In this document: in pieces, positions 1 to 64,000 of the stretch
Numbering within the stretch: position 1 is the stretch's first letter
Layout: the number at the start of each line of letters is the position of its first letter
NCBI GenBank assembly: GCA_035236585.1
Contig: CP141130.1
Coordinates: 32,375,501-32,439,500, forward strand
Direction: 5' to 3'
DNA: 64,000 nt
Source: Warburgia ugandensis
Taxonomy: Eukaryota; Streptophyta; Magnoliopsida; Canellales; Canellaceae
Translations under genes and position numbers: made by a program
The notes under the pieces: model-generated
Seen by the model: the letters and a program-made list of their open reading frames with translations, nothing else
Databases searched by the model: none
Told to the model about the DNA's origin: nothing

Positions 1-2290
1 AAAATCTAAGTTTAAGGGTATTTAATTGGTATAAAAATATGTTATATATATAGAAGGTTGTAGCCCCAAAAATTACTAAATTATTATTAATTAGGGTTAA
101 TTCTATTATTTTATAGATTCAGAATATAAATGAAAAATGCACAAAATTATCAATTTTACCCTTGAAAGAGCAATTTCACTTTCTAAACTACATCATGGGC
201 TGCACATGAAATCCTAGAGGTTCAAACAATCATTAGATGAGTGGTCAAAAACCCTAGATACAACTCCTAATCAAATGAAGGTGAAAAGGCAAAAAAATTC
301 CTATTCATGCATACTTACATAGATTACCCAACCTTAAGAGGCTTGAGGGAGAAGCTCCATTCACATATAATGGAATCACATACAATGAAAGCTTCTCAAA
401 AAGAAAAGAAGAACAGGGTCACATGAAGATCTCTCTCCTACTCAACGTAAAGAAGAAGATTAACCAATGATTGGATGTCTTATCCATATAAAGTATTGAA
501 GTACAATTCGTCAACATGTGCATATGATGATCTACAAGAATTAAGGCCATTCAACCAAGGTTAATTCAATCCAATGATGGAGAGAAAATGAAGTTTCAAA
601 GAAGATCAAAATGGAATCTCATCCATCCAAGGGTATGTATGATCTAATGGCTAGGATTGAAGTGAAGCAAAGAAGGAAACCTTAGCCACCTTTCCTAAAT
701 TGAAAAGTCAACTAAAACCCTATGGAAAGGAAGATCTCAACCATGCATCTTGATCCAGCATTTATCTCATCATAGGGTGTCTAAACACACACACACACAC
801 ACACACACCCAAATTGGAAAACAAGCCCCTCCTTTCTAGGACTTTCTAATTTTGAGTGACCTTGATTGCCTTCACCTACTCTCCATTTCTCCCACTTTCC
901 TTCCAATCTCTTTCCATTCCCACTTATTCCTTAACTTTCCATTAACTTTGTTCATTCCTTTTCTAACTTACCACCATCCAAATTCATCCCACCTTCCCAA
1001 ATTGAAAAAGATTTCCCCCCCTAACTTACCAGTTTCTAAGTTTGACAAAAGTCAACCCACCTTCCTAATACATATATCTTTCTTCCTTCTAAGCAATCTT
1101 CTTTCCTTTCCTAAACAAATCTTCTTTTCTATGTTGCTAAATTCACTTGCTTTTCTTTATTTTTCCCCACTTTCCCATTCTCATAATGGAATTCATGACC
1201 CCTAGCTTACCTTTCTCCCATAAGATCTCCACCATCCTTTCTTCCCTTCATCATTGATATTAACCATGCATTCCTATGGCTTCCTTTGCTCAAGTTCAAT
1301 AAATAAGATGTCAAAAATAAGAAAAACTTTCATCTCTTACCTTTCCCATGTACTTAAAAAGCTAAATCTAGGTGAAAGAGAGGGAAAGAGAGCACCTTTA
1401 CCAAAGCTATTACAAGATCAAAGTTCAATCCCTTTGGAGAAGAGGTAAGGAAGATCTTCCATCCCCACTTCCTTTCTTCTTTCTCCCATCTTCTTCTTCT
1501 CCCATTCTTTTTATTCTTTTTTGTACTCTTTACATTACATTCACCTTCCAACCTTCTCCCTTCCTTCACTTACACACCCTCCATCTTCCACTTCATCACA
1601 TCCATCATCTTATTCTAGCTTTCCATCTTTCATCTTTTCTTCTATTGGGATTTGGGAATAAAGGAAAAGGAATAGCACCTTGTAATGGTAGTCAAGGACT
1701 CTTCTAATTCGTAAAGCATGATTTAGGATTTCATTGGATTTGTAGCTTGTTGGGTTAAGGAGATGACAAAAGCTTGGTGGTAGATTAGTGTATTTTGGGT
1801 TGAATGTAAGTGAACAGATTATTAAATAACACAACAAGGTGACCGTAAAGTGGAGTTCATTCACTAATTTAGAGAACAGGATGTGTAAATTGCCCTGTTA
1901 AGTAACACAACGAAGGACTCCATACCAGCTACTTCAAGGAAGTCTCTTTATTTGCTTTATTTTCCTTTCTTTCTTGTATTCAATTGTCATCAAAGTTTCT
2001 TCATGAAAATCTTGATTTTCATTTTATGGCTAGTTTACTTACTTTCTATGCTTAGTTTAGCTTATTTATTTCCTTGCATAGTTATTTTTACTTGCCTTGA
2101 GTTAGTTTGTTTAGATTAGTTGTTTAGTTTAGAGTTCTTTCACTTTCTTTCCTTGATTGACTAGGTTAGAGTAAATCAACTTAAGTTTTTATTAATTTTC
2201 ATTTATTAAAGAGTTTTTGTGGGATCGATCCATATTTTTCTTTTCTATACTCCAATATAGCCATGCACTTGCAGTAATTACTAAAACATA
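1..2290 (+). mobile_element. Tat/Athila-type gypsy LTR (partial at window edge)
   Basis: No coding sequence. The right end carries the motif gtgggatcgatcc (from 2219), followed by a 'gcacttgcagtaa' stretch near 2264. The same motif pair closes the Athila-type LTR at 53244-55571 (gtgggatcgacccgt, then gcacttgcggtaa). A pyrimidine-rich middle (about 850-1650) also matches the architecture of that LTR. The stretch near 1750-1830 resembles, in reverse complement, about 18830-18900. The true left end is outside the window or too degraded to place. The small open frames inside are pyrimidine-rich low-complexity translations and are not called as genes. Confidence 0.55.
785..808. repeat. (AC)12 microsatellite
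   Basis: A perfect AC dinucleotide run of about 24 bp inside the Tat/Athila-type LTR. Confidence 0.95.
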
Positions 2291-2319
2291 TTAGTTGTTT
2301 AGGCTACGACTAGTGGGTC

Positions 2320-3200
2320 TTGACAGTGCTTCTTTTTACATGCTTATTTTGGCTATATGTGGAGTTTTGAAAAGACACCTAGTCTTGGAAGGAGAATTTA
2401 ACTGTTTGGGTCCATACACTCCTAGTTGGCCTAGAAAGAGCCTTGCTTCCTTAATCAAGCTTATTAAGTGAACTTAGTAATTGTATTCTCAAATGGAATA
2501 AGAAATCTTGTTGAATTGGGTGTTTCCCTTAACTTGTGATCTAACCACACAACTTGTATTCAAGAAGCTTTAATTCCATTTCAAGATGATCCAAGACCAT
2601 TCAAAGACTTCTAAGAAAATTTAGGGTCAACTCAAGTTTAATTCAAGCAATATGTGAAGATTGAAGTCACTTAGAAGTCAATAGATGATACTCATGCATA
2701 AATGGTTCTATTGTAAGTTCAAGTCATCAAGGACATTGAAAAGCTAATTTAAGTGAAATAGTCTTATAGTCTATGTTCAATGGAAATGTTCATAGCATAG
2801 GAAATTGATGCATGGCTATTGATAGTGAAATTTTAAGGGTTGACAATTGACTATCGCATCATAAATTGTTGTTACAAGGATTGGTAGTTGTCTGTCGAGT
2901 TGTGATAGTCGATTGCTAGTCAATGGATTGGCTTAATAGCTCTTTTTACACCAAGTTGTGTCTTAATCAAATTTTGAATTTTGAGATGGTTTTACCTTGG
3001 GATTTTTGATTCGAGTCTCCATAAGCTATATTTTTATTTCCCAATAGCTATTTCATGCTCCAATAAAAAAATCATTCCTTGTGAGAGACTTTTACAACAA
3101 AAACCATTCATTCACCTTCTTGGTTTTGGGTTGTAAAGCAAAAAGTGTTGATTTTCTAAAAAGGGCCCAATTAATCTTCATGATCCCGCTCATGACCGCA
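2320..3200 (+). mobile_element. Probable 5' LTR of the copia element
   Basis: This non-coding stretch lies between the Tat-type LTR and a degenerate primer-binding site (ttggtattgaaacc, 3202-3215), which resembles the initiator-Met tRNA type TTGGTATCAGAGCC. It contains imperfect self-similar pieces around 2830-2930 (variants of gttgacaattgac and gtcgattgctagtc), a style often seen in plant copia LTRs. The left boundary is a guess; the right boundary near 3200 follows from the primer site. Confidence 0.4.
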
Positions 3201-3557
3201 GTTGGTATTGAAACCTTGGTCTTCTTATATTTTAGAGTTCCAAATCACTTATTTTCAAGATATCACAAGTTTTTAGTACCTCCATTATGAACTTTGAAAG
3301 ATTGTTGTGAAAATAGCTTACAAGCTCTATGTTACTATCAATATAGTTCCTCATTATAATAAAGTGGAGGATTGGATCAAGGAGGTGATCAAGAATGATC
3401 AACTCAACTTTAGAGCTCGAATATTCTCTATTGTGCATTAGATGCTAACAAATCCAATTGACTATCTATATGCCTATCAGTCAAGGATATATGAATAAAC
3501 TAGAAGTTTCTTATAAAGGAGTAAAGAAAAATCAAAGATAGTAGGACCAACATTGAA

Positions 3558-3920
3558 GTCACTTATAGAGGAGTAAAGATAATCCAAGATAGTAGGACCA
3601 ACCTCCTTGTTCATGAATATAAATTGTTTGTGATAATGGGTAATGAATCTATATCAGAGATGTTCACTAGATTAACCAACATCAAGAATAGATTAAAGTC
3701 TCTTAGTAAGTCTTTTGGAAATAAGGAGTTAGTGAGCAAAGTCATCAAATCCCCTCCCAAGTCTTATGATGCAAAGTCTGTTGAAATTCACGAGGCCGAA
3801 GACTTAGAGAAACTTGAATTCAATGAACTCATGTGTTCTTTAACGATCTATGAAAATTCTCATAAGTCTAAGAATGAAGAGGATCTGAACAAAAAGAATG
3901 ATAAGAGGATCACGCTCTAA
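3558..3920 (+). pseudogene. copia gag (UBN2-type) remnant
   Basis: The frame reads LLVHEYKLF...ISEMFTRLTNIKNRLKSL, then NKELVSKVI, PPKSYDAK, and LEKLEFNELMCSLTIYE. This is the alternating pattern of plant copia gag proteins (a nucleic-acid-binding structural protein of the particle). A lysine/glutamate-rich tail follows. The stretch just upstream (about 3505-3600) holds two imperfect ~50-bp direct copies ending in atagtaggaccaac. Recognised from family knowledge; no search was run. Confidence 0.75.
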
Positions 3921-5993
3921 TCCAATTTAGAGGATGAGAGTGAATGTAAGAAGGAAAGTGATTAGAAAGTTGCTCTCCTTGTTAGGGATTCAAGAAGGTC
4001 ATAAAAAGGAAAGAAGAATGGAGAAAAGAATAAGAGCTTCAAAAACTTCAAAGTAGGACCCCAATGCTTGCTACGAATGTAAGTAATGTAGCCACATCAA
4101 GTAGATCTCCCTCTTTTGAGCAATAAAAAAAGCCAAAGAAAAAAGCACTAGCTACAACTTTGAGTGGTGAAGATTAAAGCTTTACATCCAAGAGTCAAAG
4201 TGAAGAAGTGGACAATATTTGCTTCATGGATAAGAGAGATGATGAGAGTGAACATGAAGTATGTAAACATTTTACTTTTAAATAGCTCAAAGATTCTTTT
4301 TGATGATGTTGTAAAAGAGTTAAAAAAAAACTTCACTCTATAAATAGTTTCTATTTCAAAACTCACTTACGAAACACATGATTTGAGAAGTGAAAAATGA
4401 GAGCATGATTGGAAAATTGTGAAATGGTACTTTGAAGCATGGACTTGATGATTTTTATAGTTGAAAATGAAAAAAGAATGTTTGAATGTTAAACTTGAAG
4501 GTCTAAAAAAGAGTAAAACATTTCTTTTTAGAACATTAATGATGAAAAGAATGTAATTCAATCACAAAATAATTAAAAAAAAACTCCCATGTTTCCAAGA
4601 AACCCATATTTCAAACCTTTCACTCCTACTTACCTCCATACTCTTCTTATAGACCAAAAATGGATGATCTATGGGTTGTTAAAGGTTTTACTATGTGTAC
4701 TATCTCTTATGGGCCCAAATTACAAGTTTGGCCACAAAAATTTTACAACTAACTCTTGTGATATAGGTGTTCTTAAAGTCCAATGCATAAAAACCCCTTT
4801 TGGTTTCTTGATAGTGGATACTTTGTGTCAGTGATTGGTGACAAAATCCAATTCTCAACATTAGAACTTAAAAGTGAAGGCTTTGTCACATTTGAAGACA
4901 ATGGAAAAGTGAAGTTCATTAGTAATGGTAATTTTAAAACTCTTCCACTTGCATAAATTGGTTTTTCATCTTATTAGTATTAGTCAATTATGTGATGATG
5001 GATAAAGAGTAAAATTCAAGTATTCTTTATGCTTATTGTTGATAACTACGACAACTCTATATGTTTGTAGAACATAAAGTTTGAAATATGTATACTTTTT
5101 ATCTTGATTGTTTGGATGAATCTCTTAACAAATACTTTTCACAGAAGTCTAGCCTATATTAGCATGCATCAGTCTAAAAATAATTCAAGAAAATACCTTA
5201 TTGTTGGTTTACCAAAACATTTTTTTTTAGAAAGAGAAACTTTTCAACTCTTTCCTACAAGGAAGGTATACAAAGCTCCTTTCAAACCAAACAATGTTGT
5301 TTCTAACAAAAGACCCCTTTTCAAATGTTGCATCTTGATTTTTTAGGACGAACCAAGAGTACTAGCCTTGGTGGTTCATTTTTCCTTGTAATTGTTGATG
5401 ACTATTCCATATTCACTTTGGTAAAATTTCTTGCTCAAAAGGATCAAACGTTTAAAAGGTTTTAAAAACTTTGCAAAAAGCTTCAAAATGAAAAAGGTTT
5501 CAAGATGTCATCTCTTAGGATTGACAATGATGGTGAGTTCAAAAGTAAGGATTCTGAAAATTTTTGTGAAAACATGGTATTGAGTATAAATTTTTTTCCC
5601 CAAAACTCCTCAATGAAATGGCTTCATTGAGAGAAAGAATAAGTTAGTTAAAGAATTTATAAGAACCATCTTTTGTGACAACAATTGCCAATGTATTTTT
5701 TGAGCACAAACCATGAACACAGCTTTTTATATTTGGAAAAGGACAAAAACTGAATGTTTTATATTTTCATGGCTTTGGATGAAAATGTTCATTTTGAACA
5801 ACGACAAAGATAACATAGAAAGATTTAAGCTAAATTTTGTGGTCATATTTCCCTTGTTTATTAGATGAATAGTAAGGCATACCAAGTATTCAATTTGAGA
5901 AATCTTGTAGTTGAAAAATCTATTAATGTTGGCTTTTTGTAAGTTTAACCCTTCTTTTGGAAAGCAACCTAGCTATGATGATGATGAGGATGA

Positions 5994-5998
5994 CCCAA
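5994..5998. repeat. Target-site duplication, left copy
   Basis: cccaa immediately before the gypsy LTR terminus TGTCACGACC. The same five bases follow the far LTR at 18107-18111, which defines 5999-18106 as one integration event. Confidence 0.9.
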
Positions 5999-8684
5999 TG
6001 TCACGACCCGGGTTTTTAAGTGATGCAATGTTAATAAAAAGGCGAGATCTCTTGTTTTATAAATATGAAATGCATGAAATTCTTTTTCATTTGGAAAACA
6101 ACCTTTCATAAAAACCCCGAGTGTGAAAACTCATTCTCAATCTATTTAGTCATGGCAAAGTTTTAAATCAATAATGTTCCCAAGAAAGTGTTAGTCACAG
6201 CCCCAGCTATTAAAGAGTAACTACAATCAAGTAACATTGAAAGATAAGATAGGGGTCTACTTACTTGTGCTTGGTCTATTCCTCCTAGTGCAAATGTCCC
6301 TTGACCTTAGGTATTTACTTTGTATCTGAAAAATGTTGGAGATTGGGTGAGTATATAATATACTCAGTAGGGCCTATTACTACTAGTTTTATAAATGCAT
6401 GAGATGTTTTAAAATCATATGCTCATTCATTCAAAACATGCGTATTTTTGAATACTCGAGTTCAATATTGGTATAAGAATCCATAATCAACTGAAATTCA
6501 AAATATGCGTATGGTTGAATACTCAATTTCAACATCAGTATAAGAATCCATAATCAACTGAAATGCAAAATAACTTAAAAGATCACATAATTCCAAAAGT
6601 TAAAGTATCATATATACGATAACATCATGAGATGAGATGCCTCATGGAGTCCAACTCATGGACCCCTAGTATGGTATGGTCGACCAACCTCATATCATGC
6701 TACATGAAATGCACATCAAACCATAGGGTCCACTATGCCCACGGCCTCCTCGCCGTGTGGTCCCCGGGTACCTGAGGACACTTGGTCATAGCCTCCACGG
6801 GGCCTATGACACGCCGACCCAGTGCCGTGACACCAGTGATAGCCCCTTGTACCACATGCAGTTGACGTAGGGACTTACCTCTTTTTGGGCGTGGTACCCA
6901 TCCACCTATTAGTGGTAGAGGCCGGGTGGCCAACCCAGACCCCTCGGCATAGCACCCACGGGCTTACTTGCCCAAATCACATAAGATAAGTCAAAACCTG
7001 TTAAAACTTGTCCTCTTTTGGGTCCCTCACAACTGCCTGGCCCTCGGCACTCCAGCGTCTTTTGGAAACCCTCAAGGACATGCAATCTTTGCAGTACGTA
7101 AATCATGCAATGCATGCAGTCGTTTGCAACACATGTATGTGCATAATGTATATGCAGTCATTCCAAAACATGGCTATTTACAAAGCATTTATCATGCATG
7201 CTGAATTTATTCATACAAATCACATGCAAATCAAGTCATATATCCAAAACATATGTTCTCAAATAACAATAGTTCTTTTAAAAGGATCTAATAGTGATAG
7301 AGCACCTACCTGACTAGGTCGCGTTCACCCTCTTGTCCTCGTACACTCCTGAACATGGTTTGGGGACTTAAGGTTAGTTTAACCTATCTTTAATGGGTTT
7401 AGAGCATTTGGGTCTCATTACTTAGGCATTAGGGGTCCATCCCTATGCCTATGGGTGTCCTAAGGTCCTAATTAGGCCTTGGTATTCTCAGTTTCCCAGA
7501 GTCCTAGCGGTCACGCGCCATCATCCTATTCTAAGGGTCATGCCCTACTTTTATTGGGCTTTGATTATGGATTTTATAGTTTAGATGTGTTCGCGTCGTT
7601 GATACGGACACAACGCCTTTTGCAGCGCCTCAATCGGAGCTCTAGATCTCAAGTTATAAGCGTTTTAACGTTGCATGTACATATAGTCTTAAAGAAAAGA
7701 AAAAAAAAAAAAAAAGGAGGAATGCTAGGGCGCTGCGCGTCTGCGACGTGCGCCCAGCATTCTTAAGAACCAAAAAAAAAAAACGACGCCTCGCTAGTGC
7801 ACTACGCGTCTGCGGTGCACGCCTCAGCGGGCGCGTCTGAAGACGCGCGAGACGACGCCGCTCGTCGTTCCTTTAGGGGCGCGTCCAGGGACGCGCCCGT
7901 TTGGTTTTTTTCCAAATGGCGTCGACGTGGGACGGTCCTGTTGGATCGTCCTGCTTGTTAGTGACTTGGGTCGTCCTCAGGTCACCCTGGTTCGACCCTG
8001 TCGAACCAGTGCGGTGTGGGGACGTCCCAGGGGTCTTTGTGGCTCCCCTGGAGGCCTATTCTGCATGGTTTTTCATGGAAAAACCTAGGGAAATCGTTCC
8101 TGGAACTATGGTGGAGATGGGTTTTGGGTTTTTTCGTGCGTACCTGCTTCGTCGGTGGTTTTCTCTCCACGTTTTCCCCCCTTGCTCACTGCTTCATGAC
8201 TGGTTTTCTCCAAGGCTTTTGGGCTGCCATTAGAGGCACCCAAGAGCTCTATTTATAGGGCTTTTACAGAGGGTTCTAGAGGGTTTCTAACCGCCTTTGA
8301 ATGGCGGTGGGGAACCCTCTGGAATGGCGGTGGTTTCTTCTTGAAACACCGCCGTTCCAGAAACCTCTAGGAGGTTGAAGACGACGGGGTGCCCGTATCA
8401 AAACGGGCACCTGTGTTTTTCAGGTTAAATCGTTTTTGGGAAATTTACAGTTTTGCCCCTGATCTTCAAAGGGCCATATCTTGCTCATTTTAACTCCGTT
8501 TTGGGTGATTTTGGTCTCGTTGGATTCCTTTTTCCGAGACGCATCTAATGGAACCACTTTTAGTACCAAATTCCTGGGTTTAGTTATGGTGACTAGTGAA
8601 ATGACCAAAATGCCCTTTTCTTTAAAATTGAACTTTTTATTGCTAAACTTGGAATTTCAATATTACAAAATTGGAGTCATTACA
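5999..8684 (-). mobile_element. 3' LTR of the double-cassette gypsy element
   Basis: It runs from tgtcacgacccggg to ggagtcattaca on the + strand (TGTAATGACTCC...CCCGGGTCGTGACA on the minus strand), 2686 bp. It has inverted TG/CA termini and pairs with 15448-18106. A TATA-like box (ctatttatag at 8250-8259; CTATAAATAG on the minus strand) lies about 430 bp inside the upstream end and is a likely promoter. A GC- and CpG-rich block (about 7720-7930) sits downstream of it in the transcript direction. Open frames inside the LTR are not genes. Confidence 0.9.
8250..8259 (-). promoter_or_regulatory. Candidate TATA box in LTR
   Basis: CTATAAATAG on the minus strand, conserved in the partner LTR at about 17669-17678. 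It lies in U3 on the strand that is transcribed toward gag. Confidence 0.55.
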
Positions 8685-8702
8685 TTCTTACCCCCTTAGG
8701 GG
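8685..8702 (-). other. Polypurine tract of the gypsy element
   Basis: On the minus strand it reads cccctaagggggtaagaa directly before the LTR start TGTAATGACTCC, the normal position of the plus-strand primer. Its upstream side touches 8 bases of a primer-binding site (8703-8710) rather than pol sequence. Confidence 0.8.
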
Positions 8703-8710
8703 ATACCAAC

Positions 8711-8984
8711 TGTCGCGACCCGGGTTTTTAAGTGATGCAATGTTGATAAAAAGGCGAGATCTCTTGTTTTATAAATATGAAATGCATGAAATTCTTTTTC
8801 ATTTGGAAAACAACCTTTCATAAAAACCCCGAGTGTGAAAACTCATTCTCAATCTATTTATTCATGGCAAAGTTTTAAATCAATAATGTTCCCAAGAAAG
8901 TGTTAGTCACAGCCCCAGCTATTAAAGAGTAACTACAATCAAATAACATTGAAAGATAAGATAGGGGTCTACTTACTTGTGCTT
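8711..8984 (-). mobile_element. Terminal LTR fragment next to cassette 1
   Basis: 274 bp matching the gag-proximal end of the full LTRs (tgtcgcgacccggg to cttgtgctt). It stops where the full LTRs continue with ggtctattcc, and cassette sequence begins instead. It is nearly identical to 12079-12351. Confidence 0.9.
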
Positions 8985-9101
8985 ACTTATGTCTGGTTTC
9001 CATGTGATTACTTCTTGTAGTAGCTTCCATCTCTTGGTTAATAAACTTGCACACATCCCTTGGGTTTTTCTGCTTAATGCATCAGCTACCACATTAGCTT
9101 T

Positions 9102-9458
9102 TCAAGGGTGATAATGAATGGAGAAGTCATAGTCTTTTAAGTATTCCATCCATCTTCTTTGTCGCATGTTTAAGTCTTGTTGGGAAAAGATATATTTAAG
9201 ACTCTTGTGATCTGTAAAAACTTCAAACTTTTCCCCATATAAATAATGTCTCCATATTCGCAAGGCAAAGACTATGGCTGCTAATTCCAAGTCATGCGTT
9301 GGGTAATTGACTTCATGCTTCTTGAGTTGTCGAGAAGCATAAGCGATCACCTTTCCATGTTGCATAAGTACGCAGCCTAGCCCTTGTTGCGAGGCATCGC
9401 TATATATCTCAAATCCGCCACTTCCTGAAGGTAAGGTAAGGACAGGTGCGGTAGTCAA
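9102..9458 (-). CDS. RNase H domain of pol, cassette 1
   Basis: A 118-residue open stretch of the gypsy RNase H domain. It includes [18 protein letters not shown] (first catalytic Asp region), [20 protein letters not shown] (Glu region) and [13 protein letters not shown]. In the family it degrades the RNA of the RNA-DNA hybrid during reverse transcription. The same 118 residues occur at 12469-12825. The downstream linker (VVADALSRK-type, on the side toward 9000) is present, but no integrase follows. Confidence 0.85.
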
Positions 9459-10796
9459 CCTTCTTTTTAGTTCTTAGAAGCTTTCCTCACATTTATCAGT
9501 CCATTCAAACCTTGTGTCTTTCCTGGTCAGCTTAGTTAGAGGTAAAGCCATTTGTGAAAAACCTTCGATGAATCTTCTGTAATATCCAGTAAGTCCTAAG
9601 AAGCTTCTTATTTACGTGTTGTCTTAGGTCTTTCCCAGTTCTGTACTGTTTCAACCTTAGTAGGGTCAACTGCTATGCCATCTTGAGATATAATGTGTCC
9701 TAAGAAATTAACCTTTTCCAGCCAAAACTCACACTTACTGAATTTTGCATATAGCTTGTGTGCTCATAGGGTGCTTAATGTTATCCTTAGATGTTCCATA
9801 TGGTCTTCAGGAGTCTCAGAATATATTAAGATATCATCCACAAACACTATGATGAATTTATCTAAGTACTCCTTGAATACCCTATTCATGAGATCCATAA
9901 ACGCGGCTGGAGCATTAGTCAAACCAAAGGACATCACTCTGAATTCATAATGGCCGTATCGAGTCCTGAAGGCTGTCTTGGGGATATCTTCTTCTCTAAC
10001 TCGAAGTTGATGGTACCCTGATCGTAGATCAATCTTAGAGAAGACTCTAGCTGACTGAAGTTGATCGAAAAGACCATCGATTCGGGAAGAGGGTACTTAT
10101 TTTTAATGGTGACCCTATTCAGCATTCGATAGTCTACGCACAATCTCATCGAGCCATCCTTTTCTTAACAAAAGGACCGGAGCTCCCCACGGAGACACGC
10201 TAGGTCGTATGAACCCTTTGTCAAGTAGTTCCCTGTGGCGGGTCTTCGATTCTCTTAATTCTGCAGGAGCCATTCGGTAAGGAGCTTTGGAAATGGGGGA
10301 AGTACCGGGTATAAGGTCAATGATGAACTCAATTTCCCTTGGTGGAGGTAGACCTGGTAAGTCCTCGGGGAATACATCGTGGAATTCTCGAACAACCTCG
10401 ACATTCTCAAGCTTTGGTTGGGGATTCTTGACGGATTCTATCTTGGCTAAGAAGAAGGGGCATCCTTGAGCAATGTGTTTAACTGATTTCATGGCAGAGA
10501 TAACACATGCTCCCGGAATAATCCTTTCTCCCTTGGAGGGTGAAAGTGTCTCTATTAGGTAGGGTAAAAGTGACACGCTTCTGACGACAATCAACTAAGG
10601 CTTGATGAAAGGCTAGCCAGTCCATACCTAGGATGATATCAAAGTCATTCATATCTAAGTGGACAAGGTTGGCATGTAACAAATGGTCCTTAATCAATAT
10701 GGGGACATCCTGGAGATAAGAATAAGTGGGGAGTGAGCGGCCTACAGGAGTCATGACTTCTAGAGTGAAGTCTAGGTCCTGTGGTATAATGTCCAA
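9459..10796 (-). pseudogene. Protease and reverse transcriptase region of pol, cassette 1
   Basis: Minus-strand stretches match the RT and protease of cassette 2: LRLVDYRMLN-type and KNKYPLP motifs near 10100, the [18 protein letters not shown] linker near 10300, and [18 protein letters not shown] (retropepsin-like C-terminal part) near 10650. The region is broken and does not give one open frame. RT copies element RNA into DNA in the particle; the protease matures gag-pol. Confidence 0.85.
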
Positions 10797-10958
10797 GGAT
10801 GATGCAAATTCCCGGGATATGAAAGAATGAGTGGAGCCTGTATCAAATAGAACTTTTGCAGGTGTATCATAGATAGAAAGAATACCTTCAACGACTGCGT
10901 TTGATGCTTGGGCTTGACTGGAAGTCAGGGCAAAGACACGTCCTTGGCTTTTTGGAAC

Positions 10959-11937
10959 TTAATCTTCTTTACGCTCTTGCACTTTCCTTTTGGACAAGTT
11001 GTTAGAAAAATGTCCTAATTCTCCACAACTATAGCAAGTGATGTTGGAAGTGGGACATGGTCTGCTTGGATAGTTTCTGTTACACCTAGGGCATGCCTTC
11101 CAGTCTGGTCTTCTTCCTTTGTTTTCAAACGGCTTCTTAAACGGTGGCCTAGGTCCAGATGACTGAAAGGGTCTCTTTCCTTTGTTCTTCATAGTGTTGA
11201 TGTTCTTAGTTTCTCTTATTGCCTGGTTCCTTTGATAATCTTTTTCATATAGGGAGGCCATTTCTCTTTGCTTTGGCTCTTGTGGAAGGTTGGAAACCTA
11301 GAACTGCATTCACGAGTCCTGGGTTGAGTCCGTCTACAAATCTTTCAGCTGCATCTTCTTCATCAGCACAAGCACGGGGTGCAAATCTTCGGAGGTTGAT
11401 GAATTTACTTTCATACTGTTGGACGGTCATATTTCCTTGTTCTAAGTCCATAAATTCCTTTTCCTTCTGTTTCCTTATATGTTTAGCATAATATTTGTCA
11501 TTAAAGACCTTTTTAAACTCTTCCCATCCTATTGTTTCTTGCTGATCAAAATAAGTTCTTTCTCCTGGTTCCCACCAAAAGGTAGCCTCTCCTCTAAACA
11601 AAAATGTGGCCATGGGTACTTTTCTTTCTTCAGCTATGTTCATGGCCTTAAATATCTTTTCAATATCAATTAACCATTTTTCAGCTGTGGATGCTTCATC
11701 TTCTCCTGTGAATGAGGGAGCTAGTTTCTGGAACCTTTCTAACTGAACCTCACTCCTGTCTATTGTTTTATCAGGGGAAGGATCTCGGGGGGTAGGAGTT
11801 TGGCTATGATTGTTCATGTATTGTCCCATGTTCTGTAAGAATTGCTGAAATAGCTCAGCCATCCCGTTGCCCGACCTAGTGGAGTCCACTGGTGGGGCTT
11901 CAGGTCTTGGAGCATTGCTTCCCTTCTTTCTAGGCAT
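10959..11937 (-). pseudogene. gag, cassette 1
   Basis: Starts MPRKKGSNAPRPEAPPVDST at 11937. It contains the Retrotrans_gag core (LERFQKLAPSFTGEDEASTA, TAEKWLIDIEKIFKAM, FWWEPGERTYF, LRRFAPRACADEEDAAERF) and ends with a CCHC zinc knuckle (CYSCGELGHFSNN...) near 11000-11050. It is almost identical to 14329-15306 in cassette 2 but looks broken. Confidence 0.85.
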
Positions 11938-12064
11938 CTGTAATCACAAGGCAATTCACAGAAATCTTAGTTTATGTTATCCTATTACCCCTTTCTCTTT
12001 CATGGATGAAACTTGATTATAAGTTATTCTCCTCATAACTGGGCTGTGAGTAACGTTAAACCGT

Positions 12065-12076
12065 GCTCTGATACCA
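12065..12076 (-). other. Primer-binding site between cassettes
   Basis: TGGTATCAGAGC on the minus strand, complementary to the 3' end of plant initiator-Met tRNA, separated by gtt from the LTR terminus at 12079. An internal copy like this is not expected in an ordinary LTR element. Confidence 0.85.
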
Positions 12077-12078
12077 AC

Positions 12079-12351
12079 TGTCACGACCCGGGTTTTTAAG
12101 TGATGCAATGTTGATAAAAAGGCGAGATCTCTTGTTTTATAAATATGAAATGCATGAAATTCTTTTTCATTTGGAAAACAACCTTTCATAAAAACCCCGA
12201 GTGTGAAAACTCATTCTCAATCTATTTATTCATGGCAAAGTTTTAAATCAATAATGTTCCCAAGAAAGTGTTAGTCACAATTTGACTATTAAAGAGTAAC
12301 TACAATCAAATAACATTGAAAGATAAGATAGGGGTCTACTTACTTGTGCTT
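12079..12351 (-). mobile_element. Terminal LTR fragment between the two cassettes
   Basis: 273 bp of the gag-proximal LTR end (tgtcacgacccggg to cttgtgctt). It is the middle copy of the LTR sequence and divides the two internal cassettes. It breaks off at the same base as the copy at 8711-8984. Confidence 0.9.
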
Positions 12352-12468
12352 ACTTATGTCTGGTTTCCATGTGATTACTTCTTGTAGTAGCTTCCATCTC
12401 TTGGTTAATAAACTTGCACACATCCCTTGGGTTTTTCTGCTTAATGCATCAGCTACCACATTAGCTTT

Positions 12469-12825
12469 TCAAGGGTGATAATGAATGGAGAAGTCATAGT
12501 CTTTTAAGTATTCCATCCATCTTCTTTGTCGCATGTTTAAGTCTTGTTGGGAAAAGATATATTTAAGACTCTTGTGATCTGTAAAAACTTCAAACTTTTC
12601 CCCATATAAATAATGTCTCCATATTCGCAAGGCAAAGACTATGGCTGCTAATTCCAAGTCATGCGTTGGGTAATTGACTTCATGCTTCTTGAGTTGTCGA
12701 GAAGCATAAGCGATCACCTTTCCATGTTGCATAAGTACGCAGCCTAGCCCTTGTTGCGAGGCATCGCTATATATCTCAAATCCGCCACTTCCTGAAGGTA
12801 AGGTAAGGACAGGTGCGGTAGTCAA
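12469..12825 (-). CDS. RNase H domain of pol, cassette 2
   Basis: 118 residues identical to the copy at 9102-9458 ([55 protein letters not shown]). Identity between the cassettes is higher than expected for old duplicates, so the duplication is recent or the copies have been homogenised. Confidence 0.85.
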
Positions 12826-13101
12826 CCTTCTTTTTAGTTCTTAGAAGCTTTCCTCACATTTATCAGTCCATTCAAACCTTGTGTCTTTCCTGGTCAGCTT
12901 AGTTAGAGGTAAAGCCATTTGTGAAAAACCTTCGATGAATCTTCTGTAATATCCAGTAAGTCCTAAGAAGCTTCTTATTTCTGTGACTGTCTTAGGTCTT
13001 TCCCGCTCTGTCTTGTTTCAACCTTAGTAGGGTCAACTGCTATGCCATCTTGAGATATAATGTGTCCTAAGAAATTAACCTTTTCCAGCCAAAACTCACA
13101 C

Positions 13102-14166
13102 TTACTGAATTTTGCATATAGCTTGTGTGCTCATAGGGTGCTTAATGTTATCCTTAGATGTTCCATATGGTCTTCGTGAGTCTCGAGAATATATTAAGAT
13201 ATCATCCACAAACACTATGATGAATTTATCTAAGTACTCCTTGAATACCCTATTCATGAGATCCATAAACGCGGCTGGAGCATTAGTCAAACCAAAGGAC
13301 ATCACTCTGAATTCATAATGGCCGTATCGAGTCCTGAAGGCTGTCTTGGGGATATCTTCTTCTCTAACTCGAAGTTGATGGTACCCCGATCGTAGGTCAA
13401 TCTTAGAGAAGACTCTAGCTGACTGAAGTTGATCAAAAAGATCATCGATTCGGGGAAGAGGGTACTTATTTTTAATGGTGACCCTATTCAGCATTCGATA
13501 GTCTACGCACAATCTCATCGAGCCATCCTTTTTCTTAACAAAAAGGACTGGAGCTCCCCACGGAGACACGCTAGGTCGTATGAACCCTTTGTCAAGTAGT
13601 TCCTGTAACTGGGTCTTCAGTTCTCTTAATTCTGCAGGAGCCATTCGGTAAGGAGCTTTGGAAATGGGGGAAGTACCGGGTATAAGGTCAATGATGAACT
13701 CAATTTCCCTTGGTGGAGGTAGACCTGGTAAGTCCTCAGGGAATACATCAGGGAATTCTCGAACAACCTCGACATTCTCAAGCTTTGGTTGGGGATTCTT
13801 GACGGATTCTATCTTGGCTAAGAAGAAGGGGCATCCTTGAGCAATGTGTTTAACTGATTTCATGGCAGAGATAACACATGCTCCAGAATAATCCTTTCTC
13901 CCTTGGAGGGTGAAAGTGTCTCTATTAGGTAGGGTAAAAGTGACACGCTTCTGACGACAATCAACTAAGGCTTGATGAAAGGCTAGCCAGTCCATACCTA
14001 GGATGATATCAAAGTCATTCATATCTAAGTGGACAAGGTTGGCATGTAACAAATGGTCCTTAATCAATATGGGGACATCCTGGAGATAAGAATAAGTGGG
14101 GAGTGCCTGGCCTACAGGAGTCATGACTTCTAGAGTGAAGTCTAGGTCCTGTGGTATAATGTCCAA
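13102..14166 (-). CDS. Protease (C-terminal part) and reverse transcriptase of pol, cassette 2
   Basis: A 354-residue open stretch. The first ~60 residues end the retropepsin-like domain ([19 protein letters not shown]). A linker with [19 protein letters not shown] follows at about residues 140-160. The RT core covers about 180-335, with [55 protein letters not shown] (first catalytic Asp), [15 protein letters not shown] and [11 protein letters not shown] (catalytic Asp pair, F/YVDD box). Polymerase for element cDNA synthesis in cytoplasmic particles. Upstream protease sequence (DTGS-type box near 14210) lies toward gag. Confidence 0.88.
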
Positions 14167-14328
14167 GGATGATGCAAATTCCCGGGATATGAAAGAATGA
14201 GTGGAGCCTGTATCAAATAGAACTTTTGCAGGTGTATCATAGATAGAAAGAATACCTTCAACGACTGCGTTTGATGCTTGGGCTTGACTGGAAGTCAGGG
14301 CAAAGACACGTCCTTGGCTTTTTGGAAC

Positions 14329-15306
14329 TTAATCTTCTTTACGCTCTTGCACTTTCCTTTTTGGACAGTTGTTAGAAAAATGTCCTAATTCTCCACAACT
14401 ATAGCAAGTGATGTTGGAAGTGGGACATGGTCTGCCTGGATAGTTTCTGTTACACCTAGGGCATGCCTTCCAGTCTGGTCTTCTTCCTTTGTTTTCAAAC
14501 GGCTTCTTAAACGGTGGCCTAGGTCCAGATGACTGAAAGGGTCTCTTTCCTTTGTTCTTCATAGTGTTGATGTTCTTAGTTTCTCTTATTGCCTGGTTCC
14601 TTTGATAATCTTTTTCATATAGGGAGGCCATTTCTACTGCTTTGGCTACTGTGGAAGGTTGGAAACCTAGAACTCTGTTCCTGAGTCCTGGGTTGAGTCC
14701 GTCTACAAATCTTTCAGCTGCATCTTCTTCATCAGCACAAGCACGGGGTGCAAATCTTCGGAGGTTGATGAATTTACTTTCATACTGTTGGACGGTCATA
14801 TTTCCTTGTTCTAAGTCCATAAATTCCTTTTCCTTCTGTTTCCTTATATGTTTAGCATAATATTTGTCATTAAAGACCTTTTTAAACTCTTCCCATCCTA
14901 TTGTTTCTTGCTGATCAAAATAAGTTCTTTCTGCTGGTTCCCACCAAAAGGTAGCCTCTCCTCTAAACAAAAATGTGGCCATGGGTACTTTTCTTTCTTC
15001 AGCTATGTTCATGGCCTTAAATATCTTTTCAATATCAATTAACCATTTTTCAGCTGTGGATGCTTCATCTTCTCCTGTGAATGAGGGAGCTAGTTTCTGG
15101 AACCTTTCTAACTGAACCTCACTCCTGTCTATTGTTTTATCAGGGGAAGGATCTCGGGGGGTAGGAGTTTGGCTATGATTGTTCATGTATTGTCCCATGT
15201 TCTGTAAGAATTGCTGAAATAGCTCAGCCATCCCGTTGCCCGACCTAGTGGAGTCCACTGGTGGGGCTTCAGGTCTTGGAGCATTGCTTCCCTTCTTTCT
15301 AGGCAT
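14329..15306 (-). CDS. gag polyprotein, cassette 2
   Basis: 325 residues starting MPRKKGSNAPRPEAPPVDST, the first Met after the primer site and the same start as in cassette 1. The N-terminal ~65 residues are low-complexity. The Retrotrans_gag core covers about 70-230 (LAPSFTGEDEASTAEKWL, FLFRGEATFWWEPAERTYF, VQQYESKFINLRRFAPRA). A basic linker (KRPFQSSGPRPPFKKPFE) and one CCHC knuckle (CYSCGELGHFSNNC, about 300-313) follow. It forms the virus-like particle and binds RNA. The stop is followed closely by protease-region sequence, as in Ty3/gypsy elements where gag and pol are linked. Confidence 0.9.
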   Translation of the reverse strand: MPRKKGSNAPRPEAPPVDSTRSGNGMAELFQQFLQNMGQYMNNHSQTPTPRDPSPDKTIDRSEVQLERFQKLAPSFTGEDEASTAEKWLIDIEKIFKAMNIAEERKVPMATFLFRGEATFWWEPAERTYFDQQETIGWEEFKKVFNDKYYAKHIRKQKEKEFMDLEQGNMTVQQYESKFINLRRFAPRACADEEDAAERFVDGLNPGLRNRVLGFQPSTVAKAVEMASLYEKDYQRNQAIRETKNINTMKNKGKRPFQSSGPRPPFKKPFENKGRRPDWKACPRCNRNYPGRPCPTSNITCYSCGELGHFSNNCPKRKVQERKED

Positions 15307-15433
15307 CTGTAATCACAAGGCAATTCACAGAAATCTTAGTTTATGTTATCCTATTACCCCTTTCTCTTTCATGGATGAAACTTGATTATAAGTTATTCTC
15401 CTCATAACTGGGCTGTGAGTAACGTTAAACCGT

Positions 15434-15445
15434 GCTCTGATACCA
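15434..15445 (-). other. Primer-binding site of the gypsy element
   Basis: TGGTATCAGAGC on the minus strand, three bases from the 5' LTR terminus at 15448. It matches the 3' end of initiator-Met tRNA, the usual primer for this group. Confidence 0.88.
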
Positions 15446-15447
15446 AC

Positions 15448-18106
15448 TGTCACGACCCGGGTTTTTAAGTGATGCAATGTTGATAAAAAGGCGAGATCTC
15501 TTGTTTTATAAATATGAAATGCATGAAATTCTTTTTCATTTGGAAAACAACCTTTCATAAAAACCCCGAGTGTGAAAACTCATTCTCAATCTATTTAGTC
15601 ATGGCAAAGTTTTAAATCAATAATGTTCCCAAGAAAGTGTTAGTCACATTTCAGCTATTAAAGAGTAACTACAATCAAGTAACATTGAAAGATAAGATAG
15701 GGGTCTACTTACTTGTGCTTGGTCTATTCCTCCTAGTGCAAATGTCCCTTGACCTTAGGTATTTACTTTGTATCTGAAAAATGTTGGAGATTGGGTGAGT
15801 ATATAATATACTCAGTAGGGCCTATTACTACTAGTTTTATAAATGCATGAGATGTTTTAAAATCATATGCTCATTCATTCAAAACATGCGTATTTTTGAA
15901 TACTCGAGTTCAATATTGGTATAAGAATCCATAATCAACTGAAATTCAAAATATGCGTATGGTTGAATACTCGATTTCAACATCAGTACAAGAATCCATA
16001 ATCAACTGAAATGCAAAATAACTTAAAAGATAACATAATTCCAAAAGTTAAAGTATCATATATACAATAACATCATGAGATGCAATAGATGCCTCATGGA
16101 GTCCAACTCATGGACCCCTAGTATGGTATGGTCGACCAACCTCATATCATGCTACATGAAATGCACATCAAACCATAGGGTCCACTATGCCCACGGCCTC
16201 CTCGCCGTGTGGTCCCCGAGTACCTGAGGACACTTGGTCATAGCCTCCACGGGGCCTATGACACGCCGACCCAGTGCCGTGACACCAGTGATAGCCCGTT
16301 GTACCACATGCAGTCGACGTAGGGACTTGCCTCTTTTTGGGCGTGGTACCCATCCACCTATTAGTGGTAGAGGCCGAGTGGCCAACCCAGACCCCTCGGC
16401 ATAGCACCCACGGGCTTACTTGCCCAAATCACATAAGATAAGTCAAAACCTGTTAAAACTTGTCCTCTTTTGGGTCCCTCACAACAGCCTGGCCCTCGGC
16501 ACTCCAGCGTCTTTTGGAAACCCTCAAGGACATGCAATCTTTGCAGTACGTAAATCATGCAATGCATGCAGTCGTTTGCAACACATGTATGTGCATAATG
16601 TATATGCAGTCATTCCAAAACATGGCTATTTACAAAGCATTTATCATGCATGCTGAATTTATTCATACAAATCACATGCAAATCAAGTCATATATCCAAA
16701 ACATATGTTCTCAAATAACAATAGTTCTTTTAAAAGGATCTAATAGTGATAGAGCACCTACCTGACTAGGTCGCGTTCACCCTCTTGTCCTCGTACACTC
16801 CTGAACATGGTTTGGGGACTTAAGGTTAGTTTAACCTATCTTTAATGGGTTTAGAGCATTTGGGTCTCATTACTTAGGCATTAGGGGTCCATCCCTATGC
16901 CTATGGGTGTCCTAAGGTCCTAATTAGGCCTTGGTATTCTCAGTTTCCCAGAGTCCTAGCGGTCACGCGCCATCATCCTATTCTAAGGGTCATGCCATAC
17001 TTTTATTGAGCTTTGATTATGGATTTTATAGTTTGGATGTGTCCGCGTCGTCGATATGGACACAACGCCTTTTGCAGCGCCTCAATCGGAGCTCTAGATC
17101 TCAAGTTATAAGCGTTTTAACGTTGCATGTACATATAGTCTTAAAGAAAAGAAAAGAAAAAAAAGGAGGAATGCTAGGGTGCTGCGCGTCTGCGACGTGC
17201 GCCCAGCATTCTTAAGAACCAAAAAAAAAAACGACGCCTCGCTAGTGCGCTACGCGTCTGCGGCGCGCGCCTCAGCGGGCGCGTCTGAAGACGCGCGAGA
17301 CGACGCCGCTCATCGTTCCTTTAGAGGGCGTGTCCAGGGACGCGCGACGTGGGACGGTCCTGTTGGATCGTCCTGCTTGTTAGTGACTTGGGTGGTCCTC
17401 AGGTCACCCTGGTTCAACCCTGTCGAACCAGTGCGGCCTGGGGACGTCCCAGGGGTCTTTGTGGCTCCCCTGGAGGCCTATTCTGCATAGTTTTTCATGG
17501 AAAAACCTAGGGAAATCGTTCCTGGAACTGTGGTGGAGATGGGTTTTGGGTTTTTTCGTGCGTACCTGCTTCGTGGGTGGTTTTCTCTCCACGTTTTCCC
17601 CCCTTGCTCACTGCTTCACGACTGGTTTTCTCCAAGGCTTTTGGGCTGCCATTAGAGGCACCCAAGAGCTCTATTTATAGGGCTTTTACAGAGGGTTCTG
17701 GAGGGTTTCTAACCGCCTTTGAATGGCGGTGGCGAACCCTCTGGAATGGCAGTGGTTTCTTCTTGAAACACCGCCGTTCCAGAAACCTCTAGGAGGTTGA
17801 AGACGACGGGGTGCCCGTATCAAAACGGGCACCTGTGTTTTTCAGGTTAAATCGTTTTTGGGAAATTTACAGTTTTGCCCCTGATCTTCAAAGGGCCATA
17901 TCTTGCTCATTTTAACTCCGTTTTGTGTGATTTTGGTCTCGTTGGATTCCTTTTTCCGAGACGCATCTAATGGAACCAATTTTAGTACCAAATTCCTGGG
18001 TTTAGTTATGGTGACTAGTGAAATGACCAAAATGCCCTTTTCTTTAAAATTGAACTTTTTATTGCTAAACTTGGAATTTCAATATTACAAAATTGGAGTC
18101 ATTACA
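15448..18106 (-). mobile_element. 5' LTR of the double-cassette gypsy element
   Basis: 2659 bp, tgtcacgaccc to tcattaca on the + strand. It is aligned end to end with 5999-8684, with scattered base differences and small indels of a few percent by eye. It includes the TATA-like ctatttatag (about 17669-17678) and a CpG-rich block around 17170-17350. Confidence 0.9.
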
Positions 18107-18111
18107 CCCAA
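18107..18111. repeat. Target-site duplication, right copy
   Basis: cccaa directly after the LTR terminus tcattaca, matching 5994-5998. Confidence 0.9.
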
Positions 18112-18480
18112 TGGAAAACTTGGAGAAGCAGTCACAAATAAGGTGCAACAACAACAACAACAATAATGATGATATGATAAACCTTCTCAACAACATGATA
18201 ATCAGCATTAAACATTGCCAAAGGAATGGAGATATGCTCATGGACATCCTAAGGAGCTCATCATAGATGATCCAATCTTCAAGGTAAAACATCAATCTAA
18301 TTTGAGAAGTTTTTATAAAATTCTACATTATTGTCTCAATTAGAATGCTGAGAGTGCTTGGGAAATAGATCATGACATAGATTGGCTAAACATCATGATT
18401 GAGAAATTTAACCAATTTGAGAGAAATGGTGGAATAGCCCTTGCACATAAACCCAAGGATCACTTGGTTATTGAATTCAT
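18112..18480 (+). mobile_element. Ty1/copia element, internal region, right part (fossil)
   Basis: Copia sequence resumes after the gypsy insertion. A CAA-rich stretch is followed by PKEWRYAHGHPKELIIDDP (about 18218-18274), the conserved lead-in to the copia RT, then IEKFNQFERNGGIALAHKPK (about 18400-18460), which corresponds to the start of the RT domain. Nothing copia-like is seen after about 18480, where Tat-type LTR sequence begins, so most of the RT and all of RNase H and the 3' LTR are not in the window. Confidence 0.8.
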
Positions 18481-18481
18481 A

Positions 18482-20080
18482 AAACAAGTAAATGAAAGCA
18501 GGAAATGAGTAACTAAATAAAAAAAAAACAACTAATCTAAGATGTAATCATTAAACTAAACAACTAAACTAAGAAACATTCTAAGAAGGAAACAATTAAG
18601 CTAACTAAGCAATTAGAAAGTAAACCCTAAATCAGAAAGCAAGCAATTAAAGAAACTTGAAAACCATCTAAAATTACAACTGAGTAAAAGTTAAAGTAAG
18701 GAGGACTATTTCATTAATGGTCAAAGGACAAGGAATTATTGCATAAACAATGAAGAGAAAGCAAATAAAAGAAACAAAGGTACTTCAAATCTGGACTTGA
18801 ATTGCACTATAGGTCCCACATGTCATGTCACTCAATAGGATCTTATACACTCATCTTTAACACAAAATACACTAAAATTACCACCAAGATTTTCTCATCT
18901 CCTTAATCTGACATGCCACAAAATGGCAAATCCCATCCAATAATACTTAAGAATGAAGTATTAGAGCAACCAAGAAAAGATGAGCCTTAACACCTTTCCT
19001 AAACAATTACTACCCAAGAAAGAAAAGAAGATTATGGAAAAGGAAGTAGAAAAAGTTATAGCATTTTCCCTAAAGAAGGAGGGTAACTTTGAGGAGTTTA
19101 GATAAAGAAGGGGTTAGAGGTCATTCATTTTTAAGGAAGTTGAACCATAGATGAGGCTTCCTTCCTTTAAAATGAAATAGAATAAAAGAAAACAAATTGG
19201 AGATAGTGGCCCTTGTTTTAGGACTCACTCATTCCTAGCCTTAGCCCTTATTTTAGGACTCAACCATTCCTAACCTTCGGAAATGAAGTGACAAATAAGT
19301 ACATGGTGTATCCCTATATGCATGATCTAACTAACATGAATTATGCATGAAATATATAATTAGAAAGTTGGTGTGTGAAACATGGAATTAGAAGTTGTAT
19401 GGAATTAGCAAGTGTATGAAATTAGAAAGTTGAAAGATATGGAAACATGGGAAGAGTGTGTGAGTGATGGCAAGTGAGAATGGATGATTAAAGAAGGTGA
19501 GATGAGTGTGAATCTAGCATGGCAGGTTCCATGCCTACAATTTAGAAAGTGTGTGTGCAAGTGAATCTAAATAGAAAGTAGAATGCTTATACTAGATGTA
19601 ACACTAATGCATAAATCCATAATGATATGAATGATTTTCTAATCTAAGAATACTTTCTAAGTTTAAGAGCCTAATATACGTGATGTTTCTAGACTAATCC
19701 TAGAAAGTAAGCAAAGGAAATTAGAAAGTCAAAGTAAGTCAAACATGGGTATTTAAATAGGAAAGTGATCCATCTAACAATCTACCATGAAACTAGTTTG
19801 TAAAATGATCCTAAATTAATCCTAAAACATTTCTAAGAGGAAAGGAAAGTTTCTAAAACTAAAAAGCAAGGAATCTAAGTTCTAAACATGGAGTTTTTGA
19901 AAATAGAAAAGTTCTTAAAACATAAAAACTAAGCAAGATAAATGGCAAGTTATACTATATCTTAGATCTACAAAGTAAAACCTAACTTAAAGAAACAAAA
20001 CTACATGCAGATCTACCACAAATGCAACTAAGGTATTCTACAAATAAGCTATGTATAAGAAATAGAAAAAGATTCATCAC
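18482..20080 (-). mobile_element. Tat/Athila-type LTR fragment
   Basis: Non-coding, adenine-rich on the + strand. About 18830-18900 in reverse complement (ttaaggagatgagaaaatct, ggtggtaattttagtgtatt) resembles 1755-1800 of the LTR at the window start. The aaactaaacaactaaacta stretch near 18550 resembles, in reverse complement, the TTTAG-rich 3' part of these LTRs. No gene seen. Boundaries are approximate, and the right edge against the gypsy LTR is the least certain. Confidence 0.45.
19209..19278. repeat. 35-bp direct tandem duplication
   Basis: Two copies of a gcccttRttttaggactcam-type unit, period 35 bp, with a few mismatches. Confidence 0.85.
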
Positions 20081-21401
20081 CCAAATTTAGCTGTTCCGTC
20101 GGTGCGTAACGTGTGCGTCTTGAGCGCCATTTGATCCGGAGATCGGACAGTCCATTCTGGACTGTCCAATCAATCCTTTCTCAATTGAGGGCCCAAAACG
20201 TCTCTGATCTTTGTGAAAATGCTACCCTAGAGGTTTTGGACCCTTCTGGATCGATTGGTGCAGTAAAAGTTTTCATCTGACCACTCTATCATCCATAATT
20301 AAGGGTTCTTTTGTTTACTTTATTTTTACATTTTTATTACCAAAATATATTACAGTAAAATAAAAATTACATAAACAGTACTAAACATCTATGAAAAGGA
20401 TTTCCACCTACCTGATTGCAGAGAAAACCTCAGTTATATGCCCAATTTAAAAAATACCTTGTTGATGAAGATATGGCCTAAGATCCACCTTTCTTGCAAA
20501 TATCCGTTGTTTGAACCGTTGGATCTTGAAATTTCTTTGGGGGTTTTGTAGAATAGATATGTTGGGAAGTTTTGGAAGGTGGAATTGATCAAATTGGATC
20601 TGTAACAGAGTGCCTAATTGATTTTAGGTCTCTTGTTCCAATCTAAAAAGAAAAACAAGTTGAGAAGAGATCTATCTCTTGGAGATTTTTGGGTTTTTGG
20701 GGAGGGATCTAGATCTAATTTTTCAGGGAGAGTGAAGAGAATTTCGTGGGGATTTTATGAGGATTTTTGGGGTTGTATTTATAGGCATTTTGGGTCTTTT
20801 TTGATGATTATAATATTTTATTTTTTATTATTAAATGTCATGAAAGTCTTCCATGCTCCATTTTTTCTTCCCCATGCCTCATTTTTCTTCCCCAAGACCA
20901 GCTGATCTTTGTTGACCCATGACTTCACGTGGGCTGCTGATAAGGCTGGTTGTTGGGTCCCTTGTGGGCCCCATGTGGGCCCCACATGGTGTAAAAAGAC
21001 CGTTTTGCCCTTTATGCATAAAATTTTGGGTTTTATTCCCATGATCTCGGATTTGAGTGTACTTAGTGGCGTTGGATTCATTTTTCTTAGTACATTCTAA
21101 ATTTTGATGTTTCATATTTTGATTTTTGGGAGATTTTGATTTTGGGGTAAAATTACTATTTTACCCCTTTTGTCCAAGAAATGAAGAAACTTAAGGATTT
21201 CTTATCCGAATTCAAAATTTGTCATGCTTACAGTCGTTTTGAAGGGTTTGCTAAGTTTAATTTCAATTTTACATGTCTTATGATTTGATTATACTTTTAT
21301 AAAACGTATATTTTAAATAACCCTAATATTTCAGCCCGAAATATCTGAAACTCAAATTTTATTGATTTTCTCAATCAATTATAAAAATTGGGGTTATTAA
21401 A
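20081..21401 (-). mobile_element. Partial gypsy LTR (same family as 35864-40222)
   Basis: It matches the upstream third of the LTR at 35864-40222 on the same strand. Shared landmarks are the block around 20200 and 39080 (ctaccctagagRttttggac), the TATA-like gtatttatag (20776-20785 and about 39654-39663), and the terminal ggggttattaaa / ggggttattaca. A polypurine tract on the minus strand follows at 21402-21418. The gag-proximal part of this LTR is not recognisable here. The ORFs inside are not genes. Confidence 0.7.
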
Positions 21402-21429
21402 ATCTTCCCTCCTTACAATAATTTCGTCC

Positions 21430-21830
21430 TCGAAATTTGTAATACACTACTTACTCAAACAAACTAGGGTGTCTTCCTCATTTCTACTTCCGTTTCCCAC
21501 GTGGCTTCCTCAATAGAGTGATGTTGCCACAGGACTTTGACTAACGGAATGCTTTTGGTTCTTAACTTCTGTTCCTTGCAGTCCAGAATTCATATTGCCT
21601 TCTCTTTGAAGGTTAGGTTAGGCTTTACCTCTTCTGGCACCCTTTGAAGTACATGAGTGTCGTCTTGGAGGTATTTCCTTAGCATAGACACATGAAAGAC
21701 ACTATGTATTTTTGAGAGTTAGGGTGGTAAGGCTAATTTGTAGGCCACTGGACCAACTCTTTCTAAGATTTCAAATGGACCAATGAATCTAGGACTAAGT
21801 TTTCCTTTGCTTCCAAATCTCAGTGATGGT
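21430..21830 (-). pseudogene. Integrase C-terminal domain remnant (gypsy)
   Basis: The minus strand encodes LSPRFIGPFEILERVGPVAY, HSVFHVSMLRKYLQDDTHVL and LVKVLWQHHSIEEATWETE. This is the GPF/Y-type module and following chromatin-reading-like tail of chromovirus integrases (known family pattern). In the family this part helps position the integrase on target chromatin. It is joined directly to gag here. Confidence 0.8.
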
Positions 21831-21889
21831 GAAGCCCTTCCTGGGTGTCGAGGAGCAATTTCTAGTTTTGCTTCCCTGACTGCCAATGG

Positions 21890-22654
21890 TTTGGTACAAT
21901 GGGCGGCGATATGTCCATACTCCCCACAATTGTGGCACTTGATTGGAAATCATTGTGGTTGTTATTGTATAGGTCGTGGACAAATATTGCCTTGGTGAAA
22001 TTTTCTACATCTTGGACATGGCTGTATATTTGGCCTTAGTGCATTGTTCCTTTGATTTCTTTGAGGCTTAAAATTGTTCCAAGGTCTTTTATTCTTCTGG
22101 AAAGGCCTTGGTTTATTGTTTCCTCCTCCACTGAACTTGGTAATTTGACCCTTTTTGTACTCATCTTCAAACTTGGAGGCCATTTCTACATAGTCTGCCA
22201 AGGTAGTCAGTTTAGTACCCAACACCTTTATTTTCAGCCCTGAGTGTAGCCCTTCAATGAATCAATCCACGATGTGTGTTTCTGTGTGACACACATGAGG
22301 CGCGAATCTCCTTAGTTGTGTGAACTTGTTATCATAGTCCACCACTGACATATCCCCTTGCTTTAGGTTCAAAAACTCTATCAACTTCCTTTGTTGTACA
22401 TGAGAAGGAAAATATCTATGGTTGAATACTTCCTTAAATTCTTCCCATGTAGTATCTTCAGAATTCGAGAAGGTGTTGTTAGCTGATCTCCACCAAAATG
22501 CAGCTTCTTGTTTGAATAAATATGTGGCAAATTTCACCTTCAACTCTGAAGGGGTACGTAGAGTCTTTTCAACTTCATATATCCATTCTTCAGCCTTTTC
22601 AGCTTCACCCTTGCCATCATACATTGTAACCCTCTTTTGAAATCTTTCCAGCAT
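21890..22654 (-). pseudogene. gag remnant of the minus-strand gypsy element
   Basis: Retrotrans_gag-type sequence: MLERFQKRVTMYDGKGEAEK, AEEWIYEVEKTLRTP, FLNLKQGDMSVVDYDNKF and LRRFAPHVCHTE. It is followed by MASKFEDEYKKGQ and a basic PFQKNKRPWNNFKPQRNQRN linker, then cysteine-rich knuckle sequence near 21960-22020 and 21900-21940. It looks broken. It is clearly a different family from the gag at 14329-15306. Confidence 0.8.
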
Positions 22655-22663
22655 TTTGTCAAC

Positions 22664-22689
22664 CTTTTGAAAGAAACAATCAACTGCAT
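22664..22689. repeat. 26-bp direct repeat, left copy
   Basis: Identical to 23673-23698 (cttttgaaagaaacaatcaa and six more bases). The pair flanks a ~980-bp segment of LARD-like sequence. Confidence 0.9.
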
Positions 22690-23672
22690 ATGATGTAGTA
22701 GTTATTGAACGAGGACTGCTATTATAAGCTAAGTATGAGAAGGCACTCGAAAGATAAAATAAGGAGGCACTTGAAAAATAAAATAAGAGGAATTGAGAAA
22801 ATCACTATGAGGATACCTCCTGAAAAATACAAACTGCATGATTGACAATAAAGCCTTGATAAAAGATTGCATGATATATTTACATAGGGATGGAAGGAGA
22901 AAGTTAAGGTGGCCAGCACATTATAAGGTAAGATTCGATGTTACGTGGCCTTTAGACAAATAGTTAGTTGTTATGAGCATATACCAAGTACAAAAAATCA
23001 ATTTAAGGAATTTCCTAAGGACTAACCCTACTAGATTGAGTATAGAACTGTTGGATTGAAAGGTTACAAAGAAAACCATCAAGCAAAGAAAGAACAAAGA
23101 GGATGATGACAAAGGATTCAACCATGACCTAGTAAGGGTACTCGGTGATGAATAAGAGACTTTTTGCTTTGCATAAATAGGAACATTATTGACAATCCTA
23201 ATGACAAATTGATGAGAATAGTGAGATAGGCTTCTGGTCGAGAACATGTGACCCATGATGATGAATCGACCATTAACATTTGACATGAGTTGGGATAAAA
23301 TCCTCACAGAGGAAAGCGTCTAATGAATTCAATAATTATGAAACTGGATATAGAGTTAGGACATTTTACTTTCAGTATATGATAAGGTCCTCGATGGAAG
23401 ATGCTACTAATTGGCTTTCATTTTCGAATGTAACCTTGGTCAAGGAAATCAAGTCACATATGGAAAATGACAGATAGTTGAAATTCAAAGTTAAGTAAGA
23501 GTTTGGTTATAGAGCACATGATACCATATCAGTTATTGAAGTATCTTGGAGACAAATATAAGAAGCAAAGTTAGATACAATAGAAAGAAGTAACTTTTTG
23601 GGCTTATGGATGATGACAGAGATCACTAGATGAAAGAGATCACTAAAAGATAAGGTAGGGATTTACTTACCT
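22690..23672 (+). mobile_element. LARD-like element, internal fragment A
   Basis: Non-coding. It is collinear with about 60900-61870 of the LARD-like element at the window end. Shared phrases are gatgtagtagYtattgaa, attgcatgattgacaataRa, caaatagttagYtgttatga and aaaggattcaaccatgacct. The last ~35 bp (23636-23672: cactaaaagataaggtaggg then atttacttac) instead match the gypsy LTR fragment at 24677-24934. Confidence 0.75.
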
Positions 23673-23698
23673 CTTTTGAAAGAAACAATCAACTGCAT
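23673..23698. repeat. 26-bp direct repeat, right copy
   Basis: Perfect copy of 22664-22689. It is followed at once by CACTA-derived coding sequence. Confidence 0.9.
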
Positions 23699-23704
23699 TT
23701 GATC

Positions 23705-24660
23705 CCAAGGTTGGTGAACCTCTATTTAGTAGTCGTGTATAAATCGTTGACTATAAAGAACGAAACTAAACGCATCTTTATGTGTTACGAAATATTGACG
23801 AAGTCCAACCATACATTGAGTAAGTTAATTATGCATGCATGCATATGTAAAATTTAATTATTGATGGTTAGTTACATTTTCTATGATTAATACTCTATTA
23901 ATTTGTTTGTGTATATATGTGTATGTAGTGAACACATGGACGTGATCAAGGCAAAGAATCCAAGTTATGCAAGGAAACTGAAGTGGCTATAATTTGAGAA
24001 TTGTCGCACTTTCAATAATTGACTACGTAAGAAGGTAAATTCTCACTTAATGTATATTAAATAACTACGTTCTATATATATGTATGTATTAATCTTACTT
24101 AAGCTTACTTAATATATTAATATACACAGAGTCAAGATCAGTGAGAAGTAGCAGGCAACGGTATATCAGAAACCTTACACTAGATTGCGATGGGACCATG
24201 ACTAGAAGTAATACAATATACTAGATATGCCATCAATGGTTATCACGTTTATATGAAAGACTGTGATAACTCAAGAGTGCAACAGAATAGTGGAGTTAGC
24301 TTAGTTTCCAATGCTACATTTTTTCCAGTTCAAAGGATAACAAGCCAATAGTGGCGGATGAAATTTATTACAGGGTTATAGGAGAGATTTGGGCCTTGGA
24401 TTATACTTTCAGAACTATGGTTGTGTTTAAGTGCAATTGGGTGGAACAAAACAAAGATAGCATCAAAACTAATTTCCTTGGATTGACATTGGTTGACCTC
24501 AATAGGATCAGCTATAAAAATGATTAATTTATTTTGGTATCTAAAGCAAAAAAAGTATTTTACGTACAAGATGAACGTGACAAGAGATGGTCAACTATTT
24601 TATCATCCTATCCAAGGAATTTATATGATGAAGATGATCTAGGAAACACTAAAGTAAATT
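23705..24660 (+). pseudogene. CACTA (En/Spm) transposon fragment with DUF4218/DUF4216-type domains
   Basis: Three exon-like blocks. Block 1 (about 23705-23819) reads KVGEPLFSSRVYKSL and, after a frame change, THLYVLRNIDEVQPYI. Intron 23820-23928 has gtaag...tatgtag ends, and joining across it gives PYIDEHMDVIKAKNPSYARK. Block 2 (23929-24034) has two in-frame stops. Intron 24035-24129 has gtaaa...acacag ends. Block 3 (24130-24640) reads YAINGYHVYMKDCDNSRVQQ, then NSGVSLVSNATFF, a frameshift after the T run at about 24318, then SSKDNKPIVADEIYYRVIGE, LDYTFRTMVVFKCNWVEQNK, a stop after ISYKND, and FILVSKAKKVFYVQDERDKR. These are the DUF4218 and DUF4216 signatures found downstream of Tnp2 in plant CACTA transposases. 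No terminal CACTA inverted repeats were seen. Non-functional. Confidence 0.85.
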
Positions 24661-24676
24661 ACCCTTCTGTTTTCAT

Positions 24677-24934
24677 ATGATGCAAATTTCATAAAAAGGT
24701 GAGATCTATTGCTTTAGAAATATGAAATGCATGAAAATCTTTTGTTTTGGAAAGCAATCTTTCGTATAAAACCCCGAGTGTCAAAACACATTTTCAAATC
24801 ATATAGCCATGGCATAGTTTTAAATCAACTCTATTCCCAAGAAAGTGTTAGTCACAGCCCTAGCTACAGAGAGTAACTACAATCAAGTAACATTCACTAA
24901 AAGATAAGGTAGGGATTTACTTACTTGTACTTAA
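24677..24934 (-). mobile_element. Old terminal LTR fragment of the CGACCCGGG gypsy family
   Basis: About 258 bp, a diverged copy of the gag-proximal LTR end seen at 8711-8984 (gatgcaaatttcataaaaag, aaaccccgagtgtcaaaac, cccaagaaagtgttagtcac). It ends in cttgtactt, the same breakpoint as the fragments in the double-cassette element (cttgtgctt). Confidence 0.8.
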
Positions 24935-25792
24935 TTTGGATGTTCATGGTTTTATTTTGAATGTAACTTTGGTTGAGGGATCAAGTCACATTTGGAAAAC
25001 GACAAATAGTTGAAATTAGAAGTTAATCAAGGGTTTGGCTGTAGGGCACATGATACCATATCATCTATTGAAGTATCTTGGGGGAAAATATAAAGCAAAG
25101 AAGATAAGAAGAAAAATTAGACATACGGGAAAGAATGTAGCTTTTTGGGACTCTTGCTAATGACATACAACCAACCATTAGAAGGAGACGTTGATGATGA
25201 ATAGATCACTAGATGGAAGACAAGAGGAAAAAGGGATTATCCTATGCTACTCAAAATGAAATAGGAGGAATAAGATCATATGATCTCAAAGAAGTATGAA
25301 GTAATTTATATATGAGTAGGAGAGTATCGTCATCTAAGGAGACTATCCTATACATGATCAGAGGAATATGAGCATCTAAGGATGGGTAGCTATACGAACT
25401 ATAGTTAGAAACTAATATTGTTAAACTGGCACGCATGGGACTATGTATCAGAGTACGCAACGAAAGCGGCCCATATGTACTTAAATTAAATGGAGAAGAT
25501 ATATTGATGATATATATGTAAGGCATTGAGGAAGGAATTATAAAGATGGTAAAGTGAGAATGTGCCTAGGATGGGTTGCATGGTAACGTGAAAGGGTTTT
25601 AAGGACACAATTCCTCTACATACTAACTTGAGGAATTAACAATAAGACATATAGGTTTGGAGCAAAAGGAATTTTCTTAGTTTGAGTTTTAAGGGAGTCC
25701 TTGGGAAGAATATGTCTTATCAAGAAGACAGCTGACTTGAAGGTAAGAATTTTTGGAATTTTGAGGACAAAATTCTTTTAAGGGGGTAATGA
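24935..25792 (+). mobile_element. LARD-like element, internal fragment B and polypurine tract
   Basis: Non-coding, collinear with about 61612-62291 (gaatgtaactttgRt..., aatcaagggtttggct, aaggcRttgaggaag-type phrases). It ends in ttttgaggacaaaattcttt and the polypurine tract taagggggtaatga (25779-25792) just before the LTR. Its first ~170 bp duplicate about 23420-23590, so fragments A and B overlap and are not a simple split of one sequence. Confidence 0.75.
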
Positions 25793-28118
25793 TGTAATGC
25801 CCTGAGCAATTTACGCTATTTTTGCATCTATTTAACAAAAATCAATTGGACATTTTATAGGAAATGAACCGTGTTAAATGCTTTACTTTATTTAAAATAT
25901 TGAATGAAGGAATTTATGAGAAAACTTGGTACCATTAGATTCTACTAGAAAAATGGAATCCAACGCCTCAAAGAATGCCGAAAACGGAGTTCGTATGAAG
26001 AAGTTACGGCCATTTAAAGATTAGGGGCAGTTTTGTAATTTATCTTTAAAAAACGAAAAAGATGAAAAACGCAGGGGGCCGTTTTGATAACGGCACCCCC
26101 TGTCTTCTTCCTCATCCCAATTTGTTTAGAAACCCCCTCTCCCGATTTTTCTAGAAACACCAGCACCACGTCTGCAAGGCAGTGCTAGGGGAAATGGCGG
26201 CACCGCCATTGGCAGCACCGCCTTTCATCCTCTATAAAAAAACCCCTCTCCCTCTCCCTCTTCCTCCAATCATCTCCTTTCCTCCTCTTTTAGCTGTTTC
26301 AAGCTAAGGTTCCAACAATGTTTTCATCAGAAAACCCCTCCCCAGGCTTCCCTGTGATTTCCAGCACCGGCCCAGGTCTTCTCTCCAGGCCGACCAATCT
26401 CCTTTTCCTTCCACTTCTCTTTCACCTTCTTCCCTATGGCATCCTGTTGCATTTCTAGGGTTTTCGGCAAGCGTAGAGGGAAACACACCACCGGAAGAAG
26501 GGCACCATGTTGGGGCTGCCCAGGTAGGTTTTCTCCCCCTCTCTCTCCGTTTTACTTCCTTCAGGCCGGATCCATGGCATATCTGGTCTTTTTTTCGGCC
26601 TGAAGATGCTGGACTCGTGATGGGTTTGATAACCCATTGAAGAAGACGACTCAGGGATGCTAGGTGTAGCACACTCCCTGGGGCGATCCTCTCACGTGCA
26701 CACCGCATGTGGGCGCAGTCCCAGTTTCGACCGAGACACACATGCGCCCTGGGAGCTGAGGTGCACTGTGCCTGTGCCAAAGACATGTTTGCACGATGCC
26801 ATTGGCATGCACGTGGCATGCGAACGCAGTTCCTAGCGTGGCCTTCAGGTGTGCATGACGTACGGGTGTGAGTCCTAGTTCTACCAGGGCACGCACGTGT
26901 CCCAGGAACTATGGGCGCAGGGCTCGTATGGACAAAAGTTGGCTTTTCCGTGATGATTGTAACACTAAAAATCCAATTTTTCATGTTTAAATGATATACA
27001 GGAGCCATAAAGGTACTTTAGGACTCGTCTACAAGAGGGACACGAGCTAAGTGACGACAATCGAGGTAGGTGTTCTATTGCTACTAGACTTTTCAAAAGA
27101 ACCCATGATGCTTTGAGAATGCATGTTTTCAGTCATGATTGCTTTTCTAATGTATGTTTTAAGTTTTTAAGTTAAATGTCCTATCTTTATGCGTATATCA
27201 TATAAACTTATGTTACATCCTTATGCACATGACCTATTTACATGAATTGATTTCATAAATGAACTTAGCATGCATATGAAAAATACATTGCGCATATATT
27301 GTCAAGACATGTGTTACATGCATAGACATGTTTTGAAAAAGGATTCTTATCTTCATGATACATGCGTAGACATGTTTCAAAAAGTGTAGCCTTAGCTGAT
27401 GAGGGCGGGCCAGAGAGAGCTGGCAGGCTTCTAGGCTATCAGGCTTCTAGGTTGTCAAGGTTATGACTTTGAATACGATACTAGCATGAGCAGATTTTAT
27501 GCATTACATGCATGTTTTGCAATCGATTGCATAAATTGCATGATTTGTGATGATTGAGCTTTGGCTTTATCTTTAGATGCTTTTGGGCTAATAAGCTCAT
27601 GGGTGCTATGCCGAGAGGTTTGGGGTGGCCTCCCAGCCTCTACCACTATAGGTGGAAAGGGTACCACACCAAAAAGGCTTGTCCTTACTTTGATTGATGT
27701 GTAGTAATGAGGACTACCATTGGTGTCACGGCACCCGATCGAAGTGTCATATGCCCACTCACGAGTAGAAGATGCCTCAGGAAATGTTAGTGCTACAAGC
27801 AAGTAAATAAAAAAGAGACAATTACACATGTAAGTAAATACTCTACCCTTTGGACATGTATTTGTATTTATTTACAGTTGGGCTGTGAGCTATGATTGGA
27901 TAGACTTGGGAAGACATTTATGATTTCTGAAAATTTCAAAAACTACTTTGGTTGTTGTGAAAGCAAATGACACTCGGGGTTTTCAAAATGAGTTTAAAAC
28001 AAAAGATTTTCCCCTGCATTGCATTGTTTTTATAAAATGGTTTTCAAATAAGGATGCATCTCGCCTTAGGAATTAGATATTGCATTTAAAAATGCATGGG
28101 AAAACCTGGGTCGTCACA
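25793..28118 (+). mobile_element. 3' LTR of a LARD-like gypsy element
   Basis: From TGTAATGCCCTGAGC to CTGGGTCGTCACA, 2326 bp, directly after a polypurine tract. It is similar to 57317-58791 and 62292-64000. A TATA-like ctataaaaaa lies at about 26232. A GC-rich block with repeated gtgtcccaggaac / tgggagctgagg-type phrases spans about 26600-26930. The long minus-strand open frame here (26304-27008) follows this GC-rich block and has no family match that I recognise. Confidence 0.85.
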
Positions 28119-28745
28119 ATACCTACCTAAGAAAAGCATAGCTTAATGAACTGATTGATTATTTCCACATTTATAAAGTATTTATAGTTTGCTATAGTTT
28201 GGTTGATTTAATTATCTACTCGAACATTCCTTACTATTGATGGTCTCGTAATTGAGAGAGCTAGTACTATTGTCTCTATTCCAAGGTAAGCGACATGTGC
28301 TCACCCCCCCTACAAGCATTCTAGAAGAACCATTGAGGAGGTATGAGGCCCAAGAGGATGTGCCATAGTGGTTAATGGCTTTAGCAACATTTTGATGTAC
28401 GCAGGCAAAGTAGAATTTTCTTATTTGAGGAGTTATATTTTATAATAAACTAAATAGCTCATTTTGTAAGTTTAGGGTTGATACCGAATACCTTGTATAT
28501 ATTCTAAATCGGTAATGGAAGACTATTTTTGTACAATAATTTATGTTGTGACTAGTGAATCTTATGACAAAGCAAATTGATTTACTATGTTTTTTCCTAT
28601 TTTAATTTATGTGAGAAGATTTCATTATGACATTCTAGTTTGAGGATGGGTGTTTCTAAATATTTATATTATTATTCTTTTCTAAATCATTTTCAAAAAG
28701 AAAGGAAATTTCCAAATATTGATTTTATAAAACTGGGATGTGACA
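28119..28745 (+). mobile_element. Gypsy LTR tail fragment
   Basis: Non-coding. It ends in aaactgggatgtgaca, the same style of LTR terminus as the neighbours (gggtcgtgaca / gggtcgtcaca), and has a TATA/poly-A-rich middle. Its left part is replaced by the LTR ending at 28118. Family not determined. Confidence 0.4.
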
Positions 28746-28761
28746 CCTGGTTGTAGTAGGA

Positions 28762-29750
28762 TTGAAGTATGAGAAGATACATGCATGTCCCAATGATTGC
28801 ATCTTGTATAGAAAGGAGCACAAAGATAAAACTATATCACCAACTTGTAGACAATCAAGAGGGAAGTTGAAGAAGAATTCAGTTAAGATGATGTTCCTAC
28901 AAAGGTCCAATAGTATTTTTCCCCATGTGAAGGTTCGAAATAATGTTTCATATTATAGAAACAATGGAGAACCAAATATGGCATGGCAAGGAGAGAGTAG
29001 CTGATATCAAATCACACCATCCAATAAATAGCCCAGAATTGAAGTTTGTAAACCTCTTGTGGCCTAATTTTGGACATGAAATTAGAAGCCTATGACTTGC
29101 ATTATCTACAGATGAGACTACTCCTCATGGCTCTAAGAGTAGTAGGTATAGTTGTTGGCCTATTATAATGATGTGTTACAACCTCCCACCATTTCTTTGC
29201 AAGATGAGAATGTTTATGAAGTTAAATATGTTGATATCATATGTGTAGCAACGAGGGAATGACATTGAAATGTACTTAGTGTCCTTGATCAATGATCTTA
29301 AGGCATTATAGGATGTAGTTATTGAAACATGATTCATACAAGTTGTTCACCCTAAAGGCTATACTATTGTGGACAATAAGTGACTTCTCTACATATGGTA
29401 ATTTGTCTAGATGCGCGTGAAGGGATACAATGCTTGTCCTATCTATAGTGACCAAACATATCCCTTACAACTTAAATATGATAAGAAAATGGCATTCTTT
29501 GTCCATAGAAGATGGTTCGATAGAGACCATCCATACCATTTTCAGAAGGGAGAATTTAATGGTAGTGTAAAGACAAGGATAGTGCAGAAAGCCTTTAAAC
29601 CCCTAAGTTACTCCAAGTGGACAAGTTATAGTCTCGTAAGAGTTTCCAATAATGATACCTATAAACATTTCAAAACTTTTCTGAAGGTCCTTTATTTATC
29701 TGAGAGAACATTTTTCTGTTCAGCTTTATTAAATATCCAACTTTAGTTTG
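28762..29750 (+). pseudogene. CACTA (En/Spm) Tnp2 transposase fragment, N-terminal part
   Basis: The frame from 28762 gives MKYEKIHACPNDCILYRKEH, then SPTCRQSRGK and EPNMAWQGES, the opening Tnp2 signature (YEKIHACPNDCMLYWKE in the family). After stops and frame changes the match continues: ALSTDETTPHGSKSSRY (about 29098-29150), CWPIIMMCYNLPPFLCKMRM (about 29155-29210), GNDIEMYLVSLINDLKAL (about 29253-29310). From 29411 an open frame gives MRVKGYNACPIYSDQTYPLQ, KMAFFVHRRWFDRDHPYHFQ and GEFNGSVKTR, matching the region where Tnp2 carries a Cys-containing motif and HRRFLPxDHPYR. Tnp2 cuts and joins CACTA ends. After about 29610 the match fades. No terminal repeats seen. It is not the continuation of 23705-24660, because the gene parts are in the wrong order. 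Confidence 0.85.
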
Positions 29751-30830
29751 TTAACACAATTGAACAAGAATTTCAAATTACTATCCCTATTCTAAAAATA
29801 TCACATTAATTAATTAAACATCAGAATGTGAGTGTGTGAATATAGCCAATATATACATACTTATCAATTTCAGAGTAAAAATTAACCTAAATTACCATTC
29901 AAAAGTATACTTCAACTCAAATCTCATAGGATATTCTTAACTCTCAGAAAGAAGACACTTGAAAAGGGGTAAATCTCTCATTAGTATGTGAGTAGAATGT
30001 GTTTATCAAGTCTAAACAATATCAAATATTTCATGCAAAAGAATGATAATTAAGAAAAACTATGATTATGGTGTCATCAAATAATATAAACTATTAGCAA
30101 TATTAGTCTCTACAAAAGGCTTAGGGAGTGCTAAAGGCTTTGGATTTCTAAGGATGACCTCTATCATTTCCTAGGGTTCATATGACTTACAAATGACCAT
30201 AAACTCAAGAGATATATGGCATAATCTATCAAATGTTTTCTCAATAGTTGACCAAACCATGAATAATGAGACTAACTAGGAAATTGTGTCTATTAAAGAA
30301 AATTTTTGAATTTATGTGTAACCCTCAAAAAAGGAAGAATGGCTCTAATCTCATGTGGGTTGTAAGTCTTCACTATCTTTAGGACCTCTAAGTTATATCT
30401 TCTCTTCAACTTAAACTATATATAGCTATTATACAATAATTGTTATGAGTTTAACTTTCATAAAATAAAAAATAAAAAAATTTAAGAAAAGGATAAAATA
30501 ATGAACTAATTGTATACAAATATATTAATATAATAAAGTTTAAAAGATAGGTTGAATATTCAGAAAATCTAAATTCTCATCCTAGGAAAGGAACTTATTA
30601 TAAAAATTCTTTTTCAATTTTTTTTTTTAAATTTTTCTCAAAACTTTTACTAAAATGAATCTAGAAACCTAAATAAACACATCAAAATTTAAAGTACCCT
30701 ACCTCCAGACTTAAATTAAACATTATCCTCAATGTTCAGAACTATATACCACAAGCAAAAAATAATAATAAACCTGAGACGAAAGGGTGAGAAGATATGT
30801 ACCTACACTCTTGGGATAGTGCATTGATCT
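29751..30830. other. AT-rich stretch without recognised content
   Basis: No open frame, repeat end or family motif that I can support. It contains long A/T runs near 30470 and 30610-30650. Confidence 0.6.
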
Positions 30831-31169
30831 ATTAATGTATTTATTTGAATGCAACATTAATATACAATGAATGCTGATGCAAATGCAAAACTAATATGAT
30901 CATAAAACTACACTAATTAACTAATCAACTCTAACTTAGTTCTAAACCTAACTAGCTAATCTAATCTATTGTAATCCTAACTCCAGCAATTAAATGGTGG
31001 TGATAAGGTAAAGACATGAAAGACCAAAGCGAAATTAAGTATCATAGGGCCAAATTGAGATGAATGGTCCTCATTGTTAGCAAATTGAGGAAAGCTAAGG
31101 CCCATTTCAAAAAGTGCAGGATATTCCTCTTTCTTTCTTACATTTTCCTATAGTTAGGAGAAACTATTT

Positions 31170-31511
31170 CTACATTATCCTAAAAGTTTGTTCTTGTTCT
31201 TTTGGAGGCAGGGAACCAATGGGGTTTAAGCCCTCAATATCTTTTAATGTCAACCATAGAGTTGGTTGATGTTCAACTATGACATCAATTGACTCTCCTT
31301 TCTTTTTATCTATAACTGCAATGGTTTCAAATAAACCTAAATTGGCATCTTGTGACTTGTCAAATAAAAGTCGTTGGTCCAAATAGGATGACTCTTCGAC
31401 ATTGAATGGCTCAAATGGAAACTCAAGCGAGGTAAGGAGTCCTAGTCGAGATGTCCACTGAGAAGTGTCCGTGAATGGTTCAATATCAATTAAAGCACAC
31501 TCATCATCCAT
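31170..31511 (-). other. Unidentified 113-residue open frame
   Basis: An acidic, non-repetitive translation starting MDDECALIDIEPFTDTSQWT and ending GLNPIGSLPPKEQEQTFRIM. It differs from the phenylalanine/serine-rich chance frames elsewhere because its composition is protein-like (balanced Asp/Glu, Leu, Pro). It lies in AT-rich sequence between the Tnp2 fragment and a dispersed repeat. I do not recognise the family. It may be a fragment of an element's accessory or gag region, or chance. No promoter or intron signals were evident. Confidence 0.25.
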
Positions 31512-32150
31512 GGAGGTGTTTGTATCAAAATCAAACTTAAGATAAGTAGGACAAACCTTGAGTGGATAATTACTAGTCGATAGTAGGGATTATTTGAGAT
31601 TACTTATCTCATAAGGATCTTTAGATGATATTTCCAACTATACATTAATTGTTGGGCTTCTCATTATCCCCAAAATGTTCAGTTTCCTAAACCCTTTTTA
31701 ATGGAATGACCAATCATTTGACCCTTTAATTGTAAGGCCTACACCAAAAAATGGTGCATAAAATGACCTCAACTTTATATACAATGAAAACAATTCAGTA
31801 TATACAACATAAGAGTACTTTTTTTCCCTTTTTTTTCTCTTTTCTTACTTTTTTAATTAAGGGGAACCTGAGCTATATGATGCACATTCAAGGGTATACA
31901 ATTAATCCTAACCCTCACACAGACATGCTAAACTATTTGAATTTTCTTTATTTTCTTTGGAGGAGTAACTTTTAAGTTATTAATGACTTAGGCAGCTCCT
32001 CCTCTCTTTCAGACTTGTCATACTACTTACTAATTAGATGCTCCCTTGATCAACCACTTTGCACCCTCCTTAGTCAACCATACTTACTTTGAGTCATCGA
32101 ATGTGTTGCAGAGCTCATCATTTTAATACCAACATAGCTGAGCAAGTAGA

Positions 32151-32900
32151 AACCACTAAAGTGGCAATAAGTTGCCTCCTTCCACGAGGGTCCCATGAGC
32201 TTGTAAACTACTAAGGTCTCTTCTAAATTGATTTTAAATTAAATTTTCAAGCAAGGATTGTGTGAAAGGTGATGTTTAACCTAGGTGGGCCAAGGGATGG
32301 TGATCAAATACACCCTTGATCTTATAAGGGCGATTGCCCTTACTAATCAATTAAGCATATTCCATGATAGATCAATCAACATATATCGTACTCAAAGCAA
32401 TTAAAGATGCTCTAATTATGCAATTAAAATTGGTAAACTAATGCAACTACATATATGCTATCTAACAAGGGATTAGGGCCTCAATAGACTAGACTCTATA
32501 ACCTTGACAGTCTATGTCATTGGGTTATAACCAAGCTTAGGTTATCCTTTTTAAATAGGTCATTACTAATGCAAAGTCCTAGATGTAGTGCAATAAATAA
32601 TATAATGGATGCACACCATGTTGATTACACTATCAAATAAATAAACCAAACTAAACTATATGCAATCTATATATGAATGGTAAGAGATTTTTGAAAAGCT
32701 TATAGTGGTGGGTCTTGGATAAGGTCTTCTTGTGCAAGGGTGGGTCCATGTACATGTTAGCTCCTCTTCCGAGTTAGGATGGCTCATCCTTAACCTTTAT
32801 TATTCTGTCCCTTTAATTTGAATAAATTGTGATTAAATATAATACATTCTTGTCCTCACTACAATTCACTAAAAAAAAAAAAAGTTATTGAATCCCAATT
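32151..32900 (+). repeat. Dispersed repeat, copy 1
   Basis: Shares ordered blocks with 43010-43580: ttccaagagggtcc/ttccaMgagggtcc, tttaacctaggtggg then caagggatggtga, cacccttgatctt, caagggtgggtccatgtaca, and ctcctcttccRRgttaggat. The spacing is similar, so this is one repeated unit of about 0.6-0.75 kb. No coding potential. Family unknown; it may be part of a Tat-like element. Confidence 0.7.
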
Positions 32901-34195
32901 TCCTTTAATTTTTTTTGCCAAATTCCTACAAAAGATTAATTTTTTTTTTTTTTTTAAATGAGTACCTATAAAATCCATAAGAATAATAGAAATAAAATGA
33001 AAAACGCAACTAAAATGAATGCAACCCTAAAATTTATGACTAGTGGTAAAGTAATTGACCTAGATTCTAACTAAAATTTATTGTGAGTCCTTGGTAACAA
33101 TAATGTATTTTAAAAATGATACTGCAAGGGAATGACTCTATTGTAACATAGAATAAGCAAGTACAGGTTGATCCACAGAGATTATAATTAACAAATTTTA
33201 ATTAAACCTAGTTTGACTACTTTAAACTTACCAAATAATTTACTAAACTAAATTAATCAACTAAAAATGCTAAAAATCACATAAACAGATAAAAATGCTA
33301 GACATTAAATGTAAGCATAGGAATTAAAAATCCAATATATTAAAAATCAAATACTTTTAGGACTAAGCTATCTAGGTTAGTTTTACTCATATAATTAAAA
33401 GCATGATGTTTCTAAAACACGGGAGATGATTCTTTCAATGCTCTCTTTTTATGATTTTCTTAATATCAATGCATAGCTTGGTACTATACTTATTCAAAAT
33501 ATAGCCCATCTTCTTAGGGCATCGATTGTTAAATATTCTCATATAGCCTCTCTCTTCTCACTATACTTTGTATCCCTTTATTTCAAGCAATCATGGAGTA
33601 TGTGAGCTTAGTGCACAATAAACCAATATTAATACCAAGTGTGTTTTAACCTCAAACAACTCATTCTTAATACTGTTTTATTCTAACATATATTTCATCT
33701 TCATGTCCCAGGTTAGTAATGAAACGTAAGCATAAAGAGATGAACTAATTTTAACAACTAACAAAGTAAGTAAACATAACATAAAGGAAATAACACTTAA
33801 ATCAAAAAGAAAAGAAATTTTAATATATTGAAATGTAAATTACATCAACTAACCATAAGGAAAGAAATAAGAAAAGCAAATACTACTAATCCTAATAGTT
33901 AGAATGCATTCATCTAGAACGTTCAACATGTCACTCAAGAGATCTTTCAGTGAATCCCATTAACCCGCATAATACCACCTTTCTTTCCCATTATCTACTT
34001 TTGATATAAATCATGTTGTGTCACTCAAAATAATTGTGGATCACCAACCACTCATGCCACAGCCCTTGGAAGAAGTGTTTGCACCAAAAAATCTCTTCTC
34101 TTCTCCATGGATGTTCCTCCATTTTAGATGCTCTCCCCTAGTGTTTGATCACTTCGTGTGGTCCTCTAGAGTTGAGAACTCCTCTTGGTTTGCCC

Positions 34196-34200
<5 letters not shown>

Positions 34201-34282
<82 letters not shown>
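34201..34282. repeat. (CT)41 microsatellite
   Basis: A perfect 82-bp CT/GA dinucleotide run, by far the longest simple repeat in the window. Confidence 0.98.
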
Positions 34283-34284
<2 letters not shown>

Positions 34285-34753
34285 CATGGAAAAGTGGGGA
34301 ATGGAGGATGGGGAATGACACAAGGGGGTTCTTCTTTTGTAGATCACATTGATTCTCTTTTCCTTACTTTGCCTTTAGCTAGCCCTCAATCTTTCTTTTA
34401 TTCTTTGCTTTTCCTCATCCTTGGATCATCTTTCAACTCTAGGATGGATGGTGAGATTTCCTTGAAGTCTCCTATCTAAAAAGACATTGTTTTATGGTAC
34501 ATTCCTTCTCATCCATCGAATCACGCTAAGGTGAATGGCTAAGATTTCATAGAGATTTTCTTATCCATGATAATTCCCTTCTTTTATTTTCTCCTCGCTA
34601 ACCATTTTTATCTTCAGCGAATGAGATTAAAGTAAAAATACATTTTTCCTAAGGAGACTATGTTCTCTCTTCCTTGATTTTCAGTGGGTAGCCTACCAAA
34701 AGAAATTTCCTCCAATTATGGCTAAGTCTTCTCTCTCATATACGGCTTCTTTT

Positions 34754-34865
34754 CATTGGTCAATTGTAACTCAAATGGCTTTTCATTAGTTGCTTTAGGA
34801 TGGTCTTTCCATTGGTCAATCCTAATTCAGATGGCTTCTCATTGGATGCTTTAAGATGGTCTTGG
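34754..34865. repeat. 56-bp tandem duplication
   Basis: Two imperfect copies beginning cattggtcaat and containing atggctt...cattRgWtgcttta and gatggtctt. Confidence 0.85.
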
Positions 34866-35300
34866 ATATGAATTAGTCTCAGCTACTTTTTTCTTTAAAT
34901 ATTCTTGAATGAAAACTAACTGCAGATTTTTTACCATTTTTTGTCTCTCTCCTGCCTCCTTATTTTTCTCCATCAATCATACTAATACCTTCAGTTACTT
35001 CACTTGGATTTAAGTAGGATGCAACACCTTTGCAAGGAAAATTAATGGAACACATATAGATGGCCCCCATTTTGAAATGTAGAGAGAGACAGTAATGGAT
35101 TTAGGTCTCCTACGAACCCTAGATTGAGTGTGCTGCACATGCTTGCTTCCTTTAATGAAGGTAGAAAAATGCATGCAAATATGCATGAAAGTTTTGCCAC
35201 CTTATCTTTTGATATTTACATCCTCTTTTGCACAAATAAGGTTCAACGATGCTTCTAGGGTTTCTGACTGTGTTGAAATGATATGAACACCCATTCAGCA

Positions 35301-35863
35301 TTTTGAACTTTTAGATTTAACTACATTTGGTAGGCAGGTCCATAACTTTAGTCGGACTCTAAACTTGCTCTTTTAGGATCAAAGTTGTCAAATTTGTGTA
35401 TTTTTTCTCATTTGTACCCTAAACCTACAAAATATAGAATTAACTCTAATTAGTGCTATTTAAAGAAATTTTTGGGCTAAAACCTATTAAATATAGAGGT
35501 ATATGTGTAATACTTTTGTATATATCAAACACTTCCAGAGATGTTGATAGGACAACAGGTATTACAAATGCATTTTATATTCTTCTTCTCATGCTTTGGT
35601 GAAGTTATTAAGTGTTAAGTGGTTCAGTGTTATCATATTATGTAGAGACAGAAGTTAGATCCATGGAATTTCCATCTTGAATTAGAATCGCTTATATTAG
35701 TTTGCATAAAAAGTTAGGTTCAGTCACTTCCTCATAGAGTTGTTGAATACATGACTATAATGGTTATCTACTATGAAGTCGAGACTTATCATTACTTCTT
35801 AGCATGTTGACATTAATGTGCATATAGAAATACATGTAATTCCAATGAATTGTGATTCATGTA
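35301..35863. other. Stretch without recognised content
   Basis: AT-rich, no supported gene or repeat. It immediately precedes the LTR terminus TGTGGCATCC at 35864. Confidence 0.5.
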
Positions 35864-36472
35864 TGTGGCATCCAGGTTTTTGTAACACATTTTGTAATAC
35901 ATTTTTCAAAGGCAAGGCCCTTAATAGTAAAAAAAAATTATAAAACAAAGTAGCAGAAATTCTTTTCCTCAAAACTTGTTTGAAAAACCCAAGTCATCAC
36001 TTCATACATAATATAAGTAGATTTTTTGTACAAGATAAAATTCCATTGAAGGAATACACTTTTAATAAATTCCAGAATCCATCCAATGATTCATAGTACA
36101 GCCCGGGTATCATTACAATACTTGTCCAAATTACATAATTCAAATTTCAAAGTTCACCATACAATAAAAACTCTTAATATAATACAATGCTCTCAAATAA
36201 AAATACATGTCTTCAAGGGATATACCCTGATTGATTATTCTTCTAAGTTTTCTTATGTCTTGAGTTCCTAATTCTCCTTCTCTATGTCTGAGATATTATA
36301 AACATTGAAACATTTACAATATCTCAGCAAGCTATGCTTGGTAGGGGATTCAAGAAACATAATAATTTGACAGTATAATCCTAATACTTCATAATCCCAT
36401 TATTCATACTCATGGATCAATCTCTTTACTTGGTCATATATGTACATCCTTACACATACATATTGTATCCTT

Positions 36473-36505
<33 letters not shown>

Positions 36506-39500
36506 AGTCAAAAATGTGAAAAATAGTTAATATCTTAAACCATAATCATACCCAATTTATACTGAGTTGATAGATCATCCAGACTCTGCTGAACATACTC
36601 CCTCATTTGGGTAGTATCAGTAATCCATGATTAACCGGCATCTCATCATACCATATCATAAGGCATTTCACTATGCCATGCATCATAATGCAAAAATACT
36701 CAAAGGACTACTATGCATGCAGTCAGACTCCATACCAGCACACCCAGATAACTACCCAATAATCCACTTATACCATCCTTGGTGAAAATCACAATATCCA
36801 TGTCCGTATGGGGGGGGGACCACGGCTATCATAGTGGTGACCTTCCCATAATTGCCCAACCTAACTTTTAGCCTCACTTAAGCTTGGTATCCATATCATA
36901 ACAAGTTTCGGAGAGCGGGTAGCCAAACCCTACTAAATCTCCTAGCATAGCATCCCCAAATATGCACCTGTTTAAAACAAAACCACAAGCATGGAAAACC
37001 ACAAGCCTTCATGCTTGTATGTAAAGTAATTCTCATACGTATCAGACAATTTGTATATTTACTTAGGGCTAGAATATTTTCTAGTTCCCTATTCACTTAG
37101 AGTTTTTTTCCTCAATTCTAACTTAACCACTTCATATGTGTTTTGGTTGGATCATAAGGGTTTTCAAGGGATTTAATACGGATATTTACATTACACTTGT
37201 CAACATTTCTTGATCAATATATTTGATAGTTAGAATGATCTTCTAATCTTTCAGATCTAAGTATTTTCTATTCTAAGTATTTATGTATTCCTTTCTTTGA
37301 TCTTGATCTTTCATAGATCCTTTGATCAACAATTTATACTTGTTAATAAAGATCAAGGGCTTAGATCTTCTATCATCTAGTTCTTCTTTGATTTAAGTTT
37401 AGTTATTTGATCATCCTTGAGGAGGAGGATCTTAGTTCTCTTCCTTAAATCATATTTTATCAAGGGTTTGGATTCTCTATCTAGATTTGTCTACAACATA
37501 CACACATAGATACATAATAAAATATGACATTAGGATTCTTAGTGTTCTTGATCATTCAAAATCCTATGGATCTTATTTGATCATCCTTATCTTACTTACA
37601 ATTTATATTAGGATTAGATAATTTACTAACATTTTATGCTATTATTATTATTATTCAACCAGTTAAGGTTTTATTGGTTAAAGGTAGCTTATTTCATCCT
37701 AAGTCTAGATAGCTCCTCTTATTTCCAATTGACTAAGGCTTACTAGCTGAATGGATGAACCCAAAGTGGTTACCTCAATCCTCATGTAAGGAGGTGTTTA
37801 GACCTCACAAATGTCAACAAAAGTTATGGGAAGAGCAAGGTTCTATTAGAGAACCCCCCTTAACCACCATATTTAGCATTCACTAGACTGATCTTAGCTC
37901 AACCTTTCATAAGGTTCCTATGAGCATTTTAACCCTACGTACTCTTTCTAATTGATTTTATTTAAATCCACAAACATTTAAAATGTTATTCATGGGGTTT
38001 GATCATCCTTATATTGTCCTGCTAACTATAGCTCTTACTAATATTAAGTCAAATTCATTCACTCATTTTAATTATCCATGAATCTCTGTATTCCATTAGT
38101 TTACATTTTTGGTGATTTATGCTCATTATATCTTAACAACTACTTAGCATTTGAATCTACTAATAAAATTTGACAATAAATAAATCATAAACTTTAAATT
38201 ATAAATTCAATATAAATTTAACAACTATTTATACTAACATGCTTTCTATGAATGTAACTTAACCTAATGAAATAAAACTATACTTAAACTAGCATCATCA
38301 TAAGTTATGAAATACATGAAATTTTACTACTAATCTAATGGAATCATGCAAAAATCTCGAATTTAAACTAACATGGCCCTAACATAATTAAATCTACCCA
38401 ACCTATTATAATAATCTAACATATAGAACATAGCATGCTAACATTTAAGAATTATATTATCATGCTTCCTAATTTACAACATAAATCACATTTACAATTC
38501 TATTATCAAATAAATGACAATTAAACTAATTAGATTAAGATTATTAAAAGCTTTTACTTATAATCCAACCATTAGATCTTAGATCTTTTCCTTTAGATCA
38601 AGGGTTTTAATTACATTTAGGGTTTTTACTCCATTAAGATCCAAAGATCATATCCACTTATTTTTGTCATATTTAATGCATGATCTAACTCGATTCCATC
38701 ATAATATCATTTATTCAATCCATCCCAAGGGTCTGATCATACTTGATCTCATTGATCAAGTAGATCCCTTTGTATTTTTAGGTTATTTCTACCATAAAGG
38801 GTAGATTCCTCAATTTATGTTAGATTTGTCAAAATAAATCATGGATATTACTTTATTTCAACATTATATCATCATTGCATTAGATCCTTAATATCTGATC
38901 ATCTTAGATCTTGTAGATCATCACGTGCGCGGAGACGCTACCACAAGGCATGTTTCCATGCGATGTCCCACAACGGCATCTTGGGATCCCGATCTTATTA
39001 AGAAGATTAGACAGCCCGTTTTGGACCACCTAATTAATTCCTCTTCAATCAAAGGCTCAAAACTTGATTATATTTTATGAAAATTCTACCCTAGAGATTT
39101 TGGACCCATCTAAATCGATTGGATTGCTCATATTTTCTATCTGAGCCCTCCATACAGAAATGAAGGGTTCTTATCCTTACTTTATTTTTATAATTTTTAA
39201 CCTAAAACTATTTTCAGAAGAACAAAAATTTCATAAACTAACATGAAATAAGTATGGTAAGAGTTTCCACCTGCTTGATTGGAGAAAAACACAGGTTTTA
39301 CAGCCCAATTTTAAAGAATTATCCTATTGATGATAAGATCACCTGATAATCGCTTGTTTTTGTAATTTGTTTTGATTGCACCGTTGGATCTTGAAATTTA
39401 TTTTGGGCTTTTGTGGCTATGTAGTCTAGGAAAATATGAATGGTGAGATTTGTGAGTTTTGATTTGGAACAGAGGGCCTAATTGAATTTAGGTCTATTGT

Positions 39501-40222
39501 TCCAATTTAGAGGGAGGAGAGAGAGAAAGTGAAAGAAGAGAGATTTTTGGGAGTTTTGGAAATTTGGGAATGCATCTAAATGTAGTTTTTTAGGGGAAGT
39601 AAGATAATTTTGTAGGAATTTTAATGAACATTTTTTGAGGATTTTTGGGGGTGTATTTATAGATGTTTTTGAATTTTTCATAATTACTTATAATAATTAT
39701 GTTTTAATTCTTTTGAATATTAAATTAACATTAGATCCTCCACTACCACCTCCTTCTCCACTCTCAGCTATAGTGGTTTGACCGCTCATTACATATTTTG
39801 CTGTTGGATTCATTTGTGGGCCCCATAGAGGTGTGAAAGGACCATTTTGCCTTTTATGGAGAAAAATTCATTTTATTCTCTCGAACTTGAAATTGAGAGT
39901 ACTTAGTGGCATTGGAATCGTATTTCTGAGTACATTCTAGATATTGATGTCTTAGATCTCAATTATGAGTAAAATCACCATTTTACCCTTTTATTCATAA
40001 AAGTGGAGAAAATTAGGGATTTTTTATTTTAACTCAGAATTAAACATACTTGTGTCATTTCGATCGAGTTTTAGAGGACATTCATAATTTATAAGTTTTC
40101 AATCATGTATTAATCTCTACAAAAAGAGAATTTCAATTAACCTAATATTCTAGCTCATAATTTCTGAAAATTCAAACTAAATTGACTTTCTTAATCAATT
40201 TACAAAAATTGGGGTTATTACA
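35864..40222 (-). mobile_element. Large gypsy LTR, minus orientation (about 4.36 kb)
   Basis: Ends tgtggcatccaggttttt at the left and ggggttattaca at the right. The right end is followed by a minus-strand polypurine tract (40223-40240, complement of atcttaccccttataata) and a tcctcgaaattc box, as at 21402-21440. It matches 20081-21401 on the same strand. Its 36580-36960 part matches about 46730-47000 in inverse orientation (gagagcgggtagccaaaccc, ccacggctatcatagtggtg). A TATA-like gtatttatag lies near 39654. The length is at the high end and may include secondary insertions. Confidence 0.7.
36473..36504. repeat. Compound (GT)n(TA)n microsatellite
   Basis: About 16 bp of GT followed by about 16 bp of TA inside the large LTR. 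Confidence 0.95.
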
Positions 40223-42479
40223 ATCTTACCCCTTATAATAATTTTGTCCTCGAAATTCACATTTCAACTTATGAGTTTTTATTAACTCATTCATAAGAAT
40301 TCTTATGTGGGCCTTGCCACTTAAGGAAACCTCCATTTCCTTTCATTCATGGTTCATGTTACCTTCTTCCTAAAGATAAAAATCATATTTTTGGGACATA
40401 ATACATGTCACTAATAATGCTAATGCATTGATCACTTATCCTGATTTTTTGGTAGACTTTTCAAAAGGATTAATAACTCTCAAACTGAGTTACCATTTTG
40501 TTCACAACTTCCTATTTCTCTTGATTAGTATACTAAATTTATATTCCTCATTTTCACCTATCTTTCAATACTTCATACTTTTCTATTCTAACTTCTATTG
40601 CTCATCCTCATTCCTTTTCAACATATATGGTTTTGGCATATCTTCCCTAATATGTATAGTCCTTAGACTATATACCAAAATGACATATTGCTTTGATTAT
40701 ACAATTTCAAGTATTATTCTTTGTAACACTCTTCCAATATTTGGAAGTAATTATCTCTTCTAGGTTCTTCCATTATTTGGAAGTACTTATCTCATTTTTG
40801 TTGTAGATAATCATACTCCTTTACTATTTCTTTCTATTGAAAATTTCTTTTCAGATCCTAATATTAACTGATAGTTTCCTTATAATAACTTCTTCCTCAA
40901 CTTTCATTACTATTCTTGTACTATGATTTCCTCTTTATTCATAGCACTTGATTTTTCTTATACCTCCTTTTTAAGATTATGTATTTCCTCATGCATTTTT
41001 ATTCTTTTCAAGCATACCTCACAACTTTTTCATATCATACTAACCCTTTATTTGAAGTATTCTTGATAATTCCTATTAAAAGAGTCTATATTGACTTCGT
41101 AGTCATCCACTTTCAAGCCTTTAAAAACTCCATAATTTACCATATATTCTTCAAGTCTCAATACTCTACCATAAACTCTTTATGGTTTATGTAATCAATG
41201 GCAAGATTATACTAAAAGAATGTCCTTGTAGTATGCTATACAATCAATATGAGATAAATTTCTCTAACTGTCAAAGTCATCTCACAATTCAGTTTCATCT
41301 CCAATCTTTGTTGGTTCAACTTCCATATCATTCTTAGAATTTATATGGCCCTAAACTTTCTTTCTTCAATCAACATGTACGCTTACTAGATAGTTGACAA
41401 GTTTTGTAAGTGTCTATCATAAATTTGGGAATTACTCATCCTTATAGAGTAAAAGGGTACTTAATTTTCTCAATAATATCATTTATGTTCAATGCATCCT
41501 CACATTGACCTTCCTTTTTCTTTTCTTAAGAAAATTGTTAACTCCCAATGTAAACTTATTGCTATAATCACTCCTTTGTCTACTAATTGTTAATATTTGT
41601 TCTTTTGTGTGGAAGAGGCAAAGTCACTTGTTTTCGTTCTGTTACATGCTTTTTTTATTATATCTAAAAAATGTTTACATATATAAATACATATGTAATT
41701 TATTTAAATACATACTCCATTTTTAGATACTTTAATTTCTTTCATTTTTGAGTGTTTGCAACAAGGATTATTTGAAAATCATTTGTGCTTTCGGTGCCTT
41801 CTTTCTAAACAATGCAATGTGCCTTTTGATGTCGAGGATGCACTTTACAAATTTCTTGGCCCGGGACTCATTTGTGGAACATTAGAGCAATGACCAATGG
41901 AGTGGGGAATTGATGATATGTTACAAGGGTTCTTTTAGATCTCCAAGGATCAAAGCTTAATTATTCTCTGTAATATAAGGTAAGTTTTAATTTTTTGGTT
42001 TTCTTGGCAACTTATGTTTTATAGATAAGGATTGTAAACTTTAATTACAATTCATATAATTGTGTATATTAGTCTCATTAGATATTACTCCTTTTAGATG
42101 TGCATGGTGGGTACGCTTTTCTTTTTTTATTCTTGCGGAATGCACATCCATCCCGCCATTAGGGAAATCATAATAAGTAGCTTTTACTCTTTTCATTTAT
42201 AATGTATAGATAAGTACTTTTTTATCTATACTTGATTCATTTAAAATATGTAGTGCACAATCTTCTTTTTTTTTCACAAATTTTTATGGATTCTAGCCCA
42301 AAAGAATGTGTCAATTGAATTACATATGTTATATTGTAGGCCGTTATGCTTTCTCAGCGGGAAAATATGAAGAGGTACACAAAATCAATTCTTTTTCATT
42401 TGTTTAAAGATTGCAAGAATAATGTAATAGGCAATACAATAAAATTATGTAGAAATGTAAGTGTAAAGAAAAGAGAAAA
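40223..42479 (-). mobile_element. Presumed internal region of the minus-strand element, no coding recognised
   Basis: It follows the polypurine tract of the LTR at 35864-40222, so its left part should be the 3' end of that element's interior. All frames are short and dominated by Phe/Ile/Ser/Leu. Around 41745-41985 one frame reads QQGLFENHLCFRCLLSKQCN and PFDVEDALYKFLGPGLICGT, more protein-like than its surroundings, followed by a possible splice donor (aaggtaagtt, 41979-41988). I do not recognise it. Extent of the element is uncertain. Confidence 0.35.
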
Positions 42480-42554
42480 AATGAAGAACTTTTAAATTCA
42501 GAATTTGGAATTCTGACTTTAAAAGTTCTTTTCTTCCATAATTCTGAACTTTTA

Positions 42555-42673
42555 AAGTTCATATTCCAAATTCTGACTTCTAAAGTGACTTTTAATGACA
42601 AAATTTGTAATTTTGACTTCAAAAGTTACTTTTAGAGTTGAAATTCCAAATTCCAACTTTGAAAGTGACTTTT
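42555..42673. repeat. 40-bp minisatellite, three units, in a longer degenerate array
   Basis: Units at 42555-42594, 42595-42634 and 42635-42673 share the pattern gttNaaattccaaattctga then cttcaaaagtgactttta. More degenerate copies and half-units extend over about 42480-42950, several in inverted form (ggaatttggaattc, aacttttaaagtt), so the array can fold on itself. Confidence 0.8.
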
Positions 42674-43009
42674 GAAATTGAAATTCCAATGTCCCACTTC
42701 AAATGTTTTGGAATTTCAACTTTAAAATTATGGCATTTTAAGGTTGGAATTTGGAATTCTTACTTTAAAAGTCTGGACTTTTAAAGTTGATTATCCAATT
42801 TTGACTTGAAATCTTATCCACAATTAAGGACTTTCCAAGTGGGAAACTATAAATCGACTTCAAAAGTGCAAGAATTTTAAAGTCAATTTCCATTAATTGG
42901 CATGAAAAGTTTAACACTTTTAAACTCAATTTTCAAGTCAACTTGATAGATTTCTATTTGATAATAGAATTTTATTAGTATTTTTAACATACTTTAAAAC
43001 CCTCTTCTG

Positions 43010-43580
43010 TAATAGTGGGAGTCTGCCTCCTTCCAAGAGGGTCCTATAAGCTTGTGAGCTATTGTAGGTCTCTTATACATGTTTTCTAATTAAAGATTGG
43101 AAAGTTGGGTGAGTCAAGTGATATTTAACCTAGGTGGGGTAAGGGATGGTGAGAAATTCCACCCTTGATCTTTTAGGGTAAGTGACCTTACTAATGTTTT
43201 AAGCAATCCCATGTAGTTTGATCAACATATAAAGAACCTTAAAGCTTGTAAATGTGTGCTAATATGCAAAGAAAAATAGTAAACTAATGCAACAATCCAA
43301 AGTAGTATTCAACAAGTAAAGATATTAACTACATTTTATTTAACTACAGAACAGGAATGCAACCTGATGCTAAGAATTGATAAGGAGGTTAGGGTACTCA
43401 AAGTGGGGTCCTAGAATTAATTGTTCATATAAGGGTGGGTCCATGTACATGCCACCTCCTCTTCCAGGTTAGGATGGGCCACCTTGACCTATATTATTAC
43501 AACCATTTTTAAAATTTTTTTTAAATGAATCACGATATAAAAAACACATTAAGTCCTTACTACAATTCACTCAAAATAAA
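43010..43580 (+). repeat. Dispersed repeat, copy 2
   Basis: Same block order and orientation as 32151-32900 (see that entry). Blocks include ttccaagagggtcctataag, taacctaggtgggg and gtgggtccatgtacatgcca. Confidence 0.7.
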
Positions 43581-43599
43581 AAAAATTGAAGTATCATAT

Positions 43600-44036
43600 G
43601 TATTTTTCCAAAGTCCTTTACTAATCCTTTATAGATTCCTACACAAAATAAAAAAGCTAGTATCAAAATCTTCTAGAATAAGGAAAAAGTAAGGCAAAAA
43701 AAGCAAGTATGCTATATGACGTCCCTAAAGCTATTACTCTTGATAAATAAAATTTACCACCAGTATATAGATCTATTGGAGTGTAGACACGACAAATACG
43801 TGCATATCCCACAAAAACTCTTAAATGGGTTTTATTTAACATAAAAGTCACTTTACTTTAACCTAGCCGATCATCTAAAGAAAGTTATTAAATTGAGCTA
43901 TTAAATTGAGCTTCTACATTTAAGGATAAAGGATAAAATTAAAGCAATCTTACTCATAAAAAGAAACTCTTTTCAAGGATTACATTGATTACAAAGAATT
44001 GAGTACATAAATAAGAAAATAAAAGGAAACAATTAG
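43600..44036. other. Stretch without recognised content
   Basis: AT-rich; no gene, repeat end or RNA signature seen. Confidence 0.5.
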
Positions 44037-44330
44037 AAGAAATTCTAATTTCACATAATAACGCCCATAATAGTGTTTGCAAAATTTGAGGCTGTTATAA
44101 GGAAGTGTCATGTTGGGTTACAAATGAGAAAATCTTGGTCATAGTTTTTAGTATGTTTTGATTAAAAAGACAAGTTCCTCTCAAGTGACACAATAAGAGA
44201 ACCATATAGCAAAACATACTAAAAACTATGACCAAGATTTTCTCATCTGTAACCCAACATGACACTTGCTTACAACAACCTCAAATTTTGCAAACACTAT
44301 TCTGGGCGTTATTATGTGAAATTAGAAATT
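44037..44330. repeat. Near-perfect inverted repeat (hairpin; MITE candidate)
   Basis: The left arm (44037-44159) and right arm (44211-44330) are reverse complements over about 120 bp with about six differences. They are separated by a 51-bp loop. Matching outer ends are ttctaatttcacataataac / gttattatgtgaaattagaa; matching inner ends are atagtttttagtatgtttt / aaaacatactaaaaactat. No protein coding. The shape fits a foldback MITE, or a recent inverted duplication able to give long double-stranded RNA. No clear TA or TTA target duplication with a standard Stowaway/Tourist terminus was found. Confidence 0.9.
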
Positions 44331-44333
44331 TTG

Positions 44334-47300
44334 ACCTAAAGAAAAATAATTTTTATGGAAATGGAATTGGAATTGGAGTGGAAATATGAATATTTGGAAT
44401 GTACTAGAAAAATCGAGTCCAACAACATAAAGAACACTAAAATTGGAGTTTGGATAAATTTCACCCTAAAATTTTACTATTTTATGAGTAGGTTATGAGT
44501 TTTCGAGGAGTATATCTTTTTATAGAAGAATAATTTGGAACTAAAACTAAAACCATTAGATAGTACTTAGAAAATAAAATCCAACGAGCTATAGAACGCT
44601 GAAAAAAAAATCTGGATGAAGAAGTTATGGGCCTTTGAAGTCAGGGACAATATGTTAATTAAAAGATAAAAAAAGAAAAACTAAGAACATTAAATTGAAA
44701 TTATAAAATATGGATTCTACTTGTCGATATGAATTCAAGGACACTAAGTTTGCTGAAATCAGAGGTTGGATGAATAAAAGATAATTTTCTTGCAAATGGG
44801 TATTTTTGTAATTTCACTAACTAAGCCCTACTTGTAGTTGGAATGTGACAGTCAATGGAGTTAAAAAACATCATTAACTGGTATTATGGTGTTTAAAATA
44901 GTAAAAGTATCATGATTAACAATTAATATAAAATAATTAAAAGAAAAAGAAAACAAATTAAAATAACAAAAAGGGGGCCAGGATTGATAATCGCACCCCC
45001 TCACTTAAACAAAAAGGGAAAACAGATATTGGTCTATTTCCCAAACCCAATGAAAAGAGGAAACCCGATGGGGGGAAGAAGATAAGAAGAACGAGAGGAA
45101 AGGAGGAGGAAGAAAGAAGAAAGGAGAAAGGAAAGGAGAAGGAGAGGGGGAGAGATTGTGCACGTAAGCAAGCAAAGCCTAATCACGCTGGAGGAGAAGA
45201 AACCCAAGGTTTCTGTTTAGCCAGAGTTGCAGAGGTCACTAAACAAAATGGAGGCCTAGATCGATGCTCCAAGCCATCCATCCTCTTCAGCATGGAGCCA
45301 CGAGCAAAACCCCTCTGGTTTTGCTACAATCGGAGAAGAAACGAATGTGGATCGGGGCATGAACAATGCACACGGCTAGGGATGGAGTGTTTCATGATAG
45401 ATTAGAGCCAATCTAGCATGCCTAGGAAGGGGAAAAACAATGTCACGCCTCCTTTAGGTAAGATCTACAAAACCTAGTTCTTAATTTGGTGAAATTTGTT
45501 AGATCTGTGAATTTTTATCCTAGATGAATTAAACAACCCTACAATTACTATAATGTAGGTGGAATTGATGAATTTAGATGTAAATTGATTGCAAAAAGAT
45601 CGGACAATCTTGACCATCTGATTGGTTACTATTCACACAATAACTTTTTGATGTCTGATCAGTGATCAGACACCACACATGAATTCCACGGCTTTAAAAA
45701 TAATAGGATATCGACTAAATTGAGGAAAATATATTCAAATTGACTGAACCACTTTAAGAAACATTGAAACTGAATGGATGGACCAGATCAAAGGTGATCA
45801 ATTTCTATAAAATCATTAGTAAGGATGTATTAAAGATTAATTAACTATCCTAGAGCTTCAAATCATGCTAATAAATTAGTATTAATGATTTGAGACCCAA
45901 ATTTGGCTTAAGATGTTAGTTCTAACTGATCAGAGTTAGATCTGACTGCTAGATCAACACAGACACTGTAAATAAATTATTTAAATGACTAGGTTTATTA
46001 ATATTTAGTTTAATTATAATGAGGTAAGTTGTAGATTGGATAACTTCATTTTTATAACACAAATGGACCATTTTGACCCTCAGGAAGCAAAGATAAAGAA
46101 TCCTAATAGATGTTTATGATTTAAAAAAAAAACAATTGTTGGTTGATCTCATGAATTTAGATCAACAGCTATGATCATTCAAAGAATCAAGGTATGGAAT
46201 AAGATCTAATCATATGATCCATACCATTAAAGTTGTTTAAAAAGAATTAATTGATTAGAATGATTCATGGTTACTTGAATTAGCAGATCTAGGTGAAGAA
46301 TAAGGAGTAGATCAACATGGATCTTAGAGACTTCGCGAACGTCATCGATCAACTAGTGGAAAATGGATGAACTCGCTACACGAGGTAGGTGGAGAATTAA
46401 GAAAGCATGTCTTCATAGTAAGATGCATGTTTTTAAAATATGATCTTATTTTTATGATAGATATTATGTCATTTAAATTGTGCATTTCCTATGATATATG
46501 ATGATGAAAAATGTTTACTTGTGAATGATAAAAATTTCTGATTTGAAATGCTACATGAATGACATGCTTATAATTGAAGCCTGTTGAATGATATTAAAGG
46601 ATACACATGATCTGTTCTTAAAAATATCATAGATATTATTGTGATAAAATGACATTTATGGTACATGGGTATGATTATATCATATGTGATGTATGAGTCT
46701 AGGATTTTACAGTACGTCCTTGGTGGTCAATCACCTAATAAGTGAGAATGTTATGATTATGATGAGATATTCACATATATATTATGGACAGGCAAGATGC
46801 CTACGTATTATTATTTTACATCCAAGCGTGGTGGCCTGAGAGTTTTGATTTAGACAAGCATAGGCCTGGGGATGCTATGTTAGCAAAGTTGTAGGGTTTG
46901 GCCACCCGCTCTCTGAAATTTATTATATGATGGATATCATGCCCAATGAGAGGCTAAACGTTTGGTGGGGCAATCATGGGAAGGCCACCACTGTGATAGC
47001 CATGGTCTCTCCCATGCGGACATGGATTTTATTATTTCCATAGTTGGTATAAGTGGATTATTATATAGTTAGGGCACGCTATACAGATTTAGACTACAAC
47101 ATAGTAGTCCTTGCATTTGATGCACTACGGTGCATATATGATAGCATGGTGACATGCGTATATGATGATGGCATGATGAGATTCCTATTATGATGATGGC
47201 ATGATGAGATGCCTATTATGATGATGGCATGATGAGATGCATTTTATGATGTTACTAACAGTGGCTAAAGTTTTATAAACCCCGTATTGTAAGGGGTATA

Positions 47301-47337
47301 TGTATGAGACCCAGTATAGTCTGGGAATGGATGTTAT
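44334..47337 (+). mobile_element. Gypsy LTR, outermost layer of the right-hand nest
   Basis: A relative of 35864-40222 in the opposite orientation: the block gggtttggccacccgctctc and ccaccactgtgatagccatg near 46880-47010 matches 36780-36940 reversed. It also carries the shared U3 module (agtccaacaacataaagaac near 44419; agttatgggcctttgaagtc near 44623) and agggggccaggattgataat at 44973. Its 3' terminus is not reached before the next LTR begins at 47338, so it is probably interrupted by that element. Confidence 0.6.
47161..47244. repeat. 28-bp tandem repeat, three units
   Basis: Units begin at 47161, 47189 and 47217: tatgatgatggcatgatgag followed by atKcctat. Confidence 0.92.
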
Positions 47338-50101
47338 TGTAATAACTCAAGTTTTTTTTATACTTTTGTATCACTTTTACAACCACAATCAATCATGATG
47401 TTTGCCATTTAATAATTAGTTATGACTTGTTTATTTTGGGAATTAATATATGTTTAATTATCTTAATAGGTGGTTAGATGTTTTATTGTAATTAAAATAT
47501 GAAACAAAGAAATTTGTGAGAAATGCCCATAGCATTAGATTCTATGCTCAAAATGGAGTCCAATGCCTCAAAGAACACTGAAAACGGAGGTTGCATGACC
47601 AAGTTATGGGCTTTTGAAGATTGAGGGTATTTTTGTAAATTGTATTTAATTTAAAAAGGCCTGAAAACATAGGGGGTTGTTTTGATAATGACACCCCATC
47701 TTCTTCCCCACTGACCTCTCCATCGCCATCAAATTCAATGGGATGGCACCGCCATGGGACGCCGCCGCCATGGGATGGCACCACCTTTCCCCTCCCATAA
47801 ATTTCTCCACTCCCCCCCCCCTTTCCATCACCGTGATTTCTCCTATCAAATTTGGTTCCTTACAATCTCTGGCAAGGAGGGTTTCAGCTGGTAGTTCAGG
47901 CGTGCAACAGGCACCATCTCGGCTTCCCAGGTATGATCCTCCTCCCCACTCTACTCTTCTCTCTTCCCTTTCCCCCAGATCCCAATCTGATCTGGTCTCA
48001 CCAGGCGATGAATCACCAGTGAAACCAGTGGGTGGTGGATTTGTTGCAAATCCACCACCTAGGCAGCTTAGATACGAGATCTGAGCCGCCCAATGCATTT
48101 GTGGGACCCCAAAACCCTAGAAAACCTAGGACAGTCTAGGCATCAGGACATCCTAGGCATTGATCTGGGGTTGGGAGGGTTGGACGGCCCTGATCGGGCC
48201 TTCCCATCCTAGTCGACCTTGATGTGCATCGAGGACGTAGCACGTAATGCGCACCCGGAATGTGCCTCCTGGGACTATCGCTCAGACATGCGTACATGTG
48301 CGAGCGCGGTCTTAGTTCGAACAAGACGCACTCGTGTCCTGGGAACCATGATGCACGGGCCCTACATTGACAAATCTGGTTTGCCCATTGATGTAAGATG
48401 CTAAAAATGCAATTAAGGAGGCTATATAACTCTGATCGACAATCCAAATGAACCGTTGCGCTTGTAATTATGATGCGGATCTATTTATACAATAACATTT
48501 AGGATCAAGAGACTGTTTAAAGTGACCATAGCCTAAAGTCCATAGAGATTTCATGAATCTACAAGATCAACTATGATCAGATCTCATGATTTGATCTAAC
48601 AAACATCTTAGGACATTCTTAGTCCAAGATCAACACAAGAATTTCATAAATCAACCCCTAAAAACCAACAAATCATATAGATCTAGTCGTTGACCTGTGA
48701 ATCTAGAAATAATACGTGGATTTTATAATATCCAAGACCTCACTAAAATACTCTAAGACTCAAATTGAAGAGGGATGTGAGTTAAGTGGCAATGGTCGAG
48801 GTAGGTAGTCTGATACTAGTAAGTTTTCAAATGCATTCCAAACCCTAAATGATTTACTTAACGTATTTAGTATGCTTTTTGAGATATGATGTCTTATACG
48901 AGCATGCGGAGTTGTTTTCATGGTTTATGGCTTGAATGCAATTATTAGCATGAACAGATTTTATATATTGCTCGCATGTTTTGAAAATAATTGCATAAAT
49001 TGCCTAATTTACAATGATTGAGATTTGGGTTATTCATATATGCTTTTTGGGCTATTGAGCCTAGTGAGTACTATGTTGAGAGCTTGTACGGGGTTGGCCT
49101 CCCGGCCTCCACCACAAAAAGTGGATGGTATCGCTACTAAAATGGCATTGTCTCTTCCTCGACTACTGTAGTAAACAGGGACGACCACTGGGGGTGTTCA
49201 CGTAACCCTTTCAAGGACATATCCATAGTCGCCGTGGAGGGCTATGGTGGGTGGTATCTAGATATCAGAGACACAAGATTCCAGATGTGTTCTAATTGTG
49301 AGCATAGTTGACCCTATGATTTTAGTTTTATCGATATGCATATAGCATTGAGATGGTCTTAGACGAGTACTCATGACCGGTCAGTTTGAGTTGAATGTGG
49401 ACAGACCCCTATGCACGATATTCATGATGATGTTTGGTATTTTAAGATTTTCATAGCTACTATTACTATTGATGTGTTCACCAAAATATATGTCGACATG
49501 AGTTGATTTACGGTTACTACTTTAGTAATATTTATCTTGTTAATTTATGAATCTCATAGTTTATGCATACACCCTCATGTTTATCCAAAAACTGAACTGC
49601 ATGTTCATATGACTAAACTTAGCATGATTCCTCTCGCATATTGAGTTTTCAAAATAGTAGTATCAGGTTACCTATTGAGTGTGATGAATGCTCAACCCCA
49701 ATCAATCATTTTTCTATATCAAACAAAGTACAATTAGAAGGACCATCAGAGAGCGTTAGGACTATATTCAAGTGGGCATAGGTAAGACTGAGTGAGGACT
49801 TAACTAGTAATCCTTTTTGTATCTAATGTGTACTTGGTTATAAGTGCTTCCTTGTAACTTGAGCTATGATTAACAATCTTGGGAGTGGTAATTATTCATG
49901 TTTTTGTTTTGTCTAAAAAGTGCCATGACCTTATGAATTTTCTGTTCATCAGGATTTGCTAATGACTCTTGAGGTTTTTTTTATACAAAAATTTTGATTA
50001 AAAGAAAACTTTAACTGCATCCTTTTGAACAAATTGTTTTAAAATAGAGATCAATCTCGCTGTTATTATAAAATTGCAGGATAAAAACCCGGGTTGTCAT
50101 A
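47338..50101 (+). mobile_element. 5' LTR of a + strand gypsy element
   Basis: From TTGTAATAACTC to cccgggttgtcata, 2764 bp, followed directly by a primer-binding site. It carries the shared U3 module (gtccaatgcctcaaagaaca, ttgttttgataatgacaccc), and a GC-rich block near 48190-48370. Long frames on either strand (47646-48098, 47743-48084) overlap each other and show no known domain. Confidence 0.8.
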
Positions 50102-50103
50102 GT

Positions 50104-50115
50104 TGGTATCAAAGC
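50104..50115 (+). other. Primer-binding site of the + strand gypsy element
   Basis: tggtatcaaagc, one base different from the initiator-Met tRNA complement, two bases after the LTR end. Confidence 0.8.
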
Positions 50116-50237
50116 CCAAGTTTATGTTATTCATAGCCCAGTTATGAAATGGTGGCTTATAATCAAGTTACATCAATAGGAAAACCATTAGAATAGCCTG
50201 ATAGAGTCCCCTAAAGGTAGATACTAGTCTTGTAAAA

Positions 50238-51132
50238 TAGATGCCGCCAAGGAGATGAGGTGCAGCCCCAAGACCTGATAACCCTCCAGCTGACTCGTCT
50301 GGATCTAGGAATGGAATGGCTGAAACCTTTTAGCTATTCACGCAACATATGGGGCAGTTCATGCAGAACCAACAACAAGCACCCACAACAAGAGCCTCTT
50401 CTCCAAAAAGAATTGCTAATAGGACAGAGGCCCAACTTGTGCAATTTCAGAAAATGGCCCCATCATTCTCAAGAGAAGATGGGTCAGCAACGGCCGAAAA
50501 ATGGATCTTTGACATTGAGAAGCTAATTAAGGCCATGAAAATTCCTGAGGATAGAAAGGTTGCCATGGCCAGTTTCGTGCTAAAAGGTGAAGTAGGCTTT
50601 TGGTGGGAAACGTCCAAAAGAACATACTTTGGTGATATTGAAGTCATACCCTAGGAAGAGTTCAAACTAGTATTTAATGAGAAGTACTATCCACATCATG
50701 TGCAGAAGCAAAAGAGAACGAATTCATGAAATTAGAATAAGGCAAGCTCTTTGTACAACAATATGAAAATAGGTTCATAAGTCTTCGAAGATTTGCAACC
50801 AATGCTTGCTCTATCGAGGAAGATGCTACAAAAAGATTTCTTGATGGATTACACCCAGGCCTTAGGAACATAGTGGTAGGGTTTCAACCAACCACTGTAG
50901 CAAAAGCAGTTGAAATGACGTCTCTTTTTGAAAAGGATTATCAAAGAACACAGGCTACTAAGGATGTGAACTAAAATGGTGGAAGAAATAATAAAGGCAA
51001 ACTGTGTACCTTGTCCCATTTTATGTGTTTTAACTGTGGAGAGATAGAACATATAGCCAGGAATTGCCCTAAGAAGGAGGAACATAAAGAAAATCACATC
51101 CGTCGAAGCCAAGGATGAGTATTTGACATCAC
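50238..51132 (+). pseudogene. gag of the + strand gypsy element
   Basis: Same protein family as 14329-15306 but clearly diverged: MGQFMQNQQQAPTTRASSPK, RTEAQLVQFQKMAPSFSRED, SATAEKWIFDIEKLIKAMKI, VGFWWETSKRTYFGD, LRRFATNACSIEED-like stretch, VAKAVEMTSLFEKDYQR. A CCHC knuckle CFNCGEIEHIARNCPKKEE lies near 51040-51090. It looks broken in several places. Gag sequence stops where Athila integrase sequence begins. Confidence 0.85.
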
Positions 51133-51135
51133 GTT

Positions 51136-51552
51136 AGAGCCTATTGGGCAATAAAGACATTCAATTTCAATATGGATAAAGCAAGCTCACATCGCAAACT
51201 CCAACTTAATGAGTTGGAAGAGATCAGGCAAGAAGCATATGAGAGTAATAGGATATATAAAGAAAAGATGAAAGTTTTTCATGATAAGAACATAATGAGA
51301 AAATCCTTTACTCCAAACCAAAAGGTTCTACTTTATAATTCTAAGCTTCACTTATTTCCAGGTAAGCTTAGATCTCGATGGACCGGTCCATATATAGTAA
51401 AAGAAGTTTTTTCATATGGGACTGTCGAGATTGAGAATACTAGGACTGGTCATTCTTTTAAAGTGAATGGTCAACATTTAAAGCCTTTCTTAGATTATGA
51501 AAATCCAAAAGTTGAGTCCACAACTCTGGAGGATCCTGTTTATCAGGATTGA
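51136..51552 (+). CDS. Athila-type integrase C-terminal part
   Basis: Open through RAYWAIKTFNFNMDKASSHR, LQLNELEEIRQEAYESNRIY, then KRSF-type FTPNQKVLLYNSKLHLFPGK, LRSRWTGPYIVKEVF, and HSFKVNGQHLKPFLDYENP, to the stop at 51552. This is the highly conserved end of Athila/Tat pol, downstream of the integrase catalytic core (not present). In the family this C-terminal domain binds DNA during insertion. The frame opens at least to 51139, upstream of the first Met at 51172, so it is an internal piece of a longer protein, not a gene with its own start. Confidence 0.9.
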   Translation, partial: RAYWAIKTFNFNMDKASSHRKLQLNELEEIRQEAYESNRIYKEKMKVFHDKNIMRKSFTPNQKVLLYNSKLHLFPGKLRSRWTGPYIVKEVFSYGTVEIENTRTGHSFKVNGQHLKPFLDYENPKVESTTLEDPVYQD

Positions 51553-53243
51553 GTGGATTTGATCCCTCTATACCATATTTTGTATTTTTGCTGTTTTTTA
51601 CATCACTCATATTCATTTTAGGTCCTACTTTTTAAACATTAAGGACAATGTTTCTGTCAGGTTGGGGGGTGTAGAATTCTAGCAAATTCTATTTTTTTTT
51701 AGTTTTTTAGGTGCTTTCCTTGACTTTTCAAAAAAAAAAATGAAAAAAATGAAAAATTTTTAGGTCATTTCCTACACTATGATGAGAATTGAATTTTCTG
51801 AAGTATAATCTGAATAACTTTAGCTTATTAATGGAATTGAATATGATTAATTCATCTTTTTACTCATTTTCTAAAGTATTCTATGAAAGCAAAGTCTCAG
51901 ATCACATCTGTACACGCAGTTGCATATAGATAGTCTAGATTGATAAGTGGCTATAACTTAGAAATTCTGAAGAAATTCAGTGGAGACCTATAACCTAAGT
52001 GAGTTTTTTTTTATAGCTATTCATCCTTTTTGAGAGGTTATAAATATTCTTAATTTTCTTCAGCGTGCTTAAAGAAAATTGATCCCAAATTCTTAATTTT
52101 GGCTAATTACCTGAATAATTAGAATATTACCTTTAAAATTTTAGAAGTTCATTCAATTTGATGGATTATAGGAAACCTAGAAAATGATTTAGGCCATCCT
52201 TGTTGTTAACCTAGAGACATAAAGCCTACCCATAAAGTATTGTTACCACTAGTTAGCCAAATTGAGCCTTTTATAAAGCCTTTTCTTTTGTCAACCAAAT
52301 TACCCTTTACACATATTAACCCAGTATAAATTATCCATTACCCATTTTCTTTGAAAAATAAGTTAAAGAAGAATGAAGAAATATCTTTTAGTTGTAATGA
52401 AAAGTGGATATCAAGAAAAGAAATATTCTTCAAAGTGATTCAAAAGTACTGAAATAGTCTGAAAAAAAAAAAAGGGGGTTTGAAGAATGCAAAGAAAAGA
52501 GAAAGAAAAAATATATATATATATATATATTCACTTCATCAAAGAAAGAAAGAATTATCAACTTTAGAAGACCTCTACTTATTTTCTGAAGAATCTTTGA
52601 ATATCCTTATACCCTTTCTTTGATACCTTGTCCTAAGCCTATATTTCGTCCCAGTTAAAGACCTATTGATTCTAGGATGAAAATAGTCTTGATGAGGAAA
52701 TGCATGGATAGGATCTAAAAGGCTGGTATTTCTAAATATTCAAAGGTAATGGCATCTATTCTAAAGGGATCAAAACAATTAAAATCCTTAGTAACTCCCG
52801 TTTTTCATGAGTACATGTGAGATAATTTTACTTTTATTGACTTTTCTCACATAATTAAAAGAGATATATGATTTGAACCCTCTATTTAAGAGATTCTGTT
52901 TCTGAGCGTATGTCATTAGTGAGGATTGAGGTCAAAACATATTTCGGATGGAGTTCAAAAGTTAGAAGTTTACTTAGAGATCAAGATGATTCTATATGTA
53001 AACTATACATACACGCACACACACTCTGAGATCTAAGCTTAAGTGGAATGATTTTGGCATATGGGTAGGGATTTGAATTCTTCAGTCATTTTTATTAGTA
53101 TGCTAAAAGTTTATGTGATTTATTGAAGATAATTCTCTGAGAAAAAAGAGGAGTTGACTTAAAAATAAAAATAAATTTTGAAATCTTGAAATTTGGTTTT
53201 CGCATGTTTTGCTCGGGACTAGCAAAATGCTGGTTGGGGGGTG
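51553..53243 (+). other. Non-coding 3' region of the Athila-type element
   Basis: No open frame of note. It contains two copies of a ggttggggggtgt motif (51661-51673 and about 53232-53244): one soon after pol, one at the LTR. An AT run (52510-52531) lies inside. Athila/Tat elements typically carry long untranslated sequence here. Confidence 0.7.
52510..52531. repeat. (AT)n microsatellite
   Basis: Run of about 22 bp after an A-rich stretch. Confidence 0.9.
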
Positions 53244-55571
53244 TGTTAAGTGTTTAATTTTGGTCAGAATTCCCCTAATTTAGCATTCAATTAGATCATC
53301 TAACTGTTCAATTTTACAAAACTTAGCTTGATTTTGAATATAAATCCAATTGACCATCCAAATCTTAATTTTTCAAAATCAACGGTCAGATGATCATTAG
53401 AGCTCATTAGATGACTAATGTACGGTTCAGATAAGTCTAATTTAGTCTTTTCTTTTGCAGATCAACCAAAGGACGCACGGATGGCTGTGATTAAAAGATA
53501 ATGGTGCAGATCATCTTAAAGGGCAATGGATGAACCAGATCACCCATGAAGATGGATGTGATAGTTTCCTAGAAGACAATGGAGCTAAATTTGGAATCAT
53601 GGAGAAAAAGGAAACCCTTTACCCCACTTCTTTCTTTCCTTTTCTTTTTCTTTTTCTTTTTCCTTTTTTTTCCTTTTCCTTTTTCTTTTTCCTTCCTTTT
53701 CTCTTTTCTTTCTTTTTCCTTTTCCTTTTCCTCTTCCTTTTTCCCTTTCTTTTTCTCTTTTCTTTCTTTCCTTTTCCTTTTCCTTCTCCTCTTTCTTTTT
53801 CCTTCTTTTCTTTTCTTTTTCCTTTCCTCTTTCTCACATACCCAACTTCTTTTTCTCCCCTACTTCCCATTCTCCCACTTCTCCCTTCTCCTCTTCTTTC
53901 ACTTTCACTTTCGCTCTATCCCCTCTTCTCTCCCAACGTTTTCCTCTCTCTTGCTCCTCCTCTTCTCTCTTCTCCTCTACTCCTTTCTACATATCTCTCT
54001 CCCTCTACCTCTACTCTCATGTTCTTCACCCCCTTTGGCTGAACCATAGGAGGGCAGCCTTCATCCGATCTTCTTCTTCCCATCTGCTTCCAGCACCACC
54101 ACTTTCACCATCATCGCACGTTCCCTACCTCTTCTCCTATTTCCCTAGTTTTCTCTCTTCTGTCTCATGCTCTCTTTTCACGGTAACCCCTGCCTTTTCT
54201 CCTCACCCATCTTTCTACCTTCCTACTTCTTCTGATTCACCGGTGCATCAACCAGACCAGATAACTCTAAAACCCATAACCTGTTCCAACCTTCTTTTCT
54301 CTCTCTCACTTTTTCTCTATTTCTATTCACCGAAAACATTAACCAGTAGTCCTTCTTTCCCTACACCTATCATCCACTGCACCACTTCTGGGCTGTCTCC
54401 ACTTCCACACCCCAGCAGCACACAAGCCAGACCGAAGACACCCATCTATCCATCGGCCAAGGCGTCTTTGGCCCAGGCTGCTCTACTTCTGGTCGTCCAG
54501 CTTCACCGGCCCATTAGTCACTTCCATTGGTCGGCCTCTCCCATCAACCGTTGCAAAGCCACAAATCTCTTCATTGGCCAGGCGATTCCAGTCCGACCCG
54601 GGCAGACCTTTCCACTGATCCAACACTGACGGCTCTGCCCAGTTTCTCCGGCCAGTTTTCTCTCCTCCATCTCCTTCGTCAGACGGCCCCAGGAACTCGG
54701 GTTTTCTCCCCATCTTCCTTCTTCCCTCTTTCCCCTCTTTTCCTTTCTTCTTCTTTCCCTCTCTCTTTCCTCTTCTCCCTCCTCTGGTTTCCTTTCTCCA
54801 TCGGGTTTCATGGTTTTTCCTTAAAAACCAGATTTTAACAAAATTCCGATTTTGCCCCTCTCTTAAAATTCAATTCCATTTCTGTCCTTTTTAAGAAAGT
54901 ACATCTGTGTCCTGCTTTATTCCACTTCTATTTTATTCGTCTTTTGACTATCCAGGAACTACCTAATCTATACCAGATCAATTTAAGGCTTAACCCATCA
55001 ACGGTTTTGCCTTAATCAAAACCAAATATTCAATTTCTCCTTCGTTTCTTCTCAGATTTTAAATTAATTTTACAGGTTCATTCTTAGGACATACCTAGAC
55101 ATAACCAATGCTTCTGATCTTAGATCTAAAATCCAAAAATCAATCTGAGCCGTCCAAATCTTGAAATCACAATTTAGCCCAGATCTTGACCATTTTGAAG
55201 AATCTGTCAAATCTGACCGGTGGATCACTATCAAGAACGGGTTGAAGATATCTGTAAAGGAGGATCAGCTTTTAGAAGACTAGAAGTGAAGATTTTGATG
55301 AAAATTGATCTAGGGAAGTAGTTTTTTTCTCATTATTTGATTTTGTTTGTTTTCTTTAAAAACTGGAAATTCTGTATTTTTGAGAAGTTTATTAGATCTG
55401 AACATTGATTCGCATTTTAATAATTCCAGTAATTGTGAGTGATTTATTTTTAATTTTAAATAATTAGATTTTATTGAAAACTCCATTTTAAATCAAGTCC
55501 TCGTGGGATCGACCCGTACTTGCATAAGCTACCCTACAATAGCCCGTGCACTTGCGGTAAAATAATCAACA
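53244..55571 (+). mobile_element. Athila-type LTR
   Basis: Starts TGTTAAGTGTTTAATTTT after the polypurine tract and ends ...aataatcaaca, about 2328 bp. The end motif gtgggatcgacccgtacttg (55504-55523) then gcacttgcggtaa is characteristic of this group. The middle (about 53620-54830) is an extreme pyrimidine tract. Confidence 0.8.
53626..54060. repeat. Polypyrimidine tract (degenerate TTTTCC array)
   Basis: More than 400 bp of almost pure C/T on the + strand, built from ttttctttttc / ttttcc variants, continuing in weaker form to about 54830. Frames across it encode only Phe/Leu/Pro/Ser and are not genes. Confidence 0.95.
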
Positions 55572-55578
55572 CGACCTA

Positions 55579-57316
55579 GTAGAAGGTACGCTTTATATCT
55601 ATGATAGACCTGCCAAAGTATTATTTGCACTGGTTCTACTCATTCCTTCATATCATGTGAGTTTGCTTCTTTCATGGATATTATAGTTCAAGACTTAAAC
55701 TTCTCCTTAGAAGTTATGACACTCGTAGGCAAGTCAATTTCCACACAAACATACCTCCAGGATGTTCCGATTGTAGTCAAGGGCAACCAGATGAGAGTAG
55801 ACCTAATCCACCTAAATATGACAGATTTTGACGTCATCCTTGGGATGGACTAGTTAGCCTCGCATAATGCAATAGTTGATTGTCAAAAGAAAAGGATTAT
55901 TTTTTACCTTCCCAGAGGAGAGGTGGTCTCCTTACAAGGGAGAAGAGATTATTCAGGAGCATGTGTTATTTCTATTATAAGAGCAGCAAAGCACATTGCT
56001 CAGGGGTGTCCATTCTTTATGGTTAAGATAGAAGCCACTGAAGTCACAAAGCCTAAGTTAGAGGAGGTAGATGCGGTTCATGAATTCCCAGATGTGTTTC
56101 CTAAAGACTTGCTAGGGTTACCACCAAAAAGGGAGATAGATTTTACTATTGACTTGATACCTGGCACAATCCCCATATTGAAGGTACCTTATCGGATGGC
56201 TCCAACAAAGTTAAAGGAGCTAAAGACCCAATTACAAGAGTTGTTGGACAAAGGGTTCATTATACCTAGTGTGTCTCTTTGGGGAGCACCAATCCCTTTT
56301 GTCAAGAAAAAAGATCGGTCAATGAGACTCTGTGCTAATTATAGAATGTTGAATAGGGTCACAGTGAAAAACAAGTATCCTTTACCCCATATTGATGACA
56401 TGTTTGATCAACTCCAGTCAGCCCATATCTTTTCTAAGATTGATTTACAGTCTGGATATCACCAGCTTAAATTCAGGGAGGAAGACATCCCAAAGACAAC
56501 ATTCAAAACTAGATACGGACACTATGAGTTTAAAGTAATGTCTTTTGAACTGACAAATGCACTAGCCACATTTATGGATCTTATGAACCGAGTATTCAAA
56601 GCCTATCTAGATAAATTTGTTATAGTATTTTGTGGATGATATTTTGATCTACTTTGAAACCCTTGAGGACCATAAGGAACATTTATGAGTGGTACTAACT
56701 ATACTTAGGCACACAAATTATGTGCAAAGTTTAGTAAGTGTGACTTTTGGTTGGAAAAAGTGAATTTTCTAGGTCATGTTATTTCCAAAGACAACATTGC
56801 AGTCCACCCAGCAAAAGTTGAGGCTGTAGAGAAATGGAATATGCCTAAAATAGTCATAGAGGTAAGGATTTTCTAGGGCTTGCACGATACTACCGTAGAT
56901 TCATCGAAGGATTTTCATGCATTGCCTTACACTTGACTAAATTAACTAGAAAGGACAAAAAGTTTGAGTGGGATCAGGCATACGAGGAAAGTTTCCAAGA
57001 ACTAAAGAGGTGGCTAATCACTGCACCAGTACTTACTCTACCATCTGGCAGTGGAGGATTTGAGATCTATAGTGATGCTTCTCAACAAGGGCTGGGTTGC
57101 ATGCTTATGCAAAATGGGAAAGTAACTGCATATGCTTCCAGACAATTGAGAAAGCATGAGGTCAATTACCCTACCAATGACCTAGAGCTTGCTGCTATAA
57201 TCTTTGCCTTAAAGATCTAGAGACACTATCTGTATGAAGAAAATTTTGAAGTTTTTACAGATCACAAAAGTCTCAAGTACATCTTTTCACAACAAGACTT
57301 GAACATGCGACAAAGG
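55579..57316 (+). pseudogene. Protease, RT and RNase H (first part) of the + strand gypsy element
   Basis: pol resumes with VEGTLYIYDRPAKVLF and retropepsin-type LNMTDFDVILGMD (about 55810-55850). The RT (about 56130-56640) has [56 protein letters not shown] and the end of the catalytic box region near 56630. RNase H (about 56960-57316) has [36 protein letters not shown] and [20 protein letters not shown]. It is close in sequence to the minus-strand cassettes (13102-14166) but older and broken. It stops where the LARD-like element begins; the rest of pol and the 3' LTR lie beyond the window. Confidence 0.88.
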
Positions 57317-58791
57317 TTTAACGCCCGAGCAATTTACGCTAATTTGTACATTCTATAAGAAATGGACTGTGTTGAATTTTTTACCTCATTTAAAATAGTA
57401 AAGAAGGAATTTGTGAGAAAATTAGTATCATTGGATTCTACTAGAAAAATGGAATCCAAGGCCTCAAAAATCACCCAAAACGGAGTTCGTATGAAGAAGT
57501 TACGGCCGTTTAAAGATTAGGGGCAGTTCTGGAATTTAAACAGAAAAACGAAAAAGACGAAAAATGCAAGGGCCGTTTTGATAACGACACCCCCTGTCGT
57601 CTTCCACCTCCAGATCTCTCCACAAACCCTCCTTTCATGATTTCTCTAGAAAACACCAGGGAAATGGCAGCACCGCCATTGAGGGGCACCGCCTTCTTTC
57701 CCCTATAAATACCCCATCTCCCCGCTCTTCAAAATCGCGTTTTTCCAGTCGTTTGAGACTGCGGTTTTTGGAAAATCAGAAACCCATCTCTCTGCAAATT
57801 CCGGCAATAGCCAGGCCCTAGTCTGGCCGGCCATTCTCCCATTCCCTTTCTCCTTTCTGGTCTGGCAATGGGGTTTCCCCCCTTGTTCGAGTTTTCTGGC
57901 AAGCAGGCACACCCACTGGGGAAAAAGGCCGTTCCCAGGCTACAGGTAAGCTATTCTTATCTTTTCCTCTTTGTTTTGCTTCCCCCAGGCCAGATCCATG
58001 CCGGATCTGGTCTTTTCCAGTTGTTTTCTAGCGGGGTTCCTAACCTGGGGACCACATGGCAGTGAGGTCGTGGGCATAGTCGGACCCTATGGTTTCAGGA
58101 TTTACTTGCATTGTATATGGGATGATAGGAGGTTGGTCAACCATACCAGATATCCATGAGTTGGATTTAGATGAGCATCTTATGCATATCATTATGTTTA
58201 TGATATATATATGATACTTTCGACTTGGATTATGCGATTCTTTAGTCGTCAGTATTCCGATTCGACAATGGTTTTTAATATCGATATTGAACATGGTTGT
58301 TCGAACATGCACATGTTTTAAAAGAGCATATGATTTTAAACATAGCATGCATTGCAAAACTAGTTGTGATAGACTCCTACTGAGTATAGTATACACTCAC
58401 CCTATTCTTAACATTTTTCAGGATAGTTCCATCCACGAGTAGAGGACACCTATGTTAGAGCTACGAGCAAGTGAATAAACAAAGGAGACAACTATACATG
58501 TGACTAAACTCTCTACCCTTTGGACATGTATTTGTATTTATTTACAGTTGGGTTGTGTGCTGTGACGGATAGACCTGGGGAAAAACGTTTATGATTTCTG
58601 AAGTTTTTCAAAAATCTACTTTGGCTGTTGTGAAAGCAAATGACACTCGGAGTTTCCAAAATGACTTTAAAACTAAGGATTTTCGCTGCATTGCATGATT
58701 TTTATAAATTGGTTTTCAAATAGGGATGCATCCTGCCTTAGGAATTTAGATCTTGCATTTAAAAATGCATGGAAAAACCCAGGTCATCACA
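57317..58791 (+). mobile_element. 5' LTR of the LARD-like element
   Basis: 1475 bp, ending ccaggtcatcaca. It carries the U3 module (aatccaaggcctcaaaaatc; agttacggccgtttaaagat), agggccgttttgataacgac, a TATA-like ctataaatac (57703-57712) and a tail like 27770-28118 (ctttggacatgtatttgtat). It is shorter than the partner at 62292 because the GC-rich block of that LTR is absent. Confidence 0.85.
57703..57712 (+). promoter_or_regulatory. Candidate TATA box in LARD LTR
   Basis: CTATAAATAC, about 390 bp into the LTR, conserved at about 62681-62690 in the partner LTR. Confidence 0.55.
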
Positions 58792-58793
58792 GT

Positions 58794-58805
58794 TGGTATC
58801 AGAGC
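58794..58805 (+). other. Primer-binding site of the LARD-like element
   Basis: tggtatcagagc, a full match to the complement of initiator-Met tRNA, two bases after the LTR. Confidence 0.88.
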
Positions 58806-61800
58806 CCAGGTTTTATCCTTTCACAGCCAATCCAGCATGTCCAAGGGTCATAGACAATAGAGAAAATCAAGAAGAACTAGTAGAGATGACCTACTTCTAT
58901 TTGAGGATTACACTATTTATGCACAAGGCAGTTCACCATAAATAAATAGGTGAAACACAGCTTGATTTAACAAATAATTAGGCAGAGGATAGTGCAATCC
59001 TTATCCAAAATCTAGTCTAAGACGACTTAAGGATTAAGGATTGTTGTGTGGTGCAAATATAAAAAATCATATATGGATCATATTGTGAGAATGATGAATG
59101 AAGATGTTAGTGGACTTGTTACTAGATAGTTCTAACCTGCAATAAAGCAATCTCATCAAAGGTGAGAAAATTGGAGAACCAGATGGCTATCTTACCATCA
59201 TAAAGAATATCAGAATATGAGTACACTATCACAAGGGATGTGATATGAGTATGATAGGGGATGTAAAAGATAGACTTTGAGAAGATTTTGATGATAGTCT
59301 AAGAGGGATGAGAATGCAAGATGATATTAGGAGATAACTGTTACTCGTACTAGGTCACAAAGGTATGGATCCTGAAGGACTTAGTTCAATTTTGATACTA
59401 TTCAGAAGAGTAAAGTGCTATTGAATAATAATTACCTAAGTATTATGGAGCAAATCAGAAGAGGTATACAAGTGACAGATTATGTGAATAAGAGAAACAT
59501 AACACGAATATGATAAGGAGCTATATTCGCCAGAGTTACCAAAAGACTTTGACGATAATATTGGGGATGATAGATCTGTGATAATAGATTGATCCTAACA
59601 TGAACTTGTAAGAAAAGTATAGCATGATCAAAACGTCAATGTCATTATTAAGACAATGTATGAAATTTATTGAGGCTATAGGCAATTGAGGATTTCAATG
59701 ATCTTAAGACAGTTTAGAATTTCTTAGAAGCATTCAGTTTATCATATCTGTTAAGAAAAGGAGTAGATGCAGTATCGATTATATGCAACAAAGCACATGA
59801 AGACATTGATCTAGGTAGACAAAAATGAGGATTTTGAAGAAAAGAAAGAAATAGATAGAGATGTAATTACCGGTATTCAATGAATATTCAAAAGAAGAAG
59901 ATCATGACTTTATGAAGATACACACAAATCTTCCATCTTGAATCAAGTGGGAAGATAAACCAATCAACTTCGAAGAAATGATGATAGATGAGTTGGTGAT
60001 CTTATTGTAAAAGAGTATAAAAGAAAGAAAGCATATGGGGTTTAAGACTTTGAATAGAGCATTGAATGAAAGGACATTATGCTGCACAAAAATTTTCGAA
60101 GAGGAATGGTGACCAACTAGAAATTACATGCTACAAATCGTTTGATGTCTATATCAATTATTGCATTTAGAATCTTATCGGATCCATTAGCTTATAAGGA
60201 ACACCAATGGATATAGTTCATAAAAAGGAAAACTTGGTAATATCCTACCTTGCCACTACATGACTACATAAAGTCTATTGAAAAAGAAAACAAGACAGGA
60301 TAGCGACTAGTCCATTTGTTTTTCCGCAACTCGGGTGCGATCAAGGAACAATATGATGTATTAGAGGAAGAGTGGAAGAGCAAGTATTTTAAGGCCATCA
60401 ATTAGTTCTTTCCTTTAGAGTACCATTGACTAAACAAAGGTATCCCACCCTAAGTAATCTAGTATGTTAGTATCTATGAGTTAGTAGTCGAAGTTATATA
60501 CTCAGAAGGATATTATAAGTATTTGGACATGAGTTTTACCTAAAAGAAGTTACTTGCTAGACTAAGTCATTTGAGGATATGAGGTTAGTTGATGAGGACA
60601 ATTGCAACTGAGATAGGAGCAAAAATAAGAAGTGATCTAAACCAATGTGAAAGATTTTCCAAACCTTAGTAGCTACCATGACAAGGTGAAGAAATTACTT
60701 TGAGTCTGAAAAATACTACTGACTTGGATTGAAAAGGAAGGTAGATAAGTACCGATCACTTTAGAGACCCTTGAGCTTATGACAAAGCTATATCTGGAAA
60801 GAGATCAATAGATAATTAAATAAAGTCTTTCTATGTGTCTACAAAAATGTTCCATGCTTACTTGAGTGTTTTTCAAATTTGATGATTTAACAGCTTCAGC
60901 ATAACTTGATGTAGTAGCTATTGAAGGAGAATTATTATTATAAGCTAAGTATGAGGAGGCACTTGAAAGATAAAATATGAGGAATTGAGAAAATCACTAC
61001 TTATGAGGATACCTCCTGACAATACAAATTGCATGATTGACAATAGAGCCTTGATAAAAGATTGAACAATATATTGACATAGGGGATGGAAGGAGAAAAG
61101 GTGCAATGGCTAGCACACTATAAGGTGAGATTTGATGTTACATTGCCTTTAGACAAATAGTTAGCTGTTATGAGCATATACAAAGCACAAAAAAATCAAT
61201 TGAAGGAATTTCCTACGGACTAACCCTACTGGATTGAGTATAGAACTTTTGGACTGAAAGGTTACGAAGAAAACCATAAAGCAAAGAAAGGACAAAGAGG
61301 ATGATGACAAAGGATTCAACCATGACCTAGTAAGGGTACTCGGTTATGAATAAGAGACTTTTTGCTTTGCCTAAATAGGAACATTATTGAAAATCCTAAT
61401 GACAAATTGATGTGAATAGTGAGATAGGCCTCTGGACGAGAACATGTGACCCATGATGATGAATCAACCATTAACTTTTGACATGAGTTTGGATAAAATC
61501 TTCACGGAGAACAGCGTTTAATGAATTCAAGAGTTATAAAACTGGATATGGAGTTAGGACATTTTACTTTTGGTGTATGATAAGGTCCTCGATGGAAGAT
61601 GCTAGTAATTGGCTCTCATGATTTTGTTTTGAATGTAACTTTGATCGAGAAATCAAGTCACATATGGAAAATGACATACAGTTGAAATTCAAAATTAATC
61701 AAGGGTTTGGCTATAGAGCACATGATACCATGGCAGTTATTGAAGTATCTTAAAGACAAATATAAAAGATAAGAAGCAAAGTTAGACACAATAGAAAGAA

Positions 61801-62291
61801 GGTAATTTTTTGGACTCTTACTAATGACATATAACTAACCATTAGAAGGAGATATGGATGATGAAGAGATCACTAGATGAAAGACAAGAAGAAAAAGGGA
61901 TTATCCTATGATATTCAAAATGAAATAGGAGAAATAAGATAATATGATCTTGAAGGAAGTATGGAGTAATACAAAGAAGCATGATCCTACAAGGAGACTA
62001 TCTTATACACGATGAGAAAAGTATAGGCATCTAAGGATTTCGAGATAGATACTGCTAGAAACCGGTATTGTTAAACTGACACATATGAGAGTATGCTTCA
62101 GAGTAAGCAGCGAAAGCGACCCTTATAGGTAAGGCCTTATAGAAGGAACAACAGAAATGATAAATTGAGGTTGAGCCTAGATTTGATTCCTAAGGGGAGA
62201 ATGCATTCACCAAGAAGTTATCTAAAAGACAAAATACCTTGAAGATGATAATTTATGGAATTTCGAGGACGAAATTCTTTTAAGGGGGTAA
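58806..62291 (+). other. Interior of the LARD-like element, no coding
   Basis: 3.5 kb of purine-rich sequence with stops in all frames and no protein motif that I recognise. From about 60890 it is collinear with 22690-23640 and 24935-25792. It ends gaatttcgaggacgaaattc and the polypurine tract ttttaagggggtaa (62277-62290). Confidence 0.75.
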
Positions 62292-64000
62292 TGTAACGCC
62301 CGAGCAATTTACGCTAATTTGGACATTCTATAAGAAATTGACTGTGTTGAATGTTTTACCTTATTTAAAATAGTAAATGAAGGAATTTGTGAGGAAACTT
62401 GGTACCGTTAGATTCTACTCAAAAAACGGAATCCAACGCCTCAAAAATCACCCAAAATGGAGTTCGTGTGAAGAAGTTACGGCCGTTTAAAGATCAGGGG
62501 CAGTTATAGAATTTAAAAAGAAAAATGAAAAAGACAAAAAACGCAGGGGGCATTTTGACAACGGCACCCCCTGTTGACTTCCACCTCCAGATCTCTCCAG
62601 AAACCCTCCTTTCACGATTTCTCCAGAAAACATAAGGGAAATGGCGGTACTGCCATTGAGGGGCACCGCCTTCTTTCCCCTATAAATACCCCATCTCCCC
62701 CTCTTCAAAATCGCATTTTTCTAGTCGTTTGAGACTGGGGTTTTCGGCAAAATCAGAAACTCGTCTCTCTGCAAATTTCAGCAACGGCCAAGCCCTAGTC
62801 GGGTCGGCCATTCTCCCACTCCCTTTCTCCTTTCTGGTCTGGCAATGGGGCTTCCCCCCTTGTTCGAGTTTTCGGGCAAGCAGGCACACCCACCGGGGAA
62901 AAAGGGTGTTCCCAGGCTACAGTTAAGCCGTTCTTACCTTTTCCTCTTCGTTTTGCTTCCCCCAGGCCAGATCCATGCTAGATCTGGTCTTTTCCAGTCG
63001 TTTTCTAGCCGGGTTCCTGGCCGAAAAACTTTCCAAGCCGGATTGGGCCGGCCCTGCACGAACCAGGCGTCCCAAGGATGCCATGCCGAACGTGCACTTG
63101 GGACAGGGTCCCTGGGACGGGTTCCAGGTGTACGACAGTGCATACACTGTCCCAGGTGCGGCCTTCAGGTACGCGTGCGACATGGGGCACGGGTCCTGGC
63201 TCTACCAGGGTGCACGAGGTGCCCTGGGAGCTGAGACGCGCCATGCTACAAGGTTCGTCCGTGCGGTGATGCGCGCCATAGCACGTCGCTTGAGCATGCA
63301 TGTGCGAGTGCAAAATGCGGCCCCTGGCACAACCTTTGGGTGCACACACACGTGAGGCAGTCGCGGTTCAACCAGGATGCACAAGTGTCCTGGGAACTGG
63401 GACACGCGGACCTAATAAGACTCTAAAGTTTAGATCAAAGGATAAATTACAGAGTTTAACTACTGAATAGTAGATCCAGATCATAGGATCTAGCCTGACA
63501 ATGAATTAGGTAAGGTCTAAGGACCCAATAGGCAGAGCTAGTAATCTAATGACTAAATGGATTGAAATTAATAAGGACTCCTTGTATCCATTCATACCTA
63601 GGAGTTTATAAATGAGAGCCAAGGATGGGTTGAAGTGATAAAGGACGCAACTCCAGGAGACTTTGAGGTAGGTGCTCTATCGCTACTAGACTTTTTAAAA
63701 GAGCCATGATTGTTTTGAGAATGCATGTTTTAAGTATAGGTATATGACTTGTTTAGCATGACCTAATTCAGCGTACATATGATAAATGCTTTATGCATAG
63801 ATATGTTTTGAAGATAATTGCATATACATCATGCATAGATATGTTTTGCAAATAATTGCATGTACATTATGCATAGATATGTTTTGCAAACAAATGCATA
63901 TATTGCATGATTTGTGAGCATTGAGTTTTTGAAAGATTGCATGTCCTTGAGGGTTACCAAAAGACGCTAGAGTGCCCAAAAGACGCTGGGTAGGCAGTTG
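62292..64000 (+). mobile_element. 3' LTR of the LARD-like element (incomplete at window edge)
   Basis: TGTAACGCCCGAGC start right after the polypurine tract. U3 module at 62405-62510, TATA-like ctataaatac at about 62681, GC- and CpG-rich block 63030-63415 with recurring gtcctggg / ccctgggagctgagac phrases. At least 1709 bp. Overlapping frames on both strands between 62845 and 63405 come from the GC-rich block. Confidence 0.82.
63793..63906. repeat. 38-bp tandem repeat, three units
   Basis: Units start at 63793, 63831 and 63869 with atgcatagatatgttttg; each ends in an atgcatatac-like stretch. Confidence 0.92.

Follow-up and report, generated by a model that had tools for sequence, protein, structure and literature searches.

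Deletions by illegitimate recombination with microhomology were reportedly described in plant LTR elements by Devos in 2002. In the tandem LTR-retrotransposon structures of the IDENTAM set, the repeated internal regions share complete LTRs (PMC11899658). Complexes in the Triticeae that carry a full third LTR have been attributed to template switching between R regions (Sabot and Schulman, PMC1950507). A partial-LTR tandem of the exact structure presented below was not described among the titles and abstract openings searched. The structure is a Ty3/Gypsy LTR retrotransposon with two gag-PR-RT-RNaseH cassettes between its outer LTRs, located on the minus strand of a 64,000-nucleotide stretch of the Warburgia ugandensis genome (contig CP141130.1), here called the window, to which all positions refer.

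The element displayed LTRs with TG..CA ends, a target-site duplication (TSD), a primer site (PBS) and a polypurine tract (PPT), and matched the domains Retrotrans_gag, Ty3_capsid, RVP_2, RVT_1 and RT_RNaseH. The 3′ LTR (5999..8684, 2686 bp) and the 5′ LTR (15448..18106, 2659 bp), both on the minus strand as are all element parts given below, were 98.0% and 98.2% identical when aligned in two pieces. The primer site of the 5′ LTR, TGGTATCAGAGC, is found at 15434..15445, and the PPT with its preceding bases, CCCTAAGGGGGTAAGAA, at 8685..8701, the bases being identical in all five relatives read there. A single TSD, cccaa (5994..5998 and 18107..18111), encloses the whole structure, as in canonical tandem LTR-RT arrays. 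Two paralogues of the target cross the insertion point without the element, a diverged one on C1 (72%, 291/404) and one on C11 (73%, 117/161), the left side comprising only 24 nt in the latter. The TSD and these empty sites bear out the initial annotation in treating the whole ~12.1 kb as one locus and a single insertion.

Cassette 1 (12352..15447) contains the PBS, gag (14329-15312), protease-RT (13102-14328) and RNase H (12469-12840). In cassette 2 (8985..12078), PBS, gag, protease, RT and RNase H are spread over several broken frames, and neither cassette has integrase. The 117 bp between the end of the RNase H frame (12469) and the joint leave no room for the integrase that follows RNase H in an autonomous Ty3/Gypsy element, and the element is thus a defective derivative. 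Five relatives possess an integrase region of ~1.46 kb in place of the internal LTR end, and in one of them, L014, Integrase_H2C2 and SH3_Tf2-1 were found where the element is without integrase; no chromodomain match was obtained in the two scanned frames of L014. The lineage may be that of a Tekay-type chromovirus. To all appearances, a common plant LTR retrotransposon is present here as one damaged copy, its integrase end lost.

Where a canonical array has a complete LTR between its internal regions, only 273 of about 2670 bp are present here. This middle LTR 3′ end (12079..12351) had been noted before as the only internal piece, but a second LTR 3′ end of 274 bp (8711..8984) was overlooked. 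The middle piece adjoins a second complete primer site, TGGTATCAGAGC (12065..12076), and the other a truncated one consisting of the spacer GT and TGGTATC (8702..8710), which is joined to the PPT; the two fragments thus differ in their ending, one at the PBS and the other at the PPT. Both RNaseH|LTR joints are identical and sit on one and the same 9-bp microhomology, AAGCACAAG (12343-12351 and 8976-8984), which occurs in the RNase H flank and the LTR alike in all five relatives read there. The PBS|PPT joint has a microhomology of 2 bp, TC (8702-8703), with the pre-PPT sequence. The joints at 8984/8985 and 12351/12352 are as initially annotated and, together with the direct duplication, far beyond chance.

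These joints are confined to the locus. In the 1.12-Gb assembly, at up to 3 mismatches, the RNaseH|LTR joint (38 nt) gave two matches, both here, and the PBS|PPT joint (32 nt) a single one, also here; the other loci with this junction that the initial annotation had considered are thus not found, and an internal tail as a family-wide structure is ruled out. At tail positions 41 and 123 both internal LTR ends carry T and A, respectively, where both outer LTRs, and all 10 LTRs of five relatives, have C. T41 is not unique, being present in 10 of 87 near matches, two of them at this locus, and a C2 element (L038) carries it without A123; the 40-mer with A123 matched exactly only at this locus (2 of 245 places at up to one mismatch). 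No donor of the LTR-end fragment was found in another copy. In a nearest-copy search the next matches had 98% identity among the 40 of 5830 candidates that were scored; closer copies may exist, since so few were scored and cassette 2 itself was missing from the list.

The ~3.37-kb unit is present twice in near-identical form, as annotated, with 98.4% identity over 3658 aligned positions of the direct duplication. That the cassettes are closer to each other than the LTRs are does not follow from raw substitutions, which were similar (48/3090 and 40/2654, respectively), and emerged only once isolated substitutions were separated from clusters. Of 25 clusters of cassette differences, 18 were at CAG/CTG (expected 5.0); one of the 25 stems from cassette 2 having been cut one base short at its start, which leaves 24 real ones. 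The assembly therefore seems to carry consensus errors in CAG/CTG repeats, for which Nanopore CHG errors are a candidate cause, and most of the other cassette differences, clustering at these sites, look like sequencing error. For this reason the raw comparison was set aside for isolated substitutions, a criterion adopted post hoc when the clusters were already known. By this measure the LTRs differed at 33/2654 and the cassettes at 8/3090 positions (Fisher p = 1.0e-5), and outside CAG/CTG at 27/2254 and 3/2468 (p = 1.4e-6), that is ~5- to 10-fold more rarely between cassettes (odds ratios 4.9 and 10.0). Allowing for an internal rate of 0.60 of the LTR rate, as taken from ten relatives, 23.2 isolated substitutions were expected between the cassettes and 8 observed (p = 2.6e-4), or 17.8 and 3 outside CAG/CTG (p = 2.0e-5).

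Other counts do not bear this out. Under a strict filter, which kept only columns with no gap nearby and with CAG/CTG in none of 12 sequences, the cassettes (4/2275) were not clearly separated from the final 1.2 kb of the LTRs (3/782). A late duplication predicts extra changes common to both cassettes, yet no excess was seen, either overall (8/2345 sites in cassettes, 9/1834 in LTRs) or under the strict filter (7/2275 and 3/782). The LTR differences are also unevenly distributed, with 24 in the first and 11 in the second half (halves of 1310 and 1340 set by us; the total of 35 includes a pair dropped from the isolated count), and against the second half alone the p-value is 0.012. When compared with ten LTRs of five relatives, 30 of the 40 LTR differences were private to one LTR, 9 had both states within the family and 1 was unclear; they are hence mostly ordinary mutation, and conversion by other copies is disfavoured. 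Gene conversion or read polishing could further have reduced cassette divergence. The recent duplication or homogenisation proposed earlier accordingly holds in part: by isolated substitutions a late duplication of the cassette is likely, but not proven, with the strict filter, the shared changes and the second LTR half speaking against it.

The history of the locus may be depicted as follows, although we infer both the order of events and the two mechanisms. We lean modestly towards a single-cassette, integrase-less element whose cassette was later doubled by unequal recombination. The older step, perhaps near the time of insertion, would have given a derivative of the layout LTR-PBS-gag-PR-RT-RNaseH | LTR end + truncated PBS | PPT-LTR, its internal joints lying on the 9-bp and 2-bp microhomologies. 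The fragment might have come from two template switches in minus-strand synthesis, from filler DNA templated during break repair, or from a canonical tandem array trimmed by two microhomology deletions. In the later step, the 5′ LTR end on one chromatid would have recombined homologously with the ~280-bp copy inside the element on the other chromatid, duplicating the 3.37-kb unit. The second internal LTR end, overlooked in the earlier reading, is a substrate at hand for such ordinary unequal recombination. The middle LTR piece would be the crossover product, fragment-type on the RNase H side and 5′-LTR-type with a full PBS on the other. The shared T41 and A123 fit the copying of a single internal fragment after it had mutated, and a crossover between position 123 and the PBS predicts a complete PBS and T269 of the 5′-LTR type in the middle piece, as found.

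Template switching is possible as the origin of the LTR-end fragment alone. It is rather doubtful that two microhomology-guided switches to the 5′ part of a co-packaged RNA placed the LTR-end/PBS fragment between RNase H and PPT, giving an integrase-less element mobilised in trans with a built-in ~280-bp homology; if true, such homology would let the coding cassette amplify in tandem with the full LTRs untouched. A strong-stop origin of the 273-nt tail is unsupported. Transcription starts are expected 20-40 nt downstream of a TATA motif, and the 5′ LTR has six TATA-like motifs (TATA[AT]A), situated, counted from its end, at 2232, 1583, 617, 394, 358 and 63 nt, the one at 2232 (CCCTATAAATAGAGC) having the best context by eye. 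With no motif placed 20-40 nt upstream of where the tail begins, the piece is by this criterion not a strong-stop product.

An array could instead have come first, the RNaseH|LTR joint being made by microhomology-mediated tandem duplication or deletion within a canonical array, recombination then giving three units, and the stretch between the third PBS and the PPT being lost later, together with the third cassette and integrase. This employs the same microhomology joints, and canonical tandem arrays of the family, with complete LTRs, are present at three other places in this genome (C5 with three LTRs, C3 and C2 with four each), but we judge it unlikely, as at least three events are required and the cassettes show no block of old divergence: in their first 2000 columns isolated substitutions were four inside CAG/CTG (514, 1012, 1711 and 1900) and none outside. 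The expansion crossover would for this reason have to fall near the cassette start, as in the preferred recombination model. A spurious second cassette, produced by assembly from noisy long reads, is improbable in spite of the 18 clusters at CAG/CTG, because both unusual joints sit on microhomology, the internal fragments end unlike each other, and long reads should span the 12-kb locus. Least credible is that repeated minus-strand template switching built the entire tandem before integration, the first-strand route of the initial annotation, which would suit the single TSD, the empty paralogous sites, the complexes proposed for Triticeae (PMC1950507) and the similar divergences, raw and strictly filtered, but is disfavoured by the rarer isolated substitutions between cassettes, the identical 9-bp switch needed twice, the common substitutions of the internal ends that the outer LTRs lack, and a tail start away from the transcript start predicted from the TATA positions.

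The proposed recombination at the stray LTR piece suggests that a short internal LTR-end copy may stand in for a full LTR as a recombination site, so that ordinary steps suffice to produce tandem arrays that lack full middle LTRs. Loci of this kind could be overlooked or misread by detectors demanding full LTR-internal-LTR alternation, and raw divergence may overstate the distance between repeat copies in this assembly where CAG/CTG sites are involved. With illegitimate-recombination deletions the locus shares short microhomologies at both joints and the loss of an internal segment, but here LTR-end and primer-site sequence stands in place of the lost segment. The Triticeae complexes (PMC1950507) likewise have similar outer LTRs, a single TSD and two internal regions; the LTR piece described here, however, starts off the predicted transcript start, and isolated substitutions make the cassettes appear younger than the LTRs. 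The IDENTAM tandems (PMC11899658) resemble the locus in the single TSD, the repeated internal regions and the Gypsy element; at the locus, by contrast, the middle LTR amounts to a 273-bp end and no integrase is present in the internal region. Most likely through recombination at a stray LTR piece, the structure is an unusual yet understandable variant of the known tandem retrotransposons.

The minus strand at 5999–18106 carries a Ty3/Gypsy element, flanked on both sides by the 5-bp target-site duplication cccaa. Read in its own direction, it consists of the 5′ LTR (15448–18106, minus strand), a primer site (PBS), a gag-protease-RT-RNase H cassette (cassette 1, 12352–15447), a 273-bp LTR end (12079–12351) with a full PBS, a second such cassette (cassette 2, 8985–12078), a 274-bp LTR end with a truncated PBS (8711–8984), the polypurine tract (PPT) and the 3′ LTR (5999–8684, minus strand). 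Six open frames of the locus were scanned with Pfam, and matches to gag, protease, RT and RNase H were obtained. There is no room for an integrase, since only 117 bp separate the RNase H frame from the LTR end. The interrupted host sequence (5700–5998 and 18112–18411) has paralogues on C1 (97.81 Mb) and C11 (52.85 Mb). Both span the insertion point without the element, the diverged C1 copy at 72% identity (291/404) and the C11 copy at 73% (117/161), with only 24 nt on its left side. Additional diverged fragments akin to the element's LTR and gag-pol lie at 24669–24932, 27582–27756, 55579–58425 and 63835–63976.

The normal form of the family was taken from five relatives (L012–L016), compared as 10-kb stretches, some with the outer end of one LTR missing. 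Their LTRs measure 2.54–2.74 kb (ends as cut by BLAST), and 1.45–1.47 kb are kept between the PPT and the point at which the window departs from RNase H; in the L014 frames of this region Pfam found Integrase_H2C2 and SH3_Tf2-1. The relatives (5/5) have AAGTAAGCACAAGATC at the RNase H flank, CCAAGCACAAGTAAG in the LTR and GCGAAATTCCCC ahead of the PPT, which places both RNase H/LTR joints of the window on the 9-mer AAGCACAAG and the PBS/PPT joint on TC. Allowing up to 3 mismatches, the RNase H/LTR joint (38 nt) had two matches genome-wide, both inside the locus, and the PBS/PPT joint (32 nt) had one; the reversed-pattern controls gave 0 matches each. A family-wide design was rejected because, at this threshold, both joints match only at the locus.

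The family is large, with 5830 first-look candidates for the cassette; nearest-copy scoring covered 40 of these, cassette 2 not being among them, so this is not the full nearest-copy set. Ordinary tandem arrays with complete LTRs are also formed, at least three by inspection of places picked for close equal spacing among the matches listed: three LTRs with two internals (C5:12084000–12103999) and four LTRs with three internals (C3:9720800–9748799), both in the L044–L048 group of stretches, and, at C2:28487000–28506999 (L049–L050), three short internals bearing gag among four LTRs, one of which matches from position 85 on. In these short internals, gag sequence runs straight into the final part of the integrase region, a form also seen in L017, and a shortened subfamily with this join may exist. 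At L017:1996–4152 (C6:77371000–77380999) LTR 3′ ends stand in tandem at 828-bp spacing beside a short gag-bearing copy; this array is another partial-LTR tandem of the family, built on a different unit.

Raw substitutions were alike in LTRs (40/2654) and cassettes (48/3090). The cassette differences formed 25 clusters (one due to the cut point), 18 of them at CAG/CTG against 5.0 expected and 14 multi-column; for the LTRs, 8/41 were at CAG/CTG against 6.1 expected and 6 were multi-column. Across 8985–15447 and its relatives, differences between copies concentrate at CAG/CTG, and several of the clustered sites are scrambled in other copies too. This clustering, partly recurring across copies, suggests that the assembly's methylated repeats contain systematic consensus errors, and we take the clusters to be errors of this kind, located at methylated CHG positions in a putative nanopore assembly. 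Counting only isolated substitutions, outside clusters, the LTRs had 33 and the cassettes 8 (p 1.0e-5), or 27 and 3 outside CAG/CTG (p 1.4e-6). With the internal-to-LTR ratio of private changes in ten relatives (0.60), 23.2 isolated substitutions were expected in the cassettes against 8 observed (p 2.6e-4). A late duplication is thus likely, but not proven, because three results count against it: the strict filter left 4/2275 in the cassettes and 3/782 in the LTRs' final 1.2 kb, comparison with the second LTR half alone gave p 0.012 (half lengths set by hand), and the predicted excess of cassette-shared changes was looked for and not seen.

At positions 41 and 123 of the LTR tail the two internal LTR ends have T and A, respectively, where both outer LTRs and the ten LTRs of the five relatives have C. 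The 40-mer with A123 matched exactly only at these two ends; at one mismatch 243 further matches were found, all with C at 123 among the matches listed. T41 is less specific, with T in 10/87 near matches, two of the ten at the locus. Because A123 and the less specific T41 are shared, a single internal fragment had probably acquired one of these changes, or both, by the time it was copied. Under the LTR lineage rate (30 private changes over two LTRs), a fragment of the same age as the insertion would be expected to have 1.5 changes and one five times younger 0.3, the probabilities of at least two being 0.46 and 0.04, respectively. In the middle LTR end, fragment-type changes stand alongside T269 and a complete PBS, both as in the 5′ LTR, a mixed make-up that an unequal crossover would give.

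The simplest account is one older replacement event and one later unequal exchange. In the former, an LTR-end/PBS fragment would have taken the place of the integrase end; in the latter, the internal fragment would have exchanged unequally with the 5′ LTR end. The older event may have proceeded by two template switches during reverse transcription, by templated repair of a break or by the trimming down of an ordinary array. Judged by its motifs, the sequence makes a strong-stop intermediate unlikely.

Tandem LTR retrotransposons with shared internal LTRs are described in rice and, by its pipeline, in Arabidopsis, almond and cotton in PMC11899658, which leaves undecided whether they originate by insertion or recombination. 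More complex, degenerate cases are set aside unanalysed there, and loci like the present one may therefore be among them. For complexes with a third LTR, template switching has been proposed (PMC1950507). The locus described here is a variant whose middle LTR is partial and whose history is readable in part.
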